A stretch of DNA of 64,000 nucleotides from Salinicola tamaricis (GTDB taxonomy: Bacteria; Pseudomonadota; Gammaproteobacteria; Pseudomonadales; Halomonadaceae): positions 1,116,001 to 1,180,000 of the forward strand of contig NZ_CP023559.1 of assembly GCF_003006155.1 (NCBI RefSeq). Reading direction: 5' to 3'. Positions 1 through 64,000 of the stretch are shown in pieces. Every line of letters starts with the position of its first letter. Position 1 is the stretch's first letter. The translations under genes and the position numbers were made by a program. A model generated the notes under the pieces. The model searched no databases and had not been told where the DNA came from. It saw only the letters and a program-made list of their open reading frames with translations.

Positions 1-102
1 AGCTTCTGGGTCTGCACGGCCAGTGACGGCAACAAGCTAACCCTCAACGATGCCGGCCGGGTGACGCTGACCCAGGGTGATCGCAGCGGATGCCCTCCCT
101 GA
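1..102 (+). CDS. GspH/FimT-family pseudopilin, C-terminal fragment
   Basis: This is an open frame from the window edge to a TGA at 100-102, about 33 residues. The end carries Cys-(x)n-KLTLNDAGRVTLT followed by a second Cys four residues from the stop. This is the usual C-terminal strand pattern of GspH/FimT minor pseudopilins, where a late 'GRV' strand and a disulfide close the domain. It converges on the minus-strand pilin cluster that ends at 120, which supports a type IV pilus role. The N-terminal helix lies outside the window, so the family call rests on a short tail and on context. Confidence 0.5.
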   Translation, partial: SFWVCTASDGNKLTLNDAGRVTLTQGDRSGCPP

Positions 103-119
103 GGGCTTCCGGACGTGGT

Positions 120-455
120 TCAACGCGGCGTACTGCGCTCCACGGCACGCGCTTGGGCGCTGGAGAAAATCTCGCGGGCGCCGATACAGCGCTCGACCTG
201 AAGTCCTTCGCCGGGTGCCTCCTGGTCGAGGAAGCGCTGCAGCGCCCGCTGAGCCTTACGCACTTCGTCGATCTCGATCCAGCGAATGCGCAGGCTGCCG
301 TCGGCCTGACGCACCGCACACTTGGCCATCTCGCGCTCATCTGCCCGCGTGGGTGATAGCAGGCCGAGTAGACAGAGCCCGAGCACACAGAGGCAGAGCG
401 CTGCCAGTCGCGCGCCGGGTTTCCTTCGCGCCCGCCCTCTGGATCGCCTCACCAT
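120..455 (-). CDS. Small secreted hypothetical protein coupled to the pilin gene
   Basis: This is a 111-residue protein of unknown function. Its ATG (453-455) overlaps the TGA of the upstream pilin gene (ATGGTGA), which suggests translational coupling. The N-terminus is Arg-rich (about 16 residues), followed by a Leu/Cys-rich hydrophobic stretch and an Ala-Asp-Glu junction, as in a signal peptide. The mature part has two Cys (around AKCAVRQ and [10 protein letters not shown]) that could form a disulfide. I recognise no domain. Position and export signal suggest an accessory pilus or periplasmic protein, but that is inference. Confidence 0.6.
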
Positions 456-889
456 GCTCCCTGCTCCGTTTTGTTCAGCCGCCGCCCGGTATTGCCTTGG
501 GAATCGATCCATAGCACGCCATCGCCCTGCTGCGGACTGCCCGCCTGGGGCGTCGCGGTCATCCGCACATACTGGCCTGCCGGCGGCGCCTGGCCGGAGC
601 CGCCGCCGGTGCAACCCGCCTGATTGCCGCAGACCGCCAGTCGATAGTCGCTGTTGCCCAGGGTACCGCCGCCGGTGAGAGTGGCCACGCTGGGAGCGTA
701 TTGCAGAAACTGGCCGTAGTAGCTCTCCTGGCGCGCCATCGCGCTTTGCAGTAGCGCTTGACCGTCGCTGCGCCGCGAGCGCTCGACATACTGCTGATAG
801 CTGGGAATGGCGATCGCGGCGAGAATCCCGACGATCGCCACCACGATCATCAGCTCGATCAGGGTGAAACCACGCTGGCGCTGGGTCAT
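449..889 (-). CDS. pilE: Type IV minor pilin PilE
   Basis: A 146-residue prepilin. The ATG at 889 gives the short leader MTQRQRG followed by [20 protein letters not shown], with the glycine for prepilin-peptidase cleavage and Glu at +5 of the mature protein. An upstream in-frame ATG at 997 would add an implausible 36-residue leader, so I rejected it. The hydrophobic helix is followed by a '[16 protein letters not shown]' segment typical of PilE minor pilins, and two Cys frame the C-terminal D-region (VCGNQAGC). It lies downstream of pilY1, the last pilin of the pilVWXY1E order, and overlaps the next small gene. Confidence 0.85.
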
Positions 890-993
890 GAAGGCTCCGT
901 TCGCGGACTGATAGGAAAAAGAGGTAGGAAAATAGGTAGAAAAAAGAGAGTACCGTCGCGATCGACGGCGAGTCGGAACTAAAGCCAGCGGTA

Positions 994-3900
994 TCACGGG
1001 ACCGGCTCATACCAGTAGGTGCGGCGCACGCGGTAAGGCAGTTGCATGCCTCCGCCGGCCGCTTCGGCACCCGCCTTCATCAACCCTTTCAGGGAGGCGG
1101 CACCGATCCCCTGCAGGTAGAGCGCATCGCCACGCACCAGCACCGCCGGCCGCCCCAGCAGATATTCCCCCGCCGCGACCGCACGCGCGCCCTTCTTCAG
1201 CTCGGCGTCGTCTCCACTGGCGCCACCGATACCCAGACCGGTGAGCAGGTCGATACCGAACAGATAGCTGCGCCCCACCACGGGTACACAGATCGAGTCG
1301 GGCTTGTCGGGCACGTAGGCGGAAAAGTAGACGCCACCATCGAGGGTCACGCTCGGCGAGAGCACCTTGGCCCCGGTCAGTGGCAGGCTATAGCCGCGGT
1401 CGAGGTAGAGCACCCAGCCCGCCCCCGACTGCCACGCCGGCAGGCAGGCCCGCGCGTCGGCATCGCTCTTCTCAGCACCACTATCGGCCTGAGGGTCGCA
1501 GAAACGCTGGTCACTGATATCGGTCAACCGATCGAGGCTGACCGGTTCGATCTTGCCCCCCTCCGCCGCCGCCACGCTGACCGGGTCACGCACGGCGAAG
1601 AAGGCATCATGCACCGCCGGCGCCTGGCTGCCCTCGCCGCCCGCCTTGGGGTTGGCGCGATCGCCGCTACCCAGCAGCAGCAGGTCCTGGCGGCGACCGT
1701 CGACGTCGATTCCGACGAAATCCACGCTGGTGAAGAAACGCCGATTGTCCTGGCCCGTGCCACCGAGCGCCGCGATCTTGCGCACTCGCCAGTCGTCGGG
1801 GTCGCCACCCGCGAGATCGAGCCGCCACAGATTGCCGCCCACGTCGGCCAGATAGATACGATCGGCGACGCCGTCGTTGTCGCTGTCGACCACACGCGGT
1901 GCGGCGGGCAACGCCTGGCGAAACGTCTCATTGCCGACGAAGCGCCCGGGCGTACTCGGGTCGGCGCGGTAGATGAGCCCGCCGGTCACGGCGTCGACGA
2001 TATACAGCGCGCGCCCCTGGCCATCCGCCTGGGTAGCATTGCGTTCGGGGTCGTCACGCCCGGGGTCGTAGCCACCGCTGATCACGAACACCGGGTTGGC
2101 ATGGCCGGGCACCCGCGCCGGGGTCGGTGCCGCCCAGCTCTGGCCGAGTTCGGCGAAGTCGCCGCTGGCGCTCAGCTGCCAGGCCAGCGTCGGCTTCGTC
2201 GGGTCGGTGACATCGAGTGCGTAGTAGTGGCGCCCGCCGCGGCGCAGCCCGAAGGCCAGCAGCATGCGGTCATCGCCTTTAAAAGTGATACGCCCGTCAC
2301 GATCGGCATCGATGCGCACGAAGGCGGCTGGACCATCGACACCGTAGGGGTGGCGCGGTTCGTCATCTGCCGCCTCCCGGTTGTCACGCAGCGTCGGCTG
2401 TAGCGGCGCCAGCGCCGCGGCATGAAGGCCCACTGCTCCTGGCCACTGTCACCGTCGACGAAATGCAGGAAGCCGGCGTTGGTGCCGAAGGCGAGATAGA
2501 GCTTCTCCCGGGTGTCACCACGGTCGTCACCGTCGAGGCGGCCGTAGTTCAGCGCAATGGGGTCGCTGTGCAGGATATCGCCGAGAATCCACGGGCGGGC
2601 CTGGTTCTGCACGCCGTCGCCATTCTCGTCATCGACGTCCACCCCGCGCGCCCAGGCGATCAACCGGGCGATCTCGGTTTTCGAGGTCCACTGCGGCAAC
2701 CCCCAGCTGGCCGGATCATCCAGCCAACTGGATTGGGATGACAGCGCCAGCGGACGCAACGCCCCCTGCGCCTGGGTAAAGACCTGACGCCCGTCGGCAC
2801 CGGTCTCCTTGGCGAGCGCACGGCCCACGGCCTGGTTCAGCAGTGCCCCCACGCCGCCGGCCTCGACCGTGTTGCCGTCCGGCGCATCGAGGCCGAGCGC
2901 GTCACTGCCGGACCACCAGGTGTAGGCGCTCTTGAGAATATCGCCGGTCTGGGCATCGAACGCCTGTTTGCCGCGTACATCTTGCCAGGATTGCTGCGAG
3001 ACGAAGCGGAGCCGCTTGACGTTGCCGCTCCAGCGCGGCGTGTTGCGCGGCAGAAAGCGCGGCAGGTAGAGCCGGTCCAGGCTCTGGGTGTTATTGGTAA
3101 AGGCGGCGGAGACCGCTGGCGCAGAGAAGGTGGTGCTGCGCGAGAGCACGTCGTCGATGGCGCCCTGGAAGGCGGCGTAGCTGGGCCGAGTTGGCCGCGG
3201 TGAAATAGCCCACGCAGGCGTCGCGGCCATGGTAACGGGTGTCCCGGCGCGGTGTGGGGCAGGTCTTGCCCGGCGCCAGGTTGAGCGGGCTAGCGCTGTC
3301 GATCAGCAGCCGCTGATCGGTATCGAAGCCGATGGTATAGGTGGTCACCGGCCCGCGCGGGATATTCCCCTGAGAGAAGGTCTCCAACTGCTGCATATAG
3401 TAGGCCAGCTCCGGCATGCAGTTGAGTTCGCGCGTTGGCCGCGAGAAACCGTCGATCGCCGCGTACGCCTCGCAGCCATGATAGAAGCCGCTACCGGTCA
3501 CCAGCCGAGCGATGGCGGCATTGGCGGCGGTATCGTTCTGCGGCACGCCGTCGGTCATGTAGATCAGATAGAGCGGCTCGCACGGGCGCAGCGGCGAGCG
3601 ATAGGGCGAATTGCGGCCGTCGCCGTCGAGCGCATCGCGACTATAGGGCGGGTTGAGATCAGGGTAGACACGGGGCTGAGTGCCGTAGAGCGGCCGCTCG
3701 CCCTTCAGGTAGCGGAATATCTCGTAGTAGGTCTCGCACAGCGGCGTCGAGGTCACCGGGTCGAGATCATCCAGCGTCTGCTGCAGCGCCGCGCGCTGCT
3801 CATCGCCCCCGCTCTTCCCGCTGCCGGGTAGCGGATAGATGACCCGTCCACCGTCCGGCAGGTAGCCGTTGTAGTTGAAGATCGTCAGCCCGAAGTCGAC

Positions 3901-4206
3901 CTGGGGGTTGTTGTCCACCAGCGCGTCGATCACCGTCTTGGCGATTTTGATCTTGCTGTCGTTGCCGCCGCTGCCGGCGACCACGTCGCGCATGCTGCCG
4001 GAGGTATCGAACAGGATCATCACCTGCGGCTTAGCCCCGCGCGACTCGATATCGTAGAGACTGCGATAGATATCGGTATCGTCGGCACCCGCCGGCAGCG
4101 CCAGACACAGCATGGCCAGCAGCATCCAGCACAGCACCTGTCGCGCCAGCGCCGCCACACCGTGCCCGCCGCAGGCGGTACGCTCAGAAGATACCAGCAC
4201 GGCCAT
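994..4206 (-). CDS. pilY1: Type IV pilus tip adhesin/biogenesis factor PilY1 (two frameshifts)
   Basis: About 1070 residues, close to PilY1 of pseudomonads. Order of parts: signal-peptide-like N-terminus (about 25-42); von Willebrand A domain with MIDAS motif DTSGS at 67-71; mid region; C-terminal beta-propeller that contains the calcium-loop pattern DSDNDGVAD typical of PilY1. The reading frame is broken near 3190 (after [11 protein letters not shown]) and near 2410 (after QEQWAFMP). The first and last segments share one frame, so the two shifts cancel. PilY1 works with the minor pilins at the pilus tip in adhesion, calcium-dependent extension/retraction and surface sensing. The start overlaps pilX by 23 nt. 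I read the breaks as sequence errors. Confidence 0.85.
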
Positions 4207-4669
4207 CCCCTCCCGATGTCACATCCACCGTCTCGATCCGCAGCCCCAGCACCTGGCGGGCGTTGACCGCTGAGGCGCCGCGGGTACCGCTGGCGTCGAG
4301 CTCCAGCGGCAGGCAGCTACCGCTGGAGTAGCCGGGCACCAGGCAGGTATGGGCCGCGCGCAGCAGTTCGATGCTGAGCTGGCTTCCCGCGGGCAGCACC
4401 GGAGGACTGCCCTGCCACACCTGTGGCGTGCCGGGCTGGGCGCTCTGCGACTGTGCGCGTATGGCATCCAGCTCATGGCTGGCCGCATCGAGCACACCGT
4501 GCAGCGACTGGAACAACGTGCGCGCCTGCTGATGCGCCACGCCGAGACGGTTCTGGGTCGCCAGGGTCTCGGCCAGCGCCGCGGCCACGATCGCCAGCAG
4601 CAGCAGAAAAATCAGACTCATGAGCAGCGCCACGCCGCGCTGCTGGTGGGGGCCGCGCCACTCAACCAT
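4184..4669 (-). CDS. pilX: Type IV pilus assembly protein PilX
   Basis: 161 residues, intact. The N-terminus has the prepilin pattern HQQRG followed by VALLMSLIFLLLLAIVAAAL. As in other PilX proteins, the +5 glutamate of major pilins is absent (Met here). The helix continues with AETLATQNRLGVAHQQ, a PilX-type alpha-helical spine. Two C-terminal Cys (HTCLVPG, GSCLPLE) may pair. It sits between pilW (8-nt overlap at its start) and pilY1 (23-nt overlap at its end), which implies co-translation. PilX is a minor pilin of the tip priming complex. Confidence 0.85.
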   Translation of the reverse strand: MVEWRGPHQQRGVALLMSLIFLLLLAIVAAALAETLATQNRLGVAHQQARTLFQSLHGVLDAASHELDAIRAQSQSAQPGTPQVWQGSPPVLPAGSQLSIELLRAAHTCLVPGYSSGSCLPLELDASGTRGASAVNARQVLGLRIETVDVTSGGDGRAGIF

Positions 4670-5613
4670 TGCCGCCCCCCGGCCGATGCATCTCCAGCGG
4701 CACCACGAAGGCGAGTTCCCGATAGCGCCGGCCGGCCGCCGGCGCGACCTGAGTCCCGTCGCTCAGCGCATACTGACGCGGATCCTGATAGGTGGCACGC
4801 GTCGCCACCGAGATCACCGCTTCGATCTGTGCCGCCTGGATGCGTGGCGCCATCGCCGCGCTCAGATTGGCGCTGGTCTGCCAACTGCCGCCGCCACCGC
4901 CGGCGTTGGCCACGTACCAGCGGTAGGCCAGCGCCTCGACCCCCTCCAGCACCTCCTGGTTACGTAAGCGTGAGCCAGAGAGTCTCAATCGCCGCAGCGC
5001 GGTGTCCCATTTTGCTGGCTGAGGTAGTAGAGGCTGCCGCCATAGCGCCAGAAGTCAGTGGCATCCGCGCGCTGTGGCTCAGCGGGCGGGGTACCATCGA
5101 AGAAGCTCGCGAAAGGATAGAAGCTCTTGAGCGCCGGGCCACCGCAGCCCGCCGCCGCGCACGGCTCGGCGGCGTAACGGATGACCACATACGTCTGACT
5201 GGCCAGCGGGCTCTGCAATTTGCAGTCCTCGGGCTGCGTGGTCGACGCCCACACCCCCAGCGGCAGGTCGGACGCCGCCTGAGCGCCGCGTCCGAAGGCG
5301 AAGTCGCCGCCGCAGTCGCCTTTCAGGGTGAGGGTGCGCCCCGCTCGGCGTCGGCAGGCACGCGCCCCCAGAAGTCGGCACGGCGGAACTCGCTGTTGAA
5401 GCGCTCCTGGAGCAGGCGCGCCTTGTCCATCAGGCGCGCCTGCGCAGCGGCATCAGCGGCACTTTCGGCGCTGGCGAGATAGACCCGCGTCAGCGCCAGG
5501 ATCATCACCAGGCCGATCGCCATCGCGATCATCAGCTCGATCAGCGTCGCCCCGGCCTGGCCACGGGGGACATCGGCCCGGCCCGGGCCGCGTCCACCGC
5601 CCGCCCCCACCAT
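4662..5613 (-). CDS. pilW: Type IV minor pilin PilW (frameshifted)
   Basis: The N-terminus shows the prepilin site QAG followed by ATLIELMIAMAIGLVMILAL, with Glu at +5, then a PilW-type spine. The frame breaks near 5340 (the downstream frame continues RTLTLKGDCGGDFAFG) and again near 4988 (continuing LRLSGSRLRNQEVLEG). The last frame ends at 4662 with a typical VPLEMHRPGGGNG tail. The combined span of 952 nt fits the roughly 300-residue PilW family. The start lies 25 nt after pilV. The breaks resemble the indels seen in essential genes across this window, so I treat the gene as functional. Confidence 0.75.
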
Positions 5614-5638
5614 CAGGCCCCCACCCAGGCCGCGAGCG

Positions 5639-6100
5639 TTACCCAGCGCTGATGATTGGCGCTCCCCGGGCGCTGACGCACGCCGGCAACTGTGCCGGCG
5701 CGGTCAGCGCGATACGCGAGTACCACACCAGGGTGACGGCGAGGTTGCCGGCGGCACCCGTCGCCGGCGCACTGACACACACTCGCGGGTCGGGCAGCGC
5801 GGCGCGCGGCGTCCACGCCGCCATCCAGGACTTGAGACCGGCGGGAATCGCGTTCTGCTGGGTGCTATCGCTGGCTTGGCTCGGCTCATAGTTGCCGGCG
5901 AAGCGCTGGCTGCGATCGGGGGCGAGCTTGGCGCGCTCGAGCAGGTCCTCCGCCATGATCGTCGCCATGGCGCGGTGGCTGGCCTCCTGCCCCAACCGCT
6001 GCTGCTGTGCCAACAGCTGCGCGGTCCCCAGCAGGCCGATGCTGAAGACCAGCATGGCGACGAGGACTTCGATGAGCGAGAGGCCGCGCTGTTGGCGCAA
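5639..6100 (-). CDS. pilV: Type IV minor pilin PilV
   Basis: The prepilin motif RQQRG followed by LSLIEVLVAMLVFSIGLLG is followed by the PilV-typical QLLAQQQRL and RAMATIMAEDLLERA segments. I chose the TTG at 6098-6100 because it gives a five-residue leader, the length expected by prepilin peptidase. A GTG at 6175 is also in frame and would make a 31-residue leader. No strong ribosome-binding site decides between them. It is the first gene of the pilV-W-X-Y1-E run and encodes a minor pilin of the priming complex. Confidence 0.75.
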   Translation of the reverse strand: MRQQRGLSLIEVLVAMLVFSIGLLGTAQLLAQQQRLGQEASHRAMATIMAEDLLERAKLAPDRSQRFAGNYEPSQASDSTQQNAIPAGLKSWMAAWTPRAALPDPRVCVSAPATGAAGNLAVTLVWYSRIALTAPAQLPACVSARGAPIISAG

Positions 6101-6242
6101 GCCGTGAGGACACTGGGGCACCCCGGCTCCGCAGGGAGCCGTCGGACAACCGACGGCCGAGAGGGTAACGACCACCGGCGCCGCCGGCGGTTACAATTGT
6201 TTACCCTGTATCGGCCAGAAAGAGAGAGAGTTTAGGGTGGGA

Positions 6243-7244
6243 TCACGCTTCGCTGACGATGACCTGCTCACGCAGCTCGCGCGGCATGGAGAAGGTGATG
6301 GTCTCGGCGCGCCCGTCGAGCTCCTCGGGCGCGGCGGCACCGAGCTCGGTAAGGCGTTCGATCACGCCTTTCACCAGCACCTCGGGGGCGCTGGCGCCGG
6401 CGGTGATGCCGATGCTGGCCACGCCCTCGAGCCAGGCGGCATCGATCTGGCTGGCATCGTCGATCAGATAGGCTGGCGTTCCCATGCGCTCGGACAGTTC
6501 GCGCAGGCGATTGGAGTTGGAGCTGTTGACGCTGCCCACCACCAGCACCAGTTCGCTGCCCTGGGCCAGTTCGCGCACCGCGTCCTGACGGTTCTGGGTG
6601 GCGTAGCAGATGTCGTCCTTGCGCGGCCCCTGGATCTCGGGGAAGCGCTCGCGCAGGGCATCGATCACCTTGGCGGTGTCGTCCATCGACAGCGTGGTCT
6701 GGGTGACGAAGGCCAGCCGCGAGGGGTCGCGCACCGGCAGCTCGCGCACGTCCTGCTCGTCCTCGACCAGATAGATGGCACCGCCGTACCGGGTGTCATA
6801 GCGACCCATGGTGCCCTCGACCTCGGGTGGCCGGCGTGGCCGATCAGAACGCACTCCTGGCCACGCTTGGCGTAGCGCAGCACTTCCATGTGCACCTTGG
6901 TCACCAGCGCGGCAGGTGGCATCGAACACCTTGAGCCCGCGCGCCTCGGCCTCCTGCTGCACCGCCTGTGACACCCCGTGGGCGGAGAAGATCACGATCA
7001 CGTCGTCGGGCACCTCATGGAGCTCCTCGACGAAGACCGCCCCGCGCTCGCGCAGGCTGTCGACCACGAAACGGTTGTGAACCACCTCGTGGCGCACGTA
7101 GATCGGCGGCCCGAACACGTCGAGCGCGCGATTGACGATATCGATGGCACGGTCGACCCCGGCGCAGAATCCTCGGGGATTGGCCAGCTTGATCTGCAGC
7201 GGGGGCCGCGCCGATGGCTGGGTAGTGGGCTGATCCTGTGTCAT
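6243..7244 (-). CDS. ispH: 4-hydroxy-3-methylbut-2-enyl diphosphate reductase IspH
   Basis: Last enzyme of the MEP isoprenoid pathway; it reduces HMBPP to IPP/DMAPP using a [4Fe-4S] cluster. Visible motifs: cluster Cys27 in [18 protein letters not shown], second Cys in DATC, TQTTLS, third Cys in [11 protein letters not shown]. Between DATC (near 6917) and VEGTMG (near 6826) the frame is wrong. The alternative frame there reads [16 protein letters not shown] and LIGHAGHP, the normal IspH sequence, so an extra base near 6915 is cancelled by a missing C near 6830. The annotated frame stays open only because the two cancel. It ends the rpsT-to-ispH block, downstream of fkpB. Confidence 0.9.
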
Positions 7245-7313
7245 GGAAACCTCGCGCCGGAGCGCTGACTCGGGCTGACGCCGGCCACCCGCGGTCGGGC
7301 GTGCCGGGCTGCC

Positions 7314-7781
7314 TCAATGGGTGGTGGCCGGACGCACGTCGAGAATCTCGACGTCGAAGGTCAGGGTACGCCCCGCCAGCGGATGATTGAAGTCCACCTC
7401 GACATGGCGCTCGTCGACGCTGGCGATCACTCCCGGCAGCTCGCCGCCGGCGGGATCGGCGAAGGACATCACCATGCCCGGCTCGACCGCCTCCTCGAAG
7501 CTGTCGCGGGCCAGACGCTGGACGTTCTGCGGGTTGTGCTGGCCGAAGGCGTGCTCCGGCGACACCGTATAGCTGCCGCTCTCGCCCGCCGCCAGTCCGC
7601 TCATCGGCGCCTCGAAGCCCGGCGGCAGGTTGCCGTCGCCGACCTGAAAGGTCGCCGGCTGCTTGTCACGGGTGGAGTCGACCACCTGGCCATCCTCGAG
7701 CTTCACCGTGAAGTGCAGGGTCACTTCCATGCCCTCGCCGACCCGGTAACGGCCGTCGGCAGGCTGTTCATCATGCGTCAT
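7314..7781 (-). CDS. fkpB: FKBP-type peptidyl-prolyl isomerase FkpB (SlpA)
   Basis: 155 residues with the FKBP/SlyD-like core: [18 protein letters not shown], then [23 protein letters not shown], the [14 protein letters not shown] insert, and [11 protein letters not shown] at the end. It catalyses cis-trans isomerisation of prolyl bonds, with chaperone activity. The ATG at 7779-7781 overlaps the TGA of lspA (ATGA), the standard lspA-fkpB arrangement. A longer in-frame start lies within lspA and was rejected. Confidence 0.9.
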
Positions 7782-8292
7782 GGGGTGTTCTCCTCGTCGG
7801 TCCCTGCCGCGCTCGTCTTGGCCCCGCGGCGGGATTCGAACAGCGACTGCAGAATCAGGCCGATGGCGCCGAGGGTGATGGCACTGTCGGCGAGATTGAA
7901 AGCCGGAAAATAGTAGCCGCCCCAGTGGAACGACAGGTAGTCGACCACATAGCCGTGGACCAGGCGGTCGTAGAGGTTGCCAATGGCACCGCCGATCACA
8001 GCGCCAGCGAGATCGCGGTGAGCGTCTCGTCACGCTTGAGCCGGTAAAGCCATAGCGTCAGCCCGACGCTGGCGCCGATCGCGATCAGCGCAAACAACCA
8101 GCGCTGCCAGCCGGCGTGCTCGGCGAGAAAGCTGAAGGCGGCGCCGGTGTTGTGCAAAAGCGTCAGGTTGAATACCGGCAGCACCTCGAGCGGCCGGCCG
8201 TAGTCGAGGTGCGACGTGGCCAGCGCCTTGATGCCCAGATCGAGCACGATGACCAGCAGCGACAGCCACAGCCAGCGCAGCGGACGCCGCAT
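7778..8292 (-). CDS. lspA: Lipoprotein signal peptidase LspA (one frameshift)
   Basis: Membrane aspartyl protease that removes lipoprotein signal peptides. The N-terminal frame (from 8292) holds [36 protein letters not shown] and further transmembrane segments. After ISLAL the frame ends at 7996 and continues one base off as [13 protein letters not shown] and [11 protein letters not shown], which contain the two catalytic aspartates (GNxxDR and FNxAD). The join needs one G restored (CTG-GTG-ATC). The length of about 171 residues is near the usual 160-170. It lies between ileS and fkpB. Confidence 0.88.
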
Positions 8293-8337
8293 GCGCGCGG
8301 CATCGGTGCTGCGGCTGGAACGAGAGCTGCGTTGACG

Positions 8338-11217
8338 TCAGGCAAAACGGCGTACCTCACCCGGGCCACCCGGCAGGTTGGCGATGGAGCGAGCCGAGAG
8401 CGTCGGATGCGCAGGGTCGGCCCCACGTCGGGACGCGCTCCCAACTGCGCTCGTCCTTATCGTAAGGGCTCAGACGCACCGCCAGCTTGAGCCCCTCGAG
8501 CTCGGTCGGCTGGGCATCGCCACCTTCGGCCAGCGGCGCCAGGGTCGCCTCGGAGGTGATCAGCACGAAACGCAGCTCGTCCTCGAAGCGCGACAGCAGC
8601 GCATGCAGCGCGTCATCGACGTAGAGCGTCACCTCGCTGTCCAGAGCACCCTTGATCACGCCCTCGTTGCGCGCCGCTTCGAGCTGCTTGTTGACCGCCT
8701 GCTTGACCTGGATCACCCGCTCCCAGAAGTCACGGTCCATCGCCGGCCTGTTCCGGCGGCAGTTAGTGGCATCCGCCGGCAGCGTGAACAGGCCGTCGTA
8801 GTAGGTCTCCAGGTGCACGCTCTCACCGCGCACGCCGGGGATGTTCTCGTAGATCTCCTCGGCGGTGAAGGCGAGGATCGGCGCGATCCAGCGCGCCAGC
8901 GCCTCGACGATATGGTAGAGCGCGGTCTGGCAGCTGCGGCGTGCCAGCGAGTCGGGCTGGGTGGTGTACTGGCGATCCTTGATGATATCCAGATAGAAAC
9001 CGCCCATGTCGCGGGCACAGAAGTCGTGCACCTGCTGGTAGACGTCGCGGAAACGGTACTCGGCATAGGCGCGCTCGATGCGTGCCTGCAGCACGCGGCG
9101 CGGTCCACCGCCCAGCGGTCGAGCGCCAGCATGGCGTCGCTTGAGACCGCATGCGCGGCCGGGTCGAAGCCATTCAAGTTGGCGAGCAAAAAGCGCGAGG
9201 TGTTGCGGATACGCCGGTAGACGTCGGCGGTGCGCTTGAGGATCTCGTCAGAGACCGCCTCTCGCCGGAGTAGTCGGTGGAGGCGACCCACAGGCGCAGG
9301 ATGTCGGCGCCCAGCTTGTCCATCACCTGCTGCGGTGCGACCACGTTGCCCAGCGACTTGGACATCTTCCGGCCCTTCTCGTCGACGGTGAAGCCGTGGG
9401 TCAGCAGCGCCTTGTAGGGAGCGTGGCCGTCGATGGCGCTGCCAGTGAGCAGCGACGAGTGGAACCAGCCGCGGTGCTGATCCGAGCCTTCGAGATAGAG
9501 ATCGGCCCGCGGCCCGATGTCGTGACCAAGTGAGTCGTGACCGAGCGGGTGCGAGCCGCGCAGCACGTGCCAGTGGGTGGTACCAGAGTCGAACCACACG
9601 TCGAGCGTATCGGTGACCTTGTCGTAGTCGGCGGCCTCGTCACCCAGCAACTCACTGGGGTCGAGCTTGAACCAGGCATCGATCCCCTCGACCTCGACGC
9701 GGCTTGCCACCGCCTCCATCAGCTCGACGGTGCGCGGATGCAGCTCACCGCTGGCCTTGTGCAGGAAGAACGGGATCGGCACACCCCAGTTGCGCTGGCG
9801 CGAGATGCACCAGTCGGGGCGGTTGGCGATCATGCTGTGCAGCCGCGCCTTACCCCAGGCGGGAATGAAGTCGGTCGCCTCGACGCCCGCCAGCGCCGTT
9901 TCACGCAGCGTTCGGCCGTCAGGCCCCTGGCGATCCATGCCGACGAACCACTGCGCCGTGGCGCGGTAGATCACCGGCGTCTTGTGGCGCCAGCAGTGCA
10001 TGTAGCTGTGGGTGATCTTCTCGTGGGCCAATAGCACGCCCGCCTCATCGAGGGCGGTGACGATCTGCGGGTTGGCCTTCCAGATCATCTGGCCGCCGAA
10101 CAGCGCCAGATCATCGACATAGACGCCGTTGCTCTGCACCGGATTGAGGATCTCGTCGAAGTCCATGCCGTAAGCGCGGCAGGTAACGAAGTCATCCTCC
10201 CCGTAGGCCGGCGCCGAGTGCACGATGCCGGTGCCCGCGCCCAGCTCGACGTAGTCGGCCAGGTAGAGCGGCGAACGCCGCGCGTAGCCGGCGTCGACCG
10301 CGGCCAGCGGATGCTCGAAGGCGATGTGTTCCAGGCTCGCCCCGGGCGCGGTGGGAGCGTCTCGCCTGCGAGCGCATAGCGCGCAAGACAGCTCTCCACC
10401 AGCTCCTCGGCCAGCAGCAGCAGGCGCTCGCCAGTATCGACCAAGGCGTAGGTGAACTCCGGGTGTACGTTCAACGCCTGGTTGGCCGGATGGTCCACGG
10501 CGTGGTGGTCCAGATCACCGCGCTGGCCGGCTTGGGCAGCGCGTCGAGGCCGAAGGCCGCGGCCAGCGCCTCGGGTTGGGCACAGGGGAAGGCGACGTCG
10601 ATCGCATCGGACTGCTTGTCCTGATACTCGACCTCCGCCTCGGCCAGCGCCGAGCCGCAGTCGAAGCACCAGTTGACCGGCTTGAGCCCCTTGAACACAT
10701 AGCCCCCCTTGACCATCTCGGCCAGGGCCCGGATCTCGCCCGCCTCGTTGGCGAAGTTCATGGTCAGGTAGGGGTGTTCCCAGTCGCCCTGGACGCCGAG
10801 GCGCACGAAGCCCTCTTTCTGCACCTCCACTTGAGCGGCGGCATACTCGCGGCACAGCGCGCGCGCCTGGTCGGCGGGTAGATGCTTGCCGTGGGTGGTC
10901 TCTACCTTGTGCTCGATGGGCAGGCCGTGGCAGTCCCAGCCGGGCACGTAAGGGGCTCGAAACCGGCCAGGTTCTTCGACCTGACGATGAAGTCCTTGAG
11001 CAGCTTGTTGACCGCATGACCGATGTGAATGCTGCCGTTGGCGTAGGGAGGGCCATCGTGGAGCACGAAGCGCTCGCGTCCACGGCGCGTCTCACGCAGC
11101 TTGGCGTAGAGGCGCAGATCGTTCCACTGCGCGATGCGGCCCGGCTCGCGCCGGCGGGTTGCCGCGCATGGGGAAATCGGTCGAGGGCAGATTCAGCGTG
11201 TGCTTGTAGTCGCTCAT
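8338..11217 (-). CDS. ileS: Isoleucyl-tRNA synthetase (multiple frameshifts)
   Basis: About 960 residues, class Ia synthetase charging tRNA-Ile. Start ATG at 11217 ([20 protein letters not shown]). The HIGH motif lies in [16 protein letters not shown]; further on are [23 protein letters not shown], the CP1 editing region, [14 protein letters not shown] and KMSKSLGN. The frame changes near 11158, 10960, 10490, 10360, 9258, 9100, 8425 and 8412. Most sites are explained by one lost base, for example CCC to CC at WTIPANQA. The last frame ends [13 protein letters not shown] at 8338. The C-terminal module keeps the shape of the zinc finger but lacks all four cysteines (see findings). It sits between ribF and lspA. 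Confidence 0.9.
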
Positions 11218-11265
11218 GGTGTTTTCGGTTCGCTCAGGGCTGTGTGCGTGTCGCTCGGGCTGTTG

Positions 11266-11322
11266 TCATACCGCTCAAGGCTGTGGTCATACCGCTCAAG
11301 GCTGTGGTCATACCGCTGGAGT
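11266..11322. repeat. 21-bp direct repeat in the ribF-ileS gap
   Basis: The unit TCATACCGCTCAAGGCTGTGG occurs at 11266-11286 and 11287-11307, and the next copy starts at 11308 and degenerates after CCGCT. Weaker related units (CGCTCAGGGCTGTG, CGCTCGGGCTGTTG) lie just before, at 11230-11265. The repeat fills much of the 115-nt space between the ribF stop and the ileS start. Confidence 0.8.
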
Positions 11323-11332
11323 GCCGGGCCGT

Positions 11333-12557
11333 TCACTCATCCGTGCGCGGATCGCGCGCCGGGCCCGGGGGCGAGTCGGCCACCGCGGCCTCGTGCGGCA
11401 GCGGCGCCGAGGCCAACGGGAAGCGTGCCGCTGGCGGCGCTAGACTGGCCAGGCCGGCGGTATCCGTGGTCGGCGCATCCGGCGTGGCGGCAGGCGCCTG
11501 ATCGCTAGTTGGCGCGGCTTCGGGCGCCTGATCGCTAGTTGGCGCGGCTTCGGGCGCCTGATCGCTAGCTGGCGCGGCTTCGGGCGCCTGATCACTAGTT
11601 GGCGCGGCCTCGGGTGCCTGAAAATAGCGCCGCGCCTGATCCAGGTCGTGATGGATCTGCGTCACCAGGGTGTCGAAATCGGCGAACTTGGTCTCGCCGC
11701 GCAGCCGCGCGCAGGGCACCACGCTGAGCGATTCGCCGTAGAGATCGAGCTGGCGATCGAGCACGTGGACCTCGAGCATCGGCTGATGCGCGCCGACGGT
11801 CGGCCGCCAGCCGATATTGGCCACACTCGGCGTCCAGCTGCCGTCGGGCAGCCGAGTGGCGCAGGCAAACACCCCGCGCAGCGCCAGCGGACGCCGGGTC
11901 AGCGGAATGTTGGCGGTGGGCACGCCGATGGTGCGGCCGAGCTGCCGGTCACGCACCACCCGCCCCTGGAAGGCAAAGGGGCGTCCCAGCATGCGCGCCG
12001 CCTGACAGAAGTTGCCGCTGGCCAGCAGGGTGCGCACGCGGGTGCTCGAGACGCGCTCGTCGTCGAGGGTGAAGGTGCGGGTATGCTCGACGGCAAAGCC
12101 GCGCTCGCGCCGACCGCTTCGAGCAGGGCGAAATCGCCAGCCCGATCGCAGCCGAAGCGGAAGTCGTCCCCACACCCAGATGGCGTACGCGCAGCCCGTC
12201 GATCAACACGCGCTCGATGAACTGGCGCGCGGTGAGGCTGCGCAGGGCGTCGTTGAACGGCAGGCAGAGGATGCGATCGGCGCCGTGGGCGGCCAACAGC
12301 TCGACCTTGTCGCGCAGTCGGGTCAGCCGTGGCGGGGCCTGGTCACCGGCGAAGTATTCCCGCGGCTGGGGCTCGAAGATCACCACCGTGACCGGCAGCC
12401 CGGCACTGCGCGACAGCGACTTCAACTGCTCGAGAATCGCCTGGTGGCCGCGGTGCACGCCATCGAAGTTGCCGATGGTGGCGACACACTCGCGCGGCGC
12501 ACCGCTACGGGTGGCGCCACCGGCGGGCAGATTGTGCAAGCCTCGAATCAGTTCCAT
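11333..12557 (-). CDS. ribF: Bifunctional riboflavin kinase/FAD synthetase RibF with long C-terminal tail
   Basis: Makes FMN and then FAD. The N-terminal adenylyltransferase part has TIGNFDGVHRGHQAIL and VVIFEPQPREYFAG; the flavokinase part has GRTIGVPTANIPL, GVFACAT, SVANIGWRPTVG, LEVHVLDR and YGESLSV. Start ATG at 12557. Frame breaks near 12165 (GVG-DDFRFGCDRAG expected) and near 12110 are single lost bases. The usual protein ends near QIHHDLDQARRYF. Here about 95 further residues follow, beginning with four copies of a ten-residue APEAAPTSDQ unit and then an Ala/Pro/Thr-rich stretch. The total of about 408 residues is roughly 100 longer than typical RibF. Confidence 0.88.
11494..11613. repeat. 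30-bp tandem repeat (4 copies) inside ribF
   Basis: Four head-to-tail copies of a 30-bp unit (11494-11523, 11524-11553, 11554-11583, 11584-11613) and a partial fifth. Copies differ at one to three positions. Because 30 is a multiple of three, the array encodes the repeated decapeptide APEAAPTSDQ in frame in the RibF tail. Confidence 0.9.
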
Positions 12558-12658
12558 AGAGTCCGTTCCCGTGTCAACGCGGGCCGCGCGGCGGCGATAG
12601 ACGAAAGCGCCAGCCGCCGACGCCAGGTGCTTCATTATACCCGCCCCGTGCCAGCCCA

Positions 12659-14263
12659 TCAGCCGTGCAGCCGGAAGTGTCTCAGGCGCACACCGGTCAG
12701 CGCCAGCCACACGAAGTAGAGCGTCGCGCCACCGGCCACCAGCGCCAGCAGGCAGCCCACGCGACGCGGCGCATGCCAGGCGGTCCACTGGTGCCAGTCG
12801 GGAGTCAGCCACCACAGCCCGAGTGCCATCAGCGTGCAGCCGCCGACCACCTGGAACGCGTAGCGCCCCCAGCCCGGCTGGAAGCGCAGCACGCCCTGGC
12901 GATGCAGCCCACGCCCGAGCAGCCCGGCGTTGAGAAACGCCGACAGCGCCGTCGCCAGCGCCAGCCCGGCATGCGCCAGCGGCACGATCAGGGCCAGGTT
13001 CATCACCATGTTGGCGACCATCGCCACGATCCCGATCTTGACCGGGGTCTTGGTGTCCTGGCGGGCAAAGTAGCCCGGGGCGAGCACCTTGATCAGCATG
13101 AACGCGAGCAGCCCCAGCGCATAGGCGCGCAGGCTGCGCGCCGCCATCACCACGTCGTGGTCGGTCATTGCCCCGTAGTGGAACAGGCTCACCAGCGGCT
13201 CGGCCAGCAGCACCAGCGCCAGCGCCGCCGGCAGCCCGATCAGCAGCACCATGCGCAGCGCCCAGTCGAGCATCGCGCGAAGTGCTCGCGCGACTGCTCG
13301 GCGTGGCGCTTGGAGAGCGCCGGCAGGATCACCGTGGCGATGGCGATGCCGAACACCCCCAGCGGCAGCTCCACCAGACGGTCGGAGTAGTAGAGCCAGG
13401 AGACGCTGCCGGAGACCAGGAAAGAGGCAAGCACGGTATCCAGCAGCAAATTGATCTGCGACACCGAGACCCCGAACAGCGCCGGTGTCATCAACCTGAG
13501 GATGCGTCGGACCCCGGGATGACGAAAACCGAGCCGCGGCCGTGGCATCAGCCCCAGCCGGAACAGGAACGGCAGCTGGAACAGCAGTTGCGCCGCACCA
13601 GCGATCAGTACCCCCCAGGCCAACCCAGCGCCGGGTCGCTCACCCAGGGCGTCAGCCATAGCGCGGCGCCGATCAGGCACAGGTTGAGCAGCACCGGGGT
13701 GAAGGCGGGATCGCGAAGCGCTCCCAAGTGTTGAGCACGCTGCCGGCGAAGGCGGTCAGCGAGATCAGCAGCAGATAGGGAAAGGTCAGCCGCAGCATCT
13801 CGGCGGTGAGCGCGAGCTTGCCCGGGTCGGCCTTGAAGCCCGGTGCGAATAGCCACACCAGCCAGGGCGCGGCGGCGATCGCCAGGGCGGTGATCAGCGC
13901 CAGCACCACGCTCAGGCTGCCGGAGACCGCATCCAGCAGTTCGCGCACCTCGGCCCGGGTACGCTGGGTGGCATACTCTGAGAGCACCGGCACGAAGGCC
14001 TGGTTGAAGGCACCCTCGGCGAACAGCCGGCGCATGAAGTTGGGAATCTTGAAGGCGACGAAGAACGCATCCGCGCCGCTACCCCCCAGCAGAGTGGCGA
14101 TCACCACGTCGCGCACCAGCCCCAGCACCCGGGAGAGCAGCGTCATTACGCTCACCACCATCCCCGAGCGCAGCAGGCCACCGCGGGTGACCGGCGTCGC
14201 CGTGCCAGCGGTGGCCGCTTCCGCCAGCGCCTCGGATTCGCGCTTGCGCGTCTGTCTACTCAT
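12659..14263 (-). CDS. murJ: Lipid II flippase MurJ (three frameshifts)
   Basis: Polytopic inner-membrane protein (MOP superfamily) that flips lipid II for peptidoglycan synthesis. The first frame (14263 onward) carries LSRVLGLVRDVVIATLLG, DAFFVAFKIPNFMRRLFAEG and AFNQAFVPVLSEY, the MurJ signature. It continues after shifts near 13715, 13615 and 13275 with FTPVLLNLCLIGAALWL, FGVSVSQINLLLDTVLASFL, VSWLYYSDRLVELPLGVFGI and KVLAPGYFARQDTKTPVKIG. The full span equals about 534 residues, the family length. It lies downstream of rpsT and upstream of ribF. Confidence 0.9.
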
Positions 14264-14320
14264 GCCGCCTCGTCATGCGCTCGCGCCCGTGATATGCACC
14301 CTATCCAGCCACCTCGACGG

Positions 14321-14427
14321 CCGGAGGGTGACCGCCAGGGATGGCCGGTCACTGCAACCTGCCGGGAGCCGGTTGCGACGTCGCTCCGCGACGGCCCGGA
14401 GGGTGACCGCCAAGGATGGCCGGTCAC
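14321..14427. repeat. Four-hairpin intergenic repeat element, copy A
   Basis: About 107 bp between murJ and rpsT, composed of successive inverted repeats: GTGACCGCCAGGGATGGC with CGGTCAC; GCAACC with GGTTGC around CCGGGAG; CGTCGC with GCGACG; and a second GTGACCGCCAAGGATGGC with CGGTCAC. The first and last hairpins are near-identical direct copies. The same four-part architecture recurs at 44683-44777, in both cases directly before an A-run and a terminator hairpin. It is coding in no conserved way. Confidence 0.7.
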
Positions 14428-14454
14428 AAAAAACCGGCCGAAGCCGGTTTTTTT
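14428..14454 (-). terminator. Rho-independent terminator after rpsT (bidirectional)
   Basis: Stem ACCGGC (14433-14438), loop CGAA, stem GCCGGT (14443-14448), flanked by six A on the left and seven T on the right. It can stop transcription on either strand and lies 17 nt past the rpsT stop. Confidence 0.85.
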
Positions 14455-14471
14455 CATCAAGCGCGTCCGGC

Positions 14472-14738
14472 TCAGGCAGCCAGCGCCTTAATTCGCTTGT
14501 TCAAGCGGCTCTTGATGCGCGCAGCCTTCTTCTTGGAGAAGGCGTCCTTGTCGGCGATGCGGTCGATGACCGGCTGCGCGGCCTGGAACTCGCTGTTGGC
14601 CTGGGCCTGGTCGCCGGCCTGGATCGCCTTGATCACGCGCTTGATATAAGTGCGGACCATGGAACGCTGACTGGCGTTGTGCTTGCGGCGGTCTTCCGCC
14701 TGACGTGCGCGCTTGCGCGCTTGCTTAGTATTCGCCAC
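14472..14738 (-). CDS. rpsT: 30S ribosomal protein S20
   Basis: 88 residues, VANTKQARKRARQ at the start and LNKRIKALAA at the end, the standard S20 helical protein that binds 16S rRNA. The start is GTG at 14736-14738, preceded by AAGGAG with six-base spacing. A longer in-frame ATG start is rejected because it precedes this site and does not match the family N-terminus. A non-AUG start is common for rpsT. Confidence 0.95.
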   Translation of the reverse strand: MANTKQARKRARQAEDRRKHNASQRSMVRTYIKRVIKAIQAGDQAQANSEFQAAQPVIDRIADKDAFSKKKAARIKSRLNKRIKALAA

Positions 14739-14949
14739 CGTCGACTCCTTGGAGATGTTGACAGTCAATTCTGTAAGTAGATCACCCAGGACAGCCCCGA
14801 AACCGCTTCAGGCAATCCTGAATGAGTCGGCCGATCTTGCTGCTGCGCTTCGTGAGAAGCGAAGCCGACCGTCGTTTCCGACAGTCTTTCACGGGCCATG
14901 TCTGAGAGGATGCGGGATTCTATCACAACGACTTTGCGCGACACCAGCC
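14739..14949 (-). promoter_or_regulatory. rpsT promoter/leader region
   Basis: 211 bp between proB and rpsT. On the minus strand a TAGAAT -10-like box lies at 14917-14922, which would give a leader of about 170 nt. The leader contains a GCTTCG/CGAAGC hairpin near 14850-14868 and a TTGACAGTCAA palindrome at 14758-14768 just upstream of the ribosome-binding site. No good -35 was found. A regulatory role of these structures is inference. Confidence 0.35.
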
Positions 14950-16089
14950 TCACAGCACCACGAGATTGTCGCGGTGAATCAGCTCCGGGGCCTCGACATA
15001 GCCCAGAATCTCACCGATGCGCTGGCTCGGTTGGCCCACCAGACGCTGGGCATCACCGCTTGCATAGTTGACCAAGCCCTTGGCCACCCGCGCACCCTGC
15101 TCGTCGACGCAGACCACCATGTCACCACGCCGGAACTGGCCCTCGACTCGCTTCACCCCCACCGGCAACAAGCTCGAGCCGTGGCTGCGCAGCACCTTGA
15201 CCGCACCGGCATCGAGGGTCAGCGTGCCGCGCACCTGCAGCTGCCCGGCGAGCCAGCGCTTGCGCGCCGCCAGCGGCGCATGCAGCGGCTTGAGCAGCGT
15301 GCCCAGCGCCTCGCCCTCGAGCAGTCGGGTCAGCACCTGCGGCTGACGCCCGCTGGCGATCGCGGTTACGGCGCCAGAGCGCGCCGCCAGCCGCGCCGCG
15401 CGCAGCTTGGTCGCCATGCCCCCGCGCCCCAGCACGCCGCCACCACCGGCCACCGCGTCGAGCGCGGCATCGTCGGCCTCGGCCTCGGCGATCAATCGGG
15501 CTGACGGCTCGTGACGCGGATCGGCATCATAGAGCCCCTCCTGGTCGGTCAGGATCAAGAGCGCATCGGCCTCGAGCAGGTTGGCGACCAGCGCCCCCAG
15601 CGTGTCGTTGTCACCGAAACGGATCTCATCGGTGACGACGGTGTCGTTCTCGTTGATCACCGGGACCACGCCGAGCGCCACCAAGGTGCGCAGCGCCGAG
15701 CGCGCATTGAGATAGCGCTTGCGGTTGGAGAGGTCGTCATGGGTCAACAGCACCTGAGCGCTGCGCAGGCCGTGGCGGGCGAAGTGGTTCTCGTAGCACT
15801 GCGACAGCCCACTCTGCCCCACCGCGGCGGCGGCCTGCAGCTCGTGCACCGCGCTCGGCCGGGCATGCCAGCCGAGCCGCACCATACCCTCGGCGATCGA
15901 GCCCGAGGAGACCAGCACTACCTCGACCCCGCGCTGGTGCAGCGCGGCCATCTGGTCGACCCAGCCGCCGATGGCGGCATCGTCGAGGCCACGCCCATCG
16001 TTGGTCAGCAGCGCGCTGCCGATCTTGACCACGACCCGCCGCGCCGCCGCCAGCGATGCTCGCCCCAGTTCCCGCTCCGCCGTCATCAC
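14950..16089 (-). CDS. proB: Glutamate 5-kinase ProB
   Basis: 379 residues, intact. First step of proline synthesis from glutamate. The amino-acid kinase domain has [59 protein letters not shown] and [12 protein letters not shown]-terminal PUA domain follows (about 275-365, [20 protein letters not shown] to [13 protein letters not shown]). It follows obg in the rplU-rpmA-obg-proB order common in gammaproteobacteria. Proline also serves osmotic balance, which fits a halophile, but nothing in the sequence shows osmoregulation. Confidence 0.95.
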
Positions 16090-16134
16090 TTCGCCCTCCG
16101 CCTCTCATTGGCACCGCGCCGGCCCCGCCAGGGA

Positions 16135-17361
<1,227 letters not shown>

Positions 17362-17515
17362 TTATGTCCCGAACGAACGCCCTTGCCACTGCGAACACAC
17401 TTGCTACTGCGCCGCCTTGCCATCTCAAGCCCCGTTACCGCTGCAACCACCGAGAGACCTCGGCGCGCTCAACGGCCCGACGCCACGACGGATGTCGCCA
17501 GTACCGGCAGGGTAC

Positions 17516-17540
17516 AAAAAGCCCCGCCTGAGCGGGGCTT
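17516..17540 (-). terminator. Terminator after rpmA
   Basis: The hairpin AAGCCCCGC-CTGA-GCGGGGCTT is followed on the minus strand by five T (complement of 17516-17520). It lies 22 nt past the rpmA stop and partly separates rplU-rpmA from obg. Confidence 0.85.
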
Positions 17541-17562
17541 CTTCAGCAGCGTTCGTGAGGTC

Positions 17563-17820
17563 TCAGGCGGAGACTACGCTCACGAACTTGCGGTTCTTCG
17601 GGCCTTTCTGTTCGAACTTGATCACACCATCGGTGAGCGCGAACAGCGTGTGGTCCTTACCGATGCCCACACCGGTGCGGCCGGCTGGAACTTGGTGCCG
17701 CGCTGGCGCACGATGATTGCCAGGGGCGGCTTTCTGCCCGCCGAACAGCTTGACGCCCAGGCGTTTCGATTCTGAATCGCGACCGTTACGCGTACTACCA
17801 GCGGCCTTTTTATGTGCCAT
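17563..17820 (-). CDS. rpmA: 50S ribosomal protein L27 (compensated frameshifts)
   Basis: 85 codons, the normal L27 length, starting [20 protein letters not shown] and ending [12 protein letters not shown]...KFVSVVSA. The middle reads [18 protein letters not shown], which is not L27. In the next frame the same DNA reads [12 protein letters not shown], the conserved core. A pair of opposite indels near 17735 and 17685 is therefore likely. L27 sits near the peptidyl transferase centre. It is 32 nt downstream of rplU. Confidence 0.92.
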
Positions 17821-17852
17821 GGTGAATACCTCTCTCTGGGGGAACGATCCGC

Positions 17853-18164
17853 TTAGGCGGAGATTCCGGTGATCTTGACTTCAGTGAACCACTGACGGTG
17901 GCCCTGACGCTTCATGTGGTGCTTGCGGCGACGGAACTTGATGATGTGAACCTTCTCGCCGCGGCCGTGGGAGACGATCTCCGCGGCCACCTTGGCACCC
18001 TCGACCAGCGGCGCGCCGACCTTGACGTCGTCGCCGTCGGCAACCAGCAGAACCTGGTCGAATTCCAGGGTCTCGCCAGTCGCGATCTCGAGCTTCTCGA
18101 GCTTCAGCGTCTGGCCTTCCTGGACGCGGTATTGCTTACCGCCACTCTTGATTACAGCGTACAT
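17853..18164 (-). CDS. rplU: 50S ribosomal protein L21
   Basis: 103 residues, [20 protein letters not shown] to [15 protein letters not shown], standard L21 length. The ATG at 18164 has GGAGAG just upstream; the longer frame to 18212 is rejected because it does not match the family start. L21 binds 23S rRNA domain I. It is the first gene of rplU-rpmA, transcribed from the promoter at 18383-18411. Confidence 0.95.
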
Positions 18165-18382
18165 GGAATCTCTCCGGGCCCGCGTCGGGCTATCAGCGCA
18201 GTCGGGCAACAAACTTCAGTCCGGCCCCAACCGTTGGGCCAAGTGCGTCGACTCGTCGAGGACAGCCGTGAAGCCGTACCTCACCAGCGGGTCATAGCGT
18301 GACCGGTGCTCTTCGAGACCTGCGTCGAGTGGTGCCCCTTCCGGCAACCATCTAACAGGGAGCGTGACGAGTCGGGTCGCGG

Positions 18383-18411
18383 ATTATAGCGATTGCGCCT
18401 GCCCGGAGCAA
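18383..18411 (-). promoter_or_regulatory. Sigma70 promoter of rplU-rpmA
   Basis: On the minus strand TTGCTC (18406-18411) and TATAAT (18383-18388) are separated by 17 bp. The leader to rplU would be about 210 nt. It is divergent from the ispB promoter in the 366-bp gap 18165-18530, which holds no convincing gene. Confidence 0.75.
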
Positions 18412-18430
18412 GCACCCGCCCGGGCGCGGC

Positions 18431-18459
18431 TTGACGCACTTCGGGGCGCCACCTAGCAT
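18431..18459 (+). promoter_or_regulatory. Sigma70 promoter of ispB
   Basis: TTGACG (18431-18436), 17-bp spacer, TAGCAT (18454-18459). It would give a leader of about 65 nt to the ispB ATG at 18531. Confidence 0.65.
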
Positions 18460-18530
18460 AGCCGCTCACGTCGCCTCTCGGCCCCGGGGCTTCGAGCGGC
18501 CCACCCGAATCCCCCTGTGACAAGCCGATC

Positions 18531-19505
18531 ATGCAATCCAACGCTGCATCCATCCATGCGGCGGTGGCTGAGGACTTCGCCGCCGTCAATCGCACGATCC
18601 TCAGTCAACTGGCATCGCGCATCCCGCTGGTCGAAACCATCGGCCAGTACATCATCGAAAGCGGTGGCAAGCGCCTGCGCCCGCTGCTGGTGCTGCTCGC
18701 GGCTCGCGCCCTCGACTACCGCGGCGACCGCCACATCACCCTGGCCACGCTGATCGAGTTCATGCACACCTCGACCCTGCTGCACGACGACGTGGTCGAT
18801 GAGTCGAGCCGGCGGCGTGGCAAGGCCACCGCCAACGAGACCTGGGGCAACGCGCCTTCGGTGCTGGTCGGCGACTTCCTCTATTCGCGCTCGTTCCAGA
18901 TGATGGTGGAAGTCGGCTCGATGCGCATCATGCAGGTGCTCTCCGGGGCGACCTGCGTGATCGCCGAGGGCGAAGTCCAGCAGCTCACCAATATCGGCAA
19001 TGCCGATATCGAGGAGTCGGACTACTTCGACACCATCCAGGGCAAGACCGCGATGCTGTTCGAGGCGGCCTCCCACAGCGGCGCGATCCTGGCCGAGGCG
19101 GACCCCGACGCCGAGCGCGCACTCAAGCTCTACGGCCGCTATCTGGGGCTGGCCTTCCAGCTGATCGACGATCTGCTCGACTACCAGGGCGATGCCGAGA
19201 CCATGGGCAAGAACGTCGGCGACGATCTCGCCGAGGGCAAGCCGACGCTGCCGCTGATCCACGCCATGCGCCAGGGTACCCCGGCGCAGGCGGCACTGAT
19301 TCGTCAGGCGATCACCGATGGCGGCCTCGAGCGGCTCGACGAGGTGCTGGCGATCGTGCGCGAGACCGGCGCCCTCGAATACACCCAGCGTCGTGCCGAA
19401 GAGATGGCCGCCAAGGCGCGCGATCAGCTCGCGCTGCTCGCGCCCAGCGCCTACCGCGAGAGCATGGAGACGTTGACCCGCATCGCCGTCGAACGCCAGG
19501 TGTGA
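18531..19505 (+). CDS. ispB: Octaprenyl diphosphate synthase IspB
   Basis: 324 residues, intact. Trans-prenyltransferase extending FPP with IPP to make the ubiquinone side chain. First aspartate-rich motif HDDVVDESSRRRG (about residues 82-94), second LIDDLLDYQGD (about 210-220), plus the GGKRLRPLLVL substrate segment. Most gammaproteobacteria have it divergent from rplU-rpmA, as here. The ATG at 18531 lacks a strong Shine-Dalgarno site. Confidence 0.93.
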   Translation: MQSNAASIHAAVAEDFAAVNRTILSQLASRIPLVETIGQYIIESGGKRLRPLLVLLAARALDYRGDRHITLATLIEFMHTSTLLHDDVVDESSRRRGKATANETWGNAPSVLVGDFLYSRSFQMMVEVGSMRIMQVLSGATCVIAEGEVQQLTNIGNADIEESDYFDTIQGKTAMLFEAASHSGAILAEADPDAERALKLYGRYLGLAFQLIDDLLDYQGDAETMGKNVGDDLAEGKPTLPLIHAMRQGTPAQAALIRQAITDGGLERLDEVLAIVRETGALEYTQRRAEEMAAKARDQLALLAPSAYRESMETLTRIAVERQV

Positions 19506-19649
19506 CGCGCCCAAGCCGAGGGGCGTGACCAGTCAACTAGGCTATCGTTCGTACTTGCCGCGAGCGCCTACCTGACACTCCGCGGCGGGCGTCTGAAAAG
19601 ACAGCGCTGAACGCCGCGGTCGTGCCAGAGAGAGTTGCAAAAGAAGGGG

Positions 19650-19677
19650 TTGCGCACGCGTCAGGGATGCGTATAAT
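19650..19677 (+). promoter_or_regulatory. Promoter of tRNA-Pro
   Basis: TTGCGC (19650-19655), 16-bp spacer, TATAAT (19672-19677), 32 bp before the tRNA 5' end. Confidence 0.65.
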
Positions 19678-19709
19678 TCAGCTCCGTCGAGTTTGGCTCG
19701 GCAAAAAGT

Positions 19710-19786
19710 CGGAGTGTAGCTCAGCTTGGTAGAGCGCTGCCTTCGGGAGGCAGAGGTCGTAGGTTCGAATCCTGTCACTCCGACCA
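19710..19786 (+). tRNA. tRNA-Pro (anticodon CGG)
   Basis: 77 nt with the CCA end encoded. Acceptor CGGAGTG pairs with CACTCCG, followed by ACCA. The D arm is GCTC...GAGC; the anticodon stem CTGCC/GGCAG encloses TTCGGGA, which gives anticodon CGG reading codon CCG; the T arm has GGTTCGAATCC. All stems pair. It is a stand-alone gene with its own promoter and terminator. Confidence 0.97.
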
Positions 19787-19796
19787 TCGTATTGAA

Positions 19797-19832
19797 AAAT
19801 GCCCGCTTCGGCCCTGCCGAAGCGGGCATTTT
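19797..19832 (+). terminator. Terminator after tRNA-Pro
   Basis: A 12-bp perfect stem GCCCGCTTCGGC (19801-19812), loop CCT, GCCGAAGCGGGC, then ATTTT. It starts 11 nt after the tRNA. Confidence 0.9.
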
Positions 19833-19948
19833 GCTTGTCGGGCTGACGCCAGGCAAAAGGCCAATGGGCAGGGCTGTCAGGTAACGCTACAGTGACAAAA
19901 CACCGCGCATGTCGCGCTGCCCGCCTCGTCCTCGCCAGGAGACCCGCC

Positions 19949-20287
19949 ATGCCTCGTTCCACCTGTCTCGCTGCGCTCGGCCTCGGTCTGCTGATGTTGG
20001 CCGGCGGCGCCCTCGCCAATGAGCCCCCCGCACCGCCACCGTGGTCGACGCAAGAGGTCACCAGCGCCCAGGCCCAGTGTCGCGCCAACCTCACCGCCAC
20101 CGGCATCGATGGTCCCAAGGTGGCGCGCTACTGCGAGTGCGTGACCACCGCTCTGCAGGCGCGCTTCAGCGCCGCCGAGGTGCGCCGCATGAAACGCGCC
20201 CATGATCCCGGCGCCGATAGCGACAACCGCCCACCGGCGTTGGCCAAGACGTTGGAGCAGTGCTCGCCGGTCCTCGAGTCCCCCTGA
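19949..20287 (+). CDS. Small secreted hypothetical protein
   Basis: 112 residues of unknown function. The ATG at 19949 follows AGGAGA and begins a clear signal peptide (MPRSTCLAALGLGLLMLAGG, then ALA-N). The mature part has four Cys (AQCRANL, RYCECVTT, EQCSPVL), a pattern that could form two disulfides or bind a ligand, within predicted helices (ALQARFSAAEVRRMKRAH). It lies alone between tRNA-Pro and the cytochrome gene. Confidence 0.7.
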   Translation: MPRSTCLAALGLGLLMLAGGALANEPPAPPPWSTQEVTSAQAQCRANLTATGIDGPKVARYCECVTTALQARFSAAEVRRMKRAHDPGADSDNRPPALAKTLEQCSPVLESP

Positions 20288-20430
20288 GCCCCCACTGCAC
20301 GCCGCGGGCGCGCGCTCGCGCCGCCACGGGCAGAACGCGCATCCTGTGCCATGCTGAGGAGAATCGCCCCAGCCCAAGGCATGGGCCAGGGCCAGCACGC
20401 CCCAAGGCGAGCCTTCTAAGGAGATCGCGC

Positions 20431-21321
20431 ATGCCCGATACGCTCCCGACCACGGCATCGACGCCCCGCGGCCGCCGGCGCCATCCGTTACCGGCCAGGC
20501 TCTGGCACTGGGTCAATCTATGGTGCCTGGTGGTGATGCTGATGAGTGGCCTGCAGATCTTCAACGCCCATCCCGCGCTCTACTGGGGCAGCGCCTCCCA
20601 CTTCGACGATCCCTGGCTGGAGCTCTACGCCATCCGCGCTCCTGACGGCGACATTCGCGGCCAGACCGCAATCGGTCCCTGGGTCTTCGATACCACCGGG
20701 GTACTCGGCTACTCCACGGCCAACGGCCAGGAACAGGTGCGCGGCTTCCCCGCCTGGAGCACCCTGCCCAGCTATCAGTACCTCAGCATGGGTCGGCTGT
20801 GGCACTTCTTCTTCGCCTGGCTGTTCGCAGGGGCGGGGGCGCTGTTCGTGCTCTACGCCCTGCTCAGCGGCCATCTACGCCACGATCTATGGCTCTCCGG
20901 CACCCAGTGGCGCGGGCTGGGTCGGGATCTGCTGGATCACCTGCGGCTGCGCTTCCACGGCCCCCACGGCGGCTACAACGGTCTACAGAAGCTCAGCTAC
21001 CTGGGCGTACTGCTGGTGGCCCTGCCGCTGATGATCGTCACCGGCCTGTGCATGTCACCCACCTTCAACGCCGCCGCACCTTGGCTGCTGGAGCTGTTCG
21101 GCGGGCGCCAGAGCGCGCGCTCGATCCACTTCATCGTCGCCGCCGCGCTGGTGCTGTTCTTCCTGGTGCATATCGCCATGGTGCTGCTGAGCGGCCCGTG
21201 GCGTCAGCTCAAGGGCATGCTCACCGGCGGGCCGCGGGTCATCGATGAGCCCGCTGCTACGTCCACGACAGCGACCACGCCAACCACCCGCAGCGGGAGA
21301 GACCAGCATGATGCGTCGTGA
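20431..21321 (+). CDS. Cytochrome b561-type membrane subunit
   Basis: 296 residues. The ATG at 20431 follows TAAGGAG. It has four or more hydrophobic segments: LWHWVNLWCLVVMLMSGLQI, LWHFFFAWLFAGAGALFVLY, YLGVLLVALPLMIVTGLCMS and IHFIVAAALVLFFLVHIAMV. Histidines placed in them (LWHW, LWHF, IHF, VHIA) are typical b-heme ligands. It overlaps the next gene by 14 nt, a molybdopterin oxidoreductase. It is therefore probably the electron-transfer membrane partner of that enzyme, comparable in role to MsrQ/YedZ but of the larger b561 type. The partner and electron donor are inferred. Confidence 0.8.
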   Translation: MPDTLPTTASTPRGRRRHPLPARLWHWVNLWCLVVMLMSGLQIFNAHPALYWGSASHFDDPWLELYAIRAPDGDIRGQTAIGPWVFDTTGVLGYSTANGQEQVRGFPAWSTLPSYQYLSMGRLWHFFFAWLFAGAGALFVLYALLSGHLRHDLWLSGTQWRGLGRDLLDHLRLRFHGPHGGYNGLQKLSYLGVLLVALPLMIVTGLCMSPTFNAAAPWLLELFGGRQSARSIHFIVAAALVLFFLVHIAMVLLSGPWRQLKGMLTGGPRVIDEPAATSTTATTPTTRSGRDQHDAS

Positions 21322-22088
21322 TTCCGGCCGCCGCGACGCCTCGCGGCGGCGCTTCCTCCAGCGCTCGGCGTTGGGTGCCGCCGCGCTCGGTCTCACCGGC
21401 TGCGATCGCCTGTCGCAGAGCGAGCAGGTTGCCGGCACGCTGAATCTGGCCCAGCGCCTCAACCTGCGCGTGCAGCGCTTCCTCGCTGGCGAGCGCGGGC
21501 TGGCGCCGGAGTATCCGGCATCGATGATCGACCCGGTGTTCCGCCCCAACGGCTCCACCGACCCGCAGGCAGCACGCTACCGGGAACTGGCGGCCAACGG
21601 CTTCGCCGACTGGCGACTGACCCTGGATGGCCTGGTGGAGACACCGCTGTCACTGTCGCTCGACGAGATCCGCGCGCTCCCGGCGCGGACCCAGATCACA
21701 CGCCACGACTGCGTCGAGGGCTGGAGTGCGATCGGCCAGTGGACGGGCCCGGTGCTCGGCGATCTGCTGGCGCGCGCCGGGGTCAAGTCACAGGCGCGCT
21801 ACGTGGTGTTCCACTGCATGGACCAGTTGAATGGCAAGGACTTCTACTACGAGAGCCTCGACCTGGTGGAGGCGCGCCACCCGCAGACGATTCTTGCCCA
21901 CTCGCTCAACGGCGCCCCTGCCTACCGCCAATGGCGCGCCGCTACGCCTGCGCGCCGAGCGTCAGCTGGGTTACAAGATGGCCAAATATCTCTCGGGCAT
22001 CACGCTGGTCACCGACTTCGACGACCTCGGCGGTGGCAAGGGTGGCTACTGGGAGGACCGCGGCTACACCTGGTACGCCGGTATCTGA
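21308..22088 (+). CDS. Tat-exported molybdopterin-dependent oxidoreductase (one frameshift)
   Basis: About 260 residues of the sulfite-oxidase fold. The N-terminus has the twin-arginine pattern SRRRFLQRSALGAAALGL, then TGC, which resembles a lipobox. The molybdenum-ligating Cys lies in TRHDCVEGWSAIGQWTG; VVFHCMDQ follows. The frame breaks near 21922 (one C lost in GCCCCCTG); the correct continuation is ANGAPLRLRAERQLGYKMAK, then GGYWEDRGYTWYAGI and the stop at 22088. Without that correction the frame runs on into the next gene as a false fusion of about 600 residues. It pairs with the cytochrome gene upstream. Confidence 0.82.
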
Positions 22089-22255
22089 GCCCGGATGACG
22101 CTCAGCAGATGCCCCAGGGGCTGCGCAGCACGGGCGAGTCAGAGGCCACCGGCTTGACATTCTCGCGCCATGGTCTGCACTCAAAGCCACGCCATGACGC
22201 ATCGATCCTGGGCATGGCGCGAGCACACTCAACCTCGATACGGAAGGATTCGTTC

Positions 22256-23044
22256 ATGGCTATCCCCCGCTCCACCGCCACTGCCCTGCGCCACGCCCTG
22301 GCCGGGCTGGCGCTCGGCTGCGTCGCCGCCACCGCCCTGGCGGCCCAGAACGGCGATGCGCCCCAGCATCTGCGCGGCACCATCACCGAGGTCGGCGATC
22401 ACGCCTTCAGCGTCGAGTCGCACCCGGACGGCAAGGTCCACAAGGTCACCTTCGACGACGCCACGCGTCTCGCCGGCGTCACCCGCAGCAGCCTCGACCA
22501 GATCGAAAAGGGTACCTTCATCGGCACCGCCAACGTGCCCGGCGCCGACGGCAAGCCGTCACAGGCCCAGGAAGTGGTGGTCTTCCCCGACTCGATGCGC
22601 GGCACCGGCGAGGGCGACTATCCCTGGGATACGCCGCGCGGCGCCATGTCAGAGAGCTCGGCCGGCGCCAAGGCGGGCGGTGAAAAACTGGGCGGCGCCG
22701 GCAGCGGCTCGAGCATGACCAATGGCACCGTCTCCAGCACCAGCGGCCAGGCGATGGACGCCGGCGAGAAGCTTGGCGGCGCGGCCAGCGGCTCGACCAT
22801 GACCAACGGCACGGTCGACAGCTCCCAAGCCCAGGATGGCACCCTGACCCTGACGGTGGACTACGGCAGCGGTAGCAAGCAGATCCAGGTGCCCAGCGAC
22901 GTGCCGGTGGTCAAGGTGCGCAAAGGGCAGATGGACGATCTGAAAAGCGGCGCCGCGGTGTTCGTCGCCGGTGACATGGGCCAGGATCCGATCCCGGCCA
23001 AGGTGGTGATCGTCGGTATCGACGGCACCGTACCGCCGATGTGA
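22256..23044 (+). CDS. Secreted hypothetical protein with internal duplicated motif
   Basis: 262 residues. The ATG at 22256 follows GGAAGGA. Signal peptide MAIPRSTATALRHALAGLAL ending ATALA-A. A beta-rich first domain (HLRGTITEVGDHAFSVE ... EVVVFPD) resembles OB/DUF5666-like metal- or ligand-binding folds. A Gly/Ser-rich linker carries two copies of a 22-residue unit (GEKLGGAGSGSSMTNGTV and GEKLGGAASGSTMTNGTV). A second beta-rich domain ends the protein. Function is unknown. It may be linked to the upstream redox pair by location only. Confidence 0.75.
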   Translation: MAIPRSTATALRHALAGLALGCVAATALAAQNGDAPQHLRGTITEVGDHAFSVESHPDGKVHKVTFDDATRLAGVTRSSLDQIEKGTFIGTANVPGADGKPSQAQEVVVFPDSMRGTGEGDYPWDTPRGAMSESSAGAKAGGEKLGGAGSGSSMTNGTVSSTSGQAMDAGEKLGGAASGSTMTNGTVDSSQAQDGTLTLTVDYGSGSKQIQVPSDVPVVKVRKGQMDDLKSGAAVFVAGDMGQDPIPAKVVIVGIDGTVPPM

Positions 23045-23084
23045 GGCCGCCCGCGCGCCCGAACTCAGGGCGGGAAGGGATGAT

Positions 23085-23106
23085 AGCGGGCGCCTCGGCG
23101 CCCGCT
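23085..23106. terminator. GC-rich hairpin between convergent genes
   Basis: AGCGGGCG-CCTCGG-CGCCCGCT, a strong hairpin between the secreted protein (plus) and the small membrane protein (minus). No T-run follows, so the terminator call is weak. Confidence 0.4.
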
Positions 23107-23168
23107 GTCGTCAGGCGCTTTGGCTGCCGATGAAAACCAGCCCTACCAGACGCGCCCCCCTGGCGGCA

Positions 23169-23399
23169 TCAGCCCTCCTCGCGGGCGGCGTCGCGCTGGC
23201 GCCGCTCGCGGTTGCGCCGATAGCGTCGAACCAGCGCCAGCCAGCCGGCGGCGACCAGCATTAGTGCCAGGGTCACACCCTGCCACGGGCGCGCCGCGTC
23301 GCCGAGCCAGGTCTCGAGGGCGATGATCGCGACGAAGCCTATCGCCTGTGAGGCGATCGCCATGCGTCGCAGACCGTCGCGCTGTGTCGTCGTCGCCAT
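23169..23399 (-). CDS. Small two-helix membrane protein
   Basis: 76 residues; ATG at 23399 (MATTTQRDGLRRM). Two hydrophobic helices, AIASQAIGFVAIIALETWLG and GVTLALMLVAAGWLALV, are followed by a highly basic tail (RRYRRNRERRQRD). No family recognised. It is divergent from rapA. A longer frame upstream overlaps the rapA promoter and is rejected. Confidence 0.6.
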   Translation of the reverse strand: MATTTQRDGLRRMAIASQAIGFVAIIALETWLGDAARPWQGVTLALMLVAAGWLALVRRYRRNRERRQRDAAREEG

Positions 23400-23508
23400 C
23401 CTGCCTCCCGCTGCCTCTGAATCGATCATTGCACCCGCACCGCCGGCCTCGGACGACTGCCGAACGCCGCGGCAGTGTAGCATCGCCACCCGTCGAGATG
23501 CGCAGCGC

Positions 23509-23536
23509 TTAAGACTGCCTCGCTTTACGCTAGAAT
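23509..23536 (+). promoter_or_regulatory. Probable rapA promoter
   Basis: TTAAGA (23509-23514), 16-bp spacer, TAGAAT (23531-23536), 39 bp before the rapA ATG. Confidence 0.5.
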
Positions 23537-23575
23537 GCGTCGCCCACTCCCCCCAGCTGAGCATACCGAGGCATC

Positions 23576-26510
23576 ATGAGCGACTTCACCCCCGGCCAGC
23601 GCTGGATCAGCGACGGCGAAACCGAGCTGGGACTAGGCACCATTCTCACGTCGACGCCCGCAGCGTGACCGTGCTCTTCACCGCCAGCCAGGAGACGCGC
23701 ACCTATAGCGCGCGCCAGGCGCCGCTGACCCGGGTCATCTTCGCCGCGGGGATCGTACGTCGATGCCGAGGGCCACACCCTCACGGTCAGCGACGTCGAG
23801 ATCGACGCCGGCTGTATCGCTACCACGGCCACGACGAGCAGGGCGCCCCGGCGACGCTGCCCGAGGCGCGTCTCTCCCGACAGCATGCGCTTTCATCAGG
23901 CCCAGGATCGCCTGCTCACCGGCCAGGTCGACGCAACGACTGGTCGAGCTGCGCTACGCTCGCTGCACCCATCAGCGCCTCTCGCGCAGCCCGGCACGGG
24001 TCTCGCCGGCCCCGCATCGACCTGATCGCGCACCAGCTCTATATCGCCGACGAGGTCTCCCGGCGCCACGCGCCGCGCGTGCTGCTGGCCGACGAAGTGG
24101 GCCTGGGCAAGACCATCGAGGCCGGCCTGATCCTGCACCGGCTGCTGCTCACCGGACGCGCCAGCCGTGCCCTGATCCTGGTGCCGCCGAGCCTTACCCA
24201 CCAGTGGCTGATCGAGCTGCTGCGCCGCTTCTCGATCTCGGTGACCCTGCTCGACGAGGCGCAGAGCGAGGCGTGGGGCGACGACAACCCGTTCGACAGC
24301 GGCCAGTGCATTCTCGCCAGCCAGGCGTGGCTGTTCGCCAATCCGCAGCGTCAGCGCCAGGCCGAAGCGAGCCAGTGGGATCTGATGATCGTCGACGAGG
24401 CGCACCACCTGGACTGGACGCCCCAGGCCGAGGGGCCGGGATACGCCTGCGTGGCACGCCTCGCCGCGCGCATTCCGGGACTGCTGCTGCTCACCGCGAC
24501 ACCGGAGCAGATGGGCCTGGAGAGCCACTTCGCGCGGCTGCGCCTGCTCGACCCGGATCGCTACCAGGATCTCGACCGTTTCAGCGCCGAAGAGGCCGGC
24601 TATGCCGCGGTGGCTGACGCCATCGACGCCCTCGACCGGCTGCCAGGCGAGGCTGCAGCGCTGGACGCAGTCAGCGCAGTGATCGGCGCGGGCGACGGCG
24701 ACAGCCAGGCGCTGCTCGCCACCCTCGCCAATGCCGAAAGCGACGACACCCAGCGCGCCAGTGCCCGCCGCCAGCTGCGCGAGCAGCTGCTCGACCGCCA
24801 CGGCACCGGGCGGGTGATGTTCCGCAATAGCCGGCGTCATGTGGGCGGCTTCCCCGAGCGCCACCTGCACAGCGCCGAGCTCGATATGCCGGCAGCCTAC
24901 CAGGCCCAGCTCGACGAGCTCGTCGCCGGCAACGACCATATCGCCGCGCAGCTGAACGCCGCCGAACTCGGCCAGCGGGAGGCGCGCCTCTACCCCGAGG
25001 CGACCTACCGCGCCGTACAGGAGGCCGCCCACCAGGCCGACACGCCCTGGTGGGAGCAGGACCCCAGGGTCACCTGGCTGCTTGGCCTGCTGGAATCACT
25101 CGGCCGCCAGACCAAGGTGCTGCTGATCGTCCACTATCGCCAGAGCGCCATCGATCTGGCCGAGGCCCTGCGCGTGCGCGCCGGCGTGCAGGCGCCGGTG
25201 TTCCACGAGGAGATGAGCCTGGTCGAGCGTGACCGCGCCGCCGCCGCCTTCGCCGACGACGAGGCCGGCTGCCAGTTGCTGATCTGCTCGGAGATCGGCT
25301 CCGAGGGGCGCAACTTCCAGTTCTGCCACCATCTGGTGATGTTCGACCTGCCGTGGCACCCCGATCTGCTCGAGCAGCGCATCGGCCGCCTCGACCGTAT
25401 CGGCCAGCTTCACCCCATCGATATCCACGTGCCGGTGATCGCCCACAGCCCCACCGCCACCCTGCTGCGCTGGTATCGCGACGGGCTCGACGCCTTCACC
25501 GCGCCGCACGCCGCCGGCGGCGATGTGCTCGACGCCTTCGGCGAAGCGCTGCGCGAGAGCCTCGACGACGAGAGCGGAGTGGACACGCTGATCGACGAGA
25601 CCCGCACCTTCAACGCCGACCGCCTGGCCCAGCGCGAGGCCGGGCGCAATCGCCTGCTGGAGTGGAATGCCTGCCGCCCCGAGCGCGCCGATGCGGTGAT
25701 CGCCGCGGTGCTCGAGCAGGACAACGATCCCGCCCTGCCGCGTTATGTCGATCAGGCGCTGGATATCTTCGGCGTCGACAGCCGCGAACTGGGCAACGCC
25801 CTGACCCATCTGGCGCCCGGCTCGCACATGCTCGATAGCCTGCCCGGACTCACCCAGGGCGACGAGGGCTTCACCGTCACCTATTCGCGCACCCAGGCGC
25901 TGGCACGGGACGACGTCCAGCGGCTGTCATGGGAGCATCCGCTGGTTACCGCGATGCTCGAGCGCGTGCTCGACTCGAGCCTCGGCAACACCGCCCTGGC
26001 GCTGCTCAAGCACCCCAGCATCCCCGGTGGCCGGCTGATGCTGGAACTGGTCTACCGCACCCACTGCCCCGCGCCCAAGCAGCTCCAACTGGCCGCTTCC
26101 TGCCCGACACCGGCATTCGCGTGCTGCTCGACGAGAGTGGCGCCAACCTATCGGACAAGGTCAGCTTCAGCGGCCTGTCGCGCAATCTGCAGCGGGTCAA
26201 GAAAGGAGTTGCGCGGGAGCTTCTGAAGTCTCGCCACGAGCAGCTGCGCGCGCTGCTGAAAAGCGGCGAGCAGGAAGCCCTGCGCGAGCTGCCGACACTG
26301 GTCGAGCGCGCCCAGACCGAGATGCGCGACACCCTCGACGGTGAGCTGGCGCGCCTCAAGGCGCTGGCCCAGCGCAGTGGCGCGATCCGTGCCGACGAGC
26401 AGGCCGCCTTGAGTCAGGAGCGCGCGGACTTGGATGCGGCGATCGAAGGCGCCGCGCTGCGCCTCGACGCGGTGCGGGTGATCGTGACCGTGGACAACGA
26501 GCAGCGCTAG
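23576..26510 (+). CDS. rapA: RNA polymerase-associated ATPase RapA (frameshifted N-terminal region)
   Basis: About 978 residues, like RapA/HepA (about 968). Swi2/Snf2 ATPase that recycles stalled RNA polymerase. The start MSDFTPGQRWISDGETELGL matches the family. Between about 23650 and 24000 the frame shifts several times (pieces such as SVTVLFTASQETRTYSARQA are in other frames). From 24000 it is clean: DEVGLGKTIE (Walker A), DEAHH (motif II), LLTATPEQ (III), and helicase C motifs ICSEIGSEGRNFQ and RIGRLDRIGQ. One more shift near 26090 precedes the C-terminal RVLLDESGANLSDKVSFSGL domain. The lengths and motifs argue for a working gene with sequence errors. Confidence 0.92.
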
Positions 26511-26523
26511 GCGCCGCTAGGCC

Positions 26524-27429
26524 TCAGCGCGGCAGGATCGCCGCCAGCGCCGCGTCGAGCGTGGGATAGGTAAAGCGGAACCCCGCCTCCTCGAGCCGCG
26601 CCGGGCGCATGCAGGCGCCGGTCAGCAGCAGCCGCGACATCTCCCCCAGCCCCAGCTTGAGCAGCGTGGCCGGCACCCGGAAAGGGGTCGGCCGATTGAG
26701 CTGGCGGCCCAGCGCGCGGGTAAACTCGGCATTGGTCACCGGCGCCGGCGCCGAGGCGTTGAAGGGCCCCGCGAGCGACGGCTCGGCGAGCAGGAACTCG
26801 ATCGCCGCGACCAGATCCTCACGGTGGATCCACGGCATATACTGGCGGCCGTCACCCAGACGGCCACCGAGCCCCAGCTTGAACACCGGCAGCAGCCGCG
26901 CCAGGGTGCCGCCATCCGCATCGAGGACCAGCCCGATGCGCACGCAGGCGACCCGGGTGCCGACCTCGGTGGCCTTGTTGGCCTCGCGCTCCCACTCTTC
27001 GCACAGCCGATGGGCGAACTCGTCGTGTGGCGGCGTCGACTCGGTGACATCACGCTCACCCTGATCGCCGTAGAATCCCATTGCCGACCCCGATACCAGG
27101 ACCTCGGGGGCGTCGCCGCTCTGCGCCAGCTGCTCGCACAGCTCCACGATCTCGCGGGTGATATGCCGGCGCGACTCGATCAGTCGCGTCTTCTGGGAGT
27201 CACTCCAGCGCTTGTCGGCGATCGGCTCCCCGGCCAGATTGACGATGCCTTGAGGGCGCTGGTCGGCGAACACCGCCACCGAGTCGCCCACCGAGACGGC
27301 TGCAGGAAGCTTTCGCCGCGCACGTTGCGGCTGGCGCGATACCACCATGACCTGGTGGCCAGCCGCCAGGGCGCGCTCGACCAGACGCTGGCCGACGAAA
27401 CCGGTACCACCGGTGATCAGAAGTCGCAT
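26524..27429 (-). CDS. TIGR01777/YfcH-family NAD-dependent epimerase
   Basis: 301 residues, intact. The Rossmann motif MRLLITGGTGFVGQRLVERA opens the protein. VNLAGEPIADKRWS, SGSAMGFYGDQGE and YMPWIHREDLVAAIEFLL are hallmarks of the TIGR01777 (DUF1731) group of extended SDRs, ending in PTLDAALAAILPR. The substrate is unknown. It is transcribed away from the MerR/LitR-like regulator, and homologues often lie next to photolyase and LitR genes, so it may belong to the same response. Its promoter holds a TTGTACAA palindrome. Confidence 0.85.
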   Translation of the reverse strand: MRLLITGGTGFVGQRLVERALAAGHQVMVVSRQPQRARRKLPAAVSVGDSVAVFADQRPQGIVNLAGEPIADKRWSDSQKTRLIESRRHITREIVELCEQLAQSGDAPEVLVSGSAMGFYGDQGERDVTESTPPHDEFAHRLCEEWEREANKATEVGTRVACVRIGLVLDADGGTLARLLPVFKLGLGGRLGDGRQYMPWIHREDLVAAIEFLLAEPSLAGPFNASAPAPVTNAEFTRALGRQLNRPTPFRVPATLLKLGLGEMSRLLLTGACMRPARLEEAGFRFTYPTLDAALAAILPR

Positions 27430-27442
27430 GGCACAGACCTCA

Positions 27443-27471
27443 GTTATACGAGTGTTGTACAATGTGCTCAG
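27443..27471 (-). promoter_or_regulatory. Epimerase promoter with TTGTACAA palindrome in the spacer
   Basis: On the minus strand CTGAGC (27466-27471), 17 bp, TATAAC (27443-27448). The perfect 8-bp palindrome TTGTACAA (27455-27462) sits in the spacer and shares the TGTACA core with the operator at 27700. A repressor bound there would block this promoter. Confidence 0.45.
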
Positions 27472-27699
27472 CATAGCAGTGTCAGTGGCACACTGCGTCA
27501 TCCAGCGGCCGTCTCGATACCTATTCGAGCCGGAGTGACAGCGATCCACCCCACGATACCCCGTGCGTATCGCGTCCTGTGGGCGTCTTACCCTGTGGAC
27601 ATCGAATAGCGCACACCGACGTGCCGAGTCAGCATCAGCACAGCGCCGGACATCCGCCCGCACCGAGGGGTGCACAACGCTTTCGTATTACATTAAAAT

Positions 27700-27723
27700 T
27701 GTACAAATCGCTTGAAGTGTACA
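27700..27723. promoter_or_regulatory. LitR-type operator TGTACA-N12-TGTACA
   Basis: TGTACA (27700-27705), 12 bp, TGTACA (27718-27723). Each half is itself a palindrome. As I recall it, the consensus for the class II LitR (PplR) of Pseudomonas putida is T(G/A)TACA-N12-TGTA(C/T)A, which this matches exactly. It lies in the region divergent to the epimerase and the MerR/LitR-like gene. Which promoter it governs is unclear, because no good -10/-35 pair flanks it. Confidence 0.65.
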
Positions 27724-28011
27724 ACGCATTCACCCATGCTTGACCCATGGACATCAATGTCGTCTCGCCGGAGCCGATGGATCTCGACAGCTCACGTCCG
27801 GGTATCACCAATCGATCATGACAAGAGGCCATGACCGATTCATCGGCGAACCCAGGTGACGTCGCCGGAGCAGCAGGGCAGAATTGGTAAACTGTATTCA
27901 AGCAATCAATTAGCGTAAGTGGACCCGAAGCTCCGTGGTGACGACCTGCAGTATCGATAAGCGTTCGATTCGACGAGATGGCGCACGCAGAGACCTCGCA
28001 GGAGGACTTGC

Positions 28012-28929
28012 ATGAGTTACAAGGCTATGGAATCCAACGCCGCGCCGCTCTACCCCATTCGCGAAGTGTCGCGCCTCACCGGCGTCAACTCCGTGACGCT
28101 GCGCGCCTGGGAGCGTCGCTACGGCCTGATTCGGCCACAGCGCACGCCCAAGGGCCACCGTCTCTATGCCCGCGACGATATCGAGCGCGTCGAGCGTATT
28201 CTGCAGTGGCTCAATCGCGGTGTTCCCGTCAGTCAGGTGCGCGAGCTGCTCGACCAGCCCGAGACGGTCGAGACCCCGGCACCGCAGATGGGGGACTGGT
28301 CGAGCCAGCGTCAGCACGTGATCCACGCGGTCGACGCCCTCGACATGGCACGCCTGGAGACGCTATTCAATCAGAGCCTGGCACTCTACCCGGTGGGGCT
28401 GTGCATCGCCGAACTATGGCAGCCCACCATCCAGCAGTTGGAAGAGCGCTGGGGCGACCAGTTTGGTGCCACCCTGCAAAGGCGCCTGCTCGAGACCTTC
28501 TTGCGCACGCGCATCGGTACCCGCCTCTACCATGCCAATCAGACCAATAGTGGCGGCGAACTGCTGATCGCGCGGTTGCCCGACGACACTAGCGGCTTCT
28601 GGGCCATGCTGATGGCGCTGGCGGCCTCGGCGGCGGGTTACCGCATTCAACTGATCGACGGCGAAGTGGCCCTGAGCGAGCTGCCAATGGCCGTCGACCG
28701 TCTCGGCATCAAGGCGGTACTGCTTGCCAGCGGCCAGGCCGAGCGCAGCGATCTGGTGCGCCGCCAGCTGCCACGGCTGGCAGAGCAGAGTGAGGTGCCA
28801 GTGTGTCTGGTGGGGCCGGTGGCGCGCATTCGCGTCAGCGACTTCGAGAACACCGAGGTCGCGGTGCTGGGCGAGGACACCACCCAGGCGCTCAGCCGGC
28901 TGCGCTCGATCGTCGACAACGAAGACTGA
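28012..28929 (+). CDS. MerR-family regulator, class II LitR-like (no B12 motifs)
   Basis: 305 residues; ATG at 28012 after AGGAGG. N-terminal MerR winged helix (about 13-80): YPIREVSRLTGVNSVTLRAW, ERRYGLIRPQRTPKGHRLYA, VSQVRELL. The C-terminal part (about 100-300) follows the layout of CarH/LitR sensors, with a helical bundle and a Rossmann-like domain. The adenosylcobalamin-contact signatures are absent: after the bundle Trp (ERWGDQFGATLQRR) the expected Glu-His is Arg-Arg, and the DxHxxG loop reads DDTSGFW. This fits class II LitR proteins, which respond to light through a partner LOV protein and not through B12. It is followed after 50 nt by the photolyase gene. Confidence 0.82.
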   Translation: MSYKAMESNAAPLYPIREVSRLTGVNSVTLRAWERRYGLIRPQRTPKGHRLYARDDIERVERILQWLNRGVPVSQVRELLDQPETVETPAPQMGDWSSQRQHVIHAVDALDMARLETLFNQSLALYPVGLCIAELWQPTIQQLEERWGDQFGATLQRRLLETFLRTRIGTRLYHANQTNSGGELLIARLPDDTSGFWAMLMALAASAAGYRIQLIDGEVALSELPMAVDRLGIKAVLLASGQAERSDLVRRQLPRLAEQSEVPVCLVGPVARIRVSDFENTEVAVLGEDTTQALSRLRSIVDNED

Positions 28930-28979
28930 GTGCGGTCTTCCCGACGACCGCCCCTCGAGATGGCCACAAGGAAGTGCCC

Positions 28980-30391
28980 ATGTCCGATCTGCAACTGGTG
29001 TGGTTCCGTAATGATCTGCGCACCTTGGACAACACCGCGCTGAGCGCCGCCGCTCAGCGCGGTCCAGTGATTGGCGTCTTTCTCGCCAGCCGCGAGCAGT
29101 GGCGCCGCCACCAGCACGGCCCCAACAAGATCGAATTCGTTCATCGCGGCGTACGCGCCCTCAGCGACGCCCTGGATGCGCTCAATATCCCGCTGCTCTA
29201 TCGTGACATCGGCGATTTTTCCCAGGCGCCCGAGGCGCTCGACGCGATCGTGCGCGAACATGACATTGCCACCCTGCACTTCAATCGCGAGTATCCCCTC
29301 GACGAGCGTCAGCGCGACGCCGCAGTAAGCGAGCGCTTACATCAGGCCGGTATCGTCGTCCACGACTACACCGATCATGTCGCCTTCGAGCCGGGTGAGC
29401 TGCTGACCGGCCAGGGTGACTACTACAAGGTGTTCACACCGTTCGCCAAGGCCTGGCATCAGCGGGTCACCGCCGAGCAGCTGGCCCTGCGTGATACACC
29501 GAGGCGTCAGAGCGCGCTCACGCTGACCCGCAATGCTATCCCGGCACTACCCGACGCGGATCGCTCCGCGGTGGTCGATGCACATACCTGGGTTGCCGGG
29601 CAGGACGCCGCAGCGGACAAGCTGGAGCGATTTCTCGACGCGCGCGCCCACCGCTACGCCACCGACCGCGACTTTCCCGCCCTTGCTGGCACCAGTGAAC
29701 TCTCGGCCTACCTCGCCACCGGCATGATCTCGCATCGCCAGTGCCTGCAGGCGTAATGGCCAACAACGGCGGCCATCTGGCCGGGTGACGCTGGCCTCAA
29801 GAGCTGGGCCAGCGAACTGATCTGGCGCGAGTTCTACAGCATGTCGCGGTGGGCTTCCCCGATATCTGCCGGCATCAGCCGTTCCAGAGCCATACCGCCA
29901 AGCTCAAGTGGCGCCATAGCGACGCCGACTTCGAGGCCTGGTGCAAGGGCAAGACCGGTTTTCCGCTGGTCGACGCCGCGATGCGTCAGCTTCTGGCTAC
30001 CGGCTGGATGCATAACCGTCTGCGCATGCTCACGGCGATGTTCCTGAGCAAGCATCTGCTGCTCGACTGGCGCCGCGGCGAGGCGTTCTTCATGGCGCAT
30101 CTGGTCGACGGCGACTTCGCCTCCAACAACGGCGGCTGGCAGTGGGCGGCCTCCACCGGCACCGACGCTGCGCCCTATTTCCGTATCTTCAATCCGATCA
30201 CCCAGTCCCAGCGTTTCGATCCGCAGGCCGAGTTCATCGCCCACTGGGTGCCGGAGCTGGCCGACCTGCCGGCCAAGTCGCGCCATCAGCCCAGCGCCAA
30301 CGAGCGCCGCGATACCGGGTATCCCCAGGCCATCGTCGATCACAAGCGTGCCCGCCAGCGCGCCCTGGACGCGTTCAAGGAGCTCGACTGA
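28980..30391 (+). CDS. phrB: Deoxyribodipyrimidine (CPD) photolyase (frameshifted)
   Basis: About 470 residues, as in class I CPD photolyases. Light-driven FADH- enzyme splitting cyclobutane dimers. The antenna domain starts MSDLQLVWFRNDLRTLDNTA; the FAD domain has YATDRDFPALAGTSELSAYL, FPLVDAAMRQLLATGWMHNR, LLLDWRRGEAFFMAHLVDGD and ASNNGGWQWAASTGTDAAPY, the last being the FAD/DNA-lesion site. The frame shifts near 29755, 29785 and 29845; restoring single bases recovers AVMANNGGHLAGDAGLKSW and EFYQHVAVGFPDICRH. It is probably the first effector gene under the upstream regulator. Confidence 0.92.
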
Positions 30392-30452
30392 GCGCCCCTC
30401 GGCGGCACCCGGGGCGTCTGTGGCCGGCGCGGCCACCCACCGGGAGCGTGTC

Positions 30453-30896
30453 ATGACCGTAACCTCCGCCGGCGCCAGCGCCGAAGCGATCGCTCACTTT
30501 CGCAGTCTGTTTCAGCCGCTGACTCATGAGGGCCTGACGCCACTCGCCGAGTGCTACAGCGACGACGTGGACTTTACCGACCCCCTGCACCACCACGTCG
30601 GCCGACGCGCAGTCATGGCCTACTACCGCGAGCTGATGACCGAGGTCAGCCACTGCCACTTCGACTTTCACCAGCAGCACGTTCTGGATCAACGCTGCTT
30701 TCTCGAGTGGACGATGCACTATGCGCATCCAAGCGTGCGCGGCGGACGTACCTTGAGCGTGGCCGGCTGTTCGCACCTCACCTGGCGCGATCAGCGGGTG
30801 TGCCGTCACCGTGACTACTATGACGTCGGCGAGATGCTCTACGAGCAGCTGCCACTGATCGGCTGGGTCGTGCGCCGGATCAAGCAGCGCCTCTAA
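30453..30896 (+). CDS. SnoaL-like / NTF2-fold protein
   Basis: 147 residues, intact. The ATG at 30453 follows GGGAGCG; the longer frame upstream overlaps phrB and is rejected. The pattern LAECYSDDVDFTDPLHHHVG, then AVMAYYRELM and CFLEWTMHY, matches the SnoaL-like cone fold, with conserved Asp and His in the cavity. Such genes commonly sit next to phr-SDR-FAD-Cfa clusters; the substrate is unknown. Confidence 0.75.
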   Translation: MTVTSAGASAEAIAHFRSLFQPLTHEGLTPLAECYSDDVDFTDPLHHHVGRRAVMAYYRELMTEVSHCHFDFHQQHVLDQRCFLEWTMHYAHPSVRGGRTLSVAGCSHLTWRDQRVCRHRDYYDVGEMLYEQLPLIGWVVRRIKQRL

Positions 30897-31008
30897 GGCT
30901 GCGTACGAGAGCTGACTGCACTCGCCGACTTCTCGTGCACAGCCTAGGCCGTGGGTGAGAACGTCACACCCATGCTATATCGATGATTGAAGAGAGCAGG
31001 GAGAGATT

Positions 31009-31798
31009 ATGGCCAGCCTATCCGGAACTCGACGCATCTGGTTGACCGGCGCCACCTCCGGCATTGGTGAGGCGCTGGCCAAGCGCCTGCTCGCCGACGG
31101 CCATCGGGTGGCACTCACCGCGCGCCGGGAGGAAGCGCTCCAGACGCTGGCCGCGGGTTATCCCAACGCCCTGGTGGTGCCCGCCGATCTCACCGATCGC
31201 GCCGCGACCCGGCGCGCCGGCGCGGCGATCGAGGAGGCCTTCGGTGGTCTCGACATCGCCCTGCTCAACGCCGGCACCTGCGAATATGTCGATGTGCGCG
31301 AGTTCGACGTCGAGCTGGTCGAGCGCGTTCGCCACCAACTTCCAGGGCACCCTCTACGCCATCGACGCCGCCCTGCCGCTGCTGCGACGTGCCGAAGGGC
31401 GCACCCAGGCGCCGCTGCTCGCCGCGGTCTCCAGCGCGTCCGCCTATCTGCCGCTGCCGCGCGCCGAGGCCTATGGCGCCTCCAAGGCGGCGATCTCGCA
31501 CTTCCTGGAGTCGCTGCGCCTCGATTTGGCCGCCGAAAGGATCGACGTCAGCGTGATCCACCCGGGCTTCGTCGAGACGCCGCTGACCGCACGCAATGAC
31601 TTCTCGATGCCGATGCAGATCAGCGCCGAGCGCGCCGCCGAGTACATCGTCGAGGGGCTGGCCAAACGGCGGCTGGACATTCACTTCCCGCGCCGCTTCA
31701 CCTATCTGGTCAAGGCGCTGGGCGTGCTGCCGCCGGCCCTGCGACGTCGCTTCGGCCTGCGTATCGCCGGCCGCGGGCGTGGCGGAGGCGAGGCATGA
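31009..31798 (+). CDS. Short-chain dehydrogenase/reductase (one frameshift)
   Basis: About 263 residues. Cofactor motif TGATSGIGEAL near residue 14, NAG motif LLNAGTCEY, catalytic Ser in AAVSSASAYLPL and Tyr/Lys in YGASKAAISHF. HPGFVETPLT follows. The frame breaks near 31328 (VERV then FATNFQGTLYAIDAAL). Its last base overlaps the next ATG (ATGA), so it is translationally coupled to the FAD enzyme. The oxidised substrate is unknown; a lipid or aldehyde intermediate is a guess from context. Confidence 0.85.
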
Positions 31799-33144
31799 GC
31801 GAGCAGGATACCCACACCGCGTCGCCTGGCCCGACAGGGCAGCGCATCGCGGTGATCGGCGGCGGCATCGCCGGCATGGCCGCGGCCCACTATCTGTCGC
31901 AGCACCACCGGGTGACGCTCTACGAGGCCGGTGCGCGCCTGGGCGGGCACACCGCCACCATCGACGTCGAGCACGCCGGGCGCGAATACGCCATCGACAC
32001 CGGATTCATCGTCTTCAACGATCGCACCTATCCCCATTTCCAGGCGCTGCTGGCATCGCTAGGCGTGGCCACCCAGCCCACCGAGATGAGCTTTTCGGTG
32101 CACGAGCGCGGGCGCGACTTCGAGTACAACGGCCACACCCTGGCCACTCTGTTCGCCCAGCGGCGCAATCTGCTGCGTCCGCGCTTTTACCGCATGCTGG
32201 CGGATATCCTGCGCTTCAATCGCCGCGCCATCCGCGACTTCGAACAGGACCGCCTGCCTCCGGCGCTGAGCCTGGACGAGTACCTCACGGCCGGCGGCTA
32301 TGGTGAGGACTTCCGCCGCCGCTATCTGCTGCCCATGGGCGGAGCGATCTGGTCCGCCAGCGAGGCCGGCATGCGTGCCTTCCCTGCGCGCTTCTTCATT
32401 CGTTTCTTCCACCACCACGGCCTGCTGTCGGTCAGCGACCGCCCCCAGTGGTACACCGTCAGCGGCGGCTCGCGACGCTATATCGAGCCGCTGATCGCGC
32501 CCTACCGCGAGCGGGTACACCTGCACAGCCCGGTGACCGCGCTGCACCGCGATGCCGACGGCGTGACATTGACCACTCCCCGGGGCGAGGCACGCTTCGA
32601 TCAGGTGGTGCTCGCCTGCCACAGCGATCAAGCGCTGGCGATGCTGGGCGAGACGGCCACCGCCGCCGAACGCGAGATCCTCGGCGCCATCGGCTACGCC
32701 AGCAACCGCGTGGTGCTGCACACCGACACCCGTCTGCTGCCACGCCGGCGCCGTGCCTGGGCAAGCTGGAACTACCGCCTCGACGGCCGCGATGCCGAGG
32801 CCTGCGTGCCAGTGACCTACAACATGAACATCCTCCAGCGGCTGGAGAGCGATACCACCTTCTGCGTCACCCTCAACGACGAGGCGCAGATCGATCCAGC
32901 GCAGATACTCGCACGCTTCGACTACGCCCACCCGCAGTTCACGCTGGCCGCCCAGTACGCCCAGACACGCTTCGCCGAGATTTCCCAGCCGGCGCGCCGC
33001 ACCCACTTCTGCGGCGCCTACTGGCGCAACGGCTTCCACGAGGATGGGGTGTGGAGCGCCTGGCGCGTGGCCCAGGCGATCGACGGTGCCGCCGCCGCAC
33101 CGGCACCGAACGCAGCCCGCCCTGCCGGTAGCGAGGTGGCCTGA
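31795..33144 (+). CDS. FAD-dependent amine-oxidase-like oxidoreductase
   Basis: 449 residues, intact. Dinucleotide-binding motif RIAVIGGGIAGMAAAHYLS, then YEAGARLGGHTATID, typical of the NAD(P)-binding/flavin amine-oxidase superfamily. IDTGFIVFNDRTYPHFQALL and MGGAIWSASEAGMRAFP mark the subgroup found beside DUF1365 and cyclopropane-synthase-like genes. The C-terminus has the FAD-binding CGAYWRNGFHEDGVWSA. In Rhodobacter a related enzyme in a Cfa-linked cluster is thought to act on methylated fatty acids (furan fatty acid route), so desaturation or oxidation of acyl chains is a reasonable inference here. Confidence 0.88.
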   Translation: MSEQDTHTASPGPTGQRIAVIGGGIAGMAAAHYLSQHHRVTLYEAGARLGGHTATIDVEHAGREYAIDTGFIVFNDRTYPHFQALLASLGVATQPTEMSFSVHERGRDFEYNGHTLATLFAQRRNLLRPRFYRMLADILRFNRRAIRDFEQDRLPPALSLDEYLTAGGYGEDFRRRYLLPMGGAIWSASEAGMRAFPARFFIRFFHHHGLLSVSDRPQWYTVSGGSRRYIEPLIAPYRERVHLHSPVTALHRDADGVTLTTPRGEARFDQVVLACHSDQALAMLGETATAAEREILGAIGYASNRVVLHTDTRLLPRRRRAWASWNYRLDGRDAEACVPVTYNMNILQRLESDTTFCVTLNDEAQIDPAQILARFDYAHPQFTLAAQYAQTRFAEISQPARRTHFCGAYWRNGFHEDGVWSAWRVAQAIDGAAAAPAPNAARPAGSEVA

Positions 33145-33941
33145 TGGCGCCCGCCCCGCGCCCTTGGCACAGCCGGCTCGCCACCGGGCAGCTTCGACAC
33201 CGCCGCTTCATCCCCACCCAGCACCGTTTCGACTACCGGGTGTGGATGCTGTGGCTCGATCTCGACGAACTCCCGGCGCTGCTGGCCCGCACCCCCGGCT
33301 TCGGCACCCGGCGCTACGCCCCGGCACGCTTTCGCCGTGAGGACTACCTGGCGCCGCACGCACTGCCGCTGGCGGACGCCGTGCGCCAGCGGCTAAGTGA
33401 AGAACTGGGCGAAGAGCTGGGCGAAGAACTGAGTGAGGTCACGGACGGCCCGATTCGCATGCTGACCCAGCTGCGTCTGTTCGGGGTGCTGTCCAATCCG
33501 CTCACACTCTATTACGTCTACGATCGCCACGAGCGCCTGCGCGCCGTGCTCGGCGAGGTCACCAACACGCCCTGGGGCGAGCGCCAGGTCTACGCCTGCC
33601 GGGTCGACGACACGCGCCACCTGTGCCAGGCGCAGTTCGACAAGCGCCTGCACGTGTCGCCGTTCAACCCGATGGCGATGATCTACCGCTGGCGCTTCAA
33701 CCGCCCCGATGAGCGCCTGCTGATGCACATGGAGACCTGGGCCGAAGCGGCCCGGCATTTCGACGCCACCCTGACCCTGAGCCTGGCGCCGGCGACCCGG
33801 CGTGCGCTGGTCGGCGAGCTGCTGCGCCATCCGCTGATGACGCTGAAGACGATCGCCGCGATCCACTGGCAGGCGCTAAGACTGTGGCTCAAGCGCACCC
33901 CCATCCACGATCACCCAGGACGAGAGCAGAATACGCCATGA
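33144..33941 (+). CDS. DUF1365 family protein
   Basis: 265 residues, intact. Starts one base into the stop of the FAD gene and ends overlapping the next ATG (ATGA). The family core is visible: RHRRFIPTQHRFDYRVWMLW, IRMLTQLRLFGVLSNPLTLY, KRLHVSPFNPMAMIYRW. A 12-bp triplication at 33399-33434 encodes EELG-EELG-EELS near residue 90. The family has no firm biochemical function; it nearly always sits between the FAD enzyme and the Cfa-like methyltransferase, so it likely takes part in the same lipid modification. Confidence 0.88.
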   Translation: MAPAPRPWHSRLATGQLRHRRFIPTQHRFDYRVWMLWLDLDELPALLARTPGFGTRRYAPARFRREDYLAPHALPLADAVRQRLSEELGEELGEELSEVTDGPIRMLTQLRLFGVLSNPLTLYYVYDRHERLRAVLGEVTNTPWGERQVYACRVDDTRHLCQAQFDKRLHVSPFNPMAMIYRWRFNRPDERLLMHMETWAEAARHFDATLTLSLAPATRRALVGELLRHPLMTLKTIAAIHWQALRLWLKRTPIHDHPGREQNTP

Positions 33942-35215
33942 CCACCGCCCCCTCCTCGACCGTCGACCGGCGCCGCGATGCGCCGCGTCTGTCGCGCTGG
34001 CTGCGGCCGCGCATCCTGAAGGCGCTGGACGCGCTCGATGGCGGCGTGATCACGCTGCACGAAGGCGGCCAGCGGCACCGCCTGGGCCGCGGTGATCCCG
34101 CCGCGACCGATACTCTGGTGCTCTGCGTGCGCGTGCACAGCGCCGCGGTGTGGCGGCGCTTTGCCCTCGGTGGCACCGTCGGCGTGGCCGAGTCCTACAT
34201 GGATGGCGAATGGGAGGTCGACGACCTGGTGGGGCTGGTGCGCCTGTTCGCACGCAACGTCGAACGCGTCAACGCCGGCATGGAGAACGGCACGGCGCGT
34301 CTCAGCCGCTGGGCGCTGGCCGCGCTCTACCCCTGCAGCGCAACACCACCCCGCGCGCGGCGGCATATCGCCGCGCATTACGATCTCGGCAACGAGTTGT
34401 TCGCGACCTTCCTCGACCGCGACCACTGGATGTACTCCAGCGCCGTCTTTCCGCATCCGAGCGCAACTCTGGAGGAGGCCTCGACCCATAAGCTCGATCT
34501 CATTCTCGACAAGCTTGCGGTCGAATCCCACCATCACCTGCTCGAGATCGGCACCGGCTGGGGCGGCCTGGCGATCCATGCCGCGCGCACCCGCGGCTGC
34601 CGGGTGACCACCACCACCATCTCCGAAGCCCAGTACGCCTACACCGCCGAGCGCGTGCGCGAGGCCGGGCTGGAGGCGCAGATCACCCTGCTGCGCGAGG
34701 ATTACCGCGCACTCACCGGACGCTACGACCGCCTGGTTTCGGTGGAGATGGTCGAGGCGGTGGGGCATCAGTATCTCGATACCTATCTCGGCTGCGTCGA
34801 CCGCCTGCTCACTGATGATGGCCTGGCCCTGCTGCAGTGCATCACCATCCGCGATCAGCGCTTCGAGGCAGCCAAGCGCGAGATGGACTTCATCAAACGC
34901 TATATCTTCCCCGGCGGCTTTCTGCCCTCGCATACCGCCATCCTCAGCGCACTGAGCCGGCACACCCAGCTCAACCTGCTCGACCTGGACGAGATCGGCC
35001 TGCACTACGCCCGTACCCTGCGCGAGTGGCGCCAGCGCTTCGAGGCGAACCTCGAGCGAGTACGCGAGCTGGGCTACGACGAACGCTTCATCCGCATGTG
35101 GCGCTACTACCTGTGCTACTGCGAGGGCGGCTTCGTCGAACGCGCCATCGGCACCTGCCATCTACTGCTGGCCAAGCCCGGCGCACGCCGGGCGCCACTC
35201 AGCGGGCAGCCGTGA
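33938..35215 (+). CDS. Cyclopropane-fatty-acid-synthase-like SAM methyltransferase
   Basis: 425 residues, intact; ATG at 33938 overlaps the DUF1365 stop. SAM-binding motif LLEIGTGWGGLAIHAAR near residue 200. The preceding AAHYDLGNELFATFLDRDHW and MYSSAVFPHP match the Cfa family, as do FIKRYIFPGGFLPS and YYLCYCEGGFVERAIG, which include the active-site Cys/Glu/Tyr region. It methylates unsaturated acyl chains of phospholipids, giving cyclopropane or methylated products. The operon context resembles stress- and light-induced Cfa paralogues, not the stationary-phase cfa gene. Confidence 0.9.
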   Translation: MTTAPSSTVDRRRDAPRLSRWLRPRILKALDALDGGVITLHEGGQRHRLGRGDPAATDTLVLCVRVHSAAVWRRFALGGTVGVAESYMDGEWEVDDLVGLVRLFARNVERVNAGMENGTARLSRWALAALYPCSATPPRARRHIAAHYDLGNELFATFLDRDHWMYSSAVFPHPSATLEEASTHKLDLILDKLAVESHHHLLEIGTGWGGLAIHAARTRGCRVTTTTISEAQYAYTAERVREAGLEAQITLLREDYRALTGRYDRLVSVEMVEAVGHQYLDTYLGCVDRLLTDDGLALLQCITIRDQRFEAAKREMDFIKRYIFPGGFLPSHTAILSALSRHTQLNLLDLDEIGLHYARTLREWRQRFEANLERVRELGYDERFIRMWRYYLCYCEGGFVERAIGTCHLLLAKPGARRAPLSGQP

Positions 35216-35237
35216 GGCGCCCACCGGTAGCTCGGCC

Positions 35238-35730
35238 ATGAGCCAGCGCCGCCCACTCGCCCTGGTGCTCAACGCCCTGGCCTTCCAGGTCGGCTGGTTC
35301 GTCTGCGTGCTGGGCGGCTCGCTACCGGCTGCTCGCCCTGGGGGTGATTCTGGCCGCTCACTGGCGCTGGCTGGCGCGACCCGGCGAATGGCGCTGGTGG
35401 CTGGGCTTCGCGCTGCTCGGGGTGGTCGTGGACGGCAGCCTGGTCGCCCTCGGCGGCATCCGTCTGGCCGCGGGCTGGCCGCTGTGGCTGTGGGCGCTGT
35501 GGCCGCTGTTCGCCACCACCCTGCACCACTGTCTGGCGTGGCTGTGGCCGCATCGCTGGCTGGCGCTGCTGTGCGGCGCCGTGGGGGGCCCGCTGAGCTA
35601 TCTCTCGGGGGCGGCGCTGGCCGGAGCAGAGATCGCCACTTGGGCACTGGCGGTGGAAGCGCTGGTCTGGGCGGGGCTATGCGCCGCGGTCAGCAGGCGA
35701 TTGGGAGGCGCCGGCCCGGCTCAGGCGTAG
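35238..35730 (+). CDS. DUF2878 membrane protein (one frameshift)
   Basis: About 164 residues. The first frame reads RRPLALVLNALAFQVGWFVC then breaks near 35325; the next frame reads RLLALGVILAAHWRWLARPG, LGFALLGVVVDGSLVALGG and further transmembrane helices to a TAG at 35730. This is the DUF2878 pattern of four or five helices. It is the last gene of the phr-Cfa unit, 22 nt after the methyltransferase. Its end overlaps the convergent GGDEF-EAL gene by 10 nt. Confidence 0.78.
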
Positions 35731-37542
35731 GTCGTACTGGCCGGTTTCAAGCGCTGGGCCACGGCGCTGGCGGGCTGCGGGCGGGCATAGAGGAAGCCCT
35801 GGACGTGGCGGCAACCACGCGCCATCAGGAAACTGCGCTGGGCTTCGGTCTCCCCCCCCGGCGATCACGTCGAGGTTAAGTCCCTGAGCCATCGCCAGCA
35901 CCGCCGAGGTGATCGCCGCATCGGCGTGGTCATGCGGCAGCGCGCGGATGAACTCGCGGTCGAGTTTGAGCTTGTCGATCGGTAGCCGCTTGAGATAGGC
36001 CATCGAGGAGTAGCCGGTGCCGAAATCGTCGATCGCGATCTGCAGCCCTTCGCGGCGCAGCGCTTCGAGCCGCGGCGAGATATCGCCGGCGCGCTCGTCG
36101 AGCAGCACCGACTCGGTGAGTTCGAGGCCGAGATAACTCGGCGCCACCCGGTACTGGCTCAGGGTCGAGATCAGACGCGACTCGAGATCGCCCTGGATCA
36201 GCTGCAGGGCGGAGATGTTGACCCATACCGGCACCACCGTCAGCCCCTGGTCGCGCCAGTTGGCGAGCTGCGCCACTGCCTGATCGATGACCCAGGCGCC
36301 CAGCGCCGGCATCAGCCCATGGCGCTCCGCCAGCGGAATGAAGTCGCCGGGGGGAATCATGCCCTCCTGGGGATGGTGCCAGCGCAGCAGCGCCTCCATG
36401 CCGATCAGCTCACCATCGTCGAGACGGTGCTGGGTCTGGTAATAGACCTCGAGCTGCTCGTTCTGCGCCAGCGCCTGACGCAGCTCGTTGATGATCGCCA
36501 ACTGGCGGTCGCCCTCGACCTCGAGCGATGGGCGAAAGCGGCGATCGTGGTTGCGGCCATGGCGTTTGGCGCTATAGAGCGCCGATTCCAGGCGCTGGAA
36601 CAGCACGCCCGCCTCCTTGCCATCCTCCGGCGCGCGGCAGCTGCCGATGGTCAGTCCCAGGCGAAGGGTGTTGTCGTCGATCTCGAACGGCTCGCTGAGG
36701 TGCTGGCGCAACCCCGCCACCCACTTTTCATGATCATCGAAAGTGGTGGTCCGGATCACCATGAACTCGTCACCGCCGAGCCGCCCCACGATGCCTCCGG
36801 CGACCTGCGCCGCCAGCCGCTGGCCGAAACGCGCCAGCAGGCGGTCGCCACTATCCACCCCGAGGCCGTCATTGATCGCCTTGAAGCCATCGATATCGAT
36901 CAGCGCCAGGTCCAGCCCCTCGCCGGCGCGCAGGTGGCGCAGCCGGGAGGCGAGCAGATCGTGCAGCCGCCGCCGGTTGGGCAGTCCGGTCAGCGGATCC
37001 TCGAAGCCAATCCGGCAGATCCTGTTCGCGCGCCTTGTGGCGGCTGATATCGGTGAACAGGCCGACATAGTGCGACACCCGCCCTTGCTGTCGTGCAGGC
37101 GCGCACACGCAGCCACTCCGGGTACTGGTCGCCGTGCTTGCGCTGGTTCCAGATCTCGCCTTCCCAGCGCCCGGTGGCGGCGAGCGCCTGCCAATAGCGC
37201 TCATAGAAGGCCTTGTCGTGGCGCCCGGAGGAGAGTGCGGAGGGTCGAGTCCCTCGATCTCGTCGAGGGTATAGCCGGTGATCTGGGTGAAGGCGGGGTT
37301 GATGGTGATCAGACGATTGGCGGCATGGTGATCATGATGCCGTCCGGGAGAGTTCGAGCGCCTGCTCGCTGAGCCGGCGGCGTTGGTGCTCGAGACGGAT
37401 CTGGCGCCAGCCATCGGCCAGACCGACCACGACCAACGCTAGCGCCGCGAGGCGAAGCATCAGAAAGGGCAACAGGCTGGCGGCGGCCAGCGCCGCGAGT
37501 CCCCCAGACCAGCGGTCGATTCAGCGAAAAAGAAGGCCACAT
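35721..37542 (-). CDS. Membrane PAS-GGDEF-EAL cyclic-di-GMP protein (frameshifted)
   Basis: About 607 residues. ATG at 37542 ([13 protein letters not shown]); after an early shift the frame gives one or two membrane helices ([20 protein letters not shown]). A PAS domain ([32 protein letters not shown]), a GGDEF domain ([27 protein letters not shown], active-site motif intact) and an EAL domain ([38 protein letters not shown]) follow. Shifts lie near 37500, 37330, 37240, 37090, 37025 and 35857. At the last site eight C replace the codons of the conserved AEGVE motif, so its Glu cannot be read. It makes or degrades c-di-GMP; which dominates is unknown. Confidence 0.85.
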
Positions 37543-37809
37543 AGATCTTCGGTTATGGTCGTTATACGAATCGACTCAGGTCGATACTCACCCACTCGCT
37601 CCCGCCTCGCATCATGCCCCCTCGGCGCGCGCCAGGGCAAGCGCAGCCGGCGACACCCTCCAGGCGCGGCGCCAGGCTGGCCGCAATTGCACGTAAAAGC
37701 GCACAAGACTAGCCTTTGGGCCACGTGCATTCGCTGCCCACAGCCATTAGACTGGCCCCGCCTCGCAACCCATGGGGGCACACTCTTTTTCGATTCTCGG
37801 AACGATCTA

Positions 37810-38325
37810 GTGACCAGACAGCACTCTTTCAGCCACGACGATCTGCTGAAATGCAGCCGGGGGGAACTGTTCGGCCCCGGCAACGCCCAGCTCCCCGCGC
37901 CCAACATGCTGATGCTCGATCGCATCACGCAGATCAACGAGGATGGCGGCAAGTACCACAAGGGCGAGATCATCGCCGAGTTGGATATCCACCCCGACCT
38001 GTGGTTCTTCCAGTGCCATTTTCCCGGTGATCCGGTGATGCCGGGCTGCCTCGGCCTCGACGCCATGTGGCAGCTGGTCGGCTTTCATCTCGGCTGGCTG
38101 GGCAACCCGGGGCGCGGTCGGGCACTGGGTTGCGGCGAGGTCAAGTTCTCGGGCCAGATCCTGCCCGACGCCGGCCAAGTCTCCTACCACATCGAGATCA
38201 AGCGCGTGATCACGCGGCGCCTGGTTCTGGGGATTGCCGACGGCACCCTGGCGGTGGACGGCAAGGACATCTATCAGGCCAAGGATCTACGCGTCGGCCT
38301 TTTCACCAACACTGAGACTTTCTGA
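37810..38325 (+). CDS. fabA: 3-hydroxydecanoyl-ACP dehydratase/isomerase FabA
   Basis: 171 residues with a GTG start at 37810 ([20 protein letters not shown]), which gives the family length; a longer frame upstream is rejected. Conserved core: [15 protein letters not shown], active-site His in [14 protein letters not shown] and Asp in [17 protein letters not shown], then [14 protein letters not shown]. It dehydrates 3-hydroxydecanoyl-ACP and isomerises it to the cis-3 form, the branch point to unsaturated fatty acids. It is followed after 13 nt by fabB, the usual fabAB operon. The ribosome-binding site is weak. Confidence 0.93.
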
Positions 38326-38338
38326 GCGGGAGGCTTCC

Positions 38339-39553
38339 ATGAAACGAGTGGTAGTCACCGGACTGGGTATCGTGTCCTGTCTGGGCAATGACGCCCAGCA
38401 GGTACTGGACGCCCTGCGCCAGGGACGCTCCGGCATTCGCTACAAGCCGGAATACGCCGAGCTCGGTTTCCGCAGTCAGGTGGCGGGGAGCGTGGAGATC
38501 GACATCGACGCGCTCGTCGACCGCAAGCAGCTGCGCTTCATGGGCGACGCCGCGGCCTATGCCTATATCGCCATGCAGCAGGCGATCGACGACTCGGGCC
38601 TGGCGGCCGACGCCATCTCGAATCCGCGTACCGGCCTGATCGCGGGCTCCGGCGGCGCCTCCAGCGCCAACCAGGTCGAGGCGGCGGACATCATGCGCCA
38701 GAAAGGCCTGCGCCGTGTCGGCCCCTATCGCGTCACTCGGACCATGGGCAGCACCGTCTCGGCGTGCCTGGCGACACCGTTCCAGATCAAGGGGATCAAC
38801 TACTCGATCTCCTCGGCCTGCGCCACCTCCGCGCACTGCATCGGCAGCGCGGTCGAGCAGATCCAGCTGGGCAAGCAGGATGTGGTCTTCGCCGGTGGCG
38901 GCGAGGAGGAGCACTGGACGCTGTCGTGCCTGTTCGACGCCATGGGCGCGCTGAGCACCGGCTACAACGACACGCCGGAGAAAGCCTCGCGCCCCTACGA
39001 CACCGATCGCGATGGCTTCATCATCGCCGGCGGTGGCGGCATGCTGGTGATCGAAGAGCTGGAGCACGCCAAGGCGCGCGGGGCCAAGATCTATGCCGAG
39101 ATCACCGGCTACGGTGCCACCTCCGACGGCCACGACATGGTCGCCCCCTCGGGTGAAGGCGCGGCGCGCTGCATGCGCCAGGCACTCGCCGGCCTCGACG
39201 GCAGCGTCGACTACATCAATACCCACGGCACCTCGACGCCGGTGGGCGATGTCGCCGAGCTCAAGGCGATCCGCGAGGTCTTCGGTGACAGCACGCCGGC
39301 GATGAGTTCGACCAAGTCGCTCACCGGCCACTCGCTGGGCCACCGGGGTCCAGGAAGCGATCTATTCGCTGCTGATGATGGAAACCGCTTCCTGTGCGCT
39401 TCGGCCAACATCGACAATCTCGATGAACAGGCCAGCGGTTTCGATATAGTGCGAACGCGCCGTGACGACGTCGAGATCAAGCGCGTGCTCTCCAACAGCT
39501 TCGGCTTTGGCGGCACCAACGCTTGCCTGGTGTTCGACCGCTACGACGACTGA
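38339..39553 (+). CDS. fabB: 3-oxoacyl-ACP synthase I FabB (compensated frameshifts)
   Basis: 404 residues; ATG at 38339 after GGGAGG. Catalytic Cys in [14 protein letters not shown], His in [13 protein letters not shown], Lys/His in [12 protein letters not shown]. It elongates cis-3-decenoyl-ACP for unsaturated fatty acids. Between GHSLG and [10 protein letters not shown] (39345-39400) the translation [16 protein letters not shown] is foreign; adding two bases at the start and one G at the end gives [18 protein letters not shown], the normal sequence. The net loss is three bases, so the frame looks intact although about 18 residues are wrong. Confidence 0.93.
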
Positions 39554-40494
39554 ACCCGGATAGGGCTCGATCGCAAAAAAGGCGCCTCGCGGGGCGCCTT
39601 TTTCGTGGCCGGTACTCTCTCGTAGCCGGTACTCTCTCGTAGCCGGTAATCTCTTGTAGCCGGCCTTCTCTCGTGGCCGGTCCTCTGCCCTCCCCCCACC
39701 GCGCAGTCACGTCACTCGGGCTGGCGTGGGATACCCGCTCAGAGGGCAGCTTGGTCGGTGCCTCTTGCACCCCCTGCGGCGGCCGCGGTACCTCGGATAT
39801 CTCTCCCAACCGCGCTTCGATCCACTGCTCAACATCCGCCATTACGGCATCCGGCGTGCGACCTTCGGTGGCGATCGGCTCGCCCACCACCACCCGGAGC
39901 TCGCCGGGCTGCTTGACCCAGTGGCGTCCCCAGCGCTCGCCGGCATTGTGCGCCACCGGCAGCACCGGCACCCCGGCACGGCAGGCGATCACCGCGCCAC
40001 TCTTGTTGAAGCGCCGCCGCTGCCCCGGCGCCACCCGCGTACCCTCGGGAAAGATCAGCACCGAGAGGCCCTCGTCCAGCCGCTGCTTGCCGTGGGAGAG
40101 CACCTGGCGCATGGCGGTAGACGGTTTGGAACGATCCAGCGGGATCGGCTTGAGCAGGCGTACCCCCAGCCGAACAGCGGGATGCTCAGCAGCTCCTGCT
40201 TGAGCACCGTGCAGATCGGCGTCTTCAGCAGCTGCAGATAGACCGTTTCCCACTCGCTCTGGTGGTTGGCCAGCACCACGCAGGGCCCTCGGGCACGCGC
40301 TCGCGCCCCTCGATGCGATAGCGCACGCCGCAGGTCAATGACAACCAGCGCATGATGAAGCGGTTGTGGCAGTTGAACAGGCGGAAGCGGCCGCGCAGCG
40401 GCAGCATCAGTCCCAGCGGCAGCATCAGCAGCCCCGAGACCAGAATCGCCAGAAAATAGCCGGCATAGAAGATCAGACTGCGAATCACGTTCAT
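39477..40494 (-). CDS. PlsC-like 1-acyl-glycerol-3-phosphate acyltransferase (frameshifted, uncertain C-terminus)
   Basis: ATG at 40494 ([20 protein letters not shown]) overlaps the TGA of the SDR gene upstream (ATGA). N-terminal membrane helices; acyltransferase motif [14 protein letters not shown] (HX4E), then [13 protein letters not shown] and [12 protein letters not shown] (motif III), [13 protein letters not shown]. Shifts lie near 40300 and 40165. The usual protein would end near [11 protein letters not shown] (about 39780). The frame instead stays open through a 17-bp tandem repeat and the fabB terminator into antisense fabB, stopping at 39477. The last 100 residues are doubtful. It acylates lysophosphatidate in phospholipid synthesis. 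Confidence 0.75.
39575..39603 (+). terminator. Terminator after fabB
   Basis: A-run plus stem GGCGCC (39581-39586), loop TCGCGG, stem GGCGCC (39593-39598), then five T. With the flanking A/T pairs the stem extends to 11-12 bp. It lies 22 nt past the fabB stop. Confidence 0.9.
39604..39688. repeat. 17-bp tandem repeat, five copies
   Basis: Unit CGTAGCCGGTACTCTCT with variants: 39604-39620, 39621-39637, 39638-39654, 39655-39671 and 39672-39688. Since 17 is not a multiple of three, all minus-strand frames pass through it; none has a stop there. It starts right after the fabB terminator. Confidence 0.85.
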
Positions 40495-41367
40495 GTTTCT
40501 GCCACCGCTTCCTGGCTTCCATAGTGCTGCTGACACCAGCTATCCAGCATCAGTCCGAGTTCCACCCGCCACGCCTTCTGATGAATGCCGAAGACATCGA
40601 GCAGCCGACGGCAGTCGAACCCGCCGCAGCGGCGTATCGTGGTGCTGATTGAGCGCCTGGAGTTCGCCCAGCGCGGCGGTCTGGCCGACCCCTTCCAAGC
40701 GGGTCGCCAGCTGCATCTTGACCACCGAGACGAAGGTGTAGCGGCTGATCGGCTCGACCCCGCAGAGGTGGTAGGTACCCCAGGCGCTGGCGCCGCTGTC
40801 GAGCTGCAGCAGGATGCCGCATAGCGCCCGCGCCACCGCACTGACCGAAGTCGGACAGACGATCAGATCCTGGGCCGAGCGGATCGTCTCGCCGCCGCGC
40901 AGTGCCGCGATCAGCGGGCCGAGCCAGCTATCCTCGCCGTCGAGCCCGAACAGCGGTCCCAGACGCAATACCAGGTGGCGCGGATGCGCACGCAAGCGCT
41001 CGCCGGTGGTGACCAGCCGGCGCAGGGTCTCGTCCCGTGGCGCGGGCATCGTGGTCTCGTCGATCGGGGTGTCGGCGCCATCCTCGAACAGGGTGTCCGA
41101 GACGCACCAGATCAGTGCGATCTGCTGCTGCCGGCACAAATCGATCAGCGCCTCGAGGTGATCGCAGTGGGCGTAGACCTCGGCCGGCTCGGCCTGCCCC
41201 GGGTTCGACAGCGGCGGCACGATCACCGCATCCGCACCCAGTGCCGCCAGCGTGGCCGCATCCGGCAACTGCTCGAGCGGGGCGAAGGTGATGTCGCTGC
41301 GGCTCTCGGCGAGACGCGTCAGCGCCACGCCGAGACAGTGGCGGGGGTGGGCGATCAGGCACTTCAC
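40491..41367 (-). CDS. Atypical SDR / sugar-nucleotide-epimerase-like protein (one frameshift)
   Basis: About 292 residues. GTG start at 41365-41367 (KCLIAHPRHCLGVALTRLAE). The layout follows RmlD-like extended SDRs: HCDHLEALIDLCRQQ, ALIWCVSDTLFEDG, LRLGPLFGLDG, VSAVARALCGILL, WGTYHLCGVEPISRYTFVSV. The canonical GxxGxxG motif is degenerate at the N-terminus, so NAD binding is uncertain. A shift near 40620 leads to CRRLLDVFGIHQKAWR and the TGA overlapping the acyltransferase ATG. Translational coupling suggests a joint envelope-lipid role; the substrate is unknown. Confidence 0.7.
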
Positions 41368-41376
41368 GCGGCCACC

Positions 41377-41436
41377 TCGATGACTGGTGACGCGATGACC
41401 GACGAATCGATGGCTGGTGACGCGATGACGTGCGGC
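41377..41436. repeat. 30-bp direct duplication upstream of the SDR gene
   Basis: Two adjacent imperfect copies of TCGATGACTGGTGACGCGAT plus ten bases. They lie just before the GTG start of the SDR gene and could hold its promoter region, but no -10/-35 pair was found. Confidence 0.6.
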
Positions 41437-41572
41437 CCGATGGCGCCCATCTGGATAGCTTCCACGCTGTTCTCTCCTTGATCTGTGTCGGCTCGCCGCG
41501 CGGAAATCCGGGACACCCCCAGGGCCGACTCGGGCTATGCTGGAGGCCACCGCCCCTCGACAGGAGAATCCC

Positions 41573-42445
41573 ATGTCCCGAGACGCCACTGCGCTGTGGG
41601 AAGTCAACGCCCGGCTGGGCGAAGGTCCCGTCTGGTCGCCGGCCCACGGCGCGCTGCTGTTCGTCGATATTCTCGGCGCCCGCCTTCACGCCTGGCGCCC
41701 GGCGGACGATACCCGACGCAGCTGGACGCTCAGCGAGGCGTGCTGCTGGCTGCTGCCGCGCGATACCGGCGGTTTCGTCGCCGGGCTGCGCTCCGGCGTG
41801 GTCGAGCTCGACTTCGATCTCGAGCAGGGGCCGCGCCCGGGCAAGCGACTGACGCCGATCGAGTGGCTGCCGGAGGGGGATCGCCTCAACGACGCCAAGA
41901 GCGATGGCCACGGCCGGCTCTGGTTCGGCTCGATGGACGCGGCCGAAGTCCACGCCGGCGGCTATCTCTATCGCCTCGATGGCCGCGGCCTGATCGAGAT
42001 GGACCGCGACTACCACATCACCAACGGCCCGGCTATCTCACCCGACGGGGCCACACTTTATCACAACGACAGCGCCCGCCAGACCGTCTTCGCCTTCGAT
42101 CTGAGCGACTCGGGCGAGCTCTCGCGCAAGCGTGAGCACATTCGTCTCGCCCCCGGCGCCGGCTATCCCGACGGTATGACCTGCGACCGCGAGGGCGGCC
42201 TGTGGCTGGCACTCTGGGATGGTCGGCGCGTGGCCCGCTATCACCCCGACGGCAGCCTCGACCGTGAGGTCGCGCTGCCGGTATCGCGGCCCACCTCCTG
42301 CGCCTTCGGCGGCGAGGCGTTCGACCGCTTGTTCGTCACCTCGGCGGCGGTGGGCTGCGCCGACGAGCCGCTCGCCGGGGCGCTGTTCGAGATCCCGGTC
42401 GAGATCGGCGGCAGCACCCCGACGCCGCTCTCACTGCCGGTGTGA
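41573..42445 (+). CDS. SMP-30/gluconolactonase-family protein
   Basis: 290 residues, intact; ATG at 41573 after AGGAGA. The six-bladed propeller motifs are visible: VNARLGEGPVWSPAHGALLF with the metal-binding Glu, DRLNDAKSDGHGRLWFGSMD with Asn/Asp ligands, GPAISPDGATLYHNDS and GYPDGMTCDREGGLWLALWD with the catalytic Asp. It hydrolyses sugar lactones such as gluconolactone or arabinolactone with a divalent cation. No sugar-catabolic partner is adjacent, so the substrate is open. Confidence 0.88.
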   Translation: MSRDATALWEVNARLGEGPVWSPAHGALLFVDILGARLHAWRPADDTRRSWTLSEACCWLLPRDTGGFVAGLRSGVVELDFDLEQGPRPGKRLTPIEWLPEGDRLNDAKSDGHGRLWFGSMDAAEVHAGGYLYRLDGRGLIEMDRDYHITNGPAISPDGATLYHNDSARQTVFAFDLSDSGELSRKREHIRLAPGAGYPDGMTCDREGGLWLALWDGRRVARYHPDGSLDREVALPVSRPTSCAFGGEAFDRLFVTSAAVGCADEPLAGALFEIPVEIGGSTPTPLSLPV

Positions 42446-42464
42446 CCCGCCCCGGGCACCATCT

Positions 42465-44515
42465 TCAGGCGCCCTGCGGGCGCAGCACGCGGCGATAGAA
42501 GCCGAGGCAGACCACGACGAAGACCGCCAAACCCAGCCACTGGGCGGTGCCGGCGAAGCCGGCGCCAACCAGTGCCAGCGGTGCCGGCGAGCCGCTCAGT
42601 CCGATCACACCGGCCAGCAGCACACCGACCAGACTCTCGCCGACGATCAGCCCTGAAGCGAGCAGTACCGCGCGCCGGCGTGGGCGCTCGGCATGGACCG
42701 CCAGCTCGACACCCTTGGCCCGGGCGCGGGCACGCAGACGCCGCTCGATCAGCCAGCCGATCACGGCACCGATCACCAGCGGCATGATGATGCTCGGCGG
42801 CAGATAGATGCCGATCCCTACCGCCAGCACCGGCAGCCGTGCACTGCCGCCGCGCCGGCGCAGCAGCTCGTCGATGCCGATCAGCGCCGCCCCCAGGGCC
42901 AGGCCGATGCCGAGCATGCCCCACTCGAGATCGTGGTCGAAGACACCGCGCACGATCGCGGTCATCAAGGAGGCCTGCGGCGCCCCAGCGCCTGGGCCGG
43001 GTCCATGCCCGGCCGCGGCATGGCACCGGCGAAGCCGTAGGCGTGGTAGAGCAGCGAAAGCACCGGCGGGATCACCAGCGCACCCACCACGCAGCCGATG
43101 ATCAGCGCCACCTGCTGGCGCCACGGCGTGGCCCCGACCAGGTAGCCGGTCTTGAGATCCTGCAGATTGTCGTTGGCGATCGCCGCCACCGCCAGGATCA
43201 CCGAGGTGACGAACAGCGCCAACGCCGTCGGCAGGCGCTGGGCGACCGCCGGGTCTAGGCTGGCCAGGGCATCGCTGACGGCGTCGAAGCCCAGCAGCAT
43301 CAGCGAGACCAGGATCACCGCGACGATGCCGATGCCCGAGATCGGGCTGCTCGACGACCCCACCAGACCCGCCATGTAGCCGCAGGCGGCGGCGATCAGA
43401 AAACCGAACACGCCGGCGAACAGCACGCAGCCCAGTGTCAGTGTCCAGAGTGGTGCCGCCGCCAGCGTCGGCGCCGCCTGATGCAGAAAGTGCGCGAATA
43501 CCAGCGTCAACAGCACCAGCAGCAGGGCGGTCAGCCCCAGCAGCAGGCCGGCGGGCAGGTCGCGTTCGGTGCGCAGCGGACGCGCCTCGCTGCCACCACG
43601 CATTGCCCCGAAGGAGGCGCGGATGCCCTGGAGCATCGGCTTGAACAGCGTCGCCAGGGTCCACAGCGCGGCGATGCCGATGGTCCCGGCACCGATGAAG
43701 CGCACCTTCTCCGACCATAGCGCCATCCCCGCCGCGGCCAGGCCCTGCCCCGCCGCCGGGGTGATCGCGGTGAGCCAGGGGACGGCGACGCCCCAGGCGA
43801 TCAATGTGCCGATCAGCATCGCGATGCCGCCGACGATCCCCACCAGGTAGCCGGCCCAGACCAGCGCCAGCGAAAAGCCGGTGGCGAGCTGGACGGCGCT
43901 GCGCCCCACCGCGAACCACACACTGATGCTCTCCGCCAGCAACCGCAGCCCGCCGCTGGCGAAGGCGAACGCCGCCGCCACGCCGGCGCCGAGGGCGATC
44001 TCGCCGGCCCCCGTCTGCTCGCGCCGGGCGCTCTCCGGCGTCGACTCGGCGCGCTGCGTCGCCTGGCTGCCGACCTCGAGGATCTCGGCCGCGGCGATCC
44101 CCTCCGGATAGGGCAGATCACTCTGCACCACCATCACCCGGCGCAGCGGAATGGTGTAGAGCACGCCCAGAATGCCGCCGATGGCGCAGATCGCCGAGGT
44201 CTGCCAGAACGGAAAGCCCTGCCAGTAGCCGATCATCAGTAGTCCCGGCAGCACGAAGATGATCGCCGAGAGGGTGCCCGCCGCCGAGGCCTGGGTCTGC
44301 ACCATGTTGTTCTCGAGCTTGTTGGCGCCTGGCAGACGGCAGAGCACCGCCATCGAGATCACCGCAGCCGGGATCGCCGAGGCGAAGGTAAGGCCCACCT
44401 TGAGCCCCAGATAGACGTTGGAGGCGGTGAACAGCAGGGTGATGGCGGCACCCAGCAAAACACCTCGCAGCGTCAGTTCAGGCAGCCTGACGGCGTCGGG
44501 TATCCGGTGTGACAT
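42465..44515 (-). CDS. OPT-family oligopeptide/metal-chelate transporter (one frameshift)
   Basis: About 683 residues with some 14-16 hydrophobic segments. Start ATG 44515 (MSHRIPDAVRLPELTLRGVL). The OPT motifs are evident: LFTASNVYLGLKVGLTFASA, NNMVQTQASAAGTLSAIIF, DLPYPEGIAAAEIL, NDNLQDLKTGYLVGATPWRQ. A shift near 42980 joins MDPAQALG to PQASLMTAIVRGVFDHDLEW, followed by IGIYLPPSIIMPLVIGAVIG and further helices to 42465. Inner-membrane, proton-coupled uptake of peptides or metal chelates is the family role. Confidence 0.88.
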
Positions 44516-44682
44516 GACAAGAGACTCTCGAGCTGGAAGACAGGGCCCGCCGGGCCCCAGCCTGGCGGCGACGCGGACGTCGGCACCGGGGTGATCATTA
44601 GAAGGCTATCGAACCCGCCATTCTAATCCGCCGCCCGAAAGGCGTCGAGTCACACCGCCGGTAAGGCGATGTCACGGGATGT

Positions 44683-44777
44683 CGGCCAGGGAAGGCGCCC
44701 ATCGCAAAAACCGCCGGGAGCGGTTTTGCACGTCGCGCAGCGACGACCCGCAGGGTGGGCGCCAGGGAAGGCGCCCA
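44683..44777. repeat. Four-hairpin intergenic repeat element, copy B
   Basis: The same architecture and order as copy A at 14321-14427: GGCCAGGGAAGGCGCCC; GCAAAAACCG...CGGTTTTGC around CCGGGAG; ACGTCGC-GCA-GCGACG; GTGGGCGCCAGGGAAGGCGCCCAC; then an A-run and a terminator. Stem bases differ between copies but pairing is kept, while the CAGGGA(A/T)GG core and ACGTCGC block are shared. Confidence 0.7.
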
Positions 44778-44778
44778 C

Positions 44779-44802
44779 AAAAAAACCCCGCCGAGGCGGG
44801 GT
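44779..44802 (-). terminator. Terminator after ssb
   Basis: On the minus strand ACCCCGC-CTCG-GCGGGGT followed by seven T, 22 nt past the ssb stop. Confidence 0.9.
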
Positions 44803-44824
44803 CATCACCTGCCGCGCGGGCGAA

Positions 44825-45431
44825 TCAGAACGGGATTTCGTCGTCGAAATCGTCGAAGCTGCCCGGATTCGGCGCGCCGTAGTTGGCGTTCTGCTGGTTG
44901 GGCTGCGGCGCCGGCTGGTTCTGCGGCGGACGCTGGGGCTGGTTGCCGTAGCTGCCCTGCTGCCGGCGCCGGCTGCTGCTGACCATAGCCGCCCTGCTGG
45001 GCCGGGGCGGGCTGCTGCTGGCCATAGCCACCCTGGGGCTGCTGCGGCGCGCCGCCATACTGGTTCTGGTTGTAGTCACCACCGCCCTGACCGCTGCGCG
45101 AGTCGAGCATCTGCATGTCGTTGCCGACGATCTCGGTGGAGTAGCGATCCTGGCCATCCTGCCCCTGCCACTTGCGAGTCTGCAGGCGCCCTTCGATATA
45201 GATCCGCGAACCCTTCTTGACGTACTGCTGGGCGATTTCCGCCAGCTTGTTGAACAGCACCACGCTGTGCCACTCGGTACGCTCCTGACGCTGGCCGCTC
45301 TGACGGTCGGTCCAGGTATCGGTGGTCGCGATGCGCAGGTTGCACACCGGATTGCCCGACGGCAGGAAGCGGACTTCCGGATCCTGTCCCAGGTTGCCGA
45401 TCAGGATGACTTTGTTCACACCTCGGGCCAT
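44825..45431 (-). CDS. ssb: Single-stranded DNA-binding protein Ssb (one frameshift)
   Basis: About 201 residues. OB fold: [56 protein letters not shown] Gln/Gly/Pro-rich linker with repeated [11 protein letters not shown] units follows. A shift near 44965 in this repetitive part leads to the correct end, [11 protein letters not shown], the acidic tip that recruits repair and replication proteins. It is downstream of the MFS gene and divergent as a pair from uvrA, a common arrangement. Confidence 0.93.
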
Positions 45432-45467
45432 CGTTGTCTCCTTGCCTTACCTGCGTTTACGACGCCC

Positions 45468-46850
45468 TCAGGCGTCGGTTCGTTGCCATTGATTGCCGGT
45501 GATACGGGCCAGCGCTTCGGCGTCCAGGCGCTGGCGGTCGACCTTGAGATAAGCGACGCGCTCTTCGGGCACGACCATTACGTCCTCGACCCCGGCGACC
45601 GAGGCGAAACGCTCGAGCAGTGTATCGAGCATGCCCATGGATTGCGCGTCCAGCGGTACGATTTCGCTCGACAGGTGGCGCGGCGCGGGCATTCTCCACA
45701 CCACCGCCAGCCAGATCGCCCCGATCACTGCAGCGCCGAGGAACACACTGTGGATCCCCAGCCCCTGGGACAGCGCCCCGCCCAGGGTGCCGCCCAAAAA
45801 GGCGCCGAGGAACTGACTGGTGAGTAGACCCCCCATGGCGGTTGCCCTTGCCCCGGCCGGCGCCAGCTTGCTGATCATCGAGGGCAGGGTTGCCTCGAGC
45901 AGATTGAAGACCACGAAGAAGCCCCACAGCAGCGCCAGCAGTGCGACGCGGTCGTCCCCCAGCTCACTGAAACCGAGCAGGATGAGGGTCATGGCCGCCA
46001 CGGCGCCGACGAACACCGGCTTCATCTTGCGATACTTCTCGGCCACGATCACCAACGGCACCATGGCCAGGAAGGCCAGCGCCATCACCGGCAGATAGAC
46101 CCAGCCGTGGTGTGCCGGGGCGAAGCCCAGGGCCTCGAGCTGAAACGGCAGCGCGACGAAACAGGCGGTCAGAATCAGATGCAGGGCAAAGATCGAGAAA
46201 TCGAGCCGCAGCAGATCGCCCTGCATCAGGGTGGCACGCAGCTGGCGGCGGTCGAGCCCGACATCGCGGTGGGCCATGCGGCGTGGCGCCTTGGGCACCA
46301 GCTTCCACAGGATCAGCAGGCCGGCGGCGGAGAGCGCCGCGGTGAACCAGAACACCCCGGCCAGCCCGCCGACATCGGCGACCAGCGGCCCCACCACCAT
46401 GGCCACGCCGAAGGCGACACCGATCGACAGACCGATAGTGGCCATCGCCGCGGTGCGGATCTCCTCGCGGGTCTGGTCGGCGAGCAGCGCCATGATGGCG
46501 CCGGCGACCGCGCCACTGCCCTGCAGGCAGCGGCCGATGATGACGACGTAGATCGAGGTGGCGCTGGCCGCCACGACACTGCCGAGAATGAACAGCAGCA
46601 GGCCGCCGGCGATCACCACCTTGCGTCCGAGCCGGTCGGAGAGCAGGCCGAAGGGAATCTGCAGGATCGCCTGGGTCAGGCCGTAGCCGCCCAGGGCCAG
46701 GCCGACGAGAAAGGGGGTAGCGCCGTCGAGATGGTCGGCGTAGAGCGCCAGGATCGGCAGGACCATGAACAGCCCCAGCATGCGCGAGGCATAGAGGCTG
46801 GCCAGACCCACGATGGCGCGCCGTTCGGTAACGAGAAAACGAGATGTCAT
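45468..46850 (-). CDS. YajR-like MFS transporter with C-terminal YAM domain
   Basis: 460 residues, intact. ATG at 46850 (MTSRFLVTERRAIVGLASLY); an upstream in-frame start is rejected. Twelve transmembrane segments, with motif A as GLLSDRLGRKVVIAGGLLLF. After the last helix (IWLAVVWRMP) a soluble ferredoxin-like domain of about 70 residues (MGMLDTLLERFASVAGVEDV, AYLKVDRQRLDAEAL) matches the YAM domain of YajR. Drug/proton efflux is the family assumption; the natural substrate is unknown. It lies 36 nt upstream of ssb. Confidence 0.87.
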   Translation of the reverse strand: MTSRFLVTERRAIVGLASLYASRMLGLFMVLPILALYADHLDGATPFLVGLALGGYGLTQAILQIPFGLLSDRLGRKVVIAGGLLLFILGSVVAASATSIYVVIIGRCLQGSGAVAGAIMALLADQTREEIRTAAMATIGLSIGVAFGVAMVVGPLVADVGGLAGVFWFTAALSAAGLLILWKLVPKAPRRMAHRDVGLDRRQLRATLMQGDLLRLDFSIFALHLILTACFVALPFQLEALGFAPAHHGWVYLPVMALAFLAMVPLVIVAEKYRKMKPVFVGAVAAMTLILLGFSELGDDRVALLALLWGFFVVFNLLEATLPSMISKLAPAGARATAMGGLLTSQFLGAFLGGTLGGALSQGLGIHSVFLGAAVIGAIWLAVVWRMPAPRHLSSEIVPLDAQSMGMLDTLLERFASVAGVEDVMVVPEERVAYLKVDRQRLDAEALARITGNQWQRTDA

Positions 46851-47054
46851 GGAAGTCACGGCTGGTGAACTCGGCAGAAGCGAGGGAATGAGGGAACCCC
46901 CCATTTTACGCCTCGCCCGGGTCGAGTGAAAGCGCCAGGCGGCGCCAGACGCGGCGTCAGCGTCAGCCCATCGTCTTCGTCGTTATCGCCGCGACCGGTC
47001 GAGGCCGACAGACTGCTATACTGGTCGTTTCCCGCTTCGCTGCACGAGGTAGTC

Positions 47055-49897
<2,843 letters not shown>

Positions 49898-49909
49898 GCG
49901 CCGCTCACT

Positions 49910-49931
49910 GGAAGCGCCTGCGGGCGCTTCC
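49910..49931 (+). terminator. Hairpin after uvrA
   Basis: Perfect stem GGAAGCGCC / GGCGCTTCC with a four-base loop, 13 nt past the uvrA stop. The T-run is lacking, so it may stop transcription poorly. Confidence 0.5.
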
Positions 49932-50061
49932 GTGCCCCTGGCACTCATATATCGGCCGCCTCGGGAGCCGCTATGCACCAGGCGGTCTGGCCTCAGTCCG
50001 CGAGACACGCGCCCCATCGATACACGATCTGCCGACACCGGCCTCTGGTCAAAAAGAAGGG

Positions 50062-50105
50062 ACAAAAAGAAAGCCGGCTGCCCGATCACTCGGACAGCCG
50101 GCTTT
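50062..50105 (-). terminator. Terminator of the alpha operon after rplQ
   Basis: On the minus strand AAAGCCGGCTG (complement of 50095-50105), 14-nt loop, CAGCCGGCTTT, then CTTTTTG. It starts 30 nt past the rplQ stop and closes the whole ribosomal block. Confidence 0.85.
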
Positions 50106-50134
50106 GGTGCCGTTCGGCGGAAACGCGGGGCGAC

Positions 50135-50521
50135 TTACTCGTCGCCAGCAGCTTCCTGAACGGCCGGACGATCGACCAGCTCGACGTAGGCCATCGGCGC
50201 GTTGTCGCCAGCGCGGAAACCGCACTTGAGCACACGGACGTAACCGCCCGGGCGAGTGGCGTAACGCGGGCCAAGCTCGTTGAAGAGCTTGCCGACGGCT
50301 TCCTTGGAGCGAGTGCGGCTGAACGCCAGACGGCGATTCGCCACGCTGTCCTGCTTGGCCAGGGTGATCAGCGGCTCGATATGACGACGCAGCTCCTTGG
50401 CCTTGGGCAGGGTAGTCTTGATCACTTCATGCTCGACCAGCGAGATGCACATGTTCTTGAACATGGCGTGCCGATGCGAGCTGGTCCGATTCAGATGACG
50501 ACCACTCTTACGATGACGCAT
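50135..50521 (-). CDS. rplQ: 50S ribosomal protein L17
   Basis: 128 residues from ATG 50521 ([20 protein letters not shown]) with the family core [20 protein letters not shown] and a late [14 protein letters not shown] tail. A longer frame to 50560 lacks family support. Last gene of the alpha operon, 62 nt after rpoA. Confidence 0.96.
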
Positions 50522-50583
50522 GATTGCTATTCTTACCAAACTGGTGATTCGAGTCGGCACTCCGGCACCGCCGAGGGCTCGCC

Positions 50584-51582
50584 TCAGGCGGAGGCCTTGT
50601 CGTCCTTCAGACTCGCCGGCGGCCAGTTTTCCAGCCGCATGCCGAGGGAAAGACCGCGCGAAGCCAACACGTCCTTGATTTCGTTCAAGGACTTCTTGCC
50701 AAGGTTCGGCGTCTTGAGCAGCTCGACTTCCGTGCGCTGAATCAAATCGCCAATGTAGTAAATATTCTCGGCCTTCAAGCAGTTGGCGCTACGAACCGTG
50801 AGTTCGAGATCGTCCACGGGGCGCAGCAGGATCGGATCGATCTGATCCTCTTCCTCTTCGACTTCCTGCTCTCGGTCAGCTTCGAGATCGACGAAGGCGG
50901 CCAGCTGTTCCTGAAGGATGGTCGCACTACGACGAATCGCTTCTTCGGGGTCCAAGGTGCCGTCAGTTTCGAGATCGATGACCAGCTTATCGAGGTCGGT
51001 GCGCTGTTCGACACGCGCCGCTTCGACCGCGTAGGACACGCGACGAACCGGGCTGAAGGTCGCATCCAGCTGCAGACGACCGATGGCACGGGATTCGTCC
51101 TCGTCGGAGAGCCGCACGTCGGCGGGCTCGTAACCGCGGCCCCGTACGACTTTCAGCTGCATCTTGAGATCGCTGCCGTCGTTGAGGTGCGCGATCACAT
51201 GATCCGGATTGACGATCTCGACGTCGTGGTCGACGGCGATATCGCCTGCGGTCATGATGCCCGGGCCCTGCTTGTTCAGGGTGAGGAGCGCCTCGTCGCG
51301 GCCGTGCATCTTGATGGCCACGTCCTTGAGATTCAGTAGAATCTCGATGACGTCTTCCTGAACACCTTCGATGGCGCTGTATTCATGCAGCACGCCGTCG
51401 ATTTCCGCTTCGACCACGGCACAGCCGGGCATCGAAGAGAGCAGGATGCGACGCAGCGCATTCCCCAGGGTATGGCCGAAACCACGCTCGAAGGGTTCCA
51501 GCACGATCTTGGCGTGATTCGCACTGACTTCTTCGACCTTGATGTCGCGGGGACGGAGAAACTCTGTCACTGAACGCTGCAT
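50584..51582 (-). CDS. rpoA: RNA polymerase alpha subunit
   Basis: 332 residues, intact. The N-terminal domain for assembly has [20 protein letters not shown]; the C-terminal domain, which binds UP elements and activators, has [20 protein letters not shown] and [20 protein letters not shown]. An acidic linker ([10 protein letters not shown]) joins them. It lies 79 nt after rpsD in the alpha operon. Confidence 0.97.
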
Positions 51583-51661
51583 ATGAACACCTTCTCAGGC
51601 TGCCTAACGAATATCGGTACTCCAGCCGGTTCGGACCGCCGTGGCGGTCCGAACTCAGGCC

Positions 51662-52277
51662 TCACTTGGAGTACAGCTCGACGATCAGGTTTTCGTTGAT
51701 GTCGGCAGACAGGTCGCCGCGTTCCGGGACAGCCTTGAAGTGCCTTCCATCTTCTTCGCGTCGACGTCGATCCAGTCACGTCGCACGGTTGGCGGCGATG
51801 GAAGCGCTCGGCTGGATACGGGCCTGGTTCTTGCCTTCTCACGCACGACACGACGTCGCCAGGACGCACCTGATAGGAAGCCACGTTGACGGTACGGCCG
51901 TTGACCGAGATCGCCTTGTGGCTCACCAGCTGACGCGATTCACTGCGCGTGGAGCCGAAGCCCATGCGGTAAACCACGTTGTCCAGCCGGGATTCCAGCA
52001 GCTGCAACAACACTTCACCGGTCGCCCCTTTCTGGCGCGCGGCTTCTTTGTAGTAGTTGCGGAACTGGTTTTCGAGCACGCCGTAGATACGACGCACTTT
52101 CTGCTTCTCGCGAAGCTGCAAGCCGTAGTCGGAAAGACGCTGACGGCGCTGGCCGTGCACACCCGGGATCTGCTCGGATTTGCACTTCTTCTCGAAGGGG
52201 GTGACACCGCTCTTGAGGAAGAGGTCGGTACCCTCACGACGAGACAGTTTGCACTTGGGTCCTAGATAACGAGCCAT
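51662..52277 (-). CDS. rpsD: 30S ribosomal protein S4 (frameshifted C-terminal half)
   Basis: About 205 residues. The first 145 are normal: [40 protein letters not shown], and the S4 RNA-binding domain [40 protein letters not shown]. From about 51848 to 51730 several single-base losses scramble the frame; the true end, [10 protein letters not shown] with TGA at 51662, is in another frame. S4 nucleates 30S assembly and in many bacteria represses the alpha operon. Confidence 0.93.
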
Positions 52278-52289
52278 GAGTCGTTCTCC

Positions 52290-52676
52290 TTAAACGCGGC
52301 GTTTCTTCGGCGGACGGCACCCGTTATGCGGGATGGGCGTCGCGTCAGTAATGCTCTGCACACGGAAGCCGGCGGCGTTGAGTGCACGCACGGCAGACTC
52401 ACGGCCCGGGCCGGGGCCCTTGACCAGCACGTCGACGTTTTTCACACCATACTCGGCTGCAGCGGTCGCTGCACGTTCACTCGCTACTTGAGCTGCGAAC
52501 GGGGTGCTCTTGCGAGAACCACGAAAACCCGAACCACCGGCAGTCGCCCAAGAAAGCGCGTTGCCCTGGCGGTCTGTGATCGTCACGATCGTATTGTTAA
52601 AAGAGGCGTGGATGTGCGCGACGGCGTCCACGACCTGCTTTTTAACCTTTTTACGGTTACTACGCGGGTTAGCCAT
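52290..52676 (-). CDS. rpsK: 30S ribosomal protein S11
   Basis: 128 residues, intact: [56 protein letters not shown] at the end. Platform protein of the 30S subunit. It lies 36 nt after rpsM. Confidence 0.97.
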
Positions 52677-52694
52677 GTTGATGTTTCCTGATAG

Positions 52695-52712
52695 TTAACG
52701 TCGAAACGTTAA
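52695..52712 (-). other. UUCG-type hairpin between rpsM and rpsK
   Basis: On the minus strand TTAACGT-TTCG-ACGTTAA, a 7-bp perfect stem with a TTCG tetraloop, directly after the rpsM stop. It could stabilise or process the mRNA; a function is inferred only. Confidence 0.5.
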
Positions 52713-53069
52713 TTATTTACGAATCGGTTTACGCGGTCCCTTACGGGTACGCGCATTGGTCTTGGTACGCTGACCACGCAGCGGAAGACCACGACGATGG
52801 CGCAGACCACGATAGCAACCCAGATCCATGAGACGCTTGATGTTCAGCGTCACGTCACGGCGAAGGTCGCCTTCTACGGTGTACTTACCGACTTCGGTAC
52901 GCAGGATGTCGAGCTCTTCGCCAGACAGTTCCTGAATCTTGGTCGTCGGTGCAATACCGGCCGCGGCACAGATCGCCTGTGCGCGAGTGCGGCCAATCCC
53001 GAAGATGTAGGTCAGCGAGATCGCCGCATGCTTGTTGTCCGGGATATTGACGCCTGCAATACGGGCCAT
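52713..53069 (-). CDS. rpsM: 30S ribosomal protein S13
   Basis: 118 residues, intact: [66 protein letters not shown] tail. Head protein contacting tRNA and the 50S bridge. First gene of the alpha operon. Confidence 0.97.
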
Positions 53070-53126
53070 CAGCTTACTCCGAATGTTGAGCGGCTTGCTC
53101 GTTTAGTCGTCCACAAAGGGCGCAAT

Positions 53127-53155
53127 AGCATACCCCTTTGCCTCTCTCGAGGCAA
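53127..53155 (-). promoter_or_regulatory. Candidate alpha-operon promoter overlapping a hairpin
   Basis: On the minus strand TTGCCT (53150-53155), 17 bp, TATGCT (53127-53132), about 58 nt before rpsM. The -35 and spacer lie inside an inverted repeat (53133-53160, CCCCTTTGCCTC with GAGGCAAGGGG, one bulge) in the 123-nt gap between rpmJ and rpsM. Confidence 0.45.
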
Positions 53156-53192
53156 GGGGCATGCCATGGCCCGCTTTCGTGCAGCTAGGGAA

Positions 53193-53306
53193 TCAACCCT
53201 GGCGCTGCTTGTGACGTGGTTCCGTGCAGATGACACGGACCGCGCCGTTGCGCCGAATGATCTTGCAGTTACGGCACATTTTCTTTACAGAAGCTCGAAC
53301 TTTCAT
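53193..53306 (-). CDS. rpmJ: 50S ribosomal protein L36
   Basis: 37 residues ([20 protein letters not shown] ... KQRQG). It has the zinc ligands of the C+ form: Cys11, Cys14, Cys27, His32. ATG at 53306, 30 nt after secY; last gene of the spc operon. It is short but matches the family along its full length. Confidence 0.96.
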
Positions 53307-53336
53307 CGTTCTCTCCAAATGCTCTCTCGCGGAGGC

Positions 53337-54671
53337 TCAGCGCATCACGCCGCCGCTACCGTAGCCCTTCAGGTTCGATTTCTTCATCACCGACTCGTAC
53401 TGGTGCGACATCAGGTGCGATTGAACCTGGGCCATGAAGTCCATGATCACCACGACCACGATCAGCAACGACGTGCCGCCGAAGTAGAACGGCACCTGCC
53501 AGGCCACCACCAGGAACTGCGGCATCAGCGACACCAGCGTGATGTAGAGCGCCCCGAACAGGGTCAGCCGTGTCATCACCTTGTCGACGTAGCGCGCGGT
53601 CTGCTCACCCGGGCGGATCCCCGGCAGGAAGGCGCCCGACTTCTTGAGGTTGTCGGCGACATCCTTGGGGTTGAACACCAACGCCGTATAGAAGAAGCAG
53701 AAGAACAGCACTGCCGCCGCAAACAGGATGATGTACAGAGGCGCCCCAGGGGAGAGCTGCTGTGATGCGACCTGCAGCCACTCGAAGCCGTCGCTCTGGC
53801 CCAGCCACTGACCGATGGACCCCGGGAACAGCAGGATGCTGGACGCGAAGATCGGCGGAATCACACCCGCCATGTTGACCTTCAGCGGCAGATAGCTGCT
53901 CTGACCGGCGTACATCTTGTTACCGACCTGACGCCGCGGATAGTTCACCGTAATACGGCGCTGGCCGCGTTCGATGAACACCACGAAGGCCACGGTCGCG
54001 ATGGCCAGCAGCGACAGTGCGAGCAGGGGTAGTACGTTCCAGGCGCCATCGTTGCGCGCCAGCTCGAACGACTGACCGATCGCACTGGGCAGCCCAGCCA
54101 CGATCCCGGCGAAGATGATCAGCGAGATACCGTTGCCGATCCCCTTTTCGGTGATCTGCTCGCCCAGCCACATCAGGAACACGGCCCCGGCCACGAAGGT
54201 GACGACGGCGGTGAAGTAGAAACTGATGCCGCCGGTATAGGCGACGCCCTGACTGACCAGACCAACTGACATGCCGCTCGCCTGGATCAACGCCAGTAGC
54301 ACCGTGCCGTAGCGGGTGTACTGGTTTGATCTTCCGGCGCCCGGCCTCGCCTTCCTTCTTCAGCGCTTCGAGCTGAGGCGATACCGCGGTCAGAAGCTGC
54401 ATGATGATCGACGCGGAGATGTACGGCATGATCCCCAGCGCGAAGATACTCATGCGCTGCAGCGCACCACCCGAGAACATGTTGAACATGCCGAGGATGG
54501 TGCCCTGGTTCTCCCGAAACAGGGCAGCCAGCTGGTCAGGATCGATGCCGGGTACGGGAATGTGGGCACCGATGCGGTACACCACGATCGCGATGAAGAC
54601 GAAACGCAGGCGCGCCCCAGCTCGCTGAGGCCACTACCCATGTTCGCCGGCACGTTTCCTGACTTAGCCAT
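53337..54671 (-). CDS. secY: Protein translocase subunit SecY (two frameshifts)
   Basis: 444 residues, ten transmembrane segments. Start [19 protein letters not shown] at 54671, immediately after rplO. A lost base near 54615 and an extra A near 54325 interrupt the frame. In order the pieces carry [52 protein letters not shown], then [38 protein letters not shown] (cytoplasmic loop) and [20 protein letters not shown]. Central channel of the Sec translocon. Confidence 0.95.
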
Positions 54672-55106
54672 TTAGTCCTCTACCTTGCCACCGGCCGCTT
54701 CGATCGCAGCGCGTGCACCTTTGGTGACCTTGAGGCCACGCACGGTAATCGCCTTGGTCAGCTCGCCGGAGAGGATGACCTTGGCGTACTCGGTTGCGTT
54801 CTTGAGCACGTTGGCCTTCTTCAGGCTGGCGAGATCGGCGACGTCGCCCTCGACCTTGGCCAGTTCGCCGAGGCGAACTTCTTCGGACACCAGCGACTTG
54901 GCCGAGGTGAAGCCGAACTTCGGCAGACGGCGCTGCAGCGGCATCTGGCCGCCTTCGAAACCGGGCTTGACCGAGCCGCCGGAACGCGACTTCAGACCTT
55001 TGTGGCCACGGCCACCGGTCTTGCCGAGACCGGAGCCGATGCCGCGCCCAACGCGTTTCTCAGCGTGCTTGGAACCCGGAGCCGGGCTTAAGCTGTTGAG
55101 TTTCAT
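54672..55106 (-). CDS. rplO: 50S ribosomal protein L15
   Basis: 144 residues, intact: [58 protein letters not shown]. Ends AAGGKVED and abuts secY with no gap. Confidence 0.97.
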
Positions 55107-55109
55107 GGA

Positions 55110-55292
55110 TTACTCTCCCTCGATTCGAACAAGGTAACGAACCTTGTTGATCATGCCGCGAACGGCGGGGGTGTCTTCCAGCTCGACCGAGTGCCCGATG
55201 CGACGCAGGCCAAGGCCCGTCATGGTCGCTTTGTGCTTCTTCAGGACACCGATAGTGCTGCGGGTCTGAGTGATTTTGATCGTCTCTGCCAT
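55110..55292 (-). CDS. rpmD: 50S ribosomal protein L30
   Basis: 60 residues, intact: [38 protein letters not shown]. Between rpsE and rplO with 6- and 3-nt gaps. Confidence 0.96.
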
Positions 55293-55298
55293 GGTCGC

Positions 55299-55799
55299 TT
55301 ACCCCGCCAGTTCTTCGACAGACAGGCCACGCTTGGCGGCGATGTCTTCCGGAGACTGCATGGATGCGAGCCCCTTGATGGTGGCACGCACGACGTTCAC
55401 CGGGTTGGTGGAGCCGTAGCACTTGGCCAGAACGTCATGAACACCGGCCAGCTCGAGGACGGAGCGCATGGCGCCGCCGGCGATGATGCCGGTACCTTCG
55501 GAAGCCGGCTGCATGAACACCTTGGACGCACCGTGACGGGCGCGAACCGGGTACTGCAGCGTGCTGCCGCTGAGGCTGACTTTGACCATGTTGCGACGTG
55601 CCTGGTCCATGGCTTTCTGGATCGCGACCGGCACTTCACGCGCCTTGCCACGACCGAAACCGACCCGGCCGTTGCCATCGCCAACGACGGTCAGCGCGGT
55701 GAAGCCGAAGATACGACCACCTTTGACCACCTTGGCGACGCGGTTGACCTGCACCAACTTCTCTTGCAGATCACCGCCCTTCTGTTCGTTATTCGCCAT
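55299..55799 (-). CDS. rpsE: 30S ribosomal protein S5
   Basis: 166 residues, intact: [60 protein letters not shown]. Decoding-fidelity protein near the mRNA entry; normal for the family. Confidence 0.97.
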
Positions 55800-55810
55800 C
55801 GTAAAACCCT

Positions 55811-56161
55811 TTAGAATTGCAGACCGCCTTCGCGTGCGGCATCCGCCAACGCCTTGACACGCCCGTGGTATTTGAAACCAGCGCGGTCGAAGGCAACCTG
55901 AGAGATGCCGGCATCCTTGGCGCGCTCAGCGATGAGTGCACCCACTTTGGCAGCCGCATCGGCGTTACCGGTCGTACCCTCGCGCAGGCTCTTGTCGAGC
56001 GTGGACGCGCTGGCCAGCACTTTGCCGCCGTCCGGCGAGATAATCTGCGCATAGATGTGACGCGGGGTGCGGTTGACGCACAGACGGTTCACACCCAGAT
56101 CGCGGATCTTGGCGCGCGCGCGGCGGGCACGACGGAGACGAGATTCTTTCTTCGCGTTCAT
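55811..56161 (-). CDS. rplR: 50S ribosomal protein L18
   Basis: 116 residues, intact: [56 protein letters not shown]. 5S rRNA-binding protein, 9 nt after rplF. Confidence 0.97.
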
Positions 56162-56170
56162 AACCCTGCC

Positions 56171-56703
56171 TTACTTCTTCTTGGCTTCTTTGCGGCGGAC
56201 TTGTTCGTCGCTGTACCGAACCCCTTTGCCCTTGTAGGGCTCCGGCGGACGGAAGGCGCGAATTTCCGCAGCCACCTGGCCGAGCTTCTGCTTGTCCGCG
56301 CTTTTCAGCACGATGACGGTGTTCTCTTCGGCGTTTCGGCCGTGACACCTTCAGGCAGCGTGTAGTCGATCGGGTGGGAGAAACCGAGTGTCAGATTCAG
56401 CGTCTTGCCACTTGCCTGGGCACGATAGCCGACGCCATTGATTTCCAGCGACCGAGTGAAACCCTCGGAGGCGCCGGTGACCATGTTCTGGACCAGGGCA
56501 CGAGTCGTGCCGACCATGGCCCAGCTCTTGGCCTGCTCACTGGGAGCAAAGGTCAGTTGACCGTCTTCCTGAGCGACTTTCACGTCGGGATGGACGGTCA
56601 GTTCTAGCGTGCCCTGGCCGCCCTTGACGGACAGCTGGTCGCCGTCGAACTTGACCTCGACGCCGCTGGGCAGTTTAACCGGATACTTGGCTACGCGAGA
56701 CAT
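56171..56703 (-). CDS. rplF: 50S ribosomal protein L6 (one frameshift)
   Basis: 177 residues as expected. The first frame reads [20 protein letters not shown] to [17 protein letters not shown]; near 56328 it breaks and continues [40 protein letters not shown] and an RRKEAKKK end at 56171. The C-terminal RNA-binding part is complete once a base is adjusted. Confidence 0.94.
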
Positions 56704-56712
56704 TTCTCACTC

Positions 56713-57105
56713 CTAGAATACGGTGCAGATGACTTCACCACCGACACCCGCCTGGCGCGCGGCGCGATCGGTCATGACACCCTGAGAGGTGGTGACGATC
56801 GCGATACCCAGACCGTCTGCGACCTTGGGCATGGCACTCTTGCCCTTGTAGATCCGCAGCGACGGTTTGGATACACGCTGGAGGTGCTCGATGACCGGCT
56901 TGCCCTCGAAGTACTTGAGGGTCACGGTCAGCTCGGGCTTGGCGCCCTCGGAGACCGCGAAGTCGGTAATGTAGCCTTCCTGCTTGAGTACGCGGGCCAC
57001 TTCCGTCTTGAGCTTGGAAGACGGCATGGTGACCGTCTCCTTGGTGGCCATCTGCGCATTGCGGATACGGGTACACATATCCGCCAGAGTATCTTGCATG
57101 CTCAT
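56713..57105 (-). CDS. rpsH: 30S ribosomal protein S8
   Basis: 130 residues, intact: [61 protein letters not shown]8 represses the spc operon in enterobacteria by binding the rplE region; no such structure was analysed here. Confidence 0.97.
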
Positions 57106-57137
57106 TTACATTGCGCTCCTGAATTCCTCGACGTGGC

Positions 57138-57443
57138 TTACCAGCTGGACTTCTTCAGTCCAGGGACATCGCCACGCATGGCCGCTTCGCGCAGCTTGTT
57201 ACGGGCCAGACCGAACTTGTTGTAGTAACCGTGCGGACGACCGGTAATGCGGCAGCGGTTGCGGGCACGAACCTTGCTGGAGTCGCGCGGCAGCTGCTGC
57301 AGCTTCAGCTGAGCGTCGAAGCGCTCTTCTTCAGAAGCGTTGACGTCGTAGATCACGCTCTTGAGCGCGGCACGCTTGGCGGCGTATTTGTCGACCAGCT
57401 TCGCGCGCTTGAGCTCACGCTCAATCATGCTTTTCTTTGCCAT
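57138..57443 (-). CDS. rpsN: 30S ribosomal protein S14 (zinc-free form)
   Basis: 101 residues, intact: [57 protein letters not shown]. The CxxC pairs of the short zinc form are absent, so it is the long C-minus type. Confidence 0.97.
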
Positions 57444-57453
57444 GAATCCACCC

Positions 57454-57993
57454 TTATTGCTTGAACGGGAAGTTCAGCGCGCTGAGCAGCGCACGACCTT
57501 CTTCGTCGGTGTTGGCGCTGGTCGTGATGGTTACGTCCAGACCACGGATCCGGTCGATCTTATCATATTCGATCTCCGGGAAGATGATCTGCTCACGGAC
57601 GCCCATCGAGTAGTTGCCGCGGCCGTCGAAGGACTTCGGGTTGAGACCACGGAAGTCACGCACGCGGGGGATCGCGATGTTGACCAGGCGATCCAGGAAA
57701 TCCCACATCCGCTCGCGGCGCAGGGTCACCTTGACGCCGATCGGCCAGCCTTCGCGGACCTTGAAGCCAGCGATGGACTTGCGCGCTTTGGTCACCATCG
57801 GCTTCTGACCGGAGAGCTTCTCCAGGTCGCCGATGGCGTTTTCGATCAGCTTTTTATCGCTGGTCGCTTCGCCGATGCCCATGTTCAGGGTCACTTTGGT
57901 GATCCGGGGCACCTGCATCACGTTGGCATAGCTGAACTGCTCCTGCAGTTTAGCCATGACCTCGCTTTGATAACGTTCTTTCAAGTTCGCCAT
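57454..57993 (-). CDS. rplE: 50S ribosomal protein L5
   Basis: 179 residues, intact: [60 protein letters not shown]. Binds 5S rRNA. Confidence 0.97.
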
Positions 57994-58011
57994 TTTGCTA
58001 CCCGACTCGCG

Positions 58012-58329
58012 TTAGGCGTCGATCTGCTTCTGCGTCGACTTGTAGATACGTACCTTGGTACCGTCTTCCTGCACTTGGAAGCCGACGCGATCCGCCTTGC
58101 CGGTCTCCGCGTTGAAGATGGCCACGTTGGACGCATGGATCGGAGCCTCACGCTCGACGATACCCCCCGGGTTGCCAGCCATCGGATTGGGCTTGGTGTG
58201 GCGCTTGATCATGTTGACGCCCGAGACGACATAACGGTCGTTCTCGAGGACGCGCTTGATCGTGCCACGCTTGCCCTTGTCCTTGCCGGCGATGACGATG
58301 ACTTCGTCGTCACGTTTGATCTTGTGCAT
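58012..58329 (-). CDS. rplX: 50S ribosomal protein L24
   Basis: 105 residues, intact: [23 protein letters not shown] motif, [20 protein letters not shown]. Early 50S assembly protein. Confidence 0.97.
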
Positions 58330-58343
58330 ATCCGCCTCGCTCC

Positions 58344-58715
58344 TTACAGCACTTCGGGCGCCAAGGAAATGATCTTCATGAACTTCTCGTTACGAAGTTC
58401 ACGAGTAACCGGCCCGAAGATACGGGTACCGATCGGCTGTTCGTTGGTGTTGTTCAACAGAACCGCCGCATTTCCATCGAAGCGAATCAGCGAGCCGTCG
58501 TTACGACGAACACCGCTGCGCGTACGCACCACGACGGCCTTGAGGACCTGGCCTTTCTTGACCTTGCCCCGCGGAATCGCTTCCTTGACCGTCACTTTGA
58601 TGACATCACCCACGCGAGCGTAACGGCGGTGTGAACCGCCAAGCACCTTGATGCACTGCACCCGGCGCGCGCCGCTGTTGTCGGCAACATCCAGCATTGT
58701 CTGAGTCTGAATCAT
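58344..58715 (-). CDS. rplN: 50S ribosomal protein L14
   Basis: 123 residues, intact: [60 protein letters not shown]. First gene of the spc operon, 53 nt after rpsQ. Confidence 0.97.
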
Positions 58716-58768
58716 TGGTTTTCTCCAAACCTAATCTGACTGCACTGGTTCAGAAGGCGCTGTCGGGC

Positions 58769-59029
58769 TCAGCCCTTGGCCTGCTCGACCACCTCGACCA
58801 ACGTCCAGGCTTTCTTCTTGGACAGCGGACGGCATTCCTGAATGGAAACCGTGTCGCCAGTCCGTGCCTGATTCGCCTCGTCATGGGCGTGCAGCTTGGT
58901 GGAGCGCTTCATGTACTTGCCGTAGATCGGATGACGCTCGCGGCGCTCGATCAATACGACAATCGATTTTTCCATCTTGTCGCTCACGACCTTGCCGGTG
59001 AGCGTACGGGCTTTATTCGCTTCAGCCAT
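58769..59029 (-). CDS. rpsQ: 30S ribosomal protein S17
   Basis: 86 residues, intact: [60 protein letters not shown]. Its ATG shares one base with the rpmC stop (TAATG). Confidence 0.97.
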
Positions 59030-59226
59030 TATTGGTCACCTGCCTTCTGGTTGAGCACAGTCTTGACGCGAGCGATGTCGCGACGAACCTGCTTGAGCAG
59101 GTGCGTCTGGCTCAGCTGGCCGGTGGCCTTCTGCATGCGCAGGTTGAACTGCTCCTTGAGCAGTTCGAAGAGCTGCTCCTGCAGCGCATCGACTGATTTT
59201 TCACGCATTTCGTTGGCTTTCATCAC
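59029..59226 (-). CDS. rpmC: 50S ribosomal protein L29
   Basis: 65 residues, intact: [54 protein letters not shown]. Start overlaps the rplP stop (ATGA). Exit-tunnel protein. Confidence 0.97.
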
Positions 59227-59636
59227 ATCACCGTCCGTTTCACAAAGGTGGTGGAGATGGGCATCTTCTGAGCCGCCAGGGAGAACGCTTCACGCGCCAG
59301 CTCCTCGGAGACACCTTCGATTTCGTAGAGCACCTTGCCCGGCTGGATCTGGGCCACCCAGTACTCGACGGAACCCTTACCTTTACCCATACGAACCTCG
59401 AGGGGCTTGTTGGTAATCGGCTTGTCCGGGAATACGCGGATCCAGATCTTGCCACCACGCTTGACGTGACGGGTGATTGCACGACGACCGGCTTCGATCT
59501 GACGCGCGGTGATACGACCGCGATCGGTGGCCTTGAGACCGAAGTCTCCAAAGCTCACCTTGCTGCCGCGATGCGCCAGGCCACGGTTACGACCTTTCTG
59601 CACCTTGCGGAACTTTGTACGCTTGGGTTGCAACAT
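59223..59636 (-). CDS. rplP: 50S ribosomal protein L16
   Basis: 137 residues, intact: [60 protein letters not shown]. Helps shape the A-site tRNA pocket. Confidence 0.97.
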
Positions 59637-59650
59637 CGATCAGTCTCCCC

Positions 59651-60352
59651 TTACCTGGAACCTTTCTTCTTCGGTGCAGGTGCCTGAGCCTGTTGCTTCT
59701 GCTTGGCACGCACCTCTTCGATGCCCCCGAGGATCTCGCCCTTGAAGACCCATACCTTGACGCCGATGACGCCGTAGGTGGTGTGTGCTTCATAAGTGGC
59801 GTAATCGATGTCGGCACGCAGGGTGTGAAGCGGCACGCGACCTTCGCGGTACCATTCGGTACGCGCGATCTCGGCACCACCGAGACGACCGGAGAGCTGC
59901 ACCTTGATACCGCCGGCACCCAGACGCATGGCGTTCTGGACGGAGCGCTTCATGGCACGGCGGAACATCACGCGACGTTCGAGCTGACCGGCGATGTTCT
60001 GCGCGACCAGGGCGGCGTCGAGTTCCGGCTTGCGGACTTCTTCGATGTTGACGTGCACCGGCACACCCATCATGCGGGTGACATCCTGGCGCAGACGATC
60101 GACGTCCTCACCCTTCTTGCCGATCACGATGCCCGGACGGGCAGTGTGAATGGTGATACGGGCGTTGTTGGCCGGACGTTCGATGGTAATGCGGCTCACG
60201 GAGGCGTTCTTCAGACGCTCTTCGAGGAAGCGACGCACTTCCAGATCGTTGTTCAGCTTGTCGGCATAGGCACCGCGCTCTGCGTACCAGACCGACGAGT
60301 GATCTTTCACGATGCCGAGACGAATCCCGACTGGATTGACTTTCTGACCCAT
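59651..60352 (-). CDS. rpsC: 30S ribosomal protein S3
   Basis: 233 residues, intact: [22 protein letters not shown]-domain [40 protein letters not shown]. The tail [18 protein letters not shown] is low-complexity. Confidence 0.97.
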
Positions 60353-60363
60353 CTGGTCGACTC

Positions 60364-60696
60364 CTACTTCTCGGCTACCTTGACGGTGATGTGGCAGGTG
60401 CGCTTCAGAATGCGATCCGCCCGGCCTTTTGCGCGCGGCTGAATGCGCTTGAGCGTCATGCCCTCATCGACACAGATGGTCGAGACACGCAGCTCGTCGA
60501 TGTCCATGCCGTTGTTTTCTTCCGCATTGGCAATCGCGGACTGCAGCACCTTCTTGACCAGCTTGGCGGCCTTCTTGGGGGAGAAGGTCAGCACGTCGAG
60601 CGCTTCGGCGACCGGCTTACCGCGCACCTGGTCAGCCACCAAACGGGCCTTCTGGGCGGACAAGCTAGCGCCACGCAACTTAGCAGCGACTTCCAT
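60364..60696 (-). CDS. rplV: 50S ribosomal protein L22
   Basis: 110 residues, intact: [60 protein letters not shown]. Lines the exit tunnel. Confidence 0.97.
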
Positions 60697-60713
60697 CTCT
60701 TAATCCTCTTGGC

Positions 60714-60989
60714 TCAGCGTTTGGCTTTCTTGTCCGCCGCATGACCGCGATAAGTGCGGGTAGCAGCGAACTCGCCCAACTTGTGGCCGACCATTTCCTC
60801 GGAGACGTGCACCGGGACGTGCTGGCGACCGTTATGTACCGCGATGGTGAGCCCGACCATGTTCGGCAGGATCATCGAACGACGCGACCAGGTCTTGATC
60901 GGTTTGCGATCGTTCTTTTCCGCGGCGACTTCGACCTTCTTCAACAGATGAAGGTCGATGAAGGGACCTTTCTTCAGTGAACGTGGCAC
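60714..60989 (-). CDS. rpsS: 30S ribosomal protein S19
   Basis: 91 residues, intact: [60 protein letters not shown]. Binds S13 in the 30S head. Confidence 0.97.
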
Positions 60990-61011
60990 AGCCGTTACCT
61001 CTTAATGTCTG

Positions 61012-61839
61012 TTACTTGGACTTGCGGCGACGAACGATGAGCTTGTCGGTACGCTTGTTCTTGCGGGTCTTGTGGCCCTTGGTGGGAATACCCCACGGGC
61101 TGACCGGATGACGACCACCGCTGGTGCGGCCTTCACCACCACCGTGCGGGTGATCCACCGGGTTCATCGCGACACCGCGAACGGTCGGGCGCACCCCTCT
61201 CCACCGTTTCGCACCGGCCTTGCCCAGTTGACGCAGGCTGTGCTCAGAGTTACCGACTTCACCCAGCGTGGCGCGGCACTCGGACAGTACACGACGCATC
61301 TCGCCGGAGCGCAGACGCAGGGTCGCGTAGTTGCCTTCACGGGCGACCAGCTGAGCGCTGGCGCCGGCGCTGCGTGCAATCTGCGCACCCTTGCCCGGCT
61401 TCAGCTCGATGCAGTGCACCGTAGAACCGACCGGGATGTTGCGCAGCGGCAACGCGTTGCCACGCTTGATGGATGCGTTGACGCCGGACTCCACCACATC
61501 CCCGGCCACCAGGCCCTTGGGTGCGATGATGTAACGACGCTCGCCGTCCATGTACTTCAGCAGCGCAATGTTGGCGCTACGGTTCGGGTCGTACTCGATG
61601 CGCTCGACGACGGCATTGATGCCATCCTTGGTGCGCTTGAAGTCGACCAGACGATAATGCTGACGATGGCCACCACCGACGTGGCGCGTGGTGATGCGGC
61701 CATTGTTGTTACGACCACCGGACTTCGACTGCTTCTCGGTCAGCGCCGCGAACGGACGGCCCTTGTAGAGCTCGCCATTGACGACTTTGACGACGTGACG
61801 ACGACCGGCGGACGTGGGTTTTGTCTTGACTACTGCCAT
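61012..61839 (-). CDS. rplB: 50S ribosomal protein L2
   Basis: 275 residues, intact: [20 protein letters not shown], the peptidyl-transferase-centre segment [20 protein letters not shown] with its key His, and [17 protein letters not shown]. Highly conserved, with no anomalies. Confidence 0.97.
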
Positions 61840-61855
61840 GATCCGTACTCCTGCC

Positions 61856-62152
61856 TTACTCGGCGCCAGAGAAGTCTTCGAGCGTTTCGCCCGCAGCCAG
61901 AGTCACGTACGCCTTGCGGTAACCCTTGCGCAGACCCGTGCCGAAGCGCGTGCGTTTGGTCTTGCCCTTGACGTTGAGCACGGAAACACCGGCGACTTTC
62001 TTGCCGAACAGCGCTTCGACGGCCTTCTTGATCTCAGGCTTGGTCGCGTCCTGGGCCACTTTGAACACGTACTGATTGTTCTCGGCGGCGCGCGCGGCCT
62101 TCTCGGTCATGTGAGGTCCGAGCAGAACCTTGTATACGCGTTCCTGGTTCAT
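61856..62152 (-). CDS. rplW: 50S ribosomal protein L23
   Basis: 98 residues, intact: [60 protein letters not shown]. Start overlaps the rplD stop (ATGA). Docking site for signal recognition particle and trigger factor. Confidence 0.97.
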
Positions 62153-62752
62153 CCCAGCTTCTCCTCGAATTTACGCAGAGCGGAGACGGTCATCAGCACC
62201 TTGTCGAAGGCGATCAGGCTGACCGGATCGGCGGCCGCAGCATCGACGACATCGACGTTGGGGATGTTGCGCGCGGCCAGGTAGAGCTTCTCGTCGAGTT
62301 CTTCGGTGACGATCAGCGCTTTCTCCAGATCCAGCTCCTTGAGCTTGCTGGCCAGCTGCTTGGTCTTCGGCGCGTCGACGGCGACTCGTTGACCAGCACC
62401 AGACGCTCCTGACGCACCAGCTCGGACAGGATCGAACGCATCGCCGCACGGTACATCTTGCGGTTGACCTTTGCGTGTAGTCCTGCGGCGGGCAGCGAAG
62501 GTCACACCGCCCGCTACGCCACAGCGGCGAGCGGATGGTGCCGGCACGAGCGCGGCCGTACCCTTCTGGCGCCACGGCTTCTTGCCGCCGCACGCACGTC
62601 GGAGCGGTTTCTTCTGGGCACGGGTGCCCTGACGGCCCGCCGCCAGATAGGCGGTTGACGACCTGGTGCACCAACGCTTCGTTGAATTCTTTGCCAAAGG
62701 TCTCTGCGGACACTTCGACGGTGCCAGCGGCACCTGCGAGATTCAGATTCAT
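62149..62752 (-). CDS. rplD: 50S ribosomal protein L4 (frameshifted middle)
   Basis: 201 codons as expected. Start [20 protein letters not shown] at 62752, [11 protein letters not shown]; the end [20 protein letters not shown] ... LRKFEEKLG is in a different frame. Between about 62645 and 62370 several indels interrupt the tunnel-loop region (pieces such as [10 protein letters not shown] and [12 protein letters not shown] remain legible). L4 also represses the S10 operon in E. coli. Confidence 0.94.
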
Positions 62753-62766
62753 CGGTCTCAGTCCCC

Positions 62767-63405
62767 TCAGCGAGCTTTCACGGCGCTGCGCACGACGACA
62801 TCGCAGCCCGGAGCACCAGGCACGGCGCCTTTGATCAACAGCAGATTGCGCTCGGCATCGACACGCACCACTTCCAGGCTCTGGACGGTGACGCGCTCAT
62901 TGCCCATCTGGCCGGCCATCTTCTTGCCTTTGAAGACGCGACCCGGGGTCTGGCACTGACCGATGGAACCCGGCGCACGGTGAGACAGCGAGTTACCGTG
63001 GCTGTTGTCCTGGGTACGGAAGTTCCAGCGCTTGACAGCGCCCTGGAAGCCCTTGCCCTTGGAGGTACCGGTCACATCGACTTTCTGACCAGCTTCGAAG
63101 AGGGATACGGTGAAGGAACCGCCCACTTCCGGCGCTTCGTCGCTCTCGGCGAGACGAAACTCCATCAGGGAACGGCCAGCCTCGATCCCCGCCTTGGCGT
63201 ATTGACCAGCAATCGCCTTGGTGAGGTGTTTGGCTTTGCGGGAGCCGGTTGTGACCTGCACCGCACGGTAGCCGTCGGACTCGATGGTCTTGACAGCAGA
63301 GATGCGGTTGGGCTCAACCTCGATCACGGTTACGGGCACGGATGCGCCATCTTCGGTGAAAACACGGGTCATGCCCGCCTTTTTACCGACCAAACCGATA
63401 GTCAT
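62767..63405 (-). CDS. rplC: 50S ribosomal protein L3
   Basis: 212 residues, intact: [60 protein letters not shown] with the methylated Gln region. 14 nt before rplD, 135 nt after rpsJ. Confidence 0.97.
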
Positions 63406-63540
63406 GTTCAGTCTCCTATAGTGTACGGGGCTATCACCCGCTATGGCTGCCCTTTCCAGAGCATTCCACTAGCACATTGTGTGGCGTCTCACGACGCGGC
63501 GGTCGCTGCGAACTCAGCTCCCGCTAGTGTCTAGTGTTGG
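63406..63540 (-). other. Structured 135-nt spacer between rpsJ and rplC
   Basis: Long for an S10 operon spacer. On the minus strand it has GCGTC-GTGA-GACGC (63484-63497, GNRA loop), then CACA-CAA-TGTG, and a longer imperfect pairing GGCTATCACC/GGGTGATAGCC-like segment near 63440. There is no open frame and no clear promoter. It may be a regulatory or processing site. Confidence 0.5.
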
Positions 63541-63852
63541 TTAGTCGAGTTTGATCTGCACGTCCACGCCGGCGGCGAGGTCGAGCTTCATCAGCGCGTC
63601 AACGGTCTTCTCCGTCGGCTCGACGATGTCGAGAACGCGCTTGTGCGTGCGAATCTCATACTGGTCGCGCGCGTCCTTGTTGACGTGCGGCGAGATCAGG
63701 ATGGTGTAACGCTCGCGATTGGTCGGCAGCGGGATCGGACCACGCACCTGAGCGCCAGTGCGCTTGGCAGTGTCCACGATCTCCTGAGCCGACTGATCGA
63801 TCAGGCGATGGTCAAACGCTTTCAGCCGGATGCGAATCTTTTGGTTCTGCAT
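63541..63852 (-). CDS. rpsJ: 30S ribosomal protein S10 (NusE)
   Basis: 103 residues, intact: [60 protein letters not shown]. First gene of the S10 operon; also part of the NusB-NusE antitermination complex. Shine-Dalgarno TTGGAG lies 10 nt upstream. Confidence 0.97.
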
Positions 63853-63916
63853 TGACGTTCTGCTCCAATGGATACTGACGGCGCGAGCCGTCGACCCACG
63901 CGTTCAAAGGACGCGC

Positions 63917-63945
63917 ATTATAGGGGAGGCCAATTTGGGTGTCAA
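63917..63945 (-). promoter_or_regulatory. Perfect-consensus sigma70 promoter of the S10 operon
   Basis: On the minus strand TTGACA (63940-63945), 17-bp spacer, TATAAT (63917-63922). The predicted leader to rpsJ is about 58 nt, with a small GACGGC/GCCGTC hairpin. Confidence 0.9.
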
Positions 63946-63968
63946 ACACGCCCCTCCCGACAGCGACA

Positions 63969-63996
63969 GAAAAAGGGGCGCCGGAGCGCCCCTTTT
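63969..63996 (-). terminator. Terminator of the gene upstream of rpsJ
   Basis: AAAAGGGGCGC (63971-63981), loop CGGA, GCGCCCCTTTT (63986-63996), with A/T flanks on both sides. Read on the minus strand it ends a transcript coming from beyond the window, in many gammaproteobacteria tuf. Confidence 0.85.
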
Positions 63997-64000
63997 CTAT

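Follow-up and report, generated by a model that had tools for sequence, protein, structure and literature searches.

The window, that is, the whole 64,000 nt stretch of Salinicola tamaricis DNA that was analyzed, harbors a set of genes that run in one direction behind a predicted operator and promoter, next to a divergently oriented neighbor (Table 1). The first-pass annotation had named the families, the order and the strands of these genes, and all of them agree with the profile searches of the block. The divergent orientation of the TIGR01777 gene relative to the MerR gene is found in all 15 Salinicola loci. Four overlapping starts had been claimed as well; the overlaps are real, but there are three of them, namely 4 nt between SDR and UfaD, 1 nt between UfaD and UfaO, and 4 nt between UfaO and UfaM. 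DUF2878 follows UfaM after a gap of 22 nt, and the SnoaL-like gene and the SDR gene are separated by 112 nt.

Table 1. Features of the block, with positions counted from the first nucleotide of the window
Feature	Position	Strand	Evidence
TIGR01777 family NAD-dependent epimerase-like protein, divergent neighbor	26524..27429	-	NCBIfam TIGR01777 327.8 bits, cut-off 207.35
Predicted LitR operator TGTACA-N12-TGTACA	27700..27723	.	fits the PplR1/PmlR2 consensus of PMC9758184
Predicted promoter TTGAAG-N17-CATGCT	27712..27740	+	layout kept among related sites
MerR-type repressor, class II LitR-like	28012..28929	+	Pfam MerR_1 E 1.4e-18; CarH-like model
CPD photolyase, two frames in the assembly	28980..30391	+	DNA_photolyase E 4.3e-45; FAD_binding_7 E 5.6e-77
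SnoaL-like protein	30453..30896	+	SnoaL_2 E 5.2e-17
Short-chain dehydrogenase (SDR), two frames in the assembly	31009..31798	+	adh_short match in both parts
UfaD, FAD-dependent methyl-branched acyl desaturase (predicted)	31795..33144	+	Amino_oxidase E 2.8e-28
UfaO, DUF1365, furan-forming oxygenase (predicted)	33144..33941	+	DUF1365 E 3e-77
UfaM, acyl-phospholipid methyltransferase (predicted)	33938..35215	+	CMAS E 7.5e-78
DUF2878 protein, two frames in the assembly	35238..35730	+	DUF2878 E 3.8e-19 in the second part

The predicted operator, which the first-pass annotation does not mention, is the only exact match to its pattern in the genome, and its half sites and their spacing equal those of the footprinted sites of Pseudomonas mendocina (PMC9758184; here and below, published systems are compared on the basis of portions of the cited papers). 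One copy of the predicted site precedes the MerR gene in the window, versus two copies in P. mendocina. The −35 box of the predicted promoter starts within the operator, and the arrangement TTGnnn-N17-CATnCT occurs in the same position at 25 of 29 sites. The −10 box CATGCT resembles TATAAT only weakly, and a consensus scan did not list the promoter. When the operators in front of the MerR genes were counted in a strand-aware manner, a similar site was present in 28 of 29 related loci, compared with 0.03 expected from base shuffles. Judged by its sequence, the putatively regulated promoter carries T(G/A)TACA-N12-TGTA(C/T)A, the pattern of a class II LitR operator. For a half site at 27,456–27,461, in front of the TIGR01777 gene, inspection by eye revealed no second half at a suitable spacing.

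The genome-wide number of operators does not prove a regulon: over 31 genomes of the family the pattern was not more common than its reversed control (44 versus 51), and the operator is therefore argued from its position, not from its number. The corresponding values were 20 versus 10 for six Salinicola genomes and, with one mismatch allowed, 5 versus 1 for the own genome. Of 20 stretches inspected in the operator survey, 17 came from other genera, and the cryB, hemH, DUF6482, Zn-ribbon and Tudor genes of the own genome were found in none of these 17. Within Salinicola, a conserved operator-like site accompanies a DPRP-family gene that we take as cryB, which in Pseudomonas belongs to the light set, and folE has such a site in two other genera.

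The genome contains one full-length LitR and one short LOV gene, which is not linked to the repressor gene (G000:C1:447937-448350) and the product of which is 66% identical to PpSB1-LOV over residues 1–138. Only PAS matches were obtained for this protein, with a LOV core and the adduct cysteine in the motif DCRFLQ, and without an effector domain; the motif recurs in all 15 LOV loci of Salinicola. The frame as read comprises 185 residues, and the true start probably lies later. Both LitR and a short LOV were found in 125 of 151 genomes of the family, LitR without a short LOV in 18, a short LOV without LitR in one, and neither in seven. Among the genomes with LitR, a short LOV thus accompanies it in 125 of 143, compared with one of the eight genomes without LitR (Fisher p 1.1e-5, not corrected for kinship). 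Among the 18 exceptions are genomes with strong orthologues of LitR, and one of the 18 is a Salinicola (G058), so that LOV cannot always be the partner of LitR. The same 18 genomes speak for the alternative that the repressor senses reactive oxygen or some other signal instead of responding to LOV, as has been proposed for the MerR protein of Vibrio cholerae, the gene of which lies beside a photolyase gene and which its authors tied to reactive oxygen (PMC5241685). We regard this explanation as unlikely, given the uneven distribution of the short LOV between genomes with and without LitR and the light-dependent LOV-LitR binding reported in P. mendocina (PMC9758184).

The photolyase, SDR and DUF2878 genes each shift frame in the S. 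tamaricis assembly. All three frames are open in one related locus (L008), and in another (L007) the parts of the photolyase lie in one frame, as do those of the SDR. The frame-broken photolyase of the window was searched with profiles as two parts, and the equivalog cut-off was applied to the intact L008 orthologue, which is 93–94% identical to the window copy and passes the deoxyribodipyrimidine photolyase equivalog with 552.7 bits (cut-off 506). Three broken genes in one block could mean that the operon is decaying in this strain and that the three are pseudogenes, the more so as repeated loss of the lipid block within Salinicola is probable: it is absent from 7 of 15 Salinicola, which retain the LOV, repressor and photolyase genes, and its presence and absence on the Salinicola tree imply three changes. 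However, short gaps of 1–2 nt relative to L007 are also found in neighboring genes, 15 of them within RapA or at its start (one being an insertion) and seven in the GGDEF/EAL gene, and the genome, although it consists of one contig, reaches a completeness score of only 93.25%. Because similar gaps run through RapA and GGDEF/EAL, the frame breaks are likely due to assembly error, and we rank decay, which is quite improbable, below this explanation.

The lipid genes belong to families that, as anticipated, lead to methylated or furan acyl chains. The FAD protein corresponds to UfaD, and UfaM, UfaD and UfaO are the furan-fatty-acid enzymes of Rhodobacter and Rhodopseudomonas, with UfaO, a DUF1365 protein, reported to be both necessary and sufficient for the final step to 9M5-FuFA (PMC7380195). 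In the window, the DUF1365 domain of UfaO adjoins UfaD and UfaM, and homologues of the latter two adjoin UfaO in every one of the 20 loci retrieved around it. Over 25 homologues, UfaO has 32 invariant columns. Its structure model (pLDDT 91.6) consists mostly of beta strands and weakly resembles fatty-acid-binding and nitrobindin barrels in Foldseek, none of them at E 0.001; a search of the UfaO profile against PDB sequences gave nothing credible, and a viral structure library gave no match.

Three solved cyclopropane synthases share the motifs YSCA, EHVG and LLH/LIH, in place of which the UfaM of L008 has YSSA, EAVG and LLQ, and the window protein carries the same letters as this orthologue. 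The replaced positions presumably form the bicarbonate site, and none of 29 UfaM homologues has C or H there where the motif is readable. By sequence, UfaM would therefore be a CMAS family protein without the active-site residues of a cyclopropane synthase. These residues, together with the adjacency of UfaD and UfaO homologues, argue against an ordinary Cfa-like enzyme that makes cyclopropane chains, in which case the block would serve membrane hardening and not a furan pathway. The NCBIfam matches of UfaM are indeed cyclopropane synthases, all of them below the curated cut-offs, and over-expression of a Halomonas UfaM in Escherichia coli was also accompanied by cyclic acids (PMC12089945); nevertheless, a cyclopropane synthase was rejected on the motif residues, and we consider the hardening explanation highly unlikely. 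Among the records listed in a literature search, no published Salinicola fatty-acid profile with 11-methyl-18:1 was found.

The repressor consists of a MerR head and a B12-type tail, the latter below the Pfam cut-off. B12-binding_2 was not listed by Pfam at E 0.1, and the structure model shows four helices at residues 96–178 and matches CarH, structures of which are its best PDB matches (E 4.5e-14). The match to the CarH profile amounts to 113 bits, below the cut-off of 400. The stretches EEH and ERHEIG of CarH, which we take to be the cobalamin-binding residues, align to QRR and DDTSGF in the repressor, so that the earlier description of a LitR-like protein without B12 motifs is borne out and the protein has a MerR head and a CarH-type tail devoid of these residues, as expected of a class II LitR. 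A true CarH with adenosylcobalamin as the light sensor was rejected on these replaced residues and is the least probable of all alternatives, notwithstanding the predicted fold and the designation of the class II LitRs of Pseudomonas as B12-dependent (PMC11417400), since light-induced transcription via PplR of P. putida needs no B12 (PMC9758184). In contrast to the Pfam result for the repressor, PmlR1 and PmlR2 carry a B12-binding_2 domain (PMC9758184), which counts against the proposed class. A plasmid search for named relatives of LitR returned 13 records, none of them from Pseudomonas.

The likeness to light-induced genes of Pseudomonas stated in the first-pass annotation was confirmed in the literature. 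P. mendocina has a nine-gene light-induced operon with LitR, photolyase, SDR, an FAD protein, UfaM and four hypothetical genes, and light induces ufaM and phrB 25–33-fold (PMC9758184). All of these named families, together with hypothetical genes, are common to the window and the pmlR1 operon PME6650-PME6610, and a TGTACA-N12-TGTACA site over the −35 box and a short LOV in the genome are shared with the P. mendocina and P. putida PplR1 set. The systems differ in the number of LitRs, S. tamaricis having a single full-length one whereas P. mendocina possesses two and P. putida three, and in their first genes: the P. mendocina operon begins with PME6650, whereas that of the window begins with MerR and contains no PME6650-like gene. 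We infer that PME6650 is the desulfidase RudS, which is placed in a Pseudomonas LitR operon by PMC11417400.

The furan pathway of Rhodobacter sphaeroides and Rhodopseudomonas palustris comprises the same three enzyme families as the window, and the genes, adjacent in the window, carry the consecutive numbers RPA2569-2571 in R. palustris (PMC7380195). When ChrR is lost, R. sphaeroides makes more of the furan product; in the window, the ufa genes lie behind LitR. A regulator of the former type also exists within the family. In genus g4, the ufa enzymes have as neighbors an ECF sigma factor and an anti-sigma factor of the ChrR type in four of four loci (L104, L105, L108 and L109; sigma and ChrR domains checked in L105). 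The g4 cluster resembles that of the window in UfaD-UfaO-UfaM plus SDR, and differs from it in the sigma and anti-sigma neighbors and, in L105, in a DUF3833 gene; the four g4 genomes gave no LOV match at E 1e-25. Halomonas sp. YLGW01 belongs to the same bacterial family as Salinicola. Its ufaD, ufaO and ufaM genes are consecutive, as in the window, and its UfaM led to the methylated intermediate 11-methyloctadec-12-enoate in E. coli, while the portions of that study considered here do not mention light (PMC12089945).

The claim that the pathway is undescribed was refuted by these reports, of the furan enzymes (PMC7380195) on the one hand and of a similar light operon (PMC9758184) on the other. 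Likewise, the statement that four families lack an assigned role does not hold for DUF1365, which is UfaO, while it stands for DUF2878, the SnoaL-like protein and the epimerase, for which no role was found in the portions of the furan-lipid and Pseudomonas light-operon literature consulted. A search of genomes for conserved co-occurrence, which had been suggested, covered 151 genomes, 91 of which bear UfaO; in 79 of these, UfaO follows MerR on the same strand at a distance of 3.8–4.6 kb. This LitR-UfaO arrangement exceeds chance.

Taken together, the analysis shows the gene content, the operator sequence, the predicted CarH fold, the loss of the B12 residues, the LOV gene with its cysteine motif, the co-occurrence and the conserved order. 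The block most probably is an operon derepressed by blue light for DNA repair and the production of protective furan fatty acids. Its control by light is inferred from Pseudomonas, and its lipid product from Rhodobacter and Rhodopseudomonas. In the dark, the CarH-fold repressor, devoid of B12 residues and similar to class II LitR, would occupy the operator over the −35 box and hold the MerR, photolyase and lipid genes low. In blue light, the unlinked short LOV would form a flavin-cysteine adduct, bind the repressor and remove it from the operator. The derepressed photolyase would then repair UV lesions, while UfaM would methylate cis-vaccenoyl chains of membrane phospholipids, UfaD would desaturate the methylated chains, and UfaO would insert oxygen, resulting in a furan acyl chain as a quencher of singlet oxygen. 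A further, rather doubtful extension is that the SDR and the SnoaL-like protein close an antioxidant cycle, in which the dioxo chain arising when singlet oxygen opens the furan is reduced by the SDR and re-closed with the help of the SnoaL-like protein, and that the cassette, including the SDR and in many cases the SnoaL-like gene, has moved between LitR/LOV and sigma-E/ChrR control in one family. If this were true, light would switch on a self-renewing membrane quencher.

The Salinicola block is thus a well-supported further case of the kind described in Pseudomonas, and not a new pathway. It extends the LOV-LitR switch of Pseudomonas to another family, one of salt-loving bacteria, where this genome makes do with one repressor and one receptor, and would tie a light switch to a defined antioxidant-lipid pathway. 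Salinicola with and without the lipid block, in which repressor, receptor and photolyase are kept, offer natural pairs, such as S. halimionae and S. salarius or S. lusitanus and S. corii, for assessing the value of furan lipids in the light. Moreover, the regulator next to the ufa enzymes is a light-sensing one in most genera but a damage-sensing one in another, which would allow anticipation and reaction to be compared within a single family.

The plus-strand operon that begins with the MerR (LitR-like) gene is well supported as a new member of the LOV-LitR light operons that carry the furan-lipid pathway. The gene families assigned in the first-pass annotation were borne out by Pfam and NCBIfam profiles (Table). 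Overlaps between a start codon and the preceding stop codon, which had been counted at four genes, are real but are present at three.

Features of the proposed light operon, its upstream region and the unlinked LOV gene
Feature	Position	Strand	Basis
TIGR01777 protein (epimerase)	first gene of 26524-35730	-	Pfam and NCBIfam profile searches
MerR, photolyase, SnoaL-like, SDR, FAD protein (UfaD), DUF1365 (UfaO), Cfa-like (UfaM), DUF2878, in this order	to 35730	+	Pfam and NCBIfam
Predicted LitR operator, TGTACA-N12-TGTACA	27700-27723		pattern match to sites in PMC9758184
Lone TGTACA half site	27456-27461
Short LOV gene (own genome)	G000:C1:447937-448350		PpSB1-LOV match

The window lies inside one contig of 4,276,240 bases, and its MerR protein is 100% identical to that of strain MFB021, 98% to that of Salinicola endophyticus CPA92, and 81-83% to those of 13 other Salinicola loci; these are the nearest named records for this protein and place the genome in Salinicola. 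The photolyase, SDR and DUF2878 genes each contain a frame change in the window assembly. Their orthologues in two near relatives, L007 and L008, share 91-99% identity with them; all three are open in L008, and in L007 the photolyase parts share one frame, as do the SDR parts. Short gaps relative to L007 occur in these three window genes, in ufaM, in RapA (15, within the gene or at its start, one of them an insertion) and in the GGDEF/EAL gene (7). Across 22000-38900, the window shows many short gaps against both relatives, mostly deletions, in these same genes. The genome, although a single contig, has a completeness score of 93.25%, and this value together with the spread of the gaps points to assembly error as the source of the broken frames; the window assembly seems to carry uncorrected indels.

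Upstream of MerR, the predicted operator has the form of the footprinted sites reported in PMC9758184, one of which lies over a −35 box; the PplR1 consensus given there is T(G/A)TACA-N12-TGTA(C/T)A. With one mismatch allowed, the pattern occurs at five places in the whole genome, compared with one for the reversed control, and the place at 27700 is the sole exact match. In the aligned upstream regions, TTGTACA and GTACAA are kept at this spot in the window and in 15 of 15 Salinicola loci. We then considered 30 LitR loci minus that of the own genome, each oriented to the MerR strand: 28 of these 29 carry a similar site in the 450 bases preceding MerR, versus 0.03 expected from base shuffles (17/17 in Salinicola, 11/12 in other genera), L093 being the only one without it in this interval. 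Among these 28 sites and that of the window, 25 show a TTGnnn starting in the operator and, after 17 bases, CATnCT, a layout not fitted by L090, L092, L096 and L097. The consensus promoter scan did not list this promoter, and its −10 box is therefore a prediction from conservation. Two further observations concern this region. The lone half site, just 5' of the TIGR01777 start and without an N12 partner, is also present in some Salinicola. A CbiX-type chelatase gene separates the epimerase gene from the operator in L154 (L154:958-1371, genome G019) and, as judged by eye from aligned upstream DNA, in the gap before MerR in L009 and several Salinicola; it was not seen in the window.

The MerR protein aligns with Thermus CarH over residues 10-244. 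In this alignment, the EEH and ERHEIG of CarH, which we take to be B12 residues, are replaced by QRR and DDTSGF. In the AlphaFold model (pLDDT 85.6), an HTH head is joined by four helices and a tail of alternating strands and helices, and CarH structures rank first among its PDB matches (E 4.5e-14). The alignment, the replaced residues and the model matches argue for a CarH fold in which B12 has probably been lost. Class II LitR is described as such a B12-free CarH-type fold in PMC9758184, whereas PMC11417400 terms the Pseudomonas class II LitRs B12-dependent. The Pfam search of the repressor did not report B12-binding_2; the probable class II assignment is accordingly based on its fold and residues, the operator and the neighbouring genes. 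The own genome encodes one full-length LitR, the second match (34%) covering only residues 15-107.

A candidate light receptor is encoded about 0.7 Mb from the operon. With the PpSB1-LOV sequence as query, we found an open frame with 66% identity that keeps the cysteine motif and has only PAS-type matches of note in a profile search. The frame was read as 185 residues, and the true start is probably further downstream. All 15 named Salinicola genomes have an orthologue (81-98% identity), each with the cysteine motif. Among 151 family genomes including the own, LitR was found in 143 (E 1e-20) and LOV in 131 (E 1e-25). Five genomes (G020, G044, G130, G151, G165), with matches no better than E 2.7e-33 (down to E 1.9e-27), were left out of the short LOV count, which then stands at 126; the four of these matches with a listed place lie in long frames. 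Not corrected for kinship, 125 genomes have both genes, 18 LitR alone, one LOV alone and seven neither; some of the LitR-alone genomes have strong LitR orthologues, and one of the 18 is a Salinicola (G058).

The lipid pathway had been thought undescribed, but a furan route is already reported in PMC7380195: UfaM, UfaD and UfaO, the last a DUF1365 protein, turn cis-vaccenoyl chains into the furan acid 9M5-FuFA, the furan oxygen derives from O2, and the remaining three genes in the operon of R. sphaeroides are dispensable for furan synthesis. In one Halomonas, ufaD, ufaO and ufaM are consecutive, and UfaM expressed in E. coli yields 11-methyloctadec-12-enoate (PMC12089945). In each of 20 loci fetched around UfaO from other genera, these three genes are direct neighbours, accompanied by SDR in 19 and SnoaL-like in 15 (tblastn). 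Aligned with three solved cyclopropane synthases, the L008 Cfa-like protein has YSSA for YSCA, EAVG for EHVG and LLQ for LLH/LIH. Reading 29 UfaM homologues by text pattern gave S in 26 and A in one at the first position (two not read), A in 20 at the second (nine not read) and Q in 26 at the third (three not read); where readable, none shows the synthase residue. The UfaO model (pLDDT 91.6) comprises ten strands plus four helices, of which two are C-terminal. Foldseek gave nothing at E 0.001; the best match was 3bdr, a fatty-acid-binding-like protein (E 3.8e-3), and the top six also contained three nitrobindin mutants (E 1.1e-2 to 2.9e-2). As a weak lead, this suggests a calycin-like barrel, which, if true, would suit an acyl substrate and perhaps a haem. 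Over 25 UfaO sequences, the most distant with 30% identity to the window copy, 32 columns are invariant, histidines 19 and 27 included.

The block is not universal in the genus. Epimerase, MerR and photolyase are present in all 15 named Salinicola loci; SnoaL-like, SDR, UfaD, UfaO and UfaM follow in eight, six of these with DUF2878, and are absent in seven. A DUF1365 search of the 15 whole genomes was positive for the same eight and for none of the seven. In L009, the GGDEF/EAL gene, located downstream of the block in the window, comes immediately after the photolyase. A 29-locus tree requires three changes in block presence, also with starred branches only. Repeated loss is the simplest reading because 13 outgroup loci carry the block at the same place, outgroups that were picked for having UfaO, so that the tree gives no measure of block frequency. 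Across the 151 genomes, UfaO is present in 91. In 79 of these it follows MerR on the same strand at a distance of 3.8-4.6 kb, and in 11 it lies elsewhere (in one, G023, MerR is at a contig end); G043 has UfaO and no MerR match.

In the four loci fetched from genus g4 (L104, L105, L108, L109), the regulator is exchanged: the ufa genes adjoin genes for an ECF sigma factor and a ChrR-type anti-sigma factor (domains checked in L105). A LOV search at E 1e-25 gave no match in any of these four genomes. The sequence TGATC-N17-CGTAA, consistent with the sigma-E motif given in PMC5241685, precedes ufaD in L108 and L109; a near match is present in L105, whereas in L104 the match is on the side of the sigma-factor gene. 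The fetched stretches of L103, L106 and L107 (G039 and genus g3) yielded neither MerR nor the sigma pair. SDR and, less often, SnoaL-like accompany ufaD-ufaO-ufaM on both sides of the swap, and in L105 DUF3833 takes the place of DUF2878. The first two may therefore act on the lipid, for example, at a guess, in the renewal of spent furan chains.

A wider LitR regulon can be predicted from sequence. Of the four one-mismatch sites in the own genome, one lies before a DPRP-family gene taken for cryB, with ferrochelatase hemH divergent (L003, about 736.8 kb). The other three, at 2.90-2.94 Mb (L004-L006), are found upstream of a DUF6482 gene, upstream of a small Zn-ribbon-like gene (below Pfam cut-offs) and between a second, paralogous Zn-ribbon-like gene and a Tudor-domain gene. 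The cryB-form site recurs in six of six further Salinicola genomes; the five opened all adjoin cryB and hemH, and Salinicola L162 and L163 agree. This divergent arrangement over a LitR-like site suggests that haem synthesis and the light response may be coupled. Zn-ribbon genes again adjoin sites in L057, L068, L069, L072 and L164. In other genera, sites precede folE (L148, L150), a fasciclin gene (L152, L155; genera g8, g13) and, in L154, a gene with the two RudS domains that itself precedes LitR. In L152 and L155, the site is bordered by the fasciclin gene on one side and by a small divergent gene on the other. Both cryB and folE belong to the Pseudomonas light set, and RudS has been placed in a Pseudomonas LitR operon, with light-induced 4-thiouridine removal proposed (PMC11417400). 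The family-wide site count is not above control (44 versus 51), so that the weight of each of these sites depends entirely on its position.

Among the matches listed from openly licensed literature on LitR/LOV, furan lipids and DUF1365/UfaO, no paper treats a LitR/LOV system in Halomonadaceae. Light control of the operon is inferred from P. mendocina; for the lipid chemistry, R. sphaeroides and R. palustris serve as the models. The original picture joining light, repair and lipid is likely right. In the dark, LitR on its operator would keep the operon low; in blue light, adduct formation in LOV would release LitR and switch the operon on, with photolyase serving the DNA and furan acyl chains serving the membrane. 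Protection would thus be triggered by light itself, not by damage.
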